Assembly: GCF_031583025.1 (NCBI RefSeq)
Contig: NZ_CP134062.1
Location: 6,297,234 to 6,361,233 of the forward strand
Reading direction: 5' to 3'
DNA: 64,000 nucleotides
DNA from: Mycobacterium sp. Z3061
Lineage (GTDB): Bacteria; Actinomycetota; Actinomycetes; Mycobacteriales; Mycobacteriaceae
Both the position numbers and the translations under genes were made by a program. Below are positions 1 to 64,000 of the stretch, piece by piece. The notes beneath the pieces were generated by a model. The model was given only the letters and a program-made list of their open reading frames with translations, did not search any database and had not been told where the DNA came from. Position 1 is the first letter of the stretch. Every line of letters begins with the position of its first letter.

Positions 1-2
1 CG

Positions 3-479
3 CTGCCGCTGCGTGCCGCGGACCGGGCCCGTCGTCGCGACGCCGTGCGACTGGCCCTGCACCAGGTCAACGGCGAACGGCTGGCCGACATCCGGGTGGG
101 CCTGATGTCCGGGGGCGAGCTGCAGCGGGTGCGTATCGCGCAGGCCCTGGCCACCGATCCGGCGCTGATGCTGTGCGACGAACCGTTGCTGACCCTGGAT
201 CCGGCCAACGCCAAACTGGTCGCGGAGCTGATCAACCGGCGCCGGCATGACGCGGGGACGGCCGTCATCGTGGTCACCCACGAGCTCAACCCGATCCTGC
301 CGTACGTGGACCGGGTGCTGTATCTGGTCGACGGCCGGTTCCGCATCGGCAGCGTCGAGCAGGTGATGACGGCGGCGACGCTCTCCGAGCTGTACCGGGC
401 CGAAATCGAGGTGGTCAAGGTCAAGGACCGCTATTTCGTCTCAGGCGCTCCGGAAGGCGCTCCGGACGGGCAGGTCTGA
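3..479 (+). CDS. Metal ABC transporter ATP-binding protein (3' part only)
   Basis: ATPase subunit of an ABC importer, cut by the left edge of the window, so the Walker A region is missing. Visible are the ABC signature MSGGELQR (about nt 105-128), a Walker B segment LMLCDEP (about nt 165-185) and an H-loop VTHE (about nt 273). The stop TGA overlaps the ATG of the next gene by one base, so the two are translationally coupled. The partner permease is of the ABC-3 (zinc/manganese) family, which suggests Zn2+ or Mn2+ as substrate; the substrate-binding protein would lie upstream. The metal is inference. Confidence 0.9.
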   Translation: MPLRAADRARRRDAVRLALHQVNGERLADIRVGLMSGGELQRVRIAQALATDPALMLCDEPLLTLDPANAKLVAELINRRRHDAGTAVIVVTHELNPILPYVDRVLYLVDGRFRIGSVEQVMTAATLSELYRAEIEVVKVKDRYFVSGAPEGAPDGQV

Positions 480-1327
480 TGAACGAGCGCCTCACCGAGA
501 TGCTGGACCACCTGTTCGCCTTCGACCTCACTGCCCATCTGCTCCGGCATGACTTCGTGCAGCAGGCGCTGCTCGCGGGGGTCCTGCTGGGACTGGTCGC
601 CGGACTGATCGGCCCGTTCATCGTGATGCGCCAGATGTCGTTCGCCGTGCACGGCTCGGCGGAATTGTCTTTGACCGGAGCGGCATTCGCACTGCTGGCC
701 GGTTTCGAGGTGGGGATCGGCGCGCTGGTCGGCAGCGCGCTGGCGGCGGCCCTGTTCGGGATCCTGGGCCAGCGCGCCCGGGAGCGGGACTCGGTGATCG
801 GCGTGGTGCTGGCCTTCGGCCTAGGTCTGGCAGTGCTGTTCATCCACCTCTACCCGGGCCGAACCGGGACCAGCTTCGCGTTGCTCACCGGCCAGATCGT
901 CGGGGTCGGCTACTCGGGGCTGGTCATGCTGGCGGTGGTGTGTGCGCTGGTCATGGTGATCCTCGGCGTCTGCTACCGCCCACTGCTGTTCGCCACCGTC
1001 GACCCGGACGTCGCCGCGGCCCGGGGCGTCCCGGTGCGTGTGCTGGGCATCGTGTTCGCGGCGCTGGTAGGCGTGGTGGCCGCGCAGGCCGTCCAGATCG
1101 TCGGAGCGCTGCTGGTGATGTCGTTGCTGATCACCCCGGCCGCGGCCGCCGCCCGGGTGGTCAGCAGGCCGGCGGCCGCGACAGTCACCTCCGTGCTGTT
1201 CGCCGAGCTCGCCGCGGTCGGGGGGATCGTGTTGTCGCTGGCGCCGGGGGTTCCGGTGTCGGTGTTCGTGGCGACGATCTCATTCCTCATCTACGTGATT
1301 TGCTGGTTAGTCGGGCGACGCCGCTGA
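479..1327 (+). CDS. Metal ABC transporter permease, ABC-3 (ZnuB-like) family
   Basis: Polytopic inner-membrane permease of 282 aa, the usual size of ZnuB/MntB proteins. Hydrophobic segments run through the protein; the stretch GPFIVMRQMSFAVHG (about residues 43-57) followed by a second membrane block is typical of the ABC-3 family. The start ATG lies in a TGATG overlap with the ATPase gene, so the two form one operon. Zinc or manganese uptake is the family role; no Zur or MntR site can be judged because the operon promoter lies outside the window. Confidence 0.88.
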   Translation: MNERLTEMLDHLFAFDLTAHLLRHDFVQQALLAGVLLGLVAGLIGPFIVMRQMSFAVHGSAELSLTGAAFALLAGFEVGIGALVGSALAAALFGILGQRARERDSVIGVVLAFGLGLAVLFIHLYPGRTGTSFALLTGQIVGVGYSGLVMLAVVCALVMVILGVCYRPLLFATVDPDVAAARGVPVRVLGIVFAALVGVVAAQAVQIVGALLVMSLLITPAAAAARVVSRPAAATVTSVLFAELAAVGGIVLSLAPGVPVSVFVATISFLIYVICWLVGRRR

Positions 1328-1381
1328 ACAGCATTTAAGCTGGTAGAACGCTCGAACAGGGGCGCGGATTGGGGGGAACCA

Positions 1382-2086
1382 GTGCGCTTGCAGATCGCCG
1401 TGCTGGCCGGTGCGTGCATGCTGACCGCCGGTTGCACCGACGTCGTCGACGGCAACGCTGTCGCCGGGGAGAAGGCCGGCCTGGCCAACCAGACGCCGAT
1501 ACCGGTGAGCGAGCTCGACGACCTGATGCTGGACGCCAGCCAGATCAACAGCGCGCTCGGCGCCACGTCGATGAAGGTCTGGTTCCAGGCCAAGGTGATG
1601 TGGGACTGGAGCAAGAACGTCGACGACAAGAACTGCCTGGCCGTCGACGGCGCCGCGCAGGGCAAGGTGTACGAGGGCACCGGGTGGACATCCATGCGCG
1701 GCCAGCGTCTGGACGACAGCATCGACGACTCCAAGAAGCGCAAGCACTACGCGATCCAGGCCGTGGTGGCCTTCCCGAACGCCCAGGACGCCAGTAACTT
1801 CTACAACTCCTCGGTGCAGAGCTGGAAGTCGTGCTCGAACCGCCGGTTCAACGACGCCAGCCCCAACCAGCCCGCCACCGTCTGGTCGGTGGGCGACGTG
1901 ACCAACGACAACGGCCTGCTGACCAGCTCGCAGGTCCAGGAGGGTGGGGACGGCTGGAGCTGCCAACGCGCCCTGACCGTTCGCAACAACCTGGCCATCG
2001 ACGTCGTCACGTGCGCCTACAACGAGAGCGGTCCGTCCGCGACGAACATCGCCAACCAGATCGCCACCAAGGTCGCAAAGCTGTAG
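1382..2086 (+). CDS. lppH: Sensor-domain lipoprotein, LppH/PknH-ectodomain type
   Basis: Secreted lipoprotein of 234 aa. A GTG start follows a strong GGGGGG ribosome site. The signal peptide ends in lipobox LTAGC with the lipidated Cys at residue 18. The rest resembles the extracellular sensor domain of the kinase PknH, with the four Cys in NCLA, WKSCS, WSCQ and VVTCAY contexts that form two disulfides in that family. By synteny (next to the MBL-fold and ArsB genes) it matches Rv3576/lppH of M. tuberculosis. The ligand is unknown. A TAAGCT box at 1336-1341 may be a promoter -10 element. Confidence 0.82.
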   Translation: MRLQIAVLAGACMLTAGCTDVVDGNAVAGEKAGLANQTPIPVSELDDLMLDASQINSALGATSMKVWFQAKVMWDWSKNVDDKNCLAVDGAAQGKVYEGTGWTSMRGQRLDDSIDDSKKRKHYAIQAVVAFPNAQDASNFYNSSVQSWKSCSNRRFNDASPNQPATVWSVGDVTNDNGLLTSSQVQEGGDGWSCQRALTVRNNLAIDVVTCAYNESGPSATNIANQIATKVAKL

Positions 2087-2100
2087 CGTGCCCGGCCTTC

Positions 2101-2106
2101 TAAGCT
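2101..2106 (+). promoter_or_regulatory. -10 element of a leaderless promoter for pxpA
   Basis: TAAGCT fits the mycobacterial -10 consensus TANNNT and ends six bases before the GTG start at 2113. This would place the transcript start at or next to the start codon. There is no ribosome-binding site in the gap, which fits leaderless translation. Confidence 0.5.
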
Positions 2107-2112
2107 GGCAAG

Positions 2113-2871
2113 GTGGCCCGCATTGACCTCAACGCCGACCTGGGCGAAGGATTCGGCGTCTGGCAGCTGGGCGACGACGAAGCCATGCTCGGGATCGTCA
2201 GCAGCGCCAATGTGGCGTGCGGCTTCCATGCCGGCGACCCGGCCGGGCTGCTCCGGGTATGCCGGTCGGCCGCCGAGCGCGGCGTGCGGATCGGCGCGCA
2301 AGTGAGCTACCACGACCTGGCCGGCTTCGGCCGACGCTTCATCGACGTCGCCGCTGAGGACCTGCTGGCCGACGTGGTCTTTCAGATCGGCGCTCTGCAG
2401 GCCATCGCGCAGGCGGCCGGCTCCACGGTGGCCTACGTCAAGCCCCATGGGGCGCTGTACAACTCGATAGTCTCGCACCGCGATCAGGCGGCTGCCGTCG
2501 CCGAAGCGGTTGCTACGGTGGATGCTTCGTTACCGGTGCTGGGCATGGCGGGTTCGGCGTTCTTCGACGAAGCCGACCGCCGCGGTTTGCGCACGGTCGC
2601 CGAGGTGTTCGCCGACCGCGCCTACCAACCCGACGGCCGACTGGTCCCGCGCCGGGAACCCGGTGCGGTACTGGATGATCCGGGGGCCATCGCCCGCCGG
2701 GTGGTCAACATGGTCAATGCCGGCGAGGTGACCGCAACCGACGGGACAGTGCTGCAAGTCACGGCGGAATCTGTTTGCGTACATGGTGATTCGCCCGGCG
2801 CCGTGCAGATCGCGACCGCCGTCCACGAACAGCTCCGCACCGCCGGGGTCGAGATCGGGGCATTCTGCTGA
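2113..2871 (+). CDS. pxpA: 5-oxoprolinase subunit PxpA (LamB/YcsF family)
   Basis: Cytoplasmic protein of 252 aa, full family length. The N-terminus IDLNADLGEGFG and the downstream CGFHAGDP and VKPHGALYN motifs are hallmarks of LamB/YcsF proteins, the A subunit of the ATP-dependent PxpABC 5-oxoprolinase that opens pyroglutamate to glutamate. GTG start with a TANNNT box just upstream. The B and C subunits normally encoded beside it are not in this window; the next gene is an MBL-fold hydrolase overlapping by one base (TGATG). It sits between genes that are neighbours in M. tuberculosis, so it may be an insertion here or a loss there. Confidence 0.92.
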   Translation: MARIDLNADLGEGFGVWQLGDDEAMLGIVSSANVACGFHAGDPAGLLRVCRSAAERGVRIGAQVSYHDLAGFGRRFIDVAAEDLLADVVFQIGALQAIAQAAGSTVAYVKPHGALYNSIVSHRDQAAAVAEAVATVDASLPVLGMAGSAFFDEADRRGLRTVAEVFADRAYQPDGRLVPRREPGAVLDDPGAIARRVVNMVNAGEVTATDGTVLQVTAESVCVHGDSPGAVQIATAVHEQLRTAGVEIGAFC

Positions 2872-3791
2872 TGCGACTGAAACTCGGCCGCCCCGACCTC
2901 ACTCAACATACCGGAAAATTCAATGTTCCTGCGGCAGGACAGGATTCGCTACTCTGGGTGACCTGGATGGGGGTGGCCACACTGCTCGTCGACGACGGCA
3001 CCTCGGCGTTGATGACCGACGGCTACTTCTCCCGCCCCGGTCTGGCCTCGGTGGCAGCCGGGAAGGTGGCGCCCTCGGAGGCCCGCGTCGACGGGTGTCT
3101 GGCCCGGGCCAAGGTATCGCGGCTCGCCGCCGTCATCCCGGTGCACACGCATATCGACCACGCGCTCGACTCTGCCCTGGTGGCCGACCGCACCGGCGCC
3201 CAACTCGTCGGCGGCGAATCGGCGGCCAATCTGGGCCGCGGATACGGACTCCCGGCGGAGCGGATCGTCGTGGCGGCGTCCGGTGTGCCAATGACCCTGG
3301 GCGCCTACGACGTAACGCTGATCGAGTCGCACCACTGCCCGCCCGACCGGTTTCCGGGCGCGATCAGCGCTCCGGTGCGACCGCCGGTGAAGGCCTCGGC
3401 CTACCGCTGCGGCGAAGCATGGTCGGCACTGATACAACACCGGCCGTCCGGCCGGCGGCTGCTCATTCAGGGCAGCGCCGGCTACGTCGCGGGTGCGCTG
3501 GAAGGCATGAGTGCCGATGTCGTCTACCTCAGCGTCGGACAGCTCGGCCTGCAACCTCGGTCCTACATCACCGAATACTGGGATCAGACGGTGCGGGCGG
3601 TGGGCGCGCGCCGCGTCATCGGCATCCACTGGGACGACTTCTTCCGTCCGCTGACAGAGCCGTTGCGGGCCTTGCCTTTTGCGGGTGACGACCTGAACGT
3701 GTCGATGCGGCTGCTGGACGAGCTGGCTGCGCGGGACGGCGTTGTCCTGCAGTTGCCCACCGTCTTCCGGCGCGAAGACCCCTGGGCATAG
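2871..3791 (+). CDS. MBL-fold metallo-hydrolase (Rv3577-like)
   Basis: Protein of 306 aa with a metallo-beta-lactamase fold. The core metal motif reads HTHIDHALD (about residues 86-94), the HxHxDH pattern, followed by a second metal-binding region around ESHHCPPDRFPG and a late HWDDFF segment. It starts in a TGATG overlap with pxpA, and the next gene begins four bases after its stop, so it is central in an operon. By position it matches Rv3577. No N-terminal signal is obvious. The substrate cannot be told from sequence. Confidence 0.85.
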   Translation: MRLKLGRPDLTQHTGKFNVPAAGQDSLLWVTWMGVATLLVDDGTSALMTDGYFSRPGLASVAAGKVAPSEARVDGCLARAKVSRLAAVIPVHTHIDHALDSALVADRTGAQLVGGESAANLGRGYGLPAERIVVAASGVPMTLGAYDVTLIESHHCPPDRFPGAISAPVRPPVKASAYRCGEAWSALIQHRPSGRRLLIQGSAGYVAGALEGMSADVVYLSVGQLGLQPRSYITEYWDQTVRAVGARRVIGIHWDDFFRPLTEPLRALPFAGDDLNVSMRLLDELAARDGVVLQLPTVFRREDPWA

Positions 3792-3794
3792 ACG

Positions 3795-5036
3795 TTGCTA
3801 CTAGTCCTCTCGCTGGTATTGCTGGCGGTCGTACTGGGGTTTGCTGTCGCGCGCCCCAGGGGCTGGCCGGAGGCGGCGGCAGCCGTTCCGGCCGCGGCTG
3901 TGCTGATCGCGGTCGGGGCGATCTCGCCGCACCAGGCGGGTGCCCAGGTGTCTGGCCTGGCGCGGGTGGTCGCGTTTCTGGGCGCCGTACTGGTGCTGGC
4001 CAAACTGTGTGACGACGAGGGCCTGTTCGAGGCCGCCGGAGCGGCGATGGCGCGCGCCAGCTCCGGATCCCAGGGATTGCTGCGCCAGGTATTCGTCATC
4101 TCCGCCACCATCACCGCGGTGCTCAGCCTCGATGCCACCGTGGTGCTGTTGACCCCGGTGGTGCTGGCCACCGTTCGCCAGCTCCGGACCCCGGTGCCCC
4201 CATATGCGTATGCCACCGCTCATCTGGCGAACACCGCCTCGCTACTGCTCCCGGTGTCGAATCTGACCAACCTGCTCGTCTACCGCGGCGCGAACATCTC
4301 CTTCACCAAGTTCACCCTGCTGATGGCCCTGCCCTGGCTGAGCGCGGTCGCGACCGTCTACCTGGTCTTCCGGCTGTTCTTCGCCCGGGACCTGCGCACC
4401 CAGCCCGATCCCGAACATTCCGCGCCGCCACCGCGGCCGCCGGTATTCGTTCTGGCCGTCGTGGCGCTGACGCTGGTGGGATTCGCCGTGGCCGAATGGT
4501 TGGACATCGCACCCGCCTGGGCGGCGTTGGCCGGCGCTTCGGTGCTGGCGGTGCGCAGCCTGCGGCACCGGCGCACCACGGTAGGCGAGATCGCGGCTTC
4601 GGTGAACATCCCCTTCCTGGTTTTCGTCCTCGCGCTGGGCATCGTCGTGCAGGCCGTCATGCTCAACGGGATGACCGCCAGGATGTCCGCGTTGGTGCCG
4701 CACGGATCAGGCCTGGCCGCACTGCTGGGCATTGCGGCACTGGCTGCCGTGTTGGCCAATGTCGTCAACAACCTGCCTGCCACGCTGGTACTGGTGCCGC
4801 TGGTGGCTGCCAGCGGACCGGCGGCCGTGCTGGCGGTGCTGATCGGGGTCAACATCGGGCCCAACCTGACCTACGTCGGTTCCCTGTCCAATCTGTTGTG
4901 GCGCCGGGTGCTGCGCCAGTACCAGGTGCAGGCCGGAGCCGGCGAATACACCCGGCTCGGCTTGTGCACCGTGCCCGCCGCTCTGGTGGTGGCGGTGCTC
5001 GCACTCTGGGCGAGCGTCCAGGTCTTCGGGGTCTGA
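3795..5036 (+). CDS. arsB2: ArsB/SLC13-type membrane permease (ArsB2-like)
   Basis: Inner-membrane transporter of 413 aa with about ten hydrophobic segments. It matches the ArsB/NhaD/SLC13 (IT superfamily) group and, by position, Rv3578/arsB2. The conserved loops [17 protein letters not shown] and [10 protein letters not shown] are typical of the two hairpin regions of these carriers. The TTG start four bases after the preceding stop is the first start in frame and keeps the first membrane helix. No arsR or arsC is nearby, so arsenite export is only an annotation by family; another anion is equally possible. Confidence 0.82.
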
Positions 5037-5052
5037 CCTTTCGTGCGCGACC

Positions 5053-5100
5053 AGACGCAAAATCGCACGAAACGCGGACGTTTCCTGCGATTTCGCGTCT
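5053..5100. terminator. Long bipartite hairpin between convergent genes
   Basis: Two 15-nt arms (5053-5067 and 5086-5100) pair with one mismatch. Inside, after one unpaired base on each side, six-base arms GAAACG and CGTTTC (5069-5074 and 5079-5084) close on a 4-nt loop. It sits between the stops of the ArsB-type gene (+) and the PPE gene (-), where a two-way terminator is expected. No U-tract follows, as is common in mycobacteria. Confidence 0.6.
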
Positions 5101-5110
5101 GCTGGCCGTG

Positions 5111-6307
5111 CTAACCCGCCGCCGGCGGCCTCGTCATGAACGTCAGCCGGTGCCCATAGGCCGGAGTCCTGCGGCCGTTGCCGGCATTCACGAACTGCCC
5201 GAACGGCGGCGCCACCGGCACATTGCTGCCGACGGCCCCCTCTGCCGCTGCCGAGATCGAGGTGGCATTGCTGATCGCCGTCACCCCGGACCCGGCGGGG
5301 GCGGTCGCCGACGTCCAGCTCACCGGGACCGACAATCCGCTGCCGAGCGGAACCGCCTTGCCAAGGCCCGCCGCCACACCACCGACGCTGCTGGAGAGTT
5401 TGGGCAGGGCCCCGGCCGCGCCCCCAACGGCCGCCGGGACCTTCGGGAACGCGGGAGCCACATCATTCGCAAACGAGCCGAGCTTGGCGAAACCGGCCAT
5501 TTCGTCGCCAAGAAACAGCGTGCTCTGCAGCTCGTATGCCACCGAGTTCATGTAGGGCGAGATGTATTTGCTGTACAGCGGGACCAGGTCGTCGAACGGC
5601 GTGTTGGCGACAATCCACTGGTCGATCGCGTTGAACTGACCGTTGAGTGGCGAAGACAGCGTCTGCAACAAGTCGCCGAACCGCGGCATGATTTGTGCTC
5701 CTACGCTGTTGAGCTGGGCTTGCACAGCTTGGCCCGCGCCCTTGAACGCCCCGACGGCCTGGTCGACCAGGTTGAGCGGGTCGGTAGCATCGGCGGGCTG
5801 AGGCAGCTCGTTGAGCTGAGTTGCCGCCGCCGAGCTACCGGCATAGTTGTACATCGCCGCCGCGTCCTGAGCCCAGAACTCCATATAAAGAGCCTCAGTG
5901 GCCGCGATCGCCGGAGTGTTTATCCCCAGAAAGTTGGTCGCGACCAAAGCGGCCAGCAGTGCGCGGTTGGCCGCGATCACCGGCGGCGGAATCGACGCCG
6001 CGAAAGCCGTGTCGAAGGCAGCCGCGGCCGCGAAGGCCTGGGCAGCGGCCTGCCCGGCCTCCACGGCACCGCTGTCCAGCCAAGTGATGAACGGCGTCAC
6101 CGCCGACAGCAGCGACTCCGACGCAGGCCCCAGCCACGGACCGTTGGTGAGCTCGGCGATCACCGACCGGTGGCCGGCCGCGGCGGTTTCGAAGTCGCCG
6201 GCCAGGCCACTCCACGCCGCCGCGGCAGCCAACATCGGGCCGGCCCCCGGACCGGCATATATGCGCCCGGAATTGATTTCGGGCGGCAACAGACCATAAT
6301 CGACCAT
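5111..6307 (-). CDS. PPE family protein, SVP subgroup
   Basis: Protein of 398 aa. The N-terminal PPE domain (about residues 1-180) begins MVDYGLLPPEINS and contains the GPWLGPAS WxG motif. The C-terminal half carries the SVP-subgroup signature GLSVPVSW (about 325-332) and ends in RPPAAG. It is the last gene of a PE-PPE-PPE operon and is a clear paralogue of the PPE gene before it; both share the SKYISPY segment. Such proteins are exported by ESX-5-type systems as heterodimers with a PE partner, here probably the PE at 7581-7880. The role in the cell envelope is unknown. Confidence 0.93.
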   Translation of the reverse strand: MVDYGLLPPEINSGRIYAGPGAGPMLAAAAAWSGLAGDFETAAAGHRSVIAELTNGPWLGPASESLLSAVTPFITWLDSGAVEAGQAAAQAFAAAAAFDTAFAASIPPPVIAANRALLAALVATNFLGINTPAIAATEALYMEFWAQDAAAMYNYAGSSAAATQLNELPQPADATDPLNLVDQAVGAFKGAGQAVQAQLNSVGAQIMPRFGDLLQTLSSPLNGQFNAIDQWIVANTPFDDLVPLYSKYISPYMNSVAYELQSTLFLGDEMAGFAKLGSFANDVAPAFPKVPAAVGGAAGALPKLSSSVGGVAAGLGKAVPLGSGLSVPVSWTSATAPAGSGVTAISNATSISAAAEGAVGSNVPVAPPFGQFVNAGNGRRTPAYGHRLTFMTRPPAAG

Positions 6308-6340
6308 CGCGTGTTATCCCCGTTGCGTTGATCGGCCGGG

Positions 6341-7549
6341 TTAACCGGCGGCTGGCGGCTTGGCCATGACCGAGGGCTTGAACCCGTATTGCGGGACATT
6401 GCGGCCGTAACCGCCATTGACGAACTGTCCGAACGGCGGTGCCATCGGAAAGCTGTTACCGCCTTCGACCGCGGCCGGGATCGCCGATGCGATGCCCGGA
6501 TTGGTGGTCGCGTGCCAGGGCACCCAGTTCGCGGGAACCGCCAAGCCACCGATCGCCGTCGCCTTACCCAGGCTGCCGGCCACGCCACCGAGACCGGCGC
6601 CCAGGTTGCCCGCGGCCTGCCCAGCAGCCGCTGCCGCCGCAGGGGCCGCTTCGGCGGCAGCCGAAGCGGCGGCCTTCGCGGCGGCAGCGGCATCCTTGTT
6701 GAGCGTGTTCGCAATGCCCGCGAGGCCGGTGAAACCGCTGGTGTTCTGCCCGATCGTCTGCGTCGACTGGGTCAGGGCCGCGACTGAGTTGATGTACGGC
6801 GAGATGTACTTGCTGTAGAGCGGGACGATGTCGTCGAGCGGGGTGTTGGCCACGATCCACGCGTCGATCGCTGCGCCCTGACCGTTCAACGGCGTGGACA
6901 GGGTCTTGACCACGTCGCTCACGCGGGGGCCCACCGTTGCGCCGAGGTTGTTCAGCTGGGTTTGAACACCCGAACCCGCGGCCTTGAACGCCCCGATCCC
7001 CTGGTCGAGGAAGCCGAGCGGGTCGACCGCATCGGCCGGTGCCGCAAGTGGCCTCAAATTCGTTGCGGCTGAGGCACTTCCGGCGTAGTTGTACATCGCT
7101 CCCGCGTCTTGCGCCCAGAATTCGCCGTATTGGGCTTCGAGCATCGAGATCGCCGAACTGTTCTGGCCGAGCAGGTTTGTGGCGATCAACTGCTGGAGCA
7201 TGGCGCGGTTGGCCGTAATCAGCGGCGGCGGGACGCTGCCCGCAAACGCCCTCTCGTATGCGGCCGCCGCGGCGGCCGCCTGCGTTGCAGTCTCGGCAGC
7301 CTGCTCGGAGCTGTTGCTGAGCCAGGTGATGAAGGGCGAGACAGACGAAACCAGCTTCGCCGATGCCGGCCCGAGCCAGGGACCGCTCGTCAGCGCCTCG
7401 ATCACCGAGCGGTGCCCCGAGGCCGCCGCCGCGAAGTCGGCGGCCACGTTGTTCCAGGCCACCGCCGCGCTCACCAGTGAGGCTGCCCCGGGCCCGGCGT
7501 AGATCCGCGCCGAATTGATCTCGGGCGGCAGCATTCCGTAGTCGACCAT
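6341..7549 (-). CDS. PPE family protein, SVP subgroup (paralogue of the next PPE)
   Basis: Protein of 402 aa starting MVDYGMLPPEINS, with the WxG motif GPWLGPAS in the PPE domain and the SVP-type segment GGLAVPANW near residue 340. A low-complexity alanine block lies around residues 280-315. It is the middle gene of the operon, 31 bases after the PE stop, and its product is the likely dimer partner of that PE protein. Similarity to the PPE at 5111-6307 along the full length indicates tandem duplication of the PPE gene after the PE-PPE pair was formed. Confidence 0.93.
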   Translation of the reverse strand: MVDYGMLPPEINSARIYAGPGAASLVSAAVAWNNVAADFAAAASGHRSVIEALTSGPWLGPASAKLVSSVSPFITWLSNSSEQAAETATQAAAAAAAYERAFAGSVPPPLITANRAMLQQLIATNLLGQNSSAISMLEAQYGEFWAQDAGAMYNYAGSASAATNLRPLAAPADAVDPLGFLDQGIGAFKAAGSGVQTQLNNLGATVGPRVSDVVKTLSTPLNGQGAAIDAWIVANTPLDDIVPLYSKYISPYINSVAALTQSTQTIGQNTSGFTGLAGIANTLNKDAAAAAKAAASAAAEAAPAAAAAAGQAAGNLGAGLGGVAGSLGKATAIGGLAVPANWVPWHATTNPGIASAIPAAVEGGNSFPMAPPFGQFVNGGYGRNVPQYGFKPSVMAKPPAAG

Positions 7550-7580
7550 TGCTCTTACTCCCCTATCGCCTCAGGCCCGC

Positions 7581-7880
7581 TCAGTGGGCCAACGCGGCGT
7601 TGGCCGCCTCGGTCTCGGCGTAGCTGGCCCCGTTGGTGGCCAGGTTCGCGGCGATCATTGCCTGGATCCTGGACGCCTGCGCGCTCAGTTCCTGGAATCG
7701 CTGGCCGTGCGACGCGAACTGAGCCGCGGTCAGGATCGACACCTCGTCGATGGCCGCGGGAATCACCCCGGTGATGGGTCCGGCAGCGGCTGCGCTGCCC
7801 ACGTTCATCGCCGCGCCCAGGGACTGCAGGGTGCTGGAGGCGGCGGTCAAGTGCTCGGGCAGTGTGCGTACAAAAGACAT
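7581..7880 (-). CDS. PE family protein
   Basis: Short PE protein of 99 aa, the size of a PE domain with no extension. A longer reading upstream is rejected because the PE domain proper starts MSFVRTLPEHL at 7880 and is preceded by an excellent ribosome site (GGAGGAA, seven bases before ATG). The C-terminus has ASYAETEAANAA, the YxxxD/E type VII secretion signal. First gene of the PE-PPE-PPE operon. Confidence 0.93.
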   Translation of the reverse strand: MSFVRTLPEHLTAASSTLQSLGAAMNVGSAAAAGPITGVIPAAIDEVSILTAAQFASHGQRFQELSAQASRIQAMIAANLATNGASYAETEAANAALAH

Positions 7881-8248
7881 GAGAATTCCTCCGGCGGTTG
7901 TGTGGAATTGGGGCTCAACACCCAGATCAGTTGTCCGTGTATTGCCGTTGATCTTCAGACGGCGCCTACGGTTATCGCTCGATCTGACACCAGAAAGCGC
8001 GCGATGATACACCGCTAGTTGTCACTGGTCCATAGCTTTCGGGCCACCCCATGCGAAAGACAGTAGATCCAGAGCGAAGACACAGAAACCGATAACGCCA
8101 ACTATTCACCGCTTGCAAACTTTTGTTCAGCGTGCGTTAAACAAGAAGGCAGAATTTAAATCATGACCTGCGGAAATGGGGTCGAGGGCCGCCCCCGGCA
8201 GACCGTCTGGTCGGCCTCCAAAATTCTTTGAGTTCACTATGTCGACAC

Positions 8249-8273
8249 GATTCCTGTGAGTTCTCACAGAATC
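8249..8273. repeat. 25-nt imperfect palindrome (possible operator)
   Basis: The core CTGTGAG-tt-CTCACAG is a perfect 7-nt inverted repeat with a 2-nt spacer, and outer GATT/AATC extends it with one extra base on the left. It lies between the end of rlmB and the PE-PPE-PPE operon, 369 bases upstream of the PE start. The short spacer fits a dimeric regulator site better than a terminator. Function inferred only from symmetry. Confidence 0.45.
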
Positions 8274-8314
8274 ATGGAGCGTAGTGTTCCGCCCTCTTCG
8301 ATCGGTGATGTTGT

Positions 8315-8346
8315 GACGCCGTGCGGCAATGCCGTGCGGCGGCGTC
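8315..8346 (-). terminator. Possible terminator hairpin after rlmB
   Basis: GACGCC (8315-8320) can pair with GGCGTC (8341-8346), directly after the rlmB stop. The loop holds a repeated TGCCGTGCGG-like sequence. No U-tract follows; weak support. Confidence 0.3.
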
Positions 8347-8348
8347 GC

Positions 8349-9278
8349 TCAGCTTCTGCGTTGCCGCGCGATTTCGGCGAGCACCACGCCGGCCGCCACC
8401 GCGGCGTTCAGCGACTCGGCCTGCCCGGCCATCGGGATGGAGACCACCTCGTCGCAGTTCTGCCGCACCAGGCGGGACAAGCCTTTGCCTTCCGAACCCA
8501 CGACGACCACCATCGGGTCGGTGCCGTCCAGGTCGTCCAACACCGTGTCACCACCGGCGTCCAGTCCGACGACCCGCAATCCGCGATCGGCCCAATCCTT
8601 CAGTGTCCTGGTCAGATTGGTCGCCCGCGCCACGGGGATCCGGGCCGCCGCCCCGGCGCTGGTGCGCCACGCGACGGCGGTCACCGAGGCGGATCGCCGT
8701 TGCGGTATCACCACACCGTGCCCGCCCAGGGCCGCCACCGAGCGCACGATCGCGCCGAGGTTGCGCGGGTCGGAGATGTTGTCCAACGCGACCAGTAACG
8801 CCGGCGGGCTTTCCAGGGCGCTGGCGACAAGGTCATCGGGGTGGGCGTAGTCGTAGGGCGGAACCTGCAGAGCGATCCCCTGGTGAAGATGGTTGGCCGT
8901 CATCCGGTCGAGATCGCTGCGCGGCACCTCCAGAATCGCGATGCCCTTGTCGGCGGCGCGTGCCACGGATTCGGTCACCCGCTCGTCGGCCTCTACTCCG
9001 AGCGCGACGTAGAGCGCGGTCGCGGGAACCCCGGCGCGCAGGCATTCCACCACGGGGTTCCGGCCGAGCACGGTCTCGACCTCGTCCACCGGCTTGGCCG
9101 GCCGCTGCTGTTGGGGTTTGCCGCGTCTGGCGGCGGGGTGGTTGGGACGCATGTGCGCGGGCGGTGTCGGACCACGGCCTTCCAGACCGCGACGGCGCTG
9201 CCCGCCCGAGCCGACCGTGGGCCCCTTCTTGGAGCCGGCTTTCCGGATCGCACCCCGACGCTGTGAATTACCGGCCAT
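8349..9278 (-). CDS. rlmB: 23S rRNA 2'-O-methyltransferase, TrmH/SPOUT family (RlmB-like)
   Basis: Protein of 309 aa. An arginine- and glycine-rich N-terminal stretch of about 70 residues precedes an L30e-like substrate-binding domain ([11 protein letters not shown]) and a SPOUT catalytic domain with the trefoil-knot motifs [24 protein letters not shown] and [15 protein letters not shown]. This pattern fits RlmB, which methylates G2251 of 23S rRNA, and the position matches Rv3579c. It lies just downstream of cysS on the same strand, in the same order as in M. tuberculosis. Target nucleotide is by family only. Confidence 0.9.
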
Positions 9279-10685
9279 CTATTTGACGTCACCGCCCAGC
9301 GTCCACTGCGGTCCGTCGGCGGTGTCGGTGACCTCGATGCCGGCTTGTTTGAGCCGGTCGCGAATCTCATCGGCCAGCGCCCAGTTGCGCTCCTCGCGCG
9401 CCTTCTTCCGATTCTCCAGTTCGGCCTGGACCAGCACGTCGACCGCAGCGAGAGCGGCAGACGTCTCGTCGCGGGTCTCCCAACGCTCATCCAGAGGGTC
9501 GCAGCCCAGGATTCCCATCATGGCGCGGATGGCAGACGCGCTCTTCAAAGCACCGTCGTGATCTCCGGCGTCGAGCGCACGGTTGCCGTCGGCGCGCGTC
9601 TGGTGGATCTCCGCCAGCGCCATCGGCACCGCCAGGTCGTCGTCGAGCGCGGCCGCAAATCGCGGAGTCCACTCGCCGGGACACACCGTCCCCACCCGGC
9701 TGCGCACGCGGTGCAGGAATTCCTCCACGCCCACATACGCTTTGACCGCATCCTGCAGCGCGGTCTCGGTGTACTCGAGCATCGACCGGTAGTGCGCGCT
9801 GCCGAGGTAGTAGCGCAGCTCGGCGGGCCGAACCCGTTGCAGCATCGCCGGGATGGCCACCACGTTGCCCAGCGACTTGCTCATCTTCTCGCCGCCCATG
9901 GTCACCCAGCCGTTGTGCAGCCAGAAGCGCGCGAACCCGTCGCCCGCCGCACGGCTCTGGGCGATCTCGTTCTCGTGGTGCGGGAAGATGAGATCCATGC
10001 CGCCACAATGGATGTCGAATTCGGGCCCCAGGTAGGTGCGGGCCATTGCCGAACACTCGATGTGCCAGCCGGGCCGTCCGCGTCCCCACGGCGAGGGCCA
10101 CGACGGCTCACCGGGCTTCGCGCCCTTCCACAAGGTGAAGTCGCGCTGGTCGCGCTTGCCGGTGGCCGCGCCCTCGCCCTGATGCACATCGTCGATCCGG
10201 TGGCCGGACAACTGCCCGTAGTCCGGGTAGCTCAGCACGTCGAAGTACACGTCACCCGCCGCCGGGTAGGCGTGACCCGTTTCGATCAGCCGCTCCATTA
10301 ATTCGACCATCTGGGTGATGTGCCCGGTCGCCCGCGGTTCTGCCGAGGGCGGCAGCACGTCGAGCGCGTCGTACGCCGCGGTGAATGCCCGCTCGTGCGT
10401 GGCGGCCCACTCCCACCAGGGGCGTCCGGCCGCCGCGGCCTTGTTCAGGATCTTGTCGTCGATGTCGGTGACGTTGCGGATGAACGCCACGTCGTACCCC
10501 CGGGCCGTCAGCCAGCGGCGCAGGATATCGAAGGCAACGCCGCTGCGGACATGGCCGATGTGCGGGAGCCCCTGCGGGGTGGCGCCGCACTGGTAGATGG
10601 AGACGTGCCCCGCGCGCAGCGGCACGAAATCACGCACGGCTCCCGTCGCCGTGTCATGAAGCCGCATTTGGGCACGATCGGTCAC
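9279..10685 (-). CDS. cysS: Cysteinyl-tRNA synthetase
   Basis: Class I aminoacyl-tRNA synthetase of 468 aa. The HIGH motif reads PHIGHVRSG, the KMSKS motif is complete ([11 protein letters not shown]), and zinc-site residues are visible in [15 protein letters not shown] and HHENE. The GTG at 10685 (MTDRAQMRL) is chosen over the longer reading because it gives the length of the M. tuberculosis enzyme (Rv3580c) and follows a -10-like box closely. It sits between rlmB and ispF in a leftward gene group. Its leader is identical over 18 bases to that of lysS. Confidence 0.96.
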
Positions 10686-10699
10686 GACGTGCCAGCTTA
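10682..10699 (-). promoter_or_regulatory. cysS leader with TAAGCT -10 box, identical to lysS leader
   Basis: Read on the minus strand, TAAGCT (10699-10694) is a TANNNT box eight bases before the GTG start. The 18 bases that include the start codon are the same as those at 33924-33941 in front of lysS. A near-leaderless transcript is likely. Confidence 0.55.
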
Positions 10700-10733
10700 C
10701 TGCCTGCACCTGCGGGACCCCGGCGGCCGGTGT

Positions 10734-11209
10734 TCATCGGAGCGGAATGACAAGGGCCGTCGCGATGGCGGCGAGACCTTCTCCCCGGCCGGTGAGGCCG
10801 AGTCCGTCGGTGGTGGTGGCCGCCACCGACACCGGTGCGTTGAGCAACCGGGAGAGCACCGCCTGGGCCTCGTAGCGGCGCCAGCCGATCTTCGGACGGT
10901 TACCGATCACCTGCACCGCCGCATTGCCGACCATGAAGCCGTTCTCGGTGAGCAGCTCGAGAACGTGGCGCAGCATCTCGGCACCGCTGACACCCTTCCA
11001 GCGCGGGTCATCGACCCCGAACACGCCTCCGATGTCGCCAAGACCGGCGGCGGACAACACCGCGTCGCAGAGCGCATGGATCGCGACGTCGCCGTCGGAG
11101 TGCCCCGAACAGCCGTCGGCACTGGGGAACAGCAGGCCCACCAGCCAACACGGCCGCCCGGGTTCGATCGGGTGCACGTCGACACCCATACCGACGCGCG
11201 GCGTCTGCA

Positions 11210-11213
<4 letters not shown>
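10734..11213 (-). CDS. ispF: 2-C-methyl-D-erythritol 2,4-cyclodiphosphate synthase
   Basis: Enzyme of 159 aa in the non-mevalonate isoprenoid pathway; it cyclises CDP-methylerythritol 2-phosphate and releases CMP. The metal-binding start GMGVDVHPI (DxH), the [13 protein letters not shown] segment and the C-terminal [14 protein letters not shown] are family hallmarks. It overlaps the ispD stop by four bases, so the two consecutive pathway genes are coupled, as in M. tuberculosis Rv3581c/Rv3582c. Confidence 0.96.
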
Positions 11214-12396
<1,183 letters not shown>

Positions 12397-12398
12397 TC

Positions 12399-12404
12399 AT
12401 TCTA
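12399..12404 (-). promoter_or_regulatory. -10 element of the carD promoter
   Basis: On the minus strand the sequence reads TAGAAT, a good TANNNT box, 26 bases upstream of the carD ATG. It lies inside a small inverted repeat GTTAG/CTAAC (12391-12406). No convincing -35 box is seen at normal spacing. Confidence 0.5.
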
Positions 12405-12660
12405 ACACGCCGCCTCGACGCGTGTAGATCAACGGTGCAGGTCAGGGGCACGCTGCGCGCAATTTAGGGGTTGACAGGCGAGCTTAGACGTGCAGTGGGG
12501 CTGCGCCGCCGCCAAGTCCTGCCCGGCGTCACAAGCGCCTCCGAACGGCTGGGCCGGTCAACACCGGGCATCCCGCCGCTACCGTCATCGGTACCGTGCT
12601 ACTACTCTGCATAGTTGAAATTGCGCCTGAATTGCGACGGGGCCGACCAGGAGGCATTGC

Positions 12661-13230
12661 GTGAACCACTCCAACATCCGCCTGCCATTCCGCCCGGCAA
12701 AGCTGACCGCGTGGTTGGCCGCTGTCGCGCTGGCCGTGGTCGCGCTCAGCGGTTGCGGAACCGGACAGATTTCCCAGACTGCCGCTCAGGAGCCCGCCGT
12801 CAACGGCAACCGGGTCACGATCAACAACGTCGCGCTGCGCGACATCCGCATCCAGGCCGCGCAGTCCGGCGACTTCCTGCAACCCGGCAAGTCGGTCGAC
12901 CTGGTCCTGGTGGCGATCAACAACTCACCGGACGTCAACGACCGGCTGACCGGTATCACCAGCGACATCGGCAACGTGACGGTGTCCGGTGACGCCAAGC
13001 TGCCGGCCGGCAAATTGCTGATAGTCGGCACCCCGGAGGGCCAGGTCGTGGCACCGGGACCGTCCGAGGGCAACGGGGCGGCCAAGGCGACCGTCAACCT
13101 GTCGAAGCCGATCACCAACGGACTGACCTACAAGTTCACCTTCAAGTTCGAGAAGGCGGGCGAAGCCAGCGTGCAGGTGCCGATTTCGGCCGGCATGCCC
13201 CAAATGCACGAGGGTTCAACCCACCCCTGA
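12661..13230 (+). CDS. lpqE: Lipoprotein LpqE
   Basis: Secreted lipoprotein of 189 aa with a GTG start after GGAGG-like sequence. The signal peptide ends in LSGCGTG, lipidated Cys about residue 32. The mature part is a single beta-rich domain (NNVALRDIRIQA, a segment with PAGKLLIVG) resembling copper-chaperone-like cupredoxin folds, but no clear metal ligands are seen. It diverges from carD and precedes radA, matching Rv3584/lpqE. Function is unknown. Confidence 0.88.
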   Translation: MNHSNIRLPFRPAKLTAWLAAVALAVVALSGCGTGQISQTAAQEPAVNGNRVTINNVALRDIRIQAAQSGDFLQPGKSVDLVLVAINNSPDVNDRLTGITSDIGNVTVSGDAKLPAGKLLIVGTPEGQVVAPGPSEGNGAAKATVNLSKPITNGLTYKFTFKFEKAGEASVQVPISAGMPQMHEGSTHP

Positions 13231-13275
13231 CCGGCCCGTCGGCGTTCCTTCCCCGGAACTGTCACCCTCTCCCGA

Positions 13276-13281
13276 TACCGT
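13276..13281 (+). promoter_or_regulatory. -10 element of a leaderless radA promoter
   Basis: TACCGT (TANNNT) ends six bases before the GTG at 13288, with no ribosome site in between. Confidence 0.45.
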
Positions 13282-13287
13282 CACGGG

Positions 13288-14706
13288 GTGGCCAACGCGC
13301 GATCGCAATACCGATGCTCGGAATGCCGCCACGTAAGCGCCAAATGGGTCGGGCGCTGCCTGGACTGCGGCAACTGGGGGACCGTGGAAGAGGTGGCCGT
13401 ACTGGCCGCCGTCGGCAACGGCAAGCGCTCGGTGCCGTCCGGGTCGCGGGCGGTGCCGATCAGCGCGGTCGAGCCGAATAAGAGCCGGCATCAGACCACC
13501 GGTGTCGACGAACTGGACCGGGTGCTGGGCGGCGGTGTGGTTCCCGGCTCGGTGACGCTGTTGGCGGGCGATCCCGGCGTCGGCAAGTCGACCCTGCTGC
13601 TCGAGGTCGCGCACTGCTGGGCGCAGCGGGGGCGGCGCGCGCTCTACATCTCCGGCGAAGAGTCCGCCGGCCAGGTGCGGCTGCGGGCCGACCGGATCGG
13701 TTGCGCCGGCGCTGCGTTCGACGAGATGTACCTGGCCGCCGAATCCGACCTGCACACGGTGCTGGAGCACATCGACACCGTGCGACCGGCGCTGGTCATC
13801 ATCGACTCGGTGCAGACGATGTCCACCACCGAGGCCGACGGCGTCGCCGGGGGCGTGACCCAGGTGCGAGCGGTGACGGCCGCTCTGACGGCGGCCGCGA
13901 AGGCCAACGGTGTCGCGATGATTCTGGTCGGACACGTCACCAAGGACGGAGCCATCGCCGGGCCTCGCTCGCTGGAGCACCTGGTCGACGTGGTGCTGCA
14001 CTTCGAGGGCGATCGCAACGGGTCGCTACGGATGGTCCGTGGCATCAAGAACCGGTTCGGCGCGGCTGACGAGGTGGGATGTTTCCTCCTGCACGACAGC
14101 GGCATCGAAGGGGTCGCCGATCCGTCGAACCTGTTCCTGGATCAACGGCCGAACCCGGTTCCGGGGACCGCGATCACGGTGACCCTGGACGGCAAGCGAC
14201 CGCTGATCGGCGAAGTCCAGGCGCTACTGGCCACCCCGAACGGCGGCTCGCCGCGGCGGGCCGTCAGCGGCATCGACCACTCCCGTGCCGCGATGATCAC
14301 GGCGGTGCTGGAAAAACACGCCCAGCTGCGCCTTTCCGTCAACGACATCTACCTGTCCACCGTCGGCGGCATGCGGTTGACCGACCCCTCGTCAGATCTG
14401 GCGGTGGCCACCGCGCTGGCCTCGGCCTACGTCAACCTGGCGCTGCCCACCACCGCAGTGATGATCGGTGAGGTCGGTCTGGCCGGTGACCTTCGCCGGG
14501 TGCACGGCATGGACCGGCGGCTAACCGAAGCCGCTCGCCAGGGCTTCACCATCGCGCTGATCCCGCCGGGTTGCAAGACCATTCCCGCCGGTCTGCGCGC
14601 CCTGAGCGCGGCCACCATCGGCGAGGCGCTGCAGCATCTGATCGGCATCGCCGAGCACCGCCCCGCCGCCGAAGTGGGGTGGCAACCACTCGAGAGCCGC
14701 CGGTAG
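13288..14706 (+). CDS. radA: DNA repair protein RadA
   Basis: RadA/Sms of 472 aa, a branch-migration helicase in recombination repair. An N-terminal four-cysteine zinc finger (C10, C13, C24, C27) is followed by a RecA-like ATPase with Walker [10 protein letters not shown] (about 94-102), the RadA-specific KNRFG motif (GIKNRFG) and a C-terminal Lon-protease-like domain ([14 protein letters not shown] onward). disA follows 30 bases later on the same strand; in other bacteria RadA modulates DisA, so pairing them is meaningful. Matches Rv3585. Confidence 0.96.
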
Positions 14707-16634
<1,928 letters not shown>

Positions 16635-16700
16635 GCATCTTTGCCTGACCCGGCTCGGCGTGTCGCGTGGTTAGCCGGACTGTCCGAGTGTAAGGAGCCG

Positions 16701-17342
16701 CTAGACGGCCTGTTCCTGTGGCGCCTGCTCCCCGATGTCGCCGATGTGGTCGACCAGCTCCGCCTTACCCTCGGCGAGCTGGTAGGTGACGCCGGCGAGC
16801 GCCAGCGTGCCTTCGGCAACCCGATCCGCGATGGTCGAGGAACGGGCCGCGAGTTGCTTGAGCGTCTCACTCACATGCCGTTCCTCGAACTCGTCGACAC
16901 GGGTCAGGCCCTCGCGCCGGCCGGCCAGCACCGACGGAACCACGCGTTCCACCACGTCGCGGACGAAGCCGCCCGGGATCGCGCCGTTGTCCAGGGCGTC
17001 GATGGTCGCCTTCACGGCCCCGCAGCTGTTGTGACCGAGTACGACGATCAGCGGGACGTTGAGCACCGCGACCGCGTACTCGATGGATCCGAGCACCGCC
17101 GAGTCGATGGCCTGCCCCGCGGTACGGACCACGAAGACGTCGCCGAGGCCTTGGTCGAAGATGAGTTCGGCGGCCACCCGGCTGTCGGCACAACCGAAGA
17201 TCACGGCGGTCGGCTTCTGACCGCCGGCCAGACTGGCTCGGTGGTCGATGCTCTGGCTCGGGTGGGCGGGCTTGCCGGCGACGAATCGCTCGTTACCCTC
17301 TTTGAGTGCTTTCCAGGCGCTTATCGGGTTGCTGTTGGGCAT
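16701..17342 (-). CDS. canB: Zinc beta-carbonic anhydrase CanB
   Basis: Enzyme of 213 aa interconverting CO2 and bicarbonate. With the start at 17342 the zinc ligands fall at C51, H104 and C107 and the Asp-Arg dyad at D53-R55 (GCADSRV and LGHNSCG), the same numbering as reported for Rv3588c. An ATG three codons upstream (17351) is an alternative. The start codon overlaps the mutY start on the other strand within CATG. A degenerate homologue of this enzyme lies at 22944-23555 in the neighbouring island, and a bicarbonate-pump operon begins one gene away. Confidence 0.95.
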   Translation of the reverse strand: MPNSNPISAWKALKEGNERFVAGKPAHPSQSIDHRASLAGGQKPTAVIFGCADSRVAAELIFDQGLGDVFVVRTAGQAIDSAVLGSIEYAVAVLNVPLIVVLGHNSCGAVKATIDALDNGAIPGGFVRDVVERVVPSVLAGRREGLTRVDEFEERHVSETLKQLAARSSTIADRVAEGTLALAGVTYQLAEGKAELVDHIGDIGEQAPQEQAV

Positions 17343-18255
17343 GTCAGCCATTCTGCCGGAACTGCCCGGGTCAGGCCCAGTGAACATATCGGTCACCAAT
17401 CTTGTCGCTTGGTACGAGCGGTCGCGTCGGGACCTGCCCTGGCGTGAGCCGGGGGTCAGCGCCTGGCAGATCCTGGTCAGCGAATTCATGCTGCAGCAGA
17501 CGCCGGTGTCCCGGGTGCTGCCGATCTGGACCGAGTGGGTGCGCCGCTGGCCCACCCCATCGGCGACGGCGGCGGCCAGCGCCGCCGACGTCCTGCGGGC
17601 CTGGGGCAAGCTGGGTTATCCCCGGCGGGCCAAGCGCTTGCACGAGTGCGCCGTCGTCATCGCCCGCGAGCACGGCGACGTTGTCCCCGACGACGTGGAA
17701 ACGTTGCTGACACTGCCGGGCGTCGGTAGCTACACCGCCCGGGCGGTGGCCTGCTTCGCGTATCGACAGCGAGTTCCAGTGGTGGACACCAATGTTCGGC
17801 GCGTGGTGGCCCGCGCCATTCACGGGCGGGCCGACGCGGGCAACCCGTCGGCCACCCGCGATCATGCCGACGTCGAAGCTCTGCTGCCCAATGATGATGT
17901 CGCGCCTACGTTTTCGATTGCGCTGATGGAGCTTGGCGCGACGGTCTGCACGGCGCGCACACCCAAGTGCGGCCTGTGCCCGCTGCCGGCCTGCGCGTGG
18001 CGCGACGCGGGGTCTCCGGCCGGCGACACTCTGCCACGGCGGGCACAGTCTTACGCCGGGACCGACCGGCAGGTTCGCGGTCGGTTGCTGGATGTGTTGC
18101 GCGACAACAGCTCTCCGGTCACCCGAGCGCAGTTGGACGTGGCGTGGCTGACCGATACCGCACAGCGCGATCGCGCTCTGTATTCGCTGCTTGTCGACGG
18201 CCTGGTCACCCAGACGGCGGACGGGCGATTTGCGTTGGCGGGCGAGGGGCAGTAG
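17341..18255 (+). CDS. mutY: A/G-specific adenine glycosylase MutY
   Basis: MutY of 304 aa, the length remembered for Rv3589. It removes A mispaired with 8-oxoG. The HhH motif LPGVGSYTARAV is followed by the catalytic-Asp segment VVDTNVRRV; a four-cysteine iron-sulfur cluster motif (C-x6-C-x2-C-x4-C in VCTARTPKCGLCPLPAC) and a C-terminal NUDT1-like part follow. An upstream reading that would extend into canB is rejected on length. Start codon shared with canB in CATG. Confidence 0.95.
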   Translation: MSAILPELPGSGPVNISVTNLVAWYERSRRDLPWREPGVSAWQILVSEFMLQQTPVSRVLPIWTEWVRRWPTPSATAAASAADVLRAWGKLGYPRRAKRLHECAVVIAREHGDVVPDDVETLLTLPGVGSYTARAVACFAYRQRVPVVDTNVRRVVARAIHGRADAGNPSATRDHADVEALLPNDDVAPTFSIALMELGATVCTARTPKCGLCPLPACAWRDAGSPAGDTLPRRAQSYAGTDRQVRGRLLDVLRDNSSPVTRAQLDVAWLTDTAQRDRALYSLLVDGLVTQTADGRFALAGEGQ

Positions 18256-18338
18256 CCCAGCAGGCGTCACAGCAGCGAAGCCCGAGACGTCCGGTCGTCA
18301 ACATGCCTGACTTTCTCGCGCACCCGCGTAGACCGTTA

Positions 18339-18356
18339 CACGAAATATATTTCGTG
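18339..18356. promoter_or_regulatory. Perfect 18-bp palindrome upstream of the DAB operon promoter
   Basis: CACGAAATATATTTCGTG reads identically on both strands. It ends four bases before a consensus -35 box, the usual place for an activator site or an upstream operator. The DNA here is much richer in A+T than the flanks. The candidate binder is the winged-helix protein encoded at 24549-24887 (inference). Confidence 0.6.
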
Positions 18357-18360
18357 ATGT

Positions 18361-18390
18361 TTGACAGACGTATTTTGTCTCACGTAATCT
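18361..18390 (+). promoter_or_regulatory. Sigma-A-type promoter of the dabBA operon
   Basis: TTGACA (18361-18366) and TAATCT (18385-18390) are separated by 18 bases, a near-consensus housekeeping promoter, rare in mycobacteria. Predicted transcription start is near 18397, giving a 5' leader of about 45 bases before dabB. Confidence 0.65.
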
Positions 18391-18441
18391 GCATCGCATG
18401 TACCTCGGACATCTGATAGCACGAAGGGCGGTGGCTGACCA

Positions 18442-20019
18442 ATGACCGCCGTCCTCCTCACCGTTCTGATTGCGCCTCTGCTCGCATCCGTCATCGCCCT
18501 GCTGGCCGGTGACCGGCGTACCCGGCTGGTCGGCCGATTCGGCGCCGCGACCGCCGCTTCGGGACTGGTCGCGGCCGCTGCCTTGAGCGTTCAGGTAGTG
18601 CTGCACGGGCCGATACACGCCTCGCTGCGTACTGACCACGGCACCCTCATCGGCGAGGTGAGCGCCGGCCGGCTCAGCGCCCTGCTTCTGGTGCTGGTGT
18701 ACGGAGTGAGCACGGTCGTTCAACTGTTCGCCCTGCGCTACCTCGCCTGCGACCGCCGGTCGGGCTGGTTCACCGCCGGGACCGGATTGCTCACCACCGC
18801 GTCCGCCGGCCTGATGATTTCGGGAACTCTGATCGCCTTGGCCTTCTGCTGGACCTTGGCCGGGACGGCGTTGTGCCTGCTCCTTGCGACCTACTGGGAA
18901 TTGCCGGCTGCCCGCGACGGTGTGCGACGCACCGCGACCGCATTCGCGCTGGGCGATCTCGCGCTGTGGTCGGCGGTCGGGTTGGTGACCATGCAGTGGG
19001 GGAATCGAAGCCTGTCCGAGTTGACGGTCGACAAAGACGCTTCACCGACGATGCTGGTCGCCGCAGTCCTGATCGTGGTGGCTGCCCTGTCCCGGTCCGC
19101 GCAGATTCCGTTTCACCGCTGGTTGCCGGCCACCCTCGCGGCACCTACCCCGGTGTCGGCCTTGCTGCACGCCGGTGTGGTCAACGCCGGGGGTGTGCTG
19201 CTGGTCCGGTTGAGCCCGATCGTCAGCGGATCGGCGCTGGCTATGGGTATAGCGTTCACCGCCGGCATGCTGAGCATGGTCTACGGGGCCCTGGTGATGC
19301 TCACCAAGTCCGACATCAAGGGCTCGTTGGCATATTCGACGATGGCCCAAATGGGCTTCATGATCTTGACCTGCGGCTTGGGGCTGTCCGCCGCGGCGGT
19401 CTTCCACCTGGTCGGGCACGGCTTTTACAAGGCCACGCTCTTCTTGTCCTCGGGCTCGGCGATCGCCAAGCGGCGCCAGAAGGCCGCTCGCCCGCCCGCG
19501 CCGCCGCTGAGCCCTACCCGACGTGCAGCGGTACTCGTCACTGCGATTCTGGTGCCCGCGGCCGCACTGTACGCAGCCGACGCCGTGATGCCGTTGCACA
19601 CGGCAGAGCACGGTTCGGCAGAGGCGCTGGTGATCTTCACCTGGGCCACCGCCGCGGCGGCACTGATGGGCTGGCTGGCGCGATCACCCCATTGGCCGGC
19701 AGTCTTCGCCGCCGGCGTAGCGCTGCTCGGCGCGGGCGTCGGCTACCTAGCGCTGGTCAACCTGGTGACCGGGTTCCTCTCTCCCGATCTGCCGCCGGTC
19801 GCCGTGCCATCGGCCTCTTCGTTGGGCATCGCCGCAGCGGCGGTCGTACTCGGCGCCCTGGCCCTGCTGCGCCAAGCTCCCCCCGATGGCTGGGCCGGCC
19901 GTTTGCAGCGTGCCCTCTACACCAAAGCGCTTGTAGCAGGACATGTCTCAGCGATACGCCCACAGCAGATCCCCACCCCGACCCACTTGACCGCACAGCT
20001 GACAGGAGCGCACCGATGA
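18442..20019 (+). CDS. dabB: DabB: NuoL/MrpA-like proton-conducting subunit of a bicarbonate pump
   Basis: Polytopic membrane protein of 525 aa in the proton_antipo_M family. It keeps the family signatures RSAQIPFHRWLPATLAAPTP and SDIKGSLAYSTMAQMGF, with the membrane Lys used for proton translocation in NuoL/M/N. No other complex I or Mrp genes are present; instead its stop overlaps the start of a DUF2309 gene (ATGA), the DabB-DabA arrangement described for DAB inorganic carbon pumps. In that model, proton entry through DabB drives CO2 hydration in DabA to accumulate bicarbonate. The start ATG at 18442 lies about 45 bases after the predicted transcription start. Confidence 0.88.
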   Translation: MTAVLLTVLIAPLLASVIALLAGDRRTRLVGRFGAATAASGLVAAAALSVQVVLHGPIHASLRTDHGTLIGEVSAGRLSALLLVLVYGVSTVVQLFALRYLACDRRSGWFTAGTGLLTTASAGLMISGTLIALAFCWTLAGTALCLLLATYWELPAARDGVRRTATAFALGDLALWSAVGLVTMQWGNRSLSELTVDKDASPTMLVAAVLIVVAALSRSAQIPFHRWLPATLAAPTPVSALLHAGVVNAGGVLLVRLSPIVSGSALAMGIAFTAGMLSMVYGALVMLTKSDIKGSLAYSTMAQMGFMILTCGLGLSAAAVFHLVGHGFYKATLFLSSGSAIAKRRQKAARPPAPPLSPTRRAAVLVTAILVPAAALYAADAVMPLHTAEHGSAEALVIFTWATAAAALMGWLARSPHWPAVFAAGVALLGAGVGYLALVNLVTGFLSPDLPPVAVPSASSLGIAAAAVVLGALALLRQAPPDGWAGRLQRALYTKALVAGHVSAIRPQQIPTPTHLTAQLTGAHR

Positions 20020-22604
20020 CCATCGTCGCTGAACACGTCTCGATCGACGCGCTGCGTGCCCAGCTACGCAGCGAGGTGAATCTGGCCGCGCGGGTGGTTC
20101 CCACCCACTACCCGCTGGAGACCTTCATCGCCGTCAACCCGCTGGCCGGACTGGAAGGTATGCCATTCGAGCAGGCGGTGCTGCGCGCCGGTGACCTCTA
20201 CGGTGTCGCGGGACTGCTCGATGAGACCGCCTACCGCGACCTTTACCACCGCGGACGGATCACCGACGCCGACCTCGAATCGGCACTGCGGCTGCGTTAC
20301 CCCACCCTGCTGGACGGAGAATCCATCCAGCTGGGTGCCCGGCGCGTGACACCTGCCGAGTTGTTGCGCGACGACCTGCTCAACGGCCGCGTCGCGCCCA
20401 AGCCGTTGCGCCGCAACAAGATGCGCAGTGAGCAACTCGCACCGCAGGTAGCCGAGGAGGTGGACGCTCAAGCCGCCAAATGGAGTACGGCATTCTTCGG
20501 ATCACCCGCGGCGGGTTGGCCGATGCCCGCGCGTGAACGAGGCTTCTTCCACGCCTGGCGGACTCTGGCCGCCGGCGATCACAAATTGAGACGAAAGGTC
20601 CGCGCCGCCCTACGCGAGGTGCCCGAACGAGCCGACGACGCTGCACTGCAGGCGCTGCGGCAACTGGGCGTCACCGACGACGAACGCATCACCTACCTGC
20701 AGGCGCATCTGACCCGCCTTCCCGGCTGGGCGGCGTACGTCCGTTGGTATGCCGAGCGGATGGTCGGCGCGGACCTCCTCGACTACCTGGCCCTGCGTCT
20801 GACCTACGAAGCATTGCTGCTGCCTGACAACGCTTCTGAGCCGGCCGCCGATGTCGACGCCATCGACCGCCCAGCCATCGCCTCCGCGGAGCAGCGGGCA
20901 GCGGATCTCGCGCGCATCTGGGGCCTGAACGAGTTGAGTGACGATGAGCTGGCTTCGGCCGCAAGGATCTTGGCAGCTCTTCCGGTCACGACCCGGCCGG
21001 TGGTTTGGCAACAGGCCTACGAGGCGCACTACCGCGACGCGCTGCTGAAGTCCTTGAGTGGCAGCACTACGCAGGGGTCCCACGGGCGGCCGCACATCCA
21101 ACTTGTGTGCTGCATCGACGCTCGGTCGGAAGGCCTGCGCCGGCGCATCGAAACCAAGGGCGGATACGAAACCCTCGGCTTTGCAGGGTTTTTCGCGGTC
21201 GCCATCCGGTTCACCGACCTGGTCGGCGGAGCACCCAACGAGCTGTGCCCGGTTCTGATTCGTCCCCAGCACGAAGTCCGCGAAAGCCCGGCACCCGAAG
21301 GTGTGCGTGCGGCCAAGCGGCTACGAGACGGCAGTGTCGTCATGGCCGGCGCCGAGGCCGCCTTCAACACCGCGAAGCAGGCACTTCTGGCGCCGTTCAC
21401 CCTGGCCGAGGCCTCTGGCTGGGCCGCCGGTCCATGGGCTGCCGCAAAGACGCTGAGCCCGAAAGCCAGCGGCACCCTGCGCCGGCGCCTGCGCGACCGG
21501 CTGGCCCCGCCCGCACCCACCGTTCTCTCCGTCAACGACAGCGTCGATCTGGCACAACGGGCCCTCTACGCTCAAGTGGCTCTCACCACCATGGGCCTCA
21601 CCAGCGGATTCGCCCGCCTGGTAGTGATGTGCGGACACGGCAGCACCACCGAGAACAACCCCTACCAGGCGGCGCTGGACTGCGGGGCGTGCGGCGGGCA
21701 ACCGGGTGGCCCCAACGCGCGAACCGCGGTCGCCATCCTCAACAACGCCGACGTCCGTGCGGAGTTGCGCGATATGGGGATCTCGATTCCAGAGGACACC
21801 TGGTTCGTCGCCGCTCTGCACGACACGGCCACGGACCGGGTTTCTGTCCTGGACGAGCACCTGGTCCCGGCGAGCCATGTGGCGGACCTGCGCCGGCTGA
21901 GCACCGATCTCGAGGTGGCCGGTGCGGAGTTGGCCGCCGAGCGCTGCGCCGTCCTACCCGGCGGCCCGGCCCGGCCGGACCCGACGCGGGCAGCGCGGCA
22001 CGTCGCCAACCGCTCCGCCGACTGGGCGCAGGTCTTTCCCGAATGGGGGCTGGCCGGCAACGCTGCCTTCATCGTCGGGCCCCGCGACCTCAGCAGCGGC
22101 CTCGACCTGGGGCGACGGACCTTCCTGCACTCCTACGAAGCTGACGTCGACCCGGACGGCAGCGCGTTGGAGACGATCCTGACCGCCCCCATGGTCGTGG
22201 CCCAGTGGATCAGTTGTCAGTACTACTTCTCGACGGTTGCGCCGGAGCTGTTCGGAGCGGGGACCAAGACCGTCCACAACGTGGTCGCCGGAGTGGGCGT
22301 GCTCGCCGGCCACGGCGGTGACCTGCAGCTGGGACTGCCTCGCCAATCGGTTACCGACGGTCAGACGTTCGGGCACGAGCCGATGCGCCTGCTGACCGTC
22401 GTCCAGGCCCCGCTCGAGCGAATCGACATGATCGTCGACCGCAACCCCGTCCTCCAGCATCTGTTCGGAAACGACTGGGTAGCCCTCGCGGCCCGCGAAA
22501 AGCCGGGAGACGACTGGCAGCGCTGGACTCGCAACGGCTGGCGGAGCTGGGAATCGGGAGTCGAAAAGCACAACGCAACTGAGGAGGTATTGCCATGCCG
22601 CTGA
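20016..22604 (+). CDS. dabA: DabA: DUF2309 carbonic-anhydrase-like subunit of a bicarbonate pump
   Basis: Protein of 862 aa (DUF2309). It has the DabA zinc-site pattern: CID at residues 366-368 (VCCIDARSEG) and H541 followed 15 residues later by C556 (CGHGSTTENNP through DCGACGG), the same spacing as the C351, D353, H524, C539 set reported for the Halothiobacillus protein. This site resembles that of beta-carbonic anhydrases. The true start is ATG 20016, overlapping the dabB stop, with AGGAG seven bases before; a much longer open frame upstream runs antisense-like through dabB and is discarded. No membrane helices; expected to sit on the cytoplasmic side of DabB. Confidence 0.9.
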   Translation: MTIVAEHVSIDALRAQLRSEVNLAARVVPTHYPLETFIAVNPLAGLEGMPFEQAVLRAGDLYGVAGLLDETAYRDLYHRGRITDADLESALRLRYPTLLDGESIQLGARRVTPAELLRDDLLNGRVAPKPLRRNKMRSEQLAPQVAEEVDAQAAKWSTAFFGSPAAGWPMPARERGFFHAWRTLAAGDHKLRRKVRAALREVPERADDAALQALRQLGVTDDERITYLQAHLTRLPGWAAYVRWYAERMVGADLLDYLALRLTYEALLLPDNASEPAADVDAIDRPAIASAEQRAADLARIWGLNELSDDELASAARILAALPVTTRPVVWQQAYEAHYRDALLKSLSGSTTQGSHGRPHIQLVCCIDARSEGLRRRIETKGGYETLGFAGFFAVAIRFTDLVGGAPNELCPVLIRPQHEVRESPAPEGVRAAKRLRDGSVVMAGAEAAFNTAKQALLAPFTLAEASGWAAGPWAAAKTLSPKASGTLRRRLRDRLAPPAPTVLSVNDSVDLAQRALYAQVALTTMGLTSGFARLVVMCGHGSTTENNPYQAALDCGACGGQPGGPNARTAVAILNNADVRAELRDMGISIPEDTWFVAALHDTATDRVSVLDEHLVPASHVADLRRLSTDLEVAGAELAAERCAVLPGGPARPDPTRAARHVANRSADWAQVFPEWGLAGNAAFIVGPRDLSSGLDLGRRTFLHSYEADVDPDGSALETILTAPMVVAQWISCQYYFSTVAPELFGAGTKTVHNVVAGVGVLAGHGGDLQLGLPRQSVTDGQTFGHEPMRLLTVVQAPLERIDMIVDRNPVLQHLFGNDWVALAAREKPGDDWQRWTRNGWRSWESGVEKHNATEEVLPCR

Positions 22605-22918
22605 ATGGCCTGACAAAAATGACGAAAATCGAAGTGGTGGTGGGCGGCGATCACGCGTCCGCGGTTCGCGACCAATTCCACAGCGCAGGCGCCACCGGGT
22701 TCACCAGTGTCTCGGGCGTCTCTGGGCTCGGGCATCACGGCTATCACCAGGGCCGGCTGCTCTTCAACCAGCAAGCGGCACTCGAAATGCTCATCACCGT
22801 CGTGCCGGACACCAAGTCAGAGGCACTGGTAGCCGGATTACGACGGCTACTCGAGGGTTCGCCGGGGGTCATGTTCGTGACCGACACCTACGTCAGCCGG
22901 CCCGAGTACTTCAGCTGA
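22595..22918 (+). CDS. PII-like small signalling protein
   Basis: Protein of 107 aa with a ferredoxin-like alpha/beta pattern: a first strand IEVVVGG, a helix, a flexible middle loop rich in Gly/His (SGVSGLGHHGYHQGR) where PII proteins have the T-loop, then a second half (ALEMLITVVPDTKSEALVAGLRRLL) and a last strand VMFVTDTYVSRP. It overlaps the end of dabA by ten bases and has the strongest ribosome site of the operon (GAGGAGGT). PII-like proteins are known partners of carbon transporters, where they sense adenine nucleotides or bicarbonate. Family assignment is by pattern, and the ligand is unknown. Confidence 0.72.
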   Translation: MPLNGLTKMTKIEVVVGGDHASAVRDQFHSAGATGFTSVSGVSGLGHHGYHQGRLLFNQQAALEMLITVVPDTKSEALVAGLRRLLEGSPGVMFVTDTYVSRPEYFS

Positions 22919-22943
22919 AACCAACCACAGAAAGGTAACGAAA

Positions 22944-23555
22944 ATGTCCAACCCCACTTCCGCCTGGCAGGGCCTGCAAGCCGGAAATCAGCACTTCCAC
23001 AACACCTTGCGCAAGCAGCACAGCGTCGCCAACGGACAGCCGCCCGCCGCCGTCGTGTTCCGCTCCGCAGATTCCGACGTGCCGAGCCAGGTGGTGTTCG
23101 GTCAGAGCTGGGGCTCGATCATCGACGTCAGCAACTGGGGACACGTCATCGACACCGGCGTGCTGGCCACCCTCGAGTACGCCGTCGGCACCCTCAAGAC
23201 GCCGTTGATCGTCATCCTCGGCCACTCGGACTCCAGCGCCATGCAGACGGCCCTCGATGCCTGGAACAACGCCAACTTCCCCGACGGCGCCACGCGTGCC
23301 GTCGTCGAACAGGCGGTTTCCTCCCTGGCCCGCGCCGACGCCGGCATCAATACCGCCGACGATCTGACGGCCGCTCACGTGGCACACGTCGGGGTGTCGC
23401 TGCTGCACAAATCGCCGCTGGTCGCCAAGGCGGTCGACAGCGGACGGTGTGCAATCGTCGCCGCCCTACTCGACCGTGCGGACGGTCGGGTCCAGGTCTG
23501 CGGGACCATCGGGCAGGTTTCCGACAACGAGACACCGTTGCTGCGGGTCGTGTAA
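22944..23555 (+). CDS. Beta-carbonic-anhydrase homologue lacking its zinc ligands
   Basis: Protein of 203 aa aligning with CanB from end to end (SAWQGLQAGNQHF; GVLATLEYAVGTLKTPLIVILGHSD). At the active site, the first zinc Cys is Ser41, the second is Ser97, and the catalytic Arg of the Asp-Arg dyad is Asp45 (SADSDV against CADSRV in CanB). Only Asp43 and His94 remain. It cannot bind zinc in the usual way and is probably not a carbonic anhydrase. The frame is intact, has a good ribosome site (AAAGG), and lies 25 bases after the PII-like gene, so it is not a decayed gene. A regulatory or structural role in the pump is my inference. Confidence 0.85.
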   Translation: MSNPTSAWQGLQAGNQHFHNTLRKQHSVANGQPPAAVVFRSADSDVPSQVVFGQSWGSIIDVSNWGHVIDTGVLATLEYAVGTLKTPLIVILGHSDSSAMQTALDAWNNANFPDGATRAVVEQAVSSLARADAGINTADDLTAAHVAHVGVSLLHKSPLVAKAVDSGRCAIVAALLDRADGRVQVCGTIGQVSDNETPLLRVV

Positions 23556-23616
23556 GAAGTGCGAGCTGCCGGGCCCGGCGGATTCCGCCGAGCCCGGCCG
23601 CCTGCTGGAACCTCTG

Positions 23617-24465
23617 ATGAACGCACCCATTGACTCCTACGCCGGGACGGTGATCGCGATGGGCACCATGCACGGCAAAGAGCGGCAGGTGGCGCCGGCC
23701 TTCGCCGCAGAGATCGGTGCCCGGGTGATCGCCCCGCCAGGCATCGACACCGACCAGTTCGGCACCTTTGCCGGTGAGATCACCAGGACGCTGGCGCCGG
23801 TGGCAGCGGCCTCGGCGAAGGCCCGGTTGGCCATGAGCGCGGCCGGAGTGCCCTACGGAGTGGCCAGCGAAGCCAGCTACGACACGTGGTACGGCATGCT
23901 GGCCGTGCACCAGGAGATTCTGGTGTTCGTCGACGACACCCGGGGCATTCAGGTGGTGGAAGGTGTGAACATCCCACGTACCCCCGGCCCGCCGAAATTG
24001 GTCATGAGCGGCCATGAAGCCGTCGACGCCGCGCGACACTTCGGGTTCCCCGAGCAGGGAGCGGTCGTCAAAGCCACCGTCGAAGGGGATACGCGCGTTT
24101 TCGGCAAGGGACTCACGGATGCTTTCGCTCTCGTCGAGATCGTCGACAACGCCGTGGCGGCCGCGGACAACCGGTGCGCCCTGCTGGAACCCGACCTCCG
24201 GGCACATCACAACCCGGGGCGCCGGGAAGTCCTGTCCGCCCTGGCCAATCGACTCGCCGGCCGGCTCGCCACCCCGTGCCCAGGGTGCATGTCACCTGGA
24301 TACGGGCGGGTCGCGGTCCGCGAAGGGTTACCGTGCCGAGCATGCGGGTCGCCCACCACACTCGTCGCGGCCGACATCCTCGGCTGCCCGGCGTGTGACC
24401 ACCACAGCGAGGATGCCCGCGGCGGGCTGGCGGAGCCACGCTACTGCCCCGAATGCAACCCCTAA
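23617..24465 (+). CDS. DUF6671-type protein with C-terminal zinc-ribbon cysteines
   Basis: Protein of 282 aa. The N-terminal two thirds start GTVIAMGTMHGKERQVAP and contain FGTFAGEITRTL, which I recognise as the DUF6671 family. The C-terminus has four CxxC pairs (C221/C224, C240/C243, C257/C260, C277/C280), enough for two zinc ribbons. ATG 23617 is chosen because conservation begins there; upstream codons overlap the preceding gene in another frame. It follows 61 bases after the carbonic-anhydrase-like gene on the same strand, probably the last gene of the operon. Biochemical function is unknown. Confidence 0.75.
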   Translation: MNAPIDSYAGTVIAMGTMHGKERQVAPAFAAEIGARVIAPPGIDTDQFGTFAGEITRTLAPVAAASAKARLAMSAAGVPYGVASEASYDTWYGMLAVHQEILVFVDDTRGIQVVEGVNIPRTPGPPKLVMSGHEAVDAARHFGFPEQGAVVKATVEGDTRVFGKGLTDAFALVEIVDNAVAAADNRCALLEPDLRAHHNPGRREVLSALANRLAGRLATPCPGCMSPGYGRVAVREGLPCRACGSPTTLVAADILGCPACDHHSEDARGGLAEPRYCPECNP

Positions 24466-24477
24466 CGGCGATCGCAA

Positions 24478-24524
24478 GCGCGGCGTTGCCGCGCGTAGCG
24501 GGTCGTTGCCGCGCGTAGCGGGTC
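24478..24524. terminator. Hairpin and 20-bp tandem repeat between convergent genes
   Basis: GCGCGGC-gtt-GCCGCGC (24478-24494) is a perfect 7-bp hairpin. It overlaps two head-to-tail copies of a 20-base unit (24485-24504 and 24505-24524). Located between the DUF6671 gene (+) and the winged-helix gene (-), it probably ends transcription from both sides. Confidence 0.5.
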
Positions 24525-24548
24525 GCCGCAATCGGTCCTAGCGCCAGG

Positions 24549-24887
24549 TCAGGAGAGCGCGGTGACCAACTCACCGACGGTGTGGTTGGCTTCGAGCGGG
24601 TGTCGCAGCCTGCCTTCGGGGTTGACTTCGTAGACGTTGCGGCGGCCGACCTTCGACTTGATCAGGTAACCCTCGGCGGTCAGGTCGGTCAAGATGGCCT
24701 GTACCGAGCGCTCGGTGATACCGACCCGCAGGGCCAACTCGCGCGCCGTCAACTCTTCACCTGAGGAGATGCATATCAGGACGTGAGCGTGGTTGGTCAG
24801 AAACGTCCAGCTTCGGTCCTGCGGTTCGAGCACAGGCGGAGCAACTCCCCTGCGCTTTCCGGCCACAGACTTCCCGGCAACAGCCAC
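24549..24887 (-). CDS. Winged-helix transcriptional regulator (MarR/ArsR-like)
   Basis: Protein of 112 aa. After a basic 28-residue lead, a winged helix-turn-helix runs from SWTFLTNHAHVL through ELALRVGITERSVQAILTDL (recognition helix) to a wing GYLIKSKVGRRNVYEVNP, then a short helix ending the protein. No metal or ligand cysteines are seen. GTG start is a guess; the ribosome site is poor. It points toward the DAB operon end (convergent) and is the only regulator in the island, so it is the prime candidate for the 18-bp palindrome before dabB. Confidence 0.75.
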   Translation of the reverse strand: MAVAGKSVAGKRRGVAPPVLEPQDRSWTFLTNHAHVLICISSGEELTARELALRVGITERSVQAILTDLTAEGYLIKSKVGRRNVYEVNPEGRLRHPLEANHTVGELVTALS

Positions 24888-24999
24888 CGCTCGATGATAC
24901 CCATGCCTGATTCACGTAAACGACTTCGCCAATTCACCCGCGCGTCGGAACCGGCCTGACCCGCTTGGCCGTCGACGGCGCCGACCGTGGCGCTTCGAG

Positions 25000-25773
25000 T
25001 CACCGCTTACCGCCGGCCAGGAAAGATTCCACGGCCTGCCGGTAGGCCTCGGGCGCGTCGTCGTGCACCAGGTGCCCGGCCTCCGGGACCGCTAGATACG
25101 TTGTCGGGAAATCCCTTTGAGCCATCTGACGCATCTGGCCCGGCGGCGTGACGGTGTTGCCCGCCTCGATCAGCAGGGCCGGCGCGCGTACGCCGCGCCA
25201 CTGCGCCCAGTAGTCGCGGGTGCCCCACTCCGCGGCGATCTCAATCCATCGCTGGGGGTGCCCGTGCAGGCGCCAGCCCGTGTCGGTACGGTCGAACGCC
25301 TCCAGGAAGTACTGGCCGGCAACCGGACCGAATTCGGCGAATACCCTTTCAGCAGAATCGAATTCAACCGGCAGCGCGTGCAGCCAGGGCTCCCACGGCC
25401 CGGTGGTCCGCCCGACGAAATCCGGGGCCATGTCCTCCACCACCAGCGCGCTCACCAGGTCCGGCCGCTCGGCGGCCAGACACCAGGAGTGCAGGCCGCC
25501 CATCGAATGCCCGATCAGGACGACCTGGGCGTTCAGCGAGCCGACCGCATCGCCGAGATCGGCGACGAAACGTTCGGTGCTGATCGGGTAGGGGTCCTCG
25601 ACGTCACGCCCCCGGTGCCAGGGGGCGTCGTAGGTGTAGACCGCGCCCAGCCGGGTGAGCCACGGCAGCTGTCGCGGCCAGGTGGTGCCGCGTCCCATCA
25701 GTCCGTGTACCAGAACCAGCGGCCTGCCCGCTCCGCCGCGATGGGTCAGCAGATCGGCGGCCATGTTCGGCAC
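25000..25773 (-). CDS. Alpha/beta-fold hydrolase (Rv3591c-like)
   Basis: Protein of 257 aa with an alpha/beta hydrolase fold: oxyanion region VHGLMGRGTTW, nucleophile elbow GHSMGG (Ser about residue 94), an acid in the later strand (LIEAGNTVTP region) and catalytic His in EAGHLVHDD. It diverges from mhuD with a 14-base gap and matches Rv3591c in position. Substrate unknown. Confidence 0.88.
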   Translation of the reverse strand: MPNMAADLLTHRGGAGRPLVLVHGLMGRGTTWPRQLPWLTRLGAVYTYDAPWHRGRDVEDPYPISTERFVADLGDAVGSLNAQVVLIGHSMGGLHSWCLAAERPDLVSALVVEDMAPDFVGRTTGPWEPWLHALPVEFDSAERVFAEFGPVAGQYFLEAFDRTDTGWRLHGHPQRWIEIAAEWGTRDYWAQWRGVRAPALLIEAGNTVTPPGQMRQMAQRDFPTTYLAVPEAGHLVHDDAPEAYRQAVESFLAGGKR

Positions 25774-25775
25774 GG

Positions 25776-25781
25776 TAGCCT
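25776..25781 (+). promoter_or_regulatory. -10 element of a leaderless mhuD promoter
   Basis: TAGCCT (TANNNT) ends six bases before the mhuD ATG at 25788. No ribosome site fits in the gap. Confidence 0.5.
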
Positions 25782-25787
25782 AGCCAC

Positions 25788-26105
25788 ATGCCAGTGGTGA
25801 AAATCAATGCAATCTCGGTGCCCGCCGGCGCTGGCCCCGAACTGGAAAAACGCTTCGCTCATCGCGCGCACGCGGTGGACAACCAGCCCGGCTTCCTCGG
25901 CTTTCAGCTGCTGCGTCCGGTCAAAGGTGAAGACCGCTACTTTGTGGTGACACAGTGGGAGTCTGATGAAGCGTTCCAGGCCTGGGCGAACGGGCCCGCG
26001 AGAGAAGCCCACGCAGGAGAGCGCGCCAACCCCGTGGCCAGCGGTGCGTCCCTGCTGGAATTCGAGGTTGTGCTCGACGTTGCCGGGACCACCGAGGCTG
26101 GGTAG
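25788..26105 (+). CDS. mhuD: Heme-degrading monooxygenase MhuD
   Basis: ABM-fold enzyme of 105 aa that opens heme to mycobilin and releases iron. The key residues reported for the M. tuberculosis protein (Rv3592) fall at the same numbers here: N7, W66 and H75 (the last in REAHAG). The 5' end is probably leaderless. lpqF begins inside its 3' end. Confidence 0.95.
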   Translation: MPVVKINAISVPAGAGPELEKRFAHRAHAVDNQPGFLGFQLLRPVKGEDRYFVVTQWESDEAFQAWANGPAREAHAGERANPVASGASLLEFEVVLDVAGTTEAG

Positions 26106-27447
26106 GCGGCGCGCGGCGCCGCGCCGGGCGCTGGCGTTGAGCGCCGCTGCCGCGCTCGTGGTGACGCTCACTCCGGGGTGCTCCTCCTCACCCACTCCGT
26201 CGGCGAACGCGGCGAACGTGGGACACCGAATCGACACCAGCACGCCACCGGGTCTGCGGGCTCAGCAGACCATGGACATGCTGAACTCCGAGTGGCCTAT
26301 CGGCCCGGACGGCGTGCGCACGCTGGCCACCGCCGACAAGGTCGAATCAGTTGAAGCCTCCATGGAGAGCCTATGGTGGGACCGGCCGTTCACCCTGGAC
26401 TCGGTATTCATCGGGGCCAACGTGGCGACGCTGCAACTGATCTCCTCTTACGGCGCGCGCCAGGACATCCGGATCCACACCGGCGATACCGGCGAGGTCG
26501 ACCGGTTCGAAGTCGACACCCAACCGCCACCGCCGATCAACAATTGGTCGGACGTGGACGCGGTGCTGAGCAAGACCGGCGCCCGGTATTCCTATCAGGT
26601 GGCCAGGGTCGACAACGGTCAATGCGACCGGGTGGCGGGCGCCAACACCGCCCAACCCCTGCCGTTGGCATCCATTTTCAAGCTGTACGTATTACACGCC
26701 GTCGCGACCGCGGTCACGAACGGCACGGTCTCCTGGGACGACCAGTTGACGGTGACCGCCAAGGGCAAGGCCGTCGGTTCCTCGGGCCTGGAACTGGCGG
26801 TGGGCGACCATGTTTCGGTGCGCACAGCCGCCGAGAAGATGATCGCCACCAGTGACAACATGGCCACTGACATGTTGATCGAGCGAGTGGGAACTCGCGC
26901 CATCGAGCAAGCCCTGGCCAGCGCAGGGCACCACGATCCGGCCAGCATGACGCCATTCCCCACCATGTACGAGTTGTTCTCGATCGGCTGGGGACAGCCG
27001 GACGTGCGTGAGCAGTGGAAGAACGCGACCCAACAGGAACGGGCCGCGCTACTGGCCCAGGCGAATTCGACCGAGTACAAGCCCGATCCATTTCGCGCGC
27101 ACACGCCCGCCTCGGCCTACGGCGCCGAGTGGTATGGCAACGCCGAGGACATCTGCCGGGTTCACGTGGCATTGCAGTCCGACGCCGTGGGCGCGGCCGC
27201 GCCGGTGCGGCAGATCCTGTCCGCGGTAGCCGGCATCCGCTTGGACCCCAACGTGTGGCCGTACATCGGCGCGAAAGCCGGTGGGCTGCCCGGAGATCTG
27301 ACGTTCAGCTGGTATGCGGTCGACAAGACCGGCCAGCCCTGGGTGGTCAGTTTCCAGTTGAACTGGCCGCACGACCACGGGCCGACGGTGACCAGCTGGA
27401 TGCTGAAGGTCGCCCAGCAGGTCTTTGCGCTGGTGGCGCCCCGCTGA
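26080..27447 (+). CDS. lpqF: Lipoprotein LpqF, serine beta-lactamase/PBP-like
   Basis: Secreted lipoprotein of about 455 aa. TTG 26080 is chosen because it gives a normal signal peptide (RRRAAPRRALALSAAAAL, lipobox LTPGC) and nearly the length I recall for Rv3593; GTG 26044 is an alternative. The gene overlaps the mhuD end by 26 bases. After an N-terminal domain, a serine-hydrolase fold carries SIFK (SxxK), SDN (TSDNMATD) and KAGG, the three active-site motifs of class A beta-lactamases and PBPs. Probably a cell-wall amidase, esterase or beta-lactamase-like enzyme; activity not predictable. Confidence 0.87.
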   Translation: MPGPPRLGRRRAAPRRALALSAAAALVVTLTPGCSSSPTPSANAANVGHRIDTSTPPGLRAQQTMDMLNSEWPIGPDGVRTLATADKVESVEASMESLWWDRPFTLDSVFIGANVATLQLISSYGARQDIRIHTGDTGEVDRFEVDTQPPPPINNWSDVDAVLSKTGARYSYQVARVDNGQCDRVAGANTAQPLPLASIFKLYVLHAVATAVTNGTVSWDDQLTVTAKGKAVGSSGLELAVGDHVSVRTAAEKMIATSDNMATDMLIERVGTRAIEQALASAGHHDPASMTPFPTMYELFSIGWGQPDVREQWKNATQQERAALLAQANSTEYKPDPFRAHTPASAYGAEWYGNAEDICRVHVALQSDAVGAAAPVRQILSAVAGIRLDPNVWPYIGAKAGGLPGDLTFSWYAVDKTGQPWVVSFQLNWPHDHGPTVTSWMLKVAQQVFALVAPR

Positions 27448-27984
27448 CTAGATCCGCAGGGTCCAGACCCCGCCCCGGCGATGCAGCACGGTGTGGCCGG
27501 CGGGGGCAACATCGATGCGCCAGAACGATTTCGGTGGTGCGCTCAGGGCCACCAGGATCGCCGCTCGGATGACCGCGGGGTGAGTGACTGCTACCGTCCG
27601 GACCGCGTCGTCCAGCTGCGTCAGCCAACCGGCGACCCGCTCGACCAGTTCGACGATCGACTCCCCGCGGTGCGGCGCCGCGGCCGGTTCGGTCAGCCAA
27701 TCCCGCAGGCCGGCGGGCGGAATGTTCTGCAGCTCTTGGCCGCGCCACTGTCCGCAGTCCAGGTCGGCCAGCCGGGGCTCGACGATGGCCTGCAGACCAA
27801 GCAGTTCCGCGGTTTCGCGCGTCCGCAGTTCGGGCCCGGCGAGTGCCCGCTCGGCGATGACCGGACACCCGGTCTGACGGCGACCGATCTCGCTGAGCGG
27901 TTCGTCGACCGGGAAACGCCCCGCCGACATCGCGTCCGTCATCGCGTGCGAAATCAGCGTCAGCCGGGCGGTGGGCCGGGTCAC
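27448..27984 (-). CDS. Histidine-phosphatase-like protein with altered RHG motif
   Basis: Protein of 178 aa, CobC/phosphoglycerate-mutase-like fold. The usual catalytic RHG reads SHA here (LTLISHAMTDA), so the phosphate-binding Arg is lost, while the nucleophilic His, a later RTRETAELLG segment, DLDCGQWRG and the second His in VTHPAVIRA remain. It is the third gene of the cobalt operon and overlaps cbtA by four bases. A role in cobalamin or cobalt use is inferred from context; phosphatase activity is uncertain. Confidence 0.8.
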   Translation of the reverse strand: MTRPTARLTLISHAMTDAMSAGRFPVDEPLSEIGRRQTGCPVIAERALAGPELRTRETAELLGLQAIVEPRLADLDCGQWRGQELQNIPPAGLRDWLTEPAAAPHRGESIVELVERVAGWLTQLDDAVRTVAVTHPAVIRAAILVALSAPPKSFWRIDVAPAGHTVLHRRGGVWTLRI

Positions 27985-28727
27985 GCCGCTACGCTCTGCG
28001 CCCTTGTTCCCTCACCCAGGAGCCGGCCGGCCAGCACCGCGAACACCAACCCCATGCCTGTCCACATCACCAGCTGGGTGCCCAGCGACACCAGCCTGAA
28101 TTCATAGAGGTCGTCGGCGGGAAAGCCGGGCGGCACCTCGGCCACATTCGGCAAGGCCAGCGCGACGGTCCCTGCCGCGAGCACATAGGCACCGGCCGCG
28201 AGCAGCCTGGCAGTGAACTCACCGAAGCGCGCCACCAGAAGCCGGGCCAGCCAGACGGCGCCGATCGCCAGCCCAACCGAAGCCAGCACCATCACCACGA
28301 ACCACAGGGTGCGCGACCCGATCGTGTCCGCCTGCCCCACCGCAGGCGGATTGGGCGGGTACTTCAGGAACGGCACCAGATACACCGCGACAAACGCCGC
28401 GGCCGCCAACCGCAGTGAAAGCGACTGCGGCGCAACGCGTTCCGCTCTCGGGTAGTACACACAGAACACCACCGCGAACAACGCGCCCACCGCGATGCCG
28501 AAGATCAGCACGCCGAAGCCCAGACCGGCGTTGCCCTGGACACCGCGCGAGAACAGCTCCGCGCCGTGCTCGTGCACACCCTGAGCGTGCGCGGCTTCGA
28601 CCCGGCCTTCTTCGAACTCGATGGCACGGCCGATGACCGGCTCGGCGAACAGTCGGCCGAACACAAACGCCAGCACCGCACCGACCGCACCCGCCAGCAC
28701 ACCGCGCGCTATCAGACGCTTCTCCAC
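27981..28727 (-). CDS. cbtA: Cobalt transporter subunit CbtA
   Basis: Membrane protein of 248 aa with about six hydrophobic segments. It has the CbtA pattern of an N-terminal helix (GVLAGAVGAVLAFVFGRLF), a loop with conserved acidic and His residues (FEEGRVEAAHAQGVHEHG) and a proline-rich PPNPPAVGQ loop. GTG start, nine bases after cbtB. Together with CbtB it is predicted to import cobalt for cobalamin; the operon is preceded by a cobalamin riboswitch, which supports this. Confidence 0.9.
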   Translation of the reverse strand: MEKRLIARGVLAGAVGAVLAFVFGRLFAEPVIGRAIEFEEGRVEAAHAQGVHEHGAELFSRGVQGNAGLGFGVLIFGIAVGALFAVVFCVYYPRAERVAPQSLSLRLAAAAFVAVYLVPFLKYPPNPPAVGQADTIGSRTLWFVVMVLASVGLAIGAVWLARLLVARFGEFTARLLAAGAYVLAAGTVALALPNVAEVPPGFPADDLYEFRLVSLGTQLVMWTGMGLVFAVLAGRLLGEGTRAQSVAA

Positions 28728-28736
28728 TGCTGCGGG

Positions 28737-28946
28737 TCAGTGGCAGGGGAAGCCGAGCAAATGCCTTGCGTCGTGGAAGAACTCGTGCACGTGGGTGTCG
28801 CTGCCGAATAGCGACACGGCGCCCTGGTCGATGCCGACGAAGTAGATCGCCAACAGTGCCAGGAACGCTGTCGCCGCCAACCACAGCGCCGCATTGGCAG
28901 CCGAGAGGTCAACCGACCCGACCCGCGTCGTCTCAGAACTCGCCAC
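28737..28946 (-). CDS. cbtB: Cobalt transporter subunit CbtB
   Basis: Small protein of 69 aa with one membrane helix (AALWLAATAFLALLAIYFVG) and the His-rich metal tail HVHEFFHDARHLLGFPCH typical of CbtB. GTG 28946 is chosen because AAGGAG sits six bases before it; the TTG at 28952 would be too close. First gene of the cobalt operon. Confidence 0.9.
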   Translation of the reverse strand: MASSETTRVGSVDLSAANAALWLAATAFLALLAIYFVGIDQGAVSLFGSDTHVHEFFHDARHLLGFPCH

Positions 28947-28996
28947 GATCAACTCCTTCTGGGATCTCGCGCCCCACTCGGATACCTCTACCTGGT

Positions 28997-29067
28997 GACG
29001 GGCGCCGGGTCTGACTCTCGACAGTGGCGCGACCGTTCTGGAATTTCACCAGATTCCGGTGCCCGTC
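28997..29067 (-). promoter_or_regulatory. Cobalamin (B12) riboswitch core
   Basis: On the minus strand the core starts GACGGGC and closes with GCCCGTC, a perfect 7-bp stem. Inside are the conserved GGTGAAATTCC block, GCGCCACTGT, and the B12-box GAGAGTCAGACCC. It ends 51 bases before the cbtB start and begins only about 24 bases after the clpC1 stop. In the family, adenosylcobalamin binding shuts down the downstream genes. Confidence 0.9.
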
Positions 29068-29090
29068 AGCATTGGCAGTCTATGCCCGCC

Positions 29091-31625
<2,535 letters not shown>

Positions 31626-31847
31626 CGTCGGTTACCTGCTCTCCCTCACCATTAGGTACTCCGCCTCGGAAAGGCGTCTGCCGGCTTTTGCCGACCTTTT
31701 GTCGACTCCGGCCCCGACACCGCGTACCTGTCGTCCACTGTAATGGTCGGCCTGCCACGCTTCATACCTCGCAGTGCGCAGCGGTGGCCGGACGTGACCG
31801 GTCTCGACTGGTCTTGACTGGTTCAACCTGGATTAACGACGAAAAGC

Positions 31848-31870
31848 CCCAATGCGTTACCCGCATTGGG
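31848..31870 (-). terminator. Second terminator hairpin downstream of lsr2
   Basis: CCCAATGCG and CGCATTGGG form a perfect 9-bp stem with a 5-nt loop. On the minus strand it is followed by GCTTTTCG, a short U-tract. Confidence 0.65.
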
Positions 31871-31904
31871 CGCCGATCAGTTCGCCACCAGCGAAAAGAA
31901 AAAT

Positions 31905-31936
31905 CCGGCGCCCAGGCTCTGAAGCCTGGGCGCCGG
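31905..31936 (-). terminator. Intrinsic terminator of lsr2
   Basis: A perfect 14-bp stem (31905-31918 with 31923-31936) and a 4-nt loop, 11 bases after the lsr2 stop. On the minus strand it is followed by ATTTTTCTTTTCGC, a clear U-tract. This is a textbook terminator, rare in high-GC genomes. Confidence 0.85.
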
Positions 31937-31947
31937 CAAGAGTGTGC

Positions 31948-32286
31948 CTAGGTGGCCGCGTGGAACGCGTCGATGACGTCGGCCGGGATACGCCCACGGG
32001 TCGACACGTTGTGCCCGTTGCGGCGCGCCCATTCGCGGATCGCGGCGCTCTGCTCGCGGTCGATGGCGCCGCGGCCACGGCCCGAACCGGAACGCCCGCG
32101 CCGCCTACCGCCCACGCGACGGCCCGCCGCAACCCATTGCTTCAGGTCATTGCGCAGCTTCGTCGCATTCTTACTGGAAAGGTCGATCTCATAGGTCACC
32201 CCGTCAAGCCCGAATTCGACCGTTTCGTCGGCGGAGCCGGCACCGTCGAAATCATCGACCAAGGTGACGGTCACTTTCTTCGCCAT
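31948..32286 (-). CDS. lsr2: Nucleoid-associated protein Lsr2
   Basis: Lsr2 of 112 aa, the mycobacterial H-NS-like silencer. The N-terminal dimerisation domain (about 1-60) starts [15 protein letters not shown]; a basic linker [13 protein letters not shown] leads to the DNA-binding domain with the AT-hook-like RGR at residues 97-99. It binds A+T-rich minor grooves. Several A+T-rich intergenic tracts in this window, such as those before dabB and the PE genes, are plausible targets. Matches Rv3597c. Confidence 0.97.
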
Positions 32287-32403
32287 TGGCTTACCCTCAC
32301 GTTTCTTCCTGTGCAGTTACAGATCCTGTTTGGATAGACTCCCCACCGACCTAATCTGCCATAAGAACGGAAAATACTCAATCCAGACACAACTTTGTGC
32401 AGT

Positions 32404-33927
32404 TCAGTTGGAGTGCGGGCGAACAATCGGGAACAAAACAGTCTCCCTAATTGACAGCCCGGTCAAACACATCAACAACCGATCGATACCCATTCCCGTT
32501 CCAGTGCAGGGCGGCATCCCGAACTCCAGGGCGGCCAGAAAATCTTCGTCGAGTTGCATGGCCTCATCATCCCCGGCGGCCGCGGCACGGGCCTGATCAG
32601 CAAATCTCTCCCGTTGCACTACCGGGTCGTTTAATTCCGAGTACCCGGTGGCCAGCTCCATTCCGCGCACGTATAGGTCCCACTTCTCGGTCACGCCGCG
32701 GATGCTGCGGTGGTGGCGGGTCAATGGCGTTGTCTCGACCGGAAAATCCCTGACAAAAGTGGGCGCGGTGAGCGTGTTGCCCACGGTGTGCTCCCAGAGT
32801 TCCTCGACGAGTTTGCCGTGACCAAAACCACGGTTGTCGGGAATCTCCACGTCCAGTTGCGCCGCGATGTCGCGTAACCGTTCGACCGGCGTCTCCGGCG
32901 TGATCTCTTCACCCAGAGCTTTGGACAGCGAGGAATACATCTGCAGAGTTGCCCATTCTCCGTCGATGTCGTAGACAGTGCCGTCGGGCATCGGAAGTTG
33001 TCTGGTCCCGATCGCCTCATCGGCCACCTCTTGAATAAGCTCCCTAGTGACGACTGCCGAATCGTCATAGGTCCCGTAGGTCTGGTACGTCTCCAACATG
33101 GAGAATTCCGGGGAATGGGTGGAATCGGTTCCTTCGTTTCGGAAGACCCGATTTAGTTCGAAGACCCTGTCGAAACCACCGACGATGCAGCGCTTCAGGA
33201 ACAGTTCCGGCGCGATCCGCAGGTAAAGGTCGATGTCGAGTGCATTGGAATGGGTGATGAACGGCCGTGCGGCGGCCCCGCCGGCCAGCGTCTGCAGGAT
33301 GGGAGTTTCGACCTCGAGGAACCCGCGTCGCTCGAGTGTATTCCTGATGGCGCGTATAACAGCGATCCGCTGGCGCGCCACCGAACGCGCCTGCGGCCGG
33401 ACGATCAGGTCGACATACCGTTGCCGTACCCGTGCCTCTTCACTCATCTCTTTGTGGGCGACGGGCAGGGGCCGCAGCGACTTGGCCGCCATCTGCCAGG
33501 AATCGGCGAGGACGGACAATTCGCCTCGGCGTGAACTGATCACGGTGCCGTGCACGAAGACGATGTCGCCGAGGTCGACGTCGGCCTTCCACGCATCCAG
33601 AGATTCCTGACCCACCTTGTCGAGGCTGATCATCGCCTGCAGTTGGGTGCCGTCTCCATCCTGAAGTGTCGCGAAGCACAATTTTCCGGTGTTGCGAGCG
33701 AACACCACCCGTCCCGCGACACCGACCACGTCATCGGTCGAGGTGTCGGTGGGCAGGTCAGGGTGGGCCGCGCGAACCTCGGCCAGCGTGTGCGTCCGCT
33801 CAATCGCCACCGGGTACGGGTCGTGACCCTCTGCCAACAGGCGGGCGCGCTTGTCCCGCCGGATCCGGAACTGCTCGGGAAGATCCTCGACGGGATCTCT
33901 GTCGGCGTCTCGATCGGCGGCACTCAC
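32404..33927 (-). CDS. lysS: Lysyl-tRNA synthetase (class II)
   Basis: Enzyme of 507 aa. An OB-fold anticodon domain (about 60-170, [16 protein letters not shown]) precedes the class II catalytic core with motif 2 ([20 protein letters not shown]) and motif 3 ([11 protein letters not shown]). GTG start at 33927, eight bases after a TAAGCT box. Composition is somewhat lower in G+C in the 3' half than the neighbours. It sits between lsr2 and coaX, as Rv3598c does. Confidence 0.96.
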
Positions 33928-33941
33928 GACGTGCCAGCTTA
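33924..33941 (-). promoter_or_regulatory. lysS leader with TAAGCT -10 box, identical to cysS leader
   Basis: The TAAGCT box (33941-33936 on the minus strand) is eight bases before the GTG. All 18 bases equal those in front of cysS at 10682-10699. Near-leaderless transcription is likely. Confidence 0.55.
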
Positions 33942-33960
33942 AATGAGATCGCGCCGGCGC

Positions 33961-34779
33961 TCAGCGCGCGGTCTTGAGCCGGCCGCGCTGGGCATCGCGG
34001 TTGCGTTCGAAAACGAGCCGCAGCCCGTGCAGTGTCAGATGCTGGTCGTAGTGCTCCACCGTATGCAGTTCGGGCAGCAACAGCGGTGCGGTGTGCCCGG
34101 TGGCCACCACGGCGACGTCATCATCGGCCGAGAATCCGGTGACGTCGTCGCGGATGCGGCCCACCAGTCCGTCGACCAACCCGGCAAACCCGAAAACCGC
34201 ACCGGCCTGCATGCACTCGACGGTGTTCTTGCCCACCACGGATCTGGGGCGGGCCAGCTCGACCCGGCGCAGGGCGGCCGAGCGGGCCGCCGCGGCGTCC
34301 GAGGACACCTGCACGCCGGGCGCGATTGCGCCACCGAGAAACTCTCCCTTGGCCGACACCACATCAACGCAGATCGACGACCCGAAGTCGACCACGATGG
34401 CGGCCCTGCCGAACTTGTGGAAGGCCGCCAGACAGTTGACGATGCGGTCGGCGCCCACCTCTTTCGGGTTGTCCACCAACAGCGGAATACCGGTGCGCAC
34501 ACCGGGCTCGATCAGCACATGCGGCACGGACGGCCAGTACTGCTCGAGCATGATCCGCACCTCGTGTAGCACCGACGGCACGGTGGACAGCCCCGCGGCG
34601 CCGGTGAGGCGCTCGGCATCCTCACCGATCAGACCGTCGATGGTGAGCGCCAGCTCGTCCGCGGTGACTTCCGACTCGGTGCGGATGCGCCACTGCTGAA
34701 CCACTTTGGCGTTGTCTTTGACGCCGGATATCAGGCCGACGACCGTGTGAGTGTTGCGGACGTCGATCGCCAGCAGCAC
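33961..34779 (-). CDS. coaX: Type III pantothenate kinase CoaX
   Basis: Enzyme of 272 aa, ASKHA fold, phosphorylating pantothenate for coenzyme A. Visible are the N-terminal phosphate loop [11 protein letters not shown], the pantothenate motif [21 protein letters not shown], and [13 protein letters not shown]. It lies two bases after panD and three genes after panC, so pantothenate synthesis and its use form one cluster. Matches Rv3600c; the type III enzyme is reported to be inactive in M. tuberculosis, which has CoaA. Confidence 0.94.
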
Positions 34780-34781
34780 GG

Positions 34782-35213
34782 TTACCGCACGCCGATCCGC
34801 GGGTCGAGCAACTCCCCCATACTCGGTGGCACGCCGTCGGGCACGTGAGCGGGGTCACTGCCCAGGTCGATCTGCTTGTTGTCGGCGTCGACGAAGACGA
34901 TCCGCGGCTGGTAGGCACGTGCCTCGGCGTCTTCCATGGTGCCGTAAGCGATCAGTATCACCAGGTCACCCGGGTGGACGAGATGTGCTGCGGCACCGTT
35001 GATTCCGATCACACCGGTACCGCGCTCACCCGTGATGGCGTAGGTGACCAACCGGGCACCATTGTCGATGTCGACGATAGTGACCTGTTCACCCTCGAGC
35101 AGGTCGGCGGCGTCCATCAGGTCGGCGTCGATGGTCACCGATCCGACGTAGTGCAGATCGGCCTGAGTGACGGTGGCGCGGTGGATCTTCGACTTCAACA
35201 TCGTCCGTAACAT
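34782..35213 (-). CDS. panD: Aspartate 1-decarboxylase PanD
   Basis: Makes beta-alanine from aspartate with a pyruvoyl group formed by self-cleavage between G24 and S25 (HYVGSVTID). 143 aa from ATG 35213 ([15 protein letters not shown]); a slightly longer reading is rejected because GGAGG precedes this ATG. The start overlaps the panC stop as TGATG. Matches Rv3601c. Confidence 0.96.
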
Positions 35214-36142
35214 CAGTTCCTCCAATGCGATTGAGCGTCCGGCCCACTGGTGGTGCCGGCGAGATTGCCGATTTGAATTGCCACATTGTCCAGCAGTCTG
35301 GTGGTGCCGAGCCTGGCCGCGATCAACAGCCGGCCGGATCCGTTGGTTGGCACCGGACCCAGCTCGGTGTCCCGCAGCTGCAGATAGTCGACCACCAGCT
35401 CCGGCGTGGCCTGCAACACCGCATGCGCCGCGTCCAGGGCGGCCTGGACGCCATAACCCGCGGCGTGCGCACCCGCGCTCAACGCCGCCGAAAGGGCAAC
35501 GGCCGCTTCACGTTGCGCCGGATCGAGGTAGCGGTTGCGTGACGACATGGCCAGCCCGTCGCGTTCCCGAACCGTCGGCACGCCCACCACCTGCACGTCG
35601 ATGTTCAGGTCGGCGACCATCTGCCGGATCAGCACCAGCTGCTGGTAGTCCTTCTCGCCGAAGAACGCCCGGTCCGGCCGCACGATCTGCAGAAGTTTGA
35701 GAACGACCGTCAGCACACCGGCGAAATGTGTTGGGCGTGCGCCACCTTCGAGCTCGGCAGCCAGCGGACCCGGCTGCACGGTGGTACGCAGGCCACCGGG
35801 ATACATACCCGAAGCCGACGGCGCGAAAACGATGTCCACACCCTCGCCCCGCAACAGTTCCACATCCTGGTCGAGGGTGCGCGGGTAGGCGTCGAGGTCC
35901 TCGCCGGCGCCGAACTGTAACGGGTTGACGAAGATCGACACCACCACCACCGAACCCGGGACCCGTTTGGCGGCACGCACCAAGCTCAGGTGACCGTCGT
36001 GCAGCGCTCCCATGGTGGGCACCAACATGATTCGCCGGCCGGTATGCCGCAGCGCGCGGGTGACGTCGCTGACGTCGGCCGGCGCCGAATACACGTTGAG
36101 TTCGCCCGGCTTGAAGGCAGGCGGCTTCTTGTCGCCGATCAC
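35213..36142 (-). CDS. panC: Pantoate-beta-alanine ligase PanC
   Basis: Pantothenate synthetase of 309 aa, the same length as Rv3602c when the GTG at 36142 is used. Key motifs are [14 protein letters not shown] (HxGH ATP site), [19 protein letters not shown] and MSSRNRYL. The GTG overlaps the stop of the preceding gene as GTGA, and its own stop overlaps panD, giving tight coupling with its substrate supplier. Confidence 0.96.
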
Positions 36143-37050
36143 CGGGCCAGCACCTCGACCACATCTTCGGGGGCGTGCGCACGCTGCGCGGTGCGCAGCG
36201 CATTCACCCGGTAGGCGTGGGCAAGGTCCGGGTCCGCATCCCCGAGCGCATTCAGGTGTCCGGCGACGGCGGCCGCGTCGCCGCGGGCGACCGGGCCGGT
36301 GAGTGCGGCCTGACCGCGCTGCAACGTGTTCTCCAGCGCTGCACGGGCCAGCGGGCCGACGATGCGTTCGGCGATACCGCCCGGCTGGTTGTCGACGCGC
36401 TGTTGTCCCAGCAATTCGTCCCCTGCCAGGGCGGCCCGCAACGCCTCCAGCGCGTCGGCCAGCACCGTCACCAGATGATTGGATGCGTGGGCCAACGCGG
36501 CGTGGTACAGCACGCGGGCCTCCTCGCGGACGCAGAACGGCTCGCCGCCCATCTCCAGTACCAACGACTGGCCGATGGCATATCCAACTTCGTCGGCCGC
36601 CGTCACGCCGAAACAAGTGTCGGGCAGTCGGGCGATGTCTTCGTCCGAGCCGGTGAAGGTCATCGCCGGGTGAATCGCCACCGGGATGCAACCCTGCCGG
36701 GTCAACGGATCCAGGATTCCGATGCCGTTGGCACCGGAGGTGTGCACCACGATGGTGCCCGGCCGGACCGCGGAGGTGGCGGCCAAACCGGCCACCAGGC
36801 CGGGCAGCTCGCTGTCGGTGACGGCCAGAACCAGCAACTCAGCAGCCGCCGCGACATCCGGCGGCGAAAGTACCGGCGTATCGGGCAACCGGCGCTGCGC
36901 CCGTTGCAGGGAGGCCTGGGAAATGGCGCTGCAGGCCACCACGACATGGTCGGCACGCTCCAGCGCTACACCCAGCGCCGAGCCGACCCGACCCGCCGAG
37001 ATGATTCCCACCTTCAGCCTGGCCGGGCGCAGTCCGTCGAACTGCTCCAT
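36139..37050 (-). CDS. Rossmann-fold DUF2520 protein (Rv3603c-like)
   Basis: Protein of 303 aa. An N-terminal NAD(P)-binding fold ([18 protein letters not shown]) is followed by a 6-phosphogluconate-dehydrogenase-like helical domain with IHPAMTF. The ATG at 37050 (MEQFDGL) is chosen over a GTG at 37065 because a GTGAGG ribosome site lies before it and the length equals Rv3603c. Conserved just upstream of panC in mycobacteria, so a pathway role such as ketopantoate reduction is possible, but this is inference. Confidence 0.85.
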
Positions 37051-37153
37051 CGCAGACGACCTCACAGATTTCTTTCGTACGTTCCAGTCCCGCTGCTGGG
37101 GTACCGGACGGTCACTACGACTGTAGTCGATCCGTCAGACCGAGCACAGCGTG

Positions 37154-38428
37154 TCAGGCGTCACGCCGGCGTCGCCGGCCGCCTCCGCTCGGCTGCACCT
37201 GGAACCTCGCCAGGAGGTCGGCAGCCGACTGACCACCGCTTTGTGGCTCGTCCTGGCTCTCGACCGGTTCCTCGGCACTGCGATGCCGGGGGGCCGGCGG
37301 TGCGGGAGCAAGCCTGGGCGGCGCGGGTGGCGGCTGCGCCTCTTCGGGCTGCCAGTCCCGGGGACGCGCGAGATTGCCGACACCGAAGTCCCGGTACTCC
37401 GCGGAATGCCGGGACCGCGAACGGCGGCCGCCGTACTGCGGCGCGGGCTCGTCGGGAGCGGCCCCGAGGGCGCCGGCCTCCGGCTCGTCGGACTCGGCCC
37501 GGTAACGCCTTCTACGGCCTTCCGGCTCGGCGGGGGGCGGGGCTGCGGGAGCATCTGCCGGCGTCCAGCGGCTGCCGGGCGCGCCCGGAGGCAGCCACTG
37601 ACCCTCGGCGGGCGCAGGCTGCCAGGCTGCCGGCTGGGGCTGAGGACGAGGCGCCGGCGGCTGGAACTGCGGTTGGGGCTGGGGTTGCGGTGGCGGCGGG
37701 GGTGGGGGCGGAGGCCGGTGCCGCGGCTGGAACGGCACGGACGACGGCGGCGGGTACTCCCGGACGTTGGCGGGCTGCCGCGGCGGCAACAACGGTTCCT
37801 CGGGAACGTCGATGATCGCGGCTTCCTCCTCGCGCAAGGGCTCCTCGTCCGGTTCTTCGTGGCGGACGGCGGTCACCCTATCGCTGGCCACCCAGTCGGC
37901 GGGCGGGCTCTCGCCGTTGGACGAGGCGCCGGACGACCGATCGGTCAACGCGCGCGCCGCTTCCCTGTTCAGGGTCTCGAGGGCCGGACGGTGTTCGAGG
38001 TCGGTGTCGAACAAGATCTCCAGGTTGGTCCGCAACGCGGACAGTTCCGCCCGTAGTGCCGCGATCTCGTCGGCCGCCTGAGCCCGTATCTCCGCGGCCA
38101 GCTCGCGGCGCAACTGCGACTCCACCGTCAACTCGTACTCGCGGCGTGCCGAGATTTCGCGGTCCAGCTGCAGGTCGTACACCAGCTTCATGTCCCGGGC
38201 CCGCGCCTGGTCGGCCTCGGCCTGGCGTCGGTACAGCACCGACACGAAGGCGCCGGCCACGGCAGCCCACAGCGCCAGGATCACAGCGAGCTTGAGAAGT
38301 TCCACCCGATCGGTGAAAACCAGCGCGGAACTGGCCGCGATTGCCAGGACCAGCAACGTCGTCAAGAGCACCCACCCCGGCCTGCGGCCGCCGCGCCGGA
38401 CCCGGGCGCCGCGGGACAGAACGGTCAT
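37154..38428 (-). CDS. Membrane-anchored Pro/Arg-rich protein, DUF6779 (Rv3604c-like)
   Basis: Protein of 424 aa. Two close hydrophobic helices near the N-terminus (about 18-36 and 47-68) are followed by a charged, likely coiled-coil region (QAEADQARARDMKLV to about residue 155), then a long Pro/Gln/Arg-rich disordered tail ending GGGRRRRRDA. Matches Rv3604c in position and layout. Function unknown; the layout suggests a membrane scaffold. Confidence 0.82.
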   Translation of the reverse strand: MTVLSRGARVRRGGRRPGWVLLTTLLVLAIAASSALVFTDRVELLKLAVILALWAAVAGAFVSVLYRRQAEADQARARDMKLVYDLQLDREISARREYELTVESQLRRELAAEIRAQAADEIAALRAELSALRTNLEILFDTDLEHRPALETLNREAARALTDRSSGASSNGESPPADWVASDRVTAVRHEEPDEEPLREEEAAIIDVPEEPLLPPRQPANVREYPPPSSVPFQPRHRPPPPPPPPPQPQPQPQFQPPAPRPQPQPAAWQPAPAEGQWLPPGAPGSRWTPADAPAAPPPAEPEGRRRRYRAESDEPEAGALGAAPDEPAPQYGGRRSRSRHSAEYRDFGVGNLARPRDWQPEEAQPPPAPPRLAPAPPAPRHRSAEEPVESQDEPQSGGQSAADLLARFQVQPSGGGRRRRRDA

Positions 38429-38515
38429 GGCCCCTGACTGTACCCGGGCGAGGTCACTTGGCGTGTCGCGCCAGTCCGGCGATTCTCGGCGCGAGTTGCC
38501 AGGCGGCGCGGGTGG

Positions 38516-38995
38516 CTAGGTCTCCGCCCCCTCGCCGGGCTCACCGGAATCCTGCGGAGGTGACTTGCAGCAATGCTGTAGCCACATCGCCGCGACCACC
38601 AGCGCCAGCGCGCTGACCGCCGCCACGACCGCGCCGCCGGTGTCCTCGGCGGCAGCTCGCATCCAGGACCGTCGCGGCAGGAAGTACACCAGCACCCCTA
38701 CCCACCACCCGAGCATCACCGCACCCACCCAGGCCGAGGCCTTGGCGACCATCAGGCTGCGCGCCACCGCGAGCGGATGCAGCCAGCCGGGTGCGTCGCC
38801 GATCTCGCCTTCGTTGATCTTGGCGCGCACGGTGCGCGCCCACAGCGCCTCCGCGACGGCCACCACCAGCAACGAAACTCCGCTCCACACGGTGATCGGC
38901 GGAAAGTACCGGTACAACACGGTGATCAGCAGATAGCCCACGAACGCAGCGCCGAGTACCACCACCGTGAGGTCGCGTTTGCGGGTCGGGCCCAT
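38516..38995 (-). CDS. DUF3180 membrane protein (Rv3605c-like)
   Basis: Protein of 159 aa with four hydrophobic helices, two before and two after a conserved loop TVRAKINEGEIGD. ATG 38995 overlaps the folK stop as TGATG; a longer reading through folK is rejected on length and conservation. It always follows folK in mycobacteria (Rv3605c). Function unknown. Confidence 0.88.
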   Translation of the reverse strand: MGPTRKRDLTVVVLGAAFVGYLLITVLYRYFPPITVWSGVSLLVVAVAEALWARTVRAKINEGEIGDAPGWLHPLAVARSLMVAKASAWVGAVMLGWWVGVLVYFLPRRSWMRAAAEDTGGAVVAAVSALALVVAAMWLQHCCKSPPQDSGEPGEGAET

Positions 38996-39492
38996 CAGGT
39001 GCCCAGCGCCAGAGCGGTCGGGCGCACGCCGGTAGCGTCGCCGTCCAGATCGGCGAGCAGGTCCCGTACGGGCCGGGAGAGTTCGGCGTTCGGATCCACG
39101 TCCAGCCATGGCACCAGCACGAATGCCCGCAGATGGGCCCTCGGGTGCGGCAATGTCAGCTCGTGGTCGTCGACGGTGATCTGCCCCTGCGTTTCGTAAC
39201 AGGCGACCAGGTCGACGTCGAGAGTGCGCGGCCCCCAGCGCAACTCCCGCACCCGCCCGGCGGCCTGCTCGATCTCGCGAGCCCGGCGTAACCAGGCATG
39301 TGCGTCACGGTCGGGGTCCTCGGCGATCAATACGGCGTTGAGGAACGGTTCCTGGTCCACGCCGCCCCAGGGGTCGGTCTCGTAGACGGACGACACCGCG
39401 CGGACCGTGTCGCCGAGTCCGTCGACGGCCGACTGCAGATTGGCGAGGCGATCACCCAGGTTGGAGCCGATGGACAGCACGACGCGTGTCAT
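38995..39492 (-). CDS. folK: 6-hydroxymethyl-7,8-dihydropterin pyrophosphokinase
   Basis: HPPK of 165 aa in the folate pathway; transfers pyrophosphate from ATP to the pterin. Motifs are [12 protein letters not shown] at the start and RTLDVDLV plus [16 protein letters not shown] near the end. Overlaps folB by four bases. Somewhat shorter at the C-terminus than the M. tuberculosis protein as I recall it. Confidence 0.95.
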
Positions 39493-39890
39493 ACGACCGA
39501 GCCCGCCGGAATGACCGATCCGCGACCGCCGTGCCGGGACCGCCTGGTCACTACGGCCACGTCGTCGAATTCCTGCGGAATGGGCGCCTGGGGCTTGTGC
39601 ACCGTCACCTCGACCGCGTGGACCCGCTCGTCGCTGATCACCCGTTCGGCGATCTCGGCCCCGACCGTTTCGATCAGATTTCGCGGCGTCCCGCCGACGA
39701 TATCGGCGGCCAACTGCGCCAGCGCGCCGTAATCGTAGGTGTCGGCCAGTTCATCGCTGGCCGCGGCACCGGCCAGATCGATCCATACCGTGATGTCGAC
39801 GACGAAGTCCTGACCGTCGCGCCGCTCGTGCTCGAACACGCCGTGGCGGCCCCGAATCTTGAGACCTCGCAACTCGATTCGGTCAGCCAC
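39489..39890 (-). CDS. folB: Dihydroneopterin aldolase
   Basis: Enzyme of 133 aa that cleaves dihydroneopterin to the pterin substrate of FolK. It has the T-fold pattern [19 protein letters not shown] and the VHKPQAPIP segment with active-site Lys. Overlaps folP by eight bases and folK by four. Matches Rv3607c. Confidence 0.95.
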
Positions 39891-40725
39891 CGGTTATCGT
39901 CCCTTCCCCACCCTGCCAGGCCTCGACAACCTTGCGGGCGTCGACCGACGCCCGCACGTCGTGCACCCGCACACCCCAGACCCCGTGCAACACCGCCAGT
40001 GCGGAAATCACCGCCGTCGCCGTCTCCCGGCCGTCGGCCGGTCGCGGTGTGCCGTCGGGCGCGGCCAGTAACGTGCCGAGGAACCGTTTGCGGGACGCGC
40101 CGAGCAACACCGGAAGCCCGGTGGCCACCAACGTCGGCAGACCGTGCAGGAGCGCCCAATTGTGTTGTCCCGTCTTGGCGAAACCCAACCCGGGGTCGAT
40201 CACGAGGTTATTCGGGTCGACACCCGCCGCCACCGCGTGGTCCACACTGGCGAGCAGGTCGGCGCGGACGTCGGCCACCACGTCCCCGTAGTCCGGCACC
40301 CGGTGTGGGTGGTCCGCCGATACTGGCCGCCAGTGCATCAGCACCCATGGCACACCGGCCTCGGCCAGCAGCGGGGCCATGGCCGGGTCGGCCCTGCCGC
40401 CGGAAACGTCGTTGACGATCTGCGCACCGTTCGCCAGCGCCGCCTGCGCCACCCGCGCGTGCATGGTGTCGATGCTGACGGTGATCCCTTGCGCTGCAAG
40501 GCTTTTCACGACAGGAACGATGCGGGCGGTCTCCACCTCGGGATCTACCCGAGTCGCGCCGGGCCGGGTCGACTCTCCCCCGACGTCGATGATGTCCGCG
40601 CCTTCTGCGGCCAGTGCCAGACCGTGTTCGACGGCGCCGTCGGGATCGAGGTAGCGTCCGCCGTCGGAGAACGAGTCGTCCGTGACGTTCAGCACCCCCA
40701 TCACCTGCACGGGTGCCGGACTCAC
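39883..40725 (-). CDS. folP: Dihydropteroate synthase
   Basis: TIM-barrel enzyme of 280 aa that joins the pterin to p-aminobenzoate, the sulfonamide target. Family motifs: [26 protein letters not shown] and the late GASRKRF. Overlaps folE by four bases. Matches folP1 (Rv3608c). Confidence 0.96.
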
Positions 40726-41324
40726 TTACGCAGAATGAGATCGAGCGCTTCAGCCCGGGAGGCCGCGTCGGACTTGAACTGACCGCGCACCGCAGACGTG
40801 GTCGTGGTGGCGCCCGGCTTGCGGACCCCGCGCATCGCCATGCACAGGTGTTCGGCCTCGATCACCACGATGACCCCGCGCGGATCCAGCTTCTGCACCA
40901 GGGCGTCGGCGATCTGGCTGGTGAGCCGCTCCTGCACCTGCGGACGCTTGGCGTAGAGGTCGACCAGCCGAGCGATCTTCGACAGGCCGGTCACCCTGCC
41001 GTCCACACCAGGGATGTAACCGACATGGGCCACCCCGTGGAAAGCCACCAGATGGTGCTCGCAGGTGGAGTACATCGGTATCCCTTTGACGAGCACCAAC
41101 TCGTCGTGATTCTCGTCGAACATCGCGTTGAGCACCGAGGTGGGCTCGGTGTAGAGCCCGGCGAAGATCTCCCGGTAGGCACGCACCACCCGAGCCGGAG
41201 TGTCGCGCAGACCGTGTCGGTCGGGGTCCTCGCCGAGCGCGATCAGCAGTTCGCGCACCGCCGCCTCGGCGCGGGCCTGGTCGAACGGCCTGGCACCGGT
41301 TTCTCTGGATTCCAGCTGCGTCAT
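40722..41324 (-). CDS. folE: GTP cyclohydrolase I
   Basis: Enzyme of 200 aa, first step of folate synthesis (GTP to dihydroneopterin triphosphate). Zinc ligands are visible in [11 protein letters not shown] and LCMAMRG. It is first of the folE-P-B-K set and begins 15 bases after the ftsH stop, so it may be read from ftsH. Matches Rv3609c. Confidence 0.96.
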
Positions 41325-41339
41325 GAAACGCTCCGTTAT

Positions 41340-43565
41340 TCAGCCGTGAGCAGGTGGGTTGGACCGAGTCACATCCTTGTCCAGCTGACCGGAAGGCTCC
41401 TCGGCGTCGGACTCATCCGGGTTGGGATAACCGGGCGCAGGCTGCGGCCGACTGGATGACGGCGGCGGCCATCCGGGTGCATGCCACCCGGCCGGAGCCC
41501 CGTAGTCGGGCTGGGTGGTGGCGTGCGATCCGTTGGCCCCGTTACCGCCGCCGTTGCCCTTTTCCGCCTCGGCCTCTTCGGCCGCCTTGCTGGCGCGGGC
41601 GATCGCCACTTTGAAGGCCGGCTCCGGCACAGGTTGCGGCCACGGTTCGCCGCGCTCGATCGCCAGCTCGCCGGGCGTCTTGATCGGCGGCTTGTCCGAG
41701 GGGATGCGGCCACCGAAGTCGTCGAACATGGTGAGCCGCGGACGCTTTTCGACGTCGCCGAAGATCGCCTCCAGCTCGGGCCGGTGCAGCGTTTCCTTTT
41801 CCAGCAGCTCTCCGGCCAGGGTGTCGAGCACATCGCGGTATTCGGTGAGGATCTCCCAGGCTTCGGTGTGCGCGGCCTCGATGAGCTTGCGCACCTCCTC
41901 GTCGATCTCGCGGGCGACCTCGTGCGAGTAGTCCGACTGGGTGCCCATCGAGCGGCCCAGGAACGGGTCACCGTGCTCGGTGCCGTATTTGACCGCGCCC
42001 AGGCGGGCACTCATGCCGTACTCGGTGACCATCGCCCGGGCGATCTTGGTGGCCTGCTCGATGTCGGACACCGCGCCCGTGGTCGGCTCGCGGAACACCA
42101 GTTCCTCCGCCGCGCGCCCGCCCATCGCGAAGACGAGCTGTGCGATCATCTCCGAGCGGGTCCGCAGCCCTTTGTCCTCCTCGGGCACGGCGACCGCGTG
42201 GCCACCGGTGCGGCCCCGGGCCAGGATCGTCACCTTGTAGACCGGGTCGATGTCCGGCATCGCCCAGGCCGCCAGGGTGTGCCCGCCCTCGTGGTAGGCG
42301 GTGATCTTCTTCTCTTGCTCGCTGATGATGCGGCCCTTGCGGCGGGGGCCGCCGATGACCCGGTCGACCGCCTCTTCCAGCGCCGGGCCGGTGATGACCG
42401 TGCCGTTCTCCCGCGCGGTCAGCAGTGCCGCCTCGTTGATGACGTTGGCCAGGTCGGCACCGGTCATGCCGACGGTGCGCTTGGCCAGCCCGTCCAGGTC
42501 GGCGTCCGGACCGATCGGCTTGCCCTTGGAGTGCACCCGCAGGACGGCGCGGCGACCCGCCAGGTCCGGGTTGGTCACCGGGATCTGGCGGTCGAAGCGG
42601 CCGGGGCGCAACAGCGCGGGGTCCAGGATGTCCGGCCGGTTGGTGGCCGCGATGAGGATGACGCCGGCGCGGTCACCGAAGCCGTCCATCTCGACCAGCA
42701 GCTGGTTCAGGGTCTGTTCGCGCTCGTCGTGACCGCCACCCAGACCGGCGCCGCGCTGGCGGCCCACCGCGTCGATCTCGTCGACGAAGATGATGCACGG
42801 GCTGTTTTGTTTTGCCTGCTCGAAAAGGTCCCGGACGCGCGATGCGCCCACGCCGACGAACATCTCGACGAAGTCGGAGCCGGAGATGGTGAAGAACGGC
42901 ACGCCCGCTTCGCCGGCCACGGCGCGGGCCAGCAGCGTCTTGCCGGTACCGGGCGGGCCGTAGAGCAGCACCCCTTTGGGGATCTTGGCGCCGAGGGCCT
43001 GGTACCGCGACGGGTTCTGCAGGAAGTCCTTGATCTCGTAGAGCTCTTCGACCGCCTCGTCGACGCCGGCGACGTCGGCAAAGGTGGTCTTGGGCATGTC
43101 CTTGGACAGTTGTTTGGCGCGCGACTTACCGAAGCCGAAGCCCATCCGGGCGCCGCCCTGCATCCGGGAGAACATCACGAAGAGGCCGACCAGCAGCAGC
43201 AACGGCAGCACGTAGACAAGCAGTTCGCCGATCAGGCTGCCTTCGTTGACCACTGTGCTGACCTTGGCGTTCTTCGCGGTCAGCGCCTTGAAGAGGTCGA
43301 CACCGTAACCCGTCGGGTACTTGGTGATGACCTTGTCGGAGTTCTCGGTGTCGTTGTTGCCCTTCTTCAGGGTCAACCGCAGCTGCTGTTCGCGGTCGTC
43401 GATCTGCGCGCTCTTGACGTTGTCGCTGTTGATCTGGGTCATCGCCACCGAGGTGTCGACGGGTTTGTAACCGCGGGTGTCATCGCTGAAGTAAAAGAAC
43501 GACCAGCCGAGCAGCACCAGCACAGCAACTGCCGTAACGGTGCGGATCACGTTTCTACGGTTCAT
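41340..43565 (-). CDS. ftsH: Membrane ATP-dependent zinc metalloprotease FtsH
   Basis: Protein of 741 aa degrading membrane and regulatory proteins. Two membrane helices (about 10-27 and 112-132) flank an extracytoplasmic domain; then come an AAA+ module with Walker A GPPGTGKT (203-210) and the protease domain with zinc site HEGGH (425-429). The C-terminal 90 residues are Gly/Pro-rich and disordered. ATG 43565 is used; a TTG one codon upstream is less likely. Matches Rv3610c. Confidence 0.97.
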
Positions 43566-43703
43566 CAATCATCGGCCGAGGGGGCCAGGTCCTTCCGATA
43601 AACGCAGCTGGAAATGTCCAGGTTACCGCCAGTGGCGATTGGTAGCTCCGGCAGAGCGGGTCGCCGATGTCTCTTGGTCAACGATTGCGAGTTCCCGACC
43701 CGT

Positions 43704-43763
43704 CGCCGAGTGTGCGGCCCGCTGCACGTTCGGCGCCGAGCGTGCGGCCAGCTGCACGCTCGC
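43704..43763. repeat. Two 30-bp tandem repeats forming hairpins, upstream of ftsH
   Basis: Units at 43704-43733 and 43734-43763 differ at a few positions. The second contains a perfect 9-bp inverted repeat, CGAGCGTGC (43737-43745) and GCACGCTCG (43754-43762); the first is an imperfect version. The pair starts 11 bases after the VOC gene stop and may terminate it before the ftsH promoter region. Confidence 0.6.
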
Positions 43764-43773
43764 GCACAAGGAG

Positions 43774-44187
43774 CTACTCGTAGTAGCGCGCCTCAACCAC
43801 GTTGCCGTCGGGGTCCGGGAAGTAATAACCCTGCGGTGCCCAGCCGCGCGCCCCGAAGCTGTGGTTGAGCCGCGCGCCGGTGTCCACGCCCTCGGCCTGC
43901 AGGCGACGATCCAGCGCGTCGTACTCGTCCTTGGTCATGGCCAGGCATACGTGATTGACCGGATGACCCGCACTGCCCTGCACTTTCGTCATGGCCTCGG
44001 TTCCCGCGGCGCCTTCGGACGGCAGTAGGTCGATGATGGCGTCCTCGCATACCCGCACGCTGGGAAATGGGGCCTCGCCGGCAAGGAATTCCTCGAAGCG
44101 CACCGGCGCGAGCCCGATCACCCTGGTGTAGAAGTCCATGGCCGTGGCGGGATCCTTTGTCCACAGCACCACATGGTCCAGCCGCAT
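43774..44187 (-). CDS. VOC-family (glyoxalase-like) protein
   Basis: Protein of 137 aa with two beta-alpha-beta-beta-beta repeats. Metal-site candidates are His4 (RLDHVVLWT), the Glu and His of the second half (NHVCLAM) and Glu in NVVEARYYE. ATG 44187 is chosen because VOC conservation begins MRLDHV; the longer reading lacks similarity. Diverges from ephA. Substrate unknown. Confidence 0.85.
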   Translation of the reverse strand: MRLDHVVLWTKDPATAMDFYTRVIGLAPVRFEEFLAGEAPFPSVRVCEDAIIDLLPSEGAAGTEAMTKVQGSAGHPVNHVCLAMTKDEYDALDRRLQAEGVDTGARLNHSFGARGWAPQGYYFPDPDGNVVEARYYE

Positions 44188-44269
44188 GACGCCATGATGC
44201 GCGGCCGCGCCGCCGATAACCACCGACGGCCCCCTTCTCACGCCGGTGCTGTTGTGATTTGGTGAAACG

Positions 44270-45235
44270 ATGGGCTCATCAACCGAACGGTTAGTTGACA
44301 CCAACGGCGTGCGGTTGCGAGTGGTTGAGGCAGGCGATCGCGGCGCGCCTGTCGTGGTGCTGTGCCACGGCTTTCCCGAGCTGGCGTACTCATGGCGGCA
44401 CCAGATCCCGGTACTCGCCGATGCCGGCTACCACGTGCTCGCGCCCGATCAGCGAGGCTATGGCGGTTCGTCGTGCCCGGACGCGATCGAGGCCTACGAC
44501 ATCCACCAGCTGACGGCTGACATCGCGGGCCTGCTCGACGACGTCGGCGCCGAACGCGCGGCATGGATCGGTCACGACTGGGGCGCCATGGTGGTGTGGA
44601 ACGCCGGCCTCCTGCACCCCGATCGGGTCGCCGCGGTGGCGGCATTGAGTGTGCCCCCGGTCCCCCGCGCGAAGCGGCCCGTGACCGTGGCCCTGCGGCG
44701 CACCTTCGGCGACAACTTCTTCTACATCCTGTACTTCCAGGAACCCGGAGTCGCCGACGCCGAACTCAATGGCGACCCCGCCCGAGTGATGCGCCGGATG
44801 ATGGGCAGTTTGCAGTTGACGGGCGACCAGGGTGCGGCACTGCGCATGGTCGCACCCGGACCGGAAGGTTTCATCGACCGGCTCCCGGAACCCGAAGGAC
44901 TGCCCGATTGGATCAGCCAGGACGAAATCGACCACTACGTCGCTGAATTCACTCGCACCGGCTTCACGGGCGGTCTCAACTGGTACCGCAACATGGACCG
45001 CAACTGGGAGACGACCCCGGAACTCGACGGCGCGAAGATCACGGCGCCGTGCCTGTTCATCGGCGGCACCGCAGATCCGGTACTGGCATTCACTCGCAGC
45101 GACCGCGCCGCAGAGGTGGTCAGCGGCCCCTACCGCGAGCTCATGATCGACGGCGCTGGGCACTGGTTGCAACAGGAGCGACCCGACGAAGTGAACTCCG
45201 CCTTGCTGGAATTCCTCAAAGGAGTGGAATGGTGA
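44270..45235 (+). CDS. ephA: Epoxide hydrolase EphA
   Basis: Alpha/beta hydrolase of 321 aa. HGFPELAYSW is the oxyanion loop, D103 in GHDWGAM is the nucleophile, and the late GAGHWLQQERPDEV carries the catalytic His. It hydrolyses epoxides to diols, probably for detoxification or lipid metabolism. The stop overlaps the next start as GTGA. Matches Rv3617. Confidence 0.92.
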   Translation: MGSSTERLVDTNGVRLRVVEAGDRGAPVVVLCHGFPELAYSWRHQIPVLADAGYHVLAPDQRGYGGSSCPDAIEAYDIHQLTADIAGLLDDVGAERAAWIGHDWGAMVVWNAGLLHPDRVAAVAALSVPPVPRAKRPVTVALRRTFGDNFFYILYFQEPGVADAELNGDPARVMRRMMGSLQLTGDQGAALRMVAPGPEGFIDRLPEPEGLPDWISQDEIDHYVAEFTRTGFTGGLNWYRNMDRNWETTPELDGAKITAPCLFIGGTADPVLAFTRSDRAAEVVSGPYRELMIDGAGHWLQQERPDEVNSALLEFLKGVEW

Positions 45236-46419
45236 GTGCACCAATGCGATTCGGCGTCTTCATCACGCCGTTTCACCCCACCGGACAATCTCCGACGGTG
45301 GCGCTGGAATACGACATGGAGCGGGTCGTCGCATTGGATCGCCTGGGCTACGACGAGGCGTGGTTCGGCGAACACCATTCCGGCGGCTACGAATTGATCT
45401 CCTGCCCAGAGGTTTTCATCGCCGCCGCCGCGGAACGCACCAAGCACATCCGGCTGGGCACCGGCGTGGTGTCCCTGCCGTATCACCACCCGCTGATGGT
45501 CGCCGATCGCTGGGTACTGCTGGATCATCTGACCCGGGGCCGCGTCATGTTCGGCACCGGCCCGGGCGCGTTGCCGTCCGATGCCTACATGATGGGCATC
45601 GATCCGGTTGACCAGCGCCGGATGATGCAGGAGTCCCTGGAGGCGATTCTGGCATTGTTCCGCGCTGCACCCGAGGAACGCATCGACCGCCACACCGAAT
45701 GGTTCACCCTGCGCGACGCCCAGCTGCACATCCGCCCCTACACCTGGCCCTATCCCGAGATATCAACGGCCGCAATGATTTCACCGTCCGGACCGCGGCT
45801 GGCCGGAGCACTGGGGACCTCACTGCTTTCGCTGTCGATGTCGGTGCCCGGTGGTTTCGCGGCGCTGGAGAACACCTGGGACGTGGTCTGCGAGCAGGCC
45901 GCCAAAGCGGGACGTGCTGTGCCCGACCGCACCGACTGGCGGGTTCTGAGCATCATGCACATCGCCGACACGCGCGATCAGGCGATCGAAGACTGCACCT
46001 ACGGGTTGCTGGATTTTGCCAAATACTTCGGAGCCGCAGGCTTCGTGCCACTGTCCAACACCGTGGAAGGCGCCCAGTCGCCGCGCGAGTTCGTCGAAGA
46101 TTATGCGGCCAAAGGTAATTGCTGCATCGGAACCCCCGAGGACGCGATCGCACATATCGAGGGTCTGCTGGAACGCTCCGGCGGCTTCGGCACCCTGCTG
46201 TTGCTCGGTCACGACTGGGCATCGCCACAGGCAACCTTCCACTCCTATGATCTGTTCGCCCGCAAGGTCATTCCCCACTTCAAGGGTCAACTCGAGGCAC
46301 CCCGCACCTCGCATGAATGGGCTAAGGACAAACGAGAGGAGTTGATCGGGCGCGCCGGCCAGGCCGTCGTGCAGGCGATCACCCAGCATGTCGCCGAACA
46401 CGACGGGGCGGGCAACTGA
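45232..46419 (+). CDS. LLM-class flavin-dependent oxidoreductase (Rv3618-like)
   Basis: Luciferase-like TIM-barrel enzyme of 395 aa, the same length as Rv3618 with the GTG at 45232. That GTG overlaps the ephA stop and has AAGGAG seven bases before. Family motifs: FGEHHSGGYELISCP and LGTGVVSLPYHHPL. It uses FMN or F420; which one, and the substrate, cannot be read from sequence. Operon with ephA and the following dehydrogenase. Confidence 0.9.
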   Translation: MSAPMRFGVFITPFHPTGQSPTVALEYDMERVVALDRLGYDEAWFGEHHSGGYELISCPEVFIAAAAERTKHIRLGTGVVSLPYHHPLMVADRWVLLDHLTRGRVMFGTGPGALPSDAYMMGIDPVDQRRMMQESLEAILALFRAAPEERIDRHTEWFTLRDAQLHIRPYTWPYPEISTAAMISPSGPRLAGALGTSLLSLSMSVPGGFAALENTWDVVCEQAAKAGRAVPDRTDWRVLSIMHIADTRDQAIEDCTYGLLDFAKYFGAAGFVPLSNTVEGAQSPREFVEDYAAKGNCCIGTPEDAIAHIEGLLERSGGFGTLLLLGHDWASPQATFHSYDLFARKVIPHFKGQLEAPRTSHEWAKDKREELIGRAGQAVVQAITQHVAEHDGAGN

Positions 46420-47432
46420 TGCGTGCGTCGGTTTTGCGCGACGGGCGAATGGTCTACCGGGACGACGTGCCGGACCCGGTACCCGGGCCCGGGCAGGTGC
46501 TCGTCGGGGTGCGGTGTTGCGGAATCTGCGGCTCGGAACTGCATTTCGCGACACACGGCGCCGACGTTGTGTCGCTGAGCAATCAGCTCGCCCGCGGGCG
46601 GGGTGGCATGGACCTGGATCTCGGTCAAGACGTCTTCATGGGTCATGAGTTCAGCGCCGAGGTACTCGAAGCAGGACCCGATACCGAGACCCATCCACCC
46701 GGGACCCTGGTGACTTCGATCCCGGTGGTGTTGTCCGAGAAGGGTATTGAGCCCATTGTCTTCAGCAACACCACGCTCGGCGGCTATGCCGAGCGGATGT
46801 TGCTGTCGGCCCCGCTACTGCTCCCTATTCCCAACGGCCTGGACCCCAGGCACGCCGCACTGGCCGAGCCGATGGCGGTGGGATTGCATGCGGTGAACAA
46901 GTCCGGCATCGCGACCGACGAGACCGCCCTGGTGATCGGCTGTGGGCCGATCGGCATCGCGATCATCGCAGCGCTGCGGGTACGCGGCGTCGAAACCATT
47001 GTGGCATCGGACTTCTCTTCGACGCGCCGCGAGCTGGCGGTGAAAATGGGTGCTCACCGGACGGTGGACCCGGCGCAGGAATCGCCGTTCGACACAATCA
47101 AGGCGCGCGTGGTCTTCGAGGCGGTCGGGGTACCCGGCATCATCGACGACATCATGCAGCGGGCGCGTAGCGGTACCCGACTGGTGGTGGCGGGCGTATG
47201 CATGCAGCCCGACACCGTGCACCCGTTCTTCGGCATCGCAAAAGAGATCAACCTGCAGTTCGTCAACGCCTACACACCGGAAGAGTTCGCCGACTCGTTG
47301 CGCGCGATCGCCGAGGGCCATATCGATGTCGCGCCGATGATCACCGGTGAGGTGGACCTGACGGGGGTAGGGGCGGCCTTCGACGATCTCGCAGATCCGG
47401 AGCGGCACTGCAAGATTCTGGTCACGCCGTAG
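46419..47432 (+). CDS. Zinc-binding medium-chain dehydrogenase
   Basis: MDR-superfamily enzyme of 337 aa. The N-terminal GroES-like domain has CCGICGSELHF and GHEF zinc-site segments, but the four-cysteine structural zinc loop is not seen. The Rossmann fold has GCGPIGIAII (about 169-178). The start overlaps the upstream stop (TGATG), so it belongs to the ephA operon. I do not recall this gene beside Rv3618 in M. tuberculosis. Probable alcohol or polyol dehydrogenase. Confidence 0.87.
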   Translation: MRASVLRDGRMVYRDDVPDPVPGPGQVLVGVRCCGICGSELHFATHGADVVSLSNQLARGRGGMDLDLGQDVFMGHEFSAEVLEAGPDTETHPPGTLVTSIPVVLSEKGIEPIVFSNTTLGGYAERMLLSAPLLLPIPNGLDPRHAALAEPMAVGLHAVNKSGIATDETALVIGCGPIGIAIIAALRVRGVETIVASDFSSTRRELAVKMGAHRTVDPAQESPFDTIKARVVFEAVGVPGIIDDIMQRARSGTRLVVAGVCMQPDTVHPFFGIAKEINLQFVNAYTPEEFADSLRAIAEGHIDVAPMITGEVDLTGVGAAFDDLADPERHCKILVTP

Positions 47433-47437
47433 GGGGC

Positions 47438-48679
47438 CTAACCCGCAAACGGCGGCCGTGTCATGACTGTCGGGTGAAACCCGTAACGGGGTGCGTTGGC
47501 GGCCGCCCCGCGTCCCAGACCGCCTGCCAACGGCATGCCGCCGAGCATGTGCTGGCTGGGTTCGGGGACCACTGCCGCGTTGGCGCCCGCGCCACTGAAC
47601 GGCAATGTCGAAACGCGGCCGAGCCCGGGCGTCGCGGAAGCCCAGGCGTTGGGGACCGACAAACCGCCGATCTGCGCGGCGGATCCGATGCCGCCGAGGC
47701 CCGGTAGAGCCGATGGCGCTGGGATCGCGGCCGGTAGCGCCTGCAACGCCTTCGCGCCTTCGGATGCGGCGTGCGGCAACAAGGACGTGCCGAGCCCATG
47801 GATGTCTCTGAAAGCCGTAGCGAAGAGCCTGACGGGAGAAACCAACCTGATAAAGGCATCGAAGCCGGTGCTGCCGTCGATGGTCGCCGACCCGGTCAAA
47901 CCCTCCACCACGTCGCCCAGCAGTCCGCCGACGACGATCCCGTCCCCATTGGGGGTCCAGGTGTGCCCGGTCAAGCCCAGTGCGGCAGCGGGATTGGTGA
48001 GCCACGCCGGTGCGTTGGTGAAGCCGGCCATGCCCTGCAGACTGCTGGGCAGGTTATTGATGAACTGTTGTAGCGCCATTGCGTCCCCTGCCGCGGAGCC
48101 GCCAACCGCTTGGCCCACCGCGGCCGCCTGGGCCGCCAGGCCGGACGGTGTGGTGGTGGTCTGCGGTGGGACGAACTCAGGGAGTGCCGTCGCCGCGGCC
48201 GACGCACCGGCGTAGCTGTACATGGCGCCAGCGTCCTGCGCCCACATCTCGGCGTAGTCGGCCTCGACCACGGCTATCGCCGGAGTGTTTTGACCAAAGA
48301 TGTTGGTGGCCACCAAGCTTGCCAGCAGTGCCCGGTTAGCCGCCACCTCCGCCGGAGGCACCGTTGCGGCGAACGCGGCCTCGAAGGCGCCGGCCGACGC
48401 AGCGGCCTGGGCACCGGCCTGCTCGACCTGCGCCGCGGTGGTGCTCAGCCAAGTCACATGCGGTGCTACGGCGGTCGACATGGCGGCGGATGCCGGCCCC
48501 AACCACGGTCCCGCGGTAACTCCCGACAGCAGAGACCGGTACGACGCCGCAGTGCTGTGCAGCTCCCTGGCCAGGCTTTCCCAGGCAGCCGCGGCCGTCA
48601 ACATGGGCCCAGAACCCGGACCGGAGTACATCAATGTCGAGTTGACCTCGGGCGGCATCAGCGCGAAATCCATAGACAT
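47438..48679 (-). CDS. PPE family protein, PPE65-like (copy 1)
   Basis: Protein of 413 aa. PPE domain MDFALMPPEVNST with WxG motif GPWLGPAS, SVP-type segment GGLSVPNAW (about 346-354), C-terminus FHPTVMTRPPFAG. It resembles the PPE65 protein of M. tuberculosis throughout, including AEMWAQDAGAMYSYAGA and GLTGHTW. An ATG two codons later is an alternative start. Pairs with the PE gene five bases upstream. In M. tuberculosis PPE65 is followed by esxW-esxV; here a convergent dehydrogenase gene follows instead. Confidence 0.93.
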   Translation of the reverse strand: MSMDFALMPPEVNSTLMYSGPGSGPMLTAAAAWESLARELHSTAASYRSLLSGVTAGPWLGPASAAMSTAVAPHVTWLSTTAAQVEQAGAQAAASAGAFEAAFAATVPPAEVAANRALLASLVATNIFGQNTPAIAVVEADYAEMWAQDAGAMYSYAGASAAATALPEFVPPQTTTTPSGLAAQAAAVGQAVGGSAAGDAMALQQFINNLPSSLQGMAGFTNAPAWLTNPAAALGLTGHTWTPNGDGIVVGGLLGDVVEGLTGSATIDGSTGFDAFIRLVSPVRLFATAFRDIHGLGTSLLPHAASEGAKALQALPAAIPAPSALPGLGGIGSAAQIGGLSVPNAWASATPGLGRVSTLPFSGAGANAAVVPEPSQHMLGGMPLAGGLGRGAAANAPRYGFHPTVMTRPPFAG

Positions 48680-48684
48680 CCCCC

Positions 48685-48984
48685 CTAGGCGATCGTCGCG
48701 GCGTTGGCCGCTTCGGTGTCCGCATACGATCCGGCGGAGACGGCCAAGGTGGTGGCCAGTTCGTCCTGCACGGCCGCAGCTTGAGCGCTGATCAGCTGGT
48801 ACAGCCTTGCGTGAGCGGCGAACTGGGCAGCAGTCAGAACCGAAACCCGGTCGGCCGCAGCAGGCACCACGGCGGTAGTCGGCACCGCCGCAAGCTCGTT
48901 CCCACTTCGTGCCACAGCGTTTATCGACTGCAACTCAGCGGCGACGCCGGCGACGATCTCCGGCCGCGCGATCACGAGTGACAT
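48685..48984 (-). CDS. PE family protein, PE32-like (copy 1)
   Basis: PE protein of 99 aa starting MSLVIARPEIV at ATG 48984, preceded by GGGAGGAAAGAC. The C-terminal GSYADTEAANAA is the YxxxD/E type VII secretion signal. Longer upstream reading rejected. Partner of the PPE gene 5 bases downstream. Confidence 0.93.
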   Translation of the reverse strand: MSLVIARPEIVAGVAAELQSINAVARSGNELAAVPTTAVVPAAADRVSVLTAAQFAAHARLYQLISAQAAAVQDELATTLAVSAGSYADTEAANAATIA

Positions 48985-49136
48985 GTCTTTCCTCCCTTGC
49001 ATGCTGTTGCGACAGCAACTTCCCCCCGACACGATCAGATCACTTGGCGGCCAAGCCGACTACGCCCGAATGTCTGCGAGGCGGCCACTGGCCAGGCTAG
49101 GGGAGCCCCCGCTGAGCAGCACAAGGGTTGCAGCGG

Positions 49137-49173
49137 CCTGTTCATCATGGAGTTGACAACAATTCATCTGCGA
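49137..49173 (-). promoter_or_regulatory. Conserved upstream element of PE/PPE pair, copy 1
   Basis: A 37-nt segment 153 bases upstream of the PE start matches the segment at 51184-51220 at 27 of 37 positions without gaps, with identical CCTGTTCAT and ATTCAT blocks. Surrounding DNA is otherwise dissimilar. Probably a regulator-binding or promoter element kept after duplication. Confidence 0.4.
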
Positions 49174-49439
49174 CAACGCATCTCGGTGTTAAGATGCCGC
49201 GTTCTATGAACTATGCCTGAATATCGCATCAGCGAGCAAATCGCCACTAAACTACGGATCTCACCAAAGATGTTCTCGGTCAATACCTTTGCCGCCGGCG
49301 GTTCGCCCACGGATACATCCGGTATTCAAAGGCCGACCCGTGCGAAGGTGAATCATCCAGACAGCGAGCGAAATTCGCGCACAGGGACAGCTGCGAAGCT
49401 TCATCGACCGCGACTTGGTTTGCTGCCAACGAATGCGAA

Positions 49440-49465
49440 ACGGCGGCAGTTCACACTGCCGCCGT
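49440..49465 (-). terminator. Terminator of the right PE/PPE pair
   Basis: ACGGCGGCAGT and ACTGCCGCCGT form a perfect 11-bp stem with a 4-nt loop, 38 bases after the PPE stop. On the minus strand only a short TTTCG follows. Confidence 0.65.
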
Positions 49466-49503
49466 CACGCTGTATCAGCGGGAACCCGCCCCAGACGCGG
49501 TTC

Positions 49504-50739
49504 TCATCCCCCGGACGGAGGCTGTACCACCATGGTCGGTTTAAATCCGTAGCGCGGAGTGGCGAAGTTCGCGACGCTGCGACCCGCCCCGGCCCCGGGC
49601 ACCATCGGTAATCCACCGAAAGCGGCCGTTGCCGGTTCGGCCGCAGCCGCCCCGCTCATTCCGTTCAGCGCCACGGTGATCGGGTTCGCGGCCGGCGTGC
49701 TGATCCAGCTGGCCGGCACCGACATGGCGCCCACCTTGGACGCCCCGCCGACAATTCCGCCCAGGGCGTTGCCTAGGCCGCTGCCGAAGGTGGGGGCAAC
49801 GGCTGCCGCCGCTCCCTCGGCCGCTTTCGCAGCCCCCTCGGCAGCCTTCGCAGCCGCCGGGAACGCGCTGTGGAAGAGGCCGTCGATGTCCTTCATGGCG
49901 GTGGTGCTGAGCCGGAACGGCGAGACCAGCCGGATGTAGGTGTCGAAGGCGCTACTGCCGTCGATGGTCTGCGAGCCGGTCAGACCCTCCATGACGTCAC
50001 CGACCACGCCGTTGAGCACCAACCCGTCGCCATTGGTATTCCACGCGGAGCCGGTCAGACCCAGCGCCGCCAGCGGGTTGGTGAACGCGGGCGATTCGTT
50101 GGTCACGCCCGCCATCCGCAGCAGCGCTTTGGGTATCTCGTACAGCCCCTGCTGGGTGAGTGAACTCTGTACCGCGGTGAATGCCGCGTGCCCCTGTGCA
50201 CTCACGCCGAGCAGGCCGTTGGCCACCGCCTGCGGAGTGAACGACGGCAACGCCGCCGCCTGCGCCGAAGCGCCCGAATACCCGTACATTGCGGCGGCGT
50301 CCTGCGCCCACATCTCACCGTATTGCGCCTCAGTGGCCGCGATCGCCGCGGTGTTCTGGCCCAGGAAGTTCGTCGCGAGCAACGCCGCCAGCAACGCCCG
50401 GTTGGCGGCAACCTCAGCCGGCGGCACAGTCGCGGCGAAGGCCGCTTCGTAGGCACTCGCCGCGGCGGCAGCCTGGGATGCGGTCTGCTGGGCCTGGCCG
50501 GCGGCTGAACTGAGCCAGGCGATCTGTGGCGAAACGGCACCCGCCATGGCGGCCGACGACGGGCCTTGCCAGGGTCCGTCGGTCAGTCCGGTCAGCACCG
50601 TCAACCATGCCGACGCGGTGCTCTGCAATTCGCCGGCCAGTGCATCCCAGGCCGCGGCGGCAGCCAGCAACGGTCCCGAACCCGCGCCGGAGTACATCAA
50701 CGTCGAGTTGACCTCCGGCGGCAGCTGCGCGAAATCCAT
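49504..50739 (-). CDS. PPE family protein, PPE65-like (copy 2)
   Basis: Protein of 411 aa starting MDFAQLPPEVNST at ATG 50739, with WxG motif GPWQGPSS, SVP-type segment AMSVPASW and C-terminus YGFKPTMVVQPPSGG. The end and the AATEAQYGEMWAQDAAAMYGY block are close to PPE65 of M. tuberculosis, closer than copy 1. The upstream continuation of the frame crosses the PE gene and is discarded. Partner is the PE gene 14 bases upstream. Confidence 0.93.
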   Translation of the reverse strand: MDFAQLPPEVNSTLMYSGAGSGPLLAAAAAWDALAGELQSTASAWLTVLTGLTDGPWQGPSSAAMAGAVSPQIAWLSSAAGQAQQTASQAAAAASAYEAAFAATVPPAEVAANRALLAALLATNFLGQNTAAIAATEAQYGEMWAQDAAAMYGYSGASAQAAALPSFTPQAVANGLLGVSAQGHAAFTAVQSSLTQQGLYEIPKALLRMAGVTNESPAFTNPLAALGLTGSAWNTNGDGLVLNGVVGDVMEGLTGSQTIDGSSAFDTYIRLVSPFRLSTTAMKDIDGLFHSAFPAAAKAAEGAAKAAEGAAAAVAPTFGSGLGNALGGIVGGASKVGAMSVPASWISTPAANPITVALNGMSGAAAAEPATAAFGGLPMVPGAGAGRSVANFATPRYGFKPTMVVQPPSGG

Positions 50740-50753
50740 CGTGGTTCTCCCCG

Positions 50754-51053
50754 TCAGCCGACGTTCGCGGCGTTGGCAGCCTCGGTGGCTGCATAAGAAG
50801 CGGCATTCAGCCCCAGCATGGCGGCCATCTGGTCGTGGATAGCCGCAGCCTGGGCGCTGATGTCCTGGTAGAGCTTCGCGTGGGTGGCGAACTGCGAGGC
50901 GGTCAGCAACGACACCAGGTCTGAGGCCGCGGGGATGACACCGGTGGTCGGTGTCGCAGCGGCGGCGTTTCCGGCGGCCATCGCCGCGTTGATCGAGCGC
51001 AGTTCCCCCGAAGCCCCGGCCAGCGCGTCGGGCTCTGCGTAGACGAGCGACAT
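50754..51053 (-). CDS. PE family protein, PE32-like (copy 2)
   Basis: PE protein of 99 aa starting MSLVYAEPDAL at ATG 51053, with GGGAGGAA seven bases before. C-terminal ASYAATEAANAA provides the YxxxE secretion signal. Paralogue of the PE at 48685-48984. Confidence 0.93.
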   Translation of the reverse strand: MSLVYAEPDALAGASGELRSINAAMAAGNAAAATPTTGVIPAASDLVSLLTASQFATHAKLYQDISAQAAAIHDQMAAMLGLNAASYAATEAANAANVG

Positions 51054-51183
51054 GAAGGTTCCTCCCTGATTGCAATGTGCATCCACAGCGTTGCGCGCCC
51101 GATGACTTCGTCGTCATTGGACGCGTTAGCAGATCTGGACTCACGTTAAGCATCCGAATGGGACGACTACAGCCTTCGCAGGA

Positions 51184-51220
51184 CCTGTTCATTACCGGGT
51201 CAACAATTATTCATTTGCTA
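51184..51220 (-). promoter_or_regulatory. Conserved upstream element of PE/PPE pair, copy 2
   Basis: Matches 49137-49173 at 27 of 37 positions. It lies 131 bases upstream of the PE start, a similar distance as in copy 1. Confidence 0.4.
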
Positions 51221-51255
51221 ACCGATAAACCCAGGACGCAATCTATAAAGGTATG

Positions 51256-51280
51256 AATCATATGTGTTTCAAATATGATT
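51256..51280. repeat. Perfect inverted repeat in A+T-rich upstream DNA
   Basis: AATCATAT (51256-51263) and ATATGATT (51273-51280) are perfect 8-bp arms separated by nine bases. Possible operator for the PE/PPE pair; no known consensus recognised. Confidence 0.45.
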
Positions 51281-51775
51281 TGAATATTTTATGAAGTATT
51301 GAAATTTTCCTGCCGCGTTTGGAGCACTGCGGTATCGGCGCCTAGAATCCGGCCGTCCACGCTGATGGCAAGAAGACCCGCTTGACTTGCCAAAATCCTT
51401 GTGCGCCAACGTCAGCCCGGCGTTCAAACGCGAGTCGCCGGCCCACCGGTGTGATTGCGGTCTGGGCCGGCGGCGGGCATCCGCACTGCCGGATCACCGC
51501 TTCCGGTAGCAGAACGGAGGCGCCGGATGACGCACCGGTTCGGTAACAAAGAATGAGCGCCGGCTGGCGTTCTTTGCGTTGCAAAAATCCACAGCACGGG
51601 CGAATTGCAGATTTGGTGCGGATGACGTGGGTCACACCTGAGAAAGGTGCGCGTCAAGTGGTAAAACCGTATTTGCTGGGCACTTGAGCGACCGCGAGCG
51701 CCCACCCCGGAGCGCGCGACAGTGAACCAAAGGTTAACAACTGTCGTCGCGGCCTCGAAGGCTAAGGTGCCAGTC

Positions 51776-52507
51776 ATGCCGATCCCAAACCGCTTCCGAA
51801 GGTTGACGGCCGCGGCCGCCGCAGGCGTTGCTCTCCTGACCGTTTCGGCCTGCGACTCTCACAACGCGGCACCGTCCCCGTCGACCAACCCGCGTCAAGT
51901 GACCGTCGTCGGATCCGGGCAGGTTCAGGGCGTCCCGGACACCTTGACCGCGGACGTCGCCATCGAATTCACCGCGGCAGACGTCACGACGGCGATGAAC
52001 CAGACCAATGAGCGGCAGCAAGCCGTGATCAACGCGCTGGTAGGCGCCGGCCTGGACCGCAAGGACATCCGCACCACCAACGTCAGTCTGCAGCCGCAGT
52101 ACGCCAAGCCCGAGTCGGCCGGGACCGCCACCATCGCCGGCTACCGCGCCGACAACGCCATCGAGATCAAGATCCACCCGACGGACGCGGCGTCGAAGCT
52201 GCTGGCCCTGGTCGTCAGCACGGGTGGCGATGCCACCCGGATCAGCTCCGTCCACTACTCGATCGCCGACGACTCGCAGCTGGTCAAGGACGCGCGGGCG
52301 CGCGCCTTCGACGACGCGAAGAACCGCGCCCAGCAGTACGCCCAGCTCTCCGGCCTGAGCCTGAGCAAGGTGCTGTCCATCTCGGAAACTTCCGGTTCGG
52401 CGTACGCGCCCGGGCCACAACCGGCACCGCGCGAGTCGATGGCGCCGCTCGAACCCGGCCAGCAGACGGTCAGCTTCTCGGTGACCGCGGTGTGGGAGCT
52501 GAACTAG
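51776..52507 (+). CDS. lpqG: Lipoprotein LpqG (SIMPL/DUF541 domain)
   Basis: Secreted lipoprotein of 243 aa. ATG 51776 with AAGG eight bases before; the signal peptide ends in LTVSAC. The mature part is a SIMPL (DUF541) domain: VTVVGSGQVQGVPDTLTADVAI, later VSFSVTAVWELN. Members of this family are periplasmic and often envelope-stress related; the role in mycobacteria is unknown. Convergent with hpt, stops abutting. Matches Rv3623. Confidence 0.92.
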   Translation: MPIPNRFRRLTAAAAAGVALLTVSACDSHNAAPSPSTNPRQVTVVGSGQVQGVPDTLTADVAIEFTAADVTTAMNQTNERQQAVINALVGAGLDRKDIRTTNVSLQPQYAKPESAGTATIAGYRADNAIEIKIHPTDAASKLLALVVSTGGDATRISSVHYSIADDSQLVKDARARAFDDAKNRAQQYAQLSGLSLSKVLSISETSGSAYAPGPQPAPRESMAPLEPGQQTVSFSVTAVWELN

Positions 52508-53083
52508 TTACTGATAGACCCGCGGGTCCAGGGTCCCGATGTAGGACAGGTCGCGGTAGCGCTCGTCGTAGTCCAGGCCGTAGCCGACCACGAAATCGTT
52601 GGGAATGTCGAAGCCCACGTAGGTGATGTCGACGTTGGCGCCCACCGCTTCGGGCTTACGCAGCAGCGTGCACACCCGCAGCGAACGTGGATGACGGCTG
52701 GTCAGGTTGCGCAACAACCACGACAGGGTCAGCCCGGAGTCGACCACGTCTTCCACGATCAGCACGTCGCGGTCGTGAATATCGCGGTCGAGGTCCTTGA
52801 GAATGCGCACCACTCCCGACGATGACGTCGAAGAGCCGTAGGAACTCACCGCCATGAACTCGAACTGGGTGGGCAGTGGAATCGCGCGGGCCAGATCCGT
52901 CACGAAGAGCACGGCGCCCTTGAGAACGGTGATCAACAGCAGGTCCTGGCCGGTGGTGGCGGCCAGATCCCGGTAGTCCTCGCCGATCTGTTGACCGAGC
53001 TCGGTGATGCGGCCCTGAATCTGCTCCTGGGTGAGCAGCACCGACTTGATGTCCCCCGGGTACAGCTCCGCCGTCACGTGCAC
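52508..53083 (-). CDS. hpt: Hypoxanthine-guanine phosphoribosyltransferase
   Basis: Purine salvage enzyme of 191 aa. The PRPP motif [13 protein letters not shown] and the flexible-loop residues [11 protein letters not shown] are present. GTG 53083 gives [13 protein letters not shown]; a second GTG two codons on is possible, and the N-terminus is about ten residues shorter than I recall for Rv3624c. tilS lies 38 bases upstream. Confidence 0.94.
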
Positions 53084-53121
53084 AGCGTGCCACGCTTACC
53101 TGAGAAGAACCAACGTAGGCG

Positions 53122-54081
53122 TCAAATTGCCTGCTGGCGCAACGTAAGTACGCCGTCGTGACGGCCTGCGAACAGACGCTGACCGCGCAGCTTGGACCCC
53201 ACCGCCACTCCGCCCTGGCCGCGCCACGCGGTGACCAGTGTGTCCACCCCGCGGATCTGCTTGTCGGTCAATCCGATCGCACCGCCGGCCAGCAGCCAGC
53301 CTCGGATCACCCGTCGGCGCACCGGCGCGGGCAGCGCGGCCAGGGCCGCGGTGTCCAACCCGGCGCCGGTCGTGACGGTAGGCAGCGCGTCGGCGGCGAT
53401 CGCGTCGATCAGGTCGGTGTCCTCACGCAACGCCGTCGCCGTGCGGGCCAGCGCCTCGGCGACACCGCCGCCCAGCACGTCCTCCAGCAAGGGCAGCACC
53501 TCACCGCGCAGCCTGGCCCGGGTGAACCGGCGATCCACGTTGTGGGGATCCTGCCAGGGGGTCAGGCCGAGTTCGGTGCAGGCGTCGTGAGTCACCGCCC
53601 GTCGCACGCTCAGCAGCGGCCGGCACCAGGGCGGATCGTGTGGACGCATGCCGGCGATGGATCGCGCACCCGAACCGCGGCCGAGCCCCAGCAACACCGT
53701 CTCGGCCTGATCGTCGAGCGTGTGAGCCAGCAGCACCGGCCCGTCCCGGTGAGACTCCAGCGCGGCATAGCGGGCGGCGCGGGCGGCGGCTTCGGGGCCG
53801 CCATCGCCGGCCACCTCGACCCGCAGCACCTCCGCCGACCGACAGCCCAGCGAAACAGCTTGCGCCCGTGCGGTTTCGGCAACGCGGGCGGAATCCTCCT
53901 GCAAGCCGTGGTCGACGATCAGGGCGGTCGTGGGCCGCAGTGCGGCGGCAACGGCGGTCAACGCCAATGAATCCGGGCCGCCCGAGAGCGCCACACACCA
54001 GCTATCGGTGCCGCCGAGCTGGTTCTGCGCGAATTCGCTTACCGCCCTGCGCAGTTGGGCTACAGCACCCGGTCGATCCAT
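53122..54081 (-). CDS. tilS: tRNA(Ile)-lysidine synthase TilS
   Basis: Enzyme of 319 aa that converts C34 of the AUA-reading tRNA-Ile to lysidine. The PP-loop ATPase motif SGGPDSLAL (about residues 34-42) and the HTLDDQAETVLLGL motif are intact. It overlaps the metalloprotease gene by 22 bases. Matches Rv3625c. tilS next to hpt is widespread in bacteria. Confidence 0.94.
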   Translation of the reverse strand: MDRPGAVAQLRRAVSEFAQNQLGGTDSWCVALSGGPDSLALTAVAAALRPTTALIVDHGLQEDSARVAETARAQAVSLGCRSAEVLRVEVAGDGGPEAAARAARYAALESHRDGPVLLAHTLDDQAETVLLGLGRGSGARSIAGMRPHDPPWCRPLLSVRRAVTHDACTELGLTPWQDPHNVDRRFTRARLRGEVLPLLEDVLGGGVAEALARTATALREDTDLIDAIAADALPTVTTGAGLDTAALAALPAPVRRRVIRGWLLAGGAIGLTDKQIRGVDTLVTAWRGQGGVAVGSKLRGQRLFAGRHDGVLTLRQQAI

Positions 54082-55112
54082 CGCTGCGGGTGCTCGATCT
54101 CGCTAGGCTTGGGCAACGTCTCGGGACCCGTCCAAATCGCGTTGAACCGCTTCATCCCGACCCGGTCCACCACGTGGTCGACGAACGCCTTGCCGCGGGT
54201 GTACTGACTGAGTTTGGCCTCGAAGCCCAGCAGTGCACGCACCAGCCGCTGCAACGGCGGCTGCTTGCGCAGGCGGCGTTCGTCGAATTTGCGGCGGATC
54301 GCGGCGACCGACGGCACCACCACCGGCCCGACCGCGTCCATGACGTGCTCGGCGTGCCCTTCCAGCAAGGTTCCCAGGACCAGGAGTTGGTCCAGCGCCT
54401 GCCGTTGCGGCTCGGACTGAACCGCGCGCACCAGGCCCAGGATCCCCTCGGGGTGGGCCTCGTCGCGTCCCCGATTGCGGACGAACTCCGCGAGCCGGCC
54501 GGCCACCTCGCGGAGGTCTTCGGTCGGCTCCTGGGTCAGCAGGCTCAACGAGCTCGACATGTGCCCGGCGATCCACGGGTTGGCGGTGAACTGCACGCGG
54601 TGGGTCACTTCATGCAGGCACACCCACAGCCGGAAATCGGAGGGGTCCACCTTCAATTGGCGTTCCACGCCGATGACGTTGGGATACACCAGGAGCAGGG
54701 TGCCGGAGTCGGGACTGGTGAACGGGTCGTACTGCCCGAGGATGCCGGAGGAGACGAACGCCAGCACGGCACCCGTCTGGGCGCCGGTCAGCCGGCCGGT
54801 GACGAAACTGTGCGGCTTCTCGGCGCCGTTGGTCATGGCACGCATCGACTCGGCGGCCGCCCGTATCCATTCCCGCCGGTCCACGATGCGGGCCGGCGGC
54901 ACCGTGTCCGCGGTGATCAGACCGGTGACTTCGCGAACCGGCGGCTCGGCCTGCTCGGCCGCCCGGCTCAACTCCTCCATCACCTGTCGACGCGTGTAAT
55001 CAGAGGTGACCGGACCCCCGCGGGCCAGCTTCTCCCCCACCGTGGCGGCGAACCCCCAGTCGACGGCGTTGCCCATCGAAAGGCCGGACGACCGGGACGT
55101 CGAAGGGCTCAT
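54060..55112 (-). CDS. Zinc-dependent metalloprotease-like protein, DUF2342 (Rv3626c-like)
   Basis: Protein of 350 aa, the length of Rv3626c with ATG 55112 (MSPSTSRSSGL), which overlaps the upstream stop as ATGA. It has the zinc motif HEVTH (LHEVTHRVQF) and a downstream Glu-rich EGHAEHVMDAVG typical of the DUF2342 group. No signal peptide. Substrate unknown; some relatives are linked to F420 genes. Confidence 0.88.
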   Translation of the reverse strand: MSPSTSRSSGLSMGNAVDWGFAATVGEKLARGGPVTSDYTRRQVMEELSRAAEQAEPPVREVTGLITADTVPPARIVDRREWIRAAAESMRAMTNGAEKPHSFVTGRLTGAQTGAVLAFVSSGILGQYDPFTSPDSGTLLLVYPNVIGVERQLKVDPSDFRLWVCLHEVTHRVQFTANPWIAGHMSSSLSLLTQEPTEDLREVAGRLAEFVRNRGRDEAHPEGILGLVRAVQSEPQRQALDQLLVLGTLLEGHAEHVMDAVGPVVVPSVAAIRRKFDERRLRKQPPLQRLVRALLGFEAKLSQYTRGKAFVDHVVDRVGMKRFNAIWTGPETLPKPSEIEHPQRWIDRVL

Positions 55113-56497
55113 GTCGTGCACCCGCAGAACCACAGCTTGGTGGCCAGCGCGTCCATCGCGTTGCGGCCGTTGGGTCCGGCGTCGTTGGAGATGAAGGCGA
55201 AGGTCAGGACCCGTCCGCTGGCATCGTTGAGCAACCCGACCAGCGAGTTCACCGCCGTCAGTGAGCCGGTCTTGGCGCGCAGCCAACCGGCCGGGCCCAT
55301 GGTGGTGGAGCGGTCCAAAAAGCGTTCGCCGAGGGTGCCGCTGCCGCCCGCGATCGGCAAGAGATCCAGTAGCGCCCGCAACGACGGCTGATCGGGTCCC
55401 GCCGCGGCCTGCATCACCCCATCCAGCGTCCGGGCCGTCAGACGGTCGTTCACCGACAGCCCGCTGGAGTCGACCAGCGCGGCTCCGCCGGTGTCGACAT
55501 GGGCGGTGTTGAGCCTGCTGGTGACGGCGTCGACCGCGCCGGTGAAGCTCTGCGGCCGGTTGATGGCGGCGGCCACCTCACGGCCGATGCACTCAGCCAT
55601 CACGTTGTCCGAGGCGTTCATCATCTGCGAAAGCCGCTGGATCAGCGGCGCCGACTGCACCACCGCCAGTTGCCGGGCCCCGGCGGGCGCGCTGGCGACG
55701 GTCACCGCCGCCGGGTCCAGACCCAGGGCGATCGCCAGCTGGCGTCCGGCGTCCAGCGCCGGGGTCTTGGAACGTCTCGAGTTGACGGTGGTCGGCTGGA
55801 TCCGCCCGGCGTCGATCATTGCGGACTCGATCGGCGCCACGTCACCGTTGTCGATGTCGGCCGGGTCCCAGCCGGGCGCCAACCCGGGACCGCTGAACGC
55901 CGAGGTGTCGACCTGCACGGCCGTCGGGGTCATGCCGCTGCGGTGCACTTGTTCAACCAAGTCACTGATCCGCGCCGCACCCCGGTACCAGGTCTCGACA
56001 CCGGGCGGCGCCGCCGACAACGTCGGATCCCCGGCGCCGACCAGCACCACCGGACCCTGGGCGGCCTGACCCGCCGCCACCACCCGGGTGCTGATCCGGG
56101 CCTGCCGGTCCAGGGTGAGCAGGGCCGCCGCCGCGGTCAGCACCTTGTTCGTCGACGCCGGCACCATCGGCAGGTCGTCGAGTTGCCGCCACAGTTCCTT
56201 GCCGGTCATCGCGTCGGTGATCCGGCCACCCAGCCGGCCCAGATTCGGGTCGGCGACGACGGCAGCCAGCGCCGCCGCCACCCCTGCGGCGCTGGGCGCG
56301 GGCGCATTGTCGGCGACCGGAGTCACCCCCGCCTTGACCGTCGGCGGCCGCGGCGGCGGAACCGGGGACCGCGCCCCGGCGACGCCGTGCCCGCCGGTGG
56401 TGAACAGCACGGCGGCCGCTACGACGGCAGCGACGAACGCGAGCACCACCAGCCCGACCAGCAGGTGGGTGGACTTGCGCCAGCGTTTGGGACCCAT
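55109..56497 (-). CDS. dacB: D-alanyl-D-alanine carboxypeptidase, PBP4/DacB family
   Basis: Envelope enzyme of 462 aa that trims or cleaves peptidoglycan peptides. One N-terminal membrane helix (about 11-33) anchors it, then a Pro-rich linker. The penicillin-binding motifs are all present: STNK (SxxK, in VPASTNKVL), SDN (NASDNVMAE) and KTG (RAKTGSLTA). Matches Rv3627c. Diverges from ppa. Confidence 0.93.
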   Translation of the reverse strand: MGPKRWRKSTHLLVGLVVLAFVAAVVAAAVLFTTGGHGVAGARSPVPPPRPPTVKAGVTPVADNAPAPSAAGVAAALAAVVADPNLGRLGGRITDAMTGKELWRQLDDLPMVPASTNKVLTAAAALLTLDRQARISTRVVAAGQAAQGPVVLVGAGDPTLSAAPPGVETWYRGAARISDLVEQVHRSGMTPTAVQVDTSAFSGPGLAPGWDPADIDNGDVAPIESAMIDAGRIQPTTVNSRRSKTPALDAGRQLAIALGLDPAAVTVASAPAGARQLAVVQSAPLIQRLSQMMNASDNVMAECIGREVAAAINRPQSFTGAVDAVTSRLNTAHVDTGGAALVDSSGLSVNDRLTARTLDGVMQAAAGPDQPSLRALLDLLPIAGGSGTLGERFLDRSTTMGPAGWLRAKTGSLTAVNSLVGLLNDASGRVLTFAFISNDAGPNGRNAMDALATKLWFCGCTT

Positions 56498-56576
56498 GTA
56501 GATCGCTGCACTCCTGTCTTTTCGTGTCCCATTCTGCCGAATCGGCCGCCAGGCAGTACCGCGGCACCTGCTCGAC

Positions 56577-56582
56577 TACTGT
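56577..56582 (+). promoter_or_regulatory. -10 element of a leaderless ppa promoter
   Basis: TACTGT (TANNNT) ends six bases before the GTG at 56589. No ribosome site is visible. Confidence 0.5.
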
Positions 56583-56588
56583 GTACCC

Positions 56589-57077
56589 GTGCAATTCGAC
56601 GTGACCATCGAAATTCCCAAGGGTCAGCGCAATAAGTACGAGATCGACCACGAGACCGGTCGCGTGCGCTTGGACCGCTACCTCCACACCCCGATGGCCT
56701 ACCCGGCCGATTACGGCTTCATCGAGGACACCCTCGGTGAGGACGGGGACCCGCTGGACGCACTGGTGCTGCTGCCCCAGCCGGTGTTCCCGGGGGTGCT
56801 GATCGAGGTGCGGCCGGTGGCGATGTTCCGCATGGTCGACGAGAAAGGCGGCGACGACAAGGTGTTGTGCGTGCCGGCCGGTGACCACCGGTGGGACCAC
56901 GTCCAGGACATCGACGACGTCCCCCCGTACGAGCTGAACGACATCAAGCACTTCTTCGAGCACTACAAGGACAACGAGCCGGGCAAGTTCGTGAAGGCGG
57001 CCGACTGGGTCGGCCGGGCCGAGGCCGAGGCCGAGGTTCAGCGTTCGATAGAGCGATTCCAGGCCGAAGGGCACTGA
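56589..57077 (+). CDS. ppa: Inorganic pyrophosphatase
   Basis: Family I enzyme of 162 aa that hydrolyses pyrophosphate and so pulls biosynthetic reactions forward. The signature [10 protein letters not shown] (D-x-D-P-x-D metal site) and the N-terminal basic KGQRNKYE are intact. Matches Rv3628. In M. tuberculosis an extra gene, Rv3629c, separates it from the next gene; here the gap is 26 bases. Confidence 0.97.
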
Positions 57078-57090
57078 AGCTTCCGTCCGA

Positions 57091-57096
57091 TAGTGT
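57091..57096 (+). promoter_or_regulatory. -10 element of a leaderless promoter for the flippase-like gene
   Basis: TAGTGT (TANNNT) ends seven bases before the GTG at 57104. Confidence 0.4.
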
Positions 57097-57103
57097 CGCC
57101 ACG

Positions 57104-58381
57104 GTGACGGACGGCGCGGGCACCCCGGGAGCCACGGGAGCCACCGGAGCCTCGGTGGGACCGATCGCGCGCGGCAGTGTCGCACGGGTCGGCACCGCGA
57201 CGGCGGTGACCGCGCTGTGCGGCTACGCGGTGATCTACCTCGCCGCGCGCGACCTCGCGCCGAGCGGCTTCTCCATCTTCGGCGTCTTCTGGGGCGCGTT
57301 CGGGCTGGTCACCGGGGCCGCTAACGGCCTGCTGCAGGAAACGACCCGGGAAGTCCGCGCTATGCAGTATCTGGACGTGCTCCCGGACGGCGCCCGCACC
57401 CATCCGCTGCGGGTCGCCGGCCTGGTCGGGCTGGCCTCGGCCGCCGTGATCGCGGCCAGCGCAGTGCTGTGGAGCGGCCGGGTCTTCGTCGAGGACCGCT
57501 GGTTGTCGGTCGCGCTGCTCAGCGTCGGTCTGGCGGGGTTCTGTCTGCACGCGACGCTGCTCGGCACGCTGGCCGGCGTCAACCGGTGGGGCCAGTACGG
57601 CGCCTTGATGGTGACCGACGCCGTCATCCGGGTGGCGGTCGCGACGGCGACCTTCGTACTCGGCTGGGGCCTGGTCGGGTTTCTGTGGGCGACGGTTGCC
57701 GGCTCGGTGGCCTGGCTGATCATCCTGGTGTCCTCGCCCGCGGCACGGACAGCAGCGCGCGTGCTGACGCCCGGCAGCACCGCGACGTTTCTGCGTGGTG
57801 CGGCCCACTCGATCACCGCGGCGGGGGCCAGCGCCATCCTGGTCATGGGGTTTCCGGTGCTACTCAAGCTGACGTCGACCGAGCTGGGCGCCCAGGGCGG
57901 CGTCGTGATCCTGGCGGTGACGCTGACCCGGGCGCCCCTATTGGTCCCGCTGACGGCAATGCAGGGCAACCTGATCGCGCATTTCGTCGACGAGCGCAGC
58001 CACCGGTTGCGGGCCCTGATCTCACCCGCCCTGCTCATCGCCGGCATCGGCGGGATGGGAGTGCTGCTCGCCGGCCTGATCGGTCCGTGGTTGTTGCGCT
58101 TCGCGTTCGGCGCGCAGTATCAGGCCAGTAGCGCGCTGCTGGCCTGGTTGACGGCCGCCGCGGTGGCGATCGCACTACTGACGCTCACCGGTGCGGCGTC
58201 GGTGGCCGCCGCGCTGCACCGGGCGTACTCGCTGGGGTGGGTCAGCGCCACGGTGGCCTCCGGGCTGCTGCTGGCGCTGCCGATCGCACTGGAGACGCGC
58301 ACCGTCATCGGTTTGCTGTGCGGTCCCATGGTGGGAATCGCCGTCCATCTGATCGCGCTCGGGCGCGGCGAACGCGTGTAA
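57104..58381 (+). CDS. Polysaccharide flippase-like membrane protein (Rv3630-like)
   Basis: Polytopic protein of 425 aa with about twelve hydrophobic segments, MOP/PST flippase-like. GTG 57104 is used; the long upstream reading lies over ppa in another frame. It precedes ppgS by 13 bases, so it may move a polyprenyl-linked sugar across the membrane for that pathway (inference). Matches Rv3630. Confidence 0.82.
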   Translation: MTDGAGTPGATGATGASVGPIARGSVARVGTATAVTALCGYAVIYLAARDLAPSGFSIFGVFWGAFGLVTGAANGLLQETTREVRAMQYLDVLPDGARTHPLRVAGLVGLASAAVIAASAVLWSGRVFVEDRWLSVALLSVGLAGFCLHATLLGTLAGVNRWGQYGALMVTDAVIRVAVATATFVLGWGLVGFLWATVAGSVAWLIILVSSPAARTAARVLTPGSTATFLRGAAHSITAAGASAILVMGFPVLLKLTSTELGAQGGVVILAVTLTRAPLLVPLTAMQGNLIAHFVDERSHRLRALISPALLIAGIGGMGVLLAGLIGPWLLRFAFGAQYQASSALLAWLTAAAVAIALLTLTGAASVAAALHRAYSLGWVSATVASGLLLALPIALETRTVIGLLCGPMVGIAVHLIALGRGERV

Positions 58382-58394
58382 TTTTGGCCTTGAA

Positions 58395-59092
58395 ATGGCC
58401 CCGAAAATGGATTACTCCGACGCCTGGATCATCGTCCCCGCCTTCAACGAAGCCGTCGTCATCGGCGAGGTTGTCGCCGAACTGCGCACCGCCTTCGACC
58501 ACGTCGTGTGCGTGGACGACGGCAGCGCGGACGGCACCGGCGAGATCGCGCGGCAGGCCGGTGCGGTGTTGGTGCGTCATCCCATCAATCTGGGCCAGGG
58601 GGCGGCGATCCAGACCGGCGTCGAGTACGCCCGGATCCAGTCCGGCGCCAGGGTGTTCGCCACGTTCGACGCCGACGGCCAGCACCGCGTCAAGGACGTG
58701 GTCAGGATGATCGACCGGCTGAACCAGGGCGACGTCGACATCGTGATCGGCACCCGATTCGGCGGGCAGGTCGCCAACCGGCCGCCATTGCTCAAGCGGA
58801 TGGTGTTGCAGACGGCCGCGCGGTTGAGCCGCCGGGGCCGCCGGCTCGGTCTCACCGACACCAACAACGGCCTGCGGGTGTTCAACAAGACCGTCGCCGA
58901 CGGGATGAACATCACCATGAGCGGAATGAGCCACGCTACCGAGATCGTCATGATGATCGCCGAAAACCATTGGCGGGTGGCCGAAGTGCCGGTCGAGGTG
59001 CTCTACACCGAATACTCCAAGTCGAAGGGGCAGCCGTTGCTCAACGGCGTCAACATCATCTTCGATGGATTCCTGCGAGGGAGAATGCGGCG

Positions 59093-59096
<4 letters not shown>
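58395..59096 (+). CDS. ppgS: Polyprenyl-phosphate glycosyltransferase (PpgS-like, GT2)
   Basis: GT-A glycosyltransferase of 233 aa. Nucleotide-sugar motifs are VVCVDDGSADGT and the DxD in FDADGQH; there is no C-terminal membrane anchor. By position it is Rv3631, reported to make polyprenyl-phospho-N-acetylgalactosamine, which supplies the galactosamine on arabinogalactan. Its stop overlaps the start of its small membrane partner by four bases. Confidence 0.9.
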
Positions 59097-62131
<3,035 letters not shown>

Positions 62132-62166
62132 GCGGCGGGATGAAACGTTCTGACCCGCGCAGCCGA

Positions 62167-62172
62167 TACGCT
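62167..62172 (+). promoter_or_regulatory. Possible -10 element of the PE_PGRS gene
   Basis: TACGCT (TANNNT), 32 bases before the TTG start at 62205, leaving room for a leader with a ribosome site. Confidence 0.35.
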
Positions 62173-62204
62173 GATTGTCGATCAGTCCGAGCGGGAGGGC
62201 AGCG

Positions 62205-63401
62205 TTGTCGCAAATGTTCGCGGTTCCGGAGCTGATGGCCTCGGCGGCAACGGATCTGGCGGGCATCAGATCGGCGCTGCGCGCCGCCGACGCGTCCGCT
62301 GCGCTGTCCACCTCGGCGGTGCCGGCCGCGGGCAACGACGAGGTGTCGGCGGCAGTGGCGGAGCTGTTCTCCGGCTACGCGCGGCAGTATCAGGCGCTGA
62401 GCGCCCAGGCCGAGACATTCCACCAGCGGTTTGTGCAGTTGCTGACCTCAGGTGCCGGGGCCTATGCATCCGCGGAGGCCAGCAACGCCGGACCGCTGCA
62501 GCCGGTGCTCGACCTCATCAATGCGCCGACCCAGGCGTTGCTCGGGCGCCCGCTGATCGGGAACGGCGCCGACGCGACGACTCCGGGCGGGGCCGGCGGC
62601 GCGGGCGGGCTGCTGATCGGCAATGGCGGGAACGGGGCGCCCGGCGGGGCGGGTCAAGCGGGCGGTGCGGGCGGAGAGGCCGGATTGATCGGCAACGGCG
62701 GTGTGGGCGGGATCGGCGGTAGCGGCGCCGCGGGCGGCGCCGGCGGCGCCGGCGGATGGCTGCTGGGCAATGGTGGCCTGGGCGGATCGGGAGGGCTGGG
62801 CGGGGGTAACGGCGGTGCCGGCGGGGTTGCCCGGGTCATCGGCTTCGGCGGTGCCGGCGGCGCGGGCGGAATCGGCGCACTGAGCGCGACGGGCGGCGGT
62901 GGCGGCGCCGGGGGCCAGGGCGGCTTCCTGTTCGGCGGCGGCGGCAACGGCGGCGCAGGCGGATTGGGTGGCGCGGCGGACGGCAGCGGGGTGGGCGGTG
63001 ACGGCGGCATCGGCGGAGCGGGCGGGGCCGCGGGTCTGGTGTACGGCAACGGCGGCGTCGGTGGCTCCGGCGGCCAAGGCGGCGAGGCCTTCTCCTCCCC
63101 GGTAGGCGTCGGAGGCAACGGTGGGGCCGGCGGACAGGGCGGTGACGCCGGCTGGGTGGGCACCGGCGGGAACGCCGGCGGCGGCGGCGCGGGCGGAATC
63201 GGCGGCGTAACCGGGTCCGGCGGCGACGGCGGCAACGGGGGGGCCGGTGGCTCCGCCAAGGTGATCGGCACCGGCGGCAACGGTGGGGCCGGTGGCGTGC
63301 CCAGCCCGCCGTTCGGCGTCCCGTCCGGCGGAACCGGCGGGCCCGGCGGCGCGAAGGGCGTCGTCTTCGGCGCGGTCGGCCTGCCCGGGCCCAACGGCTG
63401 A
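62205..63401 (+). CDS. PE_PGRS family protein
   Basis: Protein of 398 aa. The PE domain covers about residues 1-93 ([21 protein letters not shown]) with secretion signal GAYASAEAS; a [11 protein letters not shown] linker follows, then a PGRS domain of Gly-Gly-Ala/Gly-Asn repeats from about residue 120 to the end. TTG 62205 is used because GGGAGGG lies six bases before it. The repetitive 3' part is prone to assembly error. Surface-exposed proteins of this family bind calcium or host factors; this one is not assignable. Confidence 0.92.
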
Positions 63402-63417
63402 GCCGTCCCGGCCTGGC

Positions 63418-63423
63418 TAGCAT
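63418..63423 (+). promoter_or_regulatory. -10 element of a leaderless promoter for the enoyl-CoA hydratase gene
   Basis: TAGCAT (TANNNT) ends seven bases before the ATG at 63431. Confidence 0.45.
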
Positions 63424-63430
63424 CCCAGGC

Positions 63431-64000
63431 ATGACTCGCTACGAGACCCTCGACTTCGCCCAAGACGGGCCTGTGACACGGATCGCACTCAACCGGCCGG
63501 ACGCGGCGAACAGCATCAACGATGTGATGGGCCGTGAATTGATGGATGCGGCGAGCCGGTGCGATGTCGCCGGGACGAAGGTCGTGCTCCTCACCGGCAA
63601 CGGCCGGTTCTTCTGCGCCGGAGGGGATCTGGGCGCCATGGCGCGCTCGCCGCTGGGCGCGGGCCGGTTCGTGAAGGGCCTGGCCGATGACCTGCACCGG
63701 GCGGTCTCGACGTTCGCCCGCATGGATGCGGTCCTCATCGTCGCCGTCAACGGCGCGGCGGCCGGAGCCGGATTCAGTCTCGCGCTGATCGGCGATCTCG
63801 TGCTGGCCGCCGAATCGGCGAGCTTCACGATGGCCTACACCAAGGCGGGGCTGAGCCCCGACGGCAGTTCGTCGTACTACCTGCCGCGGCTGGTCGGGGT
63901 ACGGCGCACCCAAGAGCTGATGTTGACCAACCGGCGGCTCTCGGCAGCGGAGGCGGCGCAGTGGGGACTGGTCACCGAGGTGGTGCCCGATGACACGCTG
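63431..64000 (+). CDS. Enoyl-CoA hydratase/isomerase family protein (5' part only)
   Basis: The first 190 codons of a crotonase-fold protein, cut by the right edge. Oxyanion-hole segments FFCAGGDLGAM and NGAAAGAGFSLAL are intact, and SPDGSSSYYLPRLVG follows. Without the catalytic C-terminal region the reaction (hydratase or isomerase) cannot be told. Probably leaderless, since a TANNNT box sits seven bases upstream. Confidence 0.92.
   Translation, partial: MTRYETLDFAQDGPVTRIALNRPDAANSINDVMGRELMDAASRCDVAGTKVVLLTGNGRFFCAGGDLGAMARSPLGAGRFVKGLADDLHRAVSTFARMDAVLIVAVNGAAAGAGFSLALIGDLVLAAESASFTMAYTKAGLSPDGSSSYYLPRLVGVRRTQELMLTNRRLSAAEAAQWGLVTEVVPDDTL

Follow-up and report, generated by a model that had tools for sequence, protein, structure and literature searches.

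The window, by which we mean the whole 64,000-nucleotide stretch of Mycobacterium sp. Z3061 that was analysed, contains a six-gene DAB set at positions 18442–24887. The genes dabB, dabA, a CPII-like PII gene, psCA and a DUF6671 gene are read in one direction and a winged-helix gene converges on them, an arrangement which was proposed in a sequence-only reading of the same DNA and is borne out by the ORF coordinates and the Pfam matches. The features of the island and its flanks are as follows.

16701–17609, minus strand: canB ORF (Rv3588c-like; PF00484, E value 2.5e-38); the listed ORF is longer, and the carbonic anhydrase start lies further in
17248–18255, plus strand: mutY, flank of the island
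18339–18356, no strand assigned: 18-bp perfect palindrome CACGAAATATATTTCGTG, candidate operator upstream of the dabB promoter
18361–18390, plus strand: promoter-like sequence of dabB, with TTGACA (18361–18366), ACGTA repeats and TAATCT (18385–18390)
18398–18445, plus strand: putative 15-codon leader ORF, predicted from sequence only, with a 4-base overlap (ATGA) with the dabB start
18442–20019, plus strand: dabB, NuoL-like proton-conducting subunit (PF00361)
20016–22604, plus strand: dabA, zinc vectorial carbonic anhydrase subunit of 862 aa (PF10070)
22595–22918, plus strand: CPII-like PII-family gene (PF00543, E value 9.2e-18)
22944–23555, plus strand: psCA, beta-carbonic-anhydrase-fold protein without the zinc cysteines (S41, D43, D45, H94, S97)
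23617–24465, plus strand: DUF6671 gene
24549–24887, minus strand: winged-helix regulator, with weak MarR/HTH matches
25000–25773, minus strand: alpha/beta hydrolase (the Rv3591c-like gene of the sequence-only reading), flank of the island

The flank names canB, mutY and Rv3591c are assignments supported by Pfam. The flanking canB keeps all of its ligands (C51, D53, R55, H104, and C107).

The product of dabA matches PF10070 with an E value of 3.5e-245, using a protein model begun 7 codons late. Among solved structures, its sole match at an E value of 0.01 is DabA2 (9rd0_A; E value 9.9e-114), and the top sequence match of DabB is DabB2 (9rd0_B; E value 5.7e-39). The zinc ligands of the window DabA are C366, H541 and C556, the dyad is formed by D368 and R370, and the finger glutamate is Glu465 (Glu444 in H. 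neapolitanus). The numbering of C366, D368, H541 and C556 had been given correctly before, and R370 is additionally present. In the alignment check around the zinc site which that reading had suggested, C366, H541, C556, D368 and R370 are kept in 77, 77, 76, 77 and 77 of 77 mycobacterial rows, respectively, and the finger Glu is found in 76 of the 77. A candidate "missing proton Glu" in DabA was rejected, as the pairwise alignment had misplaced the residue; the multiple alignment pairs FTLAEASGW with FTFVESAGL and puts Glu465 opposite the DabA2 finger Glu. In DabB, the DAB2 proton-path residues S256, H260, K310, S316, H339, H343, K347 and D185 are present in all 78 mycobacterial rows. According to PMC13144422, Ala changes at the matching residues impair the DAB2 of H. 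neapolitanus.

The locus thus combines adjacent dabA and dabB genes and family-level similarity with the zinc site, the dyad and the proton path of the DAB/DAC family. Because the zinc, dyad and proton-finger residues of DabA and the proton-path residues of DabB are kept, a working DAB-type pump is likely to be encoded in the window, which supports the earlier identification. The resemblance to H. neapolitanus DAB2 (9rd0; PMC13144422) extends to the dabB-dabA unit, the Cys2His zinc site, the Asp-Arg dyad, the finger Glu and the proton path. There are also differences: in mycobacterial DabB, Arg takes the place of K235 and R182 is not kept in 78/78 rows, and I151 is replaced with Thr or Ser; in DabA, the R653 position of the tunnel carries Phe or Tyr in 76/77 mycobacterial rows. 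The mycobacterial island moreover carries additional genes, namely those for the CPII-like protein, psCA, the DUF6671 protein and the winged-helix protein.

The survey of mycobacterial neighbourhoods proposed in the sequence-only reading was carried out and the locus order tabulated. DabA is present in only 33 of 148 Mycobacterium genomes, in agreement with the claim that the island is accessory. In a scan of the collection, the order dabB-dabA-PII-psCA was found in 46 of 54 loci; six of the remaining eight are cut by contig ends, one has only the dabA end, and one is without DAB genes. The module was also found on a mobilizable Mycolicibacterium plasmid, and on a Nocardia plasmid in which the carbonic-anhydrase-like gene is not annotated. 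The Mycolicibacterium plasmid, NZ_CP122998.1 of M. aubagnense, holds wHTH, DUF6671, dabB, dabA, PII-like and carbonic-anhydrase-like genes in one block, but differs from the window in its added TerC and CBS genes and in a carbonic-anhydrase-like protein in which all five residues (C, D, R, H, C) are retained. A PII-like gene adjoins dabA without a local carbonic anhydrase gene on the Nocardia plasmid and in 4 of 21 other Actinomycetota genomes; outside the mycobacteria, no carbonic anhydrase gene adjacent to dabA was found in these 21 genomes, whose assemblies are mostly split into many contigs. Conserved neighbour genes are also seen at other DAB loci. Among the best 15 of 118 records are carbonic anhydrases encoded on Rhodococcus plasmids, with a match of about 37% to psCA.

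Upstream of dabB, the same spaced promoter pattern occurs in 42 of 47 regions, many of them from relatives, as compared with an average of 0.1 of 47 after base shuffling; the TTGACA/ACGTA/TAATCT pattern is apparently a promoter. Its only exact copy in the window genome is that of dabB. A search of both strands of this genome for a regulon, allowing up to 2 mismatches, returned 4 matches (including the exact dabB copy) as compared with 8 in a reversed control, none beyond chance. The ATG of the leader ORF begins 7 bases past TAATCT, so this ORF could be leaderless. Imperfect versions of the palindrome are found upstream of dabB in only 4 of the 47 regions (L064, L065, L066 and L072), and the element is therefore lineage-limited (the gordonae group and L072); that it may serve as an operator is a guess. 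The winged-helix protein has a homologue (E value <1e-20) in 32 of the 33 DabA genomes and in 7 of the 115 others, and its binding to the promoter pattern is likewise conjecture.

The CPII-like protein, a member of the PII family, has only two matches among solved sequences at an E value of 0.01, the 5d4n group (E value 2.4e-17 over 100 residues) and 5d4l, which the structure listing labels P-II/GlnB. We take the 5d4n group to be CPII, the bicarbonate-regulated, carboxysome-associated PII-like protein of Thiomonas intermedia. This group is the closest solved sequence to the window protein, which differs from it in being linked to a DAB pump; its ligand binding is a prediction.

The fourth gene had been described simply as carbonic-anhydrase-like. 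The gene is there and its product has the beta-carbonic anhydrase fold, but in the window lineage the zinc ligands and the dyad Arg are lost. Both zinc cysteines are replaced with serine (ligand set S, H, S), the dyad Asp is kept and the dyad Arg is replaced with Asp, and hence the window psCA is not countable as a source of carbonic anhydrase activity. In comparison with the beta-carbonic anhydrase Rv3588c from M. tuberculosis (1ym3, 2a5v), it lacks the equivalents of CanB C51, R55 and C107, and has S, W and H at the CanB R73, A75 and Q77 positions. Among 66 psCA sequences, Cys, His and Cys are all present in 61, so that most members may bind zinc and perhaps be weakly active; both Cys are lost in 4 sequences, all of the gordonae group. 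The dyad Arg is absent from 61 of the 66 and kept in 5. The changes R73S, A75W, Q77H and G50R are common to at least 95% of the 66. Phylogenetically, psCA forms a single clade (support 100/100) nested in mycobacterial CanB, with a long stem branch (1.5). The gene is found in 31 of the 33 DabA genomes and in none of the 115 genomes without DabA. In one MAG contig (L067), psCA directly follows mutY and no DAB genes are on the contig, so the need for an adjoining pump may not be strict.

These features lead us to interpret psCA as a pump-recruited pseudoenzyme. The explanation which we favor, with a probability of about two in three, is a DAB-type pump accompanied by a CPII-like sensor and by the CanB-derived psCA, a partner whose role would be regulatory or structural and not catalytic. 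The sequences themselves show the gene content, the residue conservation, the co-occurrence, the constraint and the ancestry; transport direction, partners, sensing and regulation are what we infer. In the proposed mechanism, DabB would admit protons and thereby drive the membrane-held zinc enzyme DabA, which would convert CO2 to bicarbonate in one direction only, so that the cell would accumulate bicarbonate for consumption by carboxylases. The CPII-like protein would probably tune the pump by sensing adenine nucleotide and bicarbonate, and the dabB promoter would probably be controlled by the winged-helix protein. psCA derives from a CanB copy recruited in the mycobacteria, in which the Asp-Arg dyad has been lost and, in the present lineage, the zinc site as well. 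Most likely, the resulting protein attaches to the pump or to CPII; it would be unable to leak bicarbonate back as CO2. The genome has, however, three other Pro_CA genes, and a dead psCA would therefore not prevent leakage via normal carbonic anhydrase. More specifically, and tentatively, at close to even odds, the copy of the housekeeping carbonic anhydrase CanB became a dedicated DAB partner devoid of catalysis, which may sense the level of bicarbonate or CO2 or keep DabA or CPII in a given state, and whose zinc site was dropped in the M. gordonae group. The pump type is already known, and the pseudoenzyme partner, in the role inferred here, is the new part. Limited literature searches and the main sections of PMC13144422 yielded no pseudoenzyme control subunit of a CO2 pump and no pseudo-carbonic-anhydrase partner, and the same limited searches found no study of a mycobacterial DAB.

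A 16-kb stretch of the window genome encodes the large and small subunits of RuBisCO, a cbbX-like AAA protein, a LysR protein, transketolase, a class-I aldolase and a NiFe hydrogenase. The description of the host as heterotrophic therefore does not hold plainly for this M. gordonae-group organism with its RuBisCO, Calvin-cycle genes and hydrogenase, and RuBisCO is a possible customer at least in this genome, where it may be fed after normal carbonic anhydrase has reconverted bicarbonate to CO2. One might go further and propose that the pump mainly feeds RuBisCO here, as a simple CO2-concentrating system for lithoautotrophy. The genes just listed are consistent with this proposal, as is the presence of RuBisCO in all four genomes with zinc-less psCA that were searched (G000, G006, G047 and G120); these are, however, close kin and may represent one event. 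Across the 148 genomes of the genus, no association of RuBisCO with DAB was found (both in 6, DAB only in 27, RuBisCO only in 15, neither in 100; 6/33 versus 15/115, Fisher p 0.57), and we consider the proposal rather doubtful. Since there is no genus-wide tie between DAB and RuBisCO, bicarbonate supply to ordinary carboxylases, as originally suggested, stays the more general reading, with RuBisCO as a possible extra customer in this genome.

It is unlikely that psCA is instead a working enzyme with an altered site which aids the pump by its own chemistry, for instance as a carbonic anhydrase of low rate or by hydrolysing another small carbon or sulfur compound. The window lineage lacks both Cys and is yet under purifying selection much like that on dabA (dN/dS 0.069 and 0.157 for zinc-less psCA versus 0.100 and 0.165 for dabA). 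Furthermore, the dyad Arg missing from 61/66 psCA is a residue whose change to Ala impaired DabA2, according to PMC13144422.

Ion coupling is not readable from sequence alone. The S. aureus MpsAB is a comparable DAB homologue from a non-autotrophic host, with a role at air CO2 (PMC6689103 and PMC8552792). According to PMC8567241, S. aureus has MpsAB but lacks a carbonic anhydrase, in contrast to the window genome with its other Pro_CA genes. Arguments for Na+ coupling of MpsAB have been put forward (PMC6689103; quoted and summarised in PMC13144422), and on this precedent the mycobacterial complex could be a Na+/bicarbonate symporter instead of a proton-driven CO2 hydratase. The zinc site, the dyad and the proton-finger Glu all match DAB2, which failed to rescue a Na+-transport mutant (PMC13144422), and a symporter is quite improbable.

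Finally, psCA can hardly be a decaying CanB copy carried as a passenger in the operon, as its stem branch of 1.5 and its dN/dS of 0.28–0.42 against the more distant lineages L068, L070, L077 and L091 (dabA 0.17–0.24), which indicate faster evolution than that of dabA, are countered by its retention in 31 of 33 DabA genomes, by 32 strong matches of which none has an internal stop, by the near-uniform new residues (at least 95% of 66) and by the dN/dS of 0.07–0.16 in the zinc-less clade.

If psCA is indeed a non-catalytic partner of the pump, a pump-tied, carbonic-anhydrase-derived protein stripped of its catalytic residues would offer a direct handle on the control of DAB pumps, and the Cys-keeping and Cys-less psCA of related species would constitute a natural experiment. 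The occurrence of DAB genes on Mycolicibacterium and Nocardia plasmids, together with an M. gordonae-group genome which combines RuBisCO, hydrogenase and a CO2 pump, makes growth at low CO2 testable in environmental Mycobacterium species.

The six genes proposed for the DAB-type island by the sequence-only reading were all found where it had placed them in the window:

18442-20019 (+), dabB
20016-22604 (+), dabA
22595-22918 (+), PII-like gene
22944-23555 (+), gene for a carbonic-anhydrase-like protein (psCA)
23617-24465 (+), DUF6671 gene
24549-24887 (-), winged-helix gene

The DabA product (862 aa, start 20016) contains the zinc-site pattern C366, D368, H541 and C556, as that reading had numbered it, and R370 completes the dyad. 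The closest solved relatives are H. neapolitanus DabA2 (E value 9.9e-114) and DabB2 (E value 5.7e-39). In a study of the H. neapolitanus DAB2 system, changes at the zinc ligands, the dyad, the finger Glu and the DabB proton-path residues impaired the pump (PMC13144422). These residues are shared by the mycobacterial proteins, except that K235 of DabB is replaced with Arg; the zinc ligands and dyad are present in 76-77 of 77 aligned DabA rows, the finger Glu in 76/77 and the proton path in 78/78 DabB rows, some genomes being counted twice because the rows come from genome sets that overlap. At an E value of 0.01, the PII-like protein has no solved relatives other than the 5d4n group and 5d4l, which we take to be CPII. 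By homology, there is a strong case that the module encodes the known pump.

A psCA profile built from 16 sequences was searched against 148 genomes of the genus, and gave 32 strong matches (at least 268 bits) in 31 of them, separated by a gap from the remainder (at most 191 bits), which were taken as CanB and other carbonic anhydrases. DabA is present in 33 of the 148 genomes, including all 31 with psCA. The two exceptions are G139, in which the contig ends at this point, and G074 (locus L062), in which dabA is in two pieces and the PII-like gene and psCA are missing. The profile found psCA in none of the 115 DabA-less genomes (Fisher p 7e-30, overstated since the genomes are related). A contig scan, which requires one of two short peptide patterns and can miss distant relatives, yielded 54 loci labelled Mycobacterium, Mycolicibacterium, Mycobacteriaceae or unclassified actinobacteria. 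The order dabB-dabA-PII-psCA occurs in 46, among them L074, where dabA is also split; six are cut by contig ends, L087 has the end of dabA only, followed by PII and psCA, and the last is L067, described below. The split genes in G074 and L074 suggest pump loss in some species, or assembly faults. In G026, psCA is duplicated in tandem. Two further arrangements were noted:

L067:2443-3054, psCA immediately following mutY; this short contig, from a MAG, has no DAB genes, and the same MAG has a second psCA, with DAB genes, at L076
L032:11413-12856, tandem psCA pair, the second copy without one zinc Cys but with the dyad Arg

In a phylum sample of 396 genomes, DabA was matched in 23: this genome, a second member of the genus, and 21 whose relationship is at phylum level only. 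The canB to Rv3591c-like spacing is ~7.8 kb in the window; in the nine of 115 DabA-less genomes inspected it is 0.90-0.94 kb in five (G007, G045, G046, G108 and G117, read by eye) and 2.3-5.5 kb in four (G071, G023, G105 and G064). At many other loci both mutY and the Rv3591c-like gene are absent from the stretch examined, and therefore the same block occupies other genomic sites.

Compared with locus L065, dS is 0.15-0.22 from dabB to psCA, 0.52 for DUF6671, 0.76 for the winged-helix gene and 0.37-0.52 for the flanks (mutY, canB, Rv3591c-like). Against L066, it is 0.73-0.78 for dabB, dabA and PII, 0.30 for psCA and 0.45-0.53 for the flanks. From these unequal values, 18442-23555 is apparently a recombination mosaic. 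The predicted DUF6671 model shows what may be a HAM1/YjjX-like fold, into which an ATP-grasp-like segment is inserted, and ends in a tail rich in cysteine. A possible leaderless 15-codon leader ORF (18398-18445) overlaps the dabB start, and a start codon lies at an equal 47-base offset in 9 of the 14 upstream regions displayed.

Plasmids also carry the block. A 23.7-kb mobilizable plasmid of M. aubagnense combines the regulator and DUF6671 genes with dabB, dabA, the PII-like gene and the CA-like gene, and one of Nocardia cyriacigeorgica holds DUF6671, winged-helix, Sua5-type threonylcarbamoyl-AMP synthase, dabB, dabA and PII-like genes (PII-like protein 66% identical to that of the window); the annotation of the 14.5 kb displayed, whose gene table is incomplete, lists no CA-like gene. 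The additional genes are:

L166:1381-2974, TerC and CBS-domain genes between regulator and DUF6671 (M. aubagnense)
L167:2055-3233, Sua5-type synthase inside the DAB island (Nocardia)

Enzymes of the Sua5 type use bicarbonate. An unlabelled family in 9 of the 54 scanned loci looks TerC-like by its sequence.

The window lies within one 6.79-Mb contig. Because its psCA and the one encoded by M. gordonae CTRI 14-8773 are identical at all but 1 of 203 residues, we place the host species in the M. gordonae group, any exact species name being presumptive. The same genome contains:

4338000-4354000 (L151, 16 kb), RuBisCO large and small subunits, cbbX-like AAA, LysR, class-I aldolase, transketolase and both NiFe hydrogenase subunits

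This compact locus would confer a potential for lithoautotrophy. A survey of JCM strains places seven Mycobacterium species among the potential autotrophs and records growth on hydrogen for one Mycolicibacterium (PMC12999727). The description of the host as heterotrophic is therefore not safe, given these Calvin-type and hydrogenase genes and the surveyed autotrophs. Although RuBisCO is present here, it has no association with the pump across the genus genomes.

psCA is proposed as a pump partner because of its linkage to the pump genes, the catalytic residues it has lost and the constraint on its sequence; it would make contacts with the pump. No description of such a partner was found in the literature searched. 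The pump itself is already known; what is new is its putative partner.
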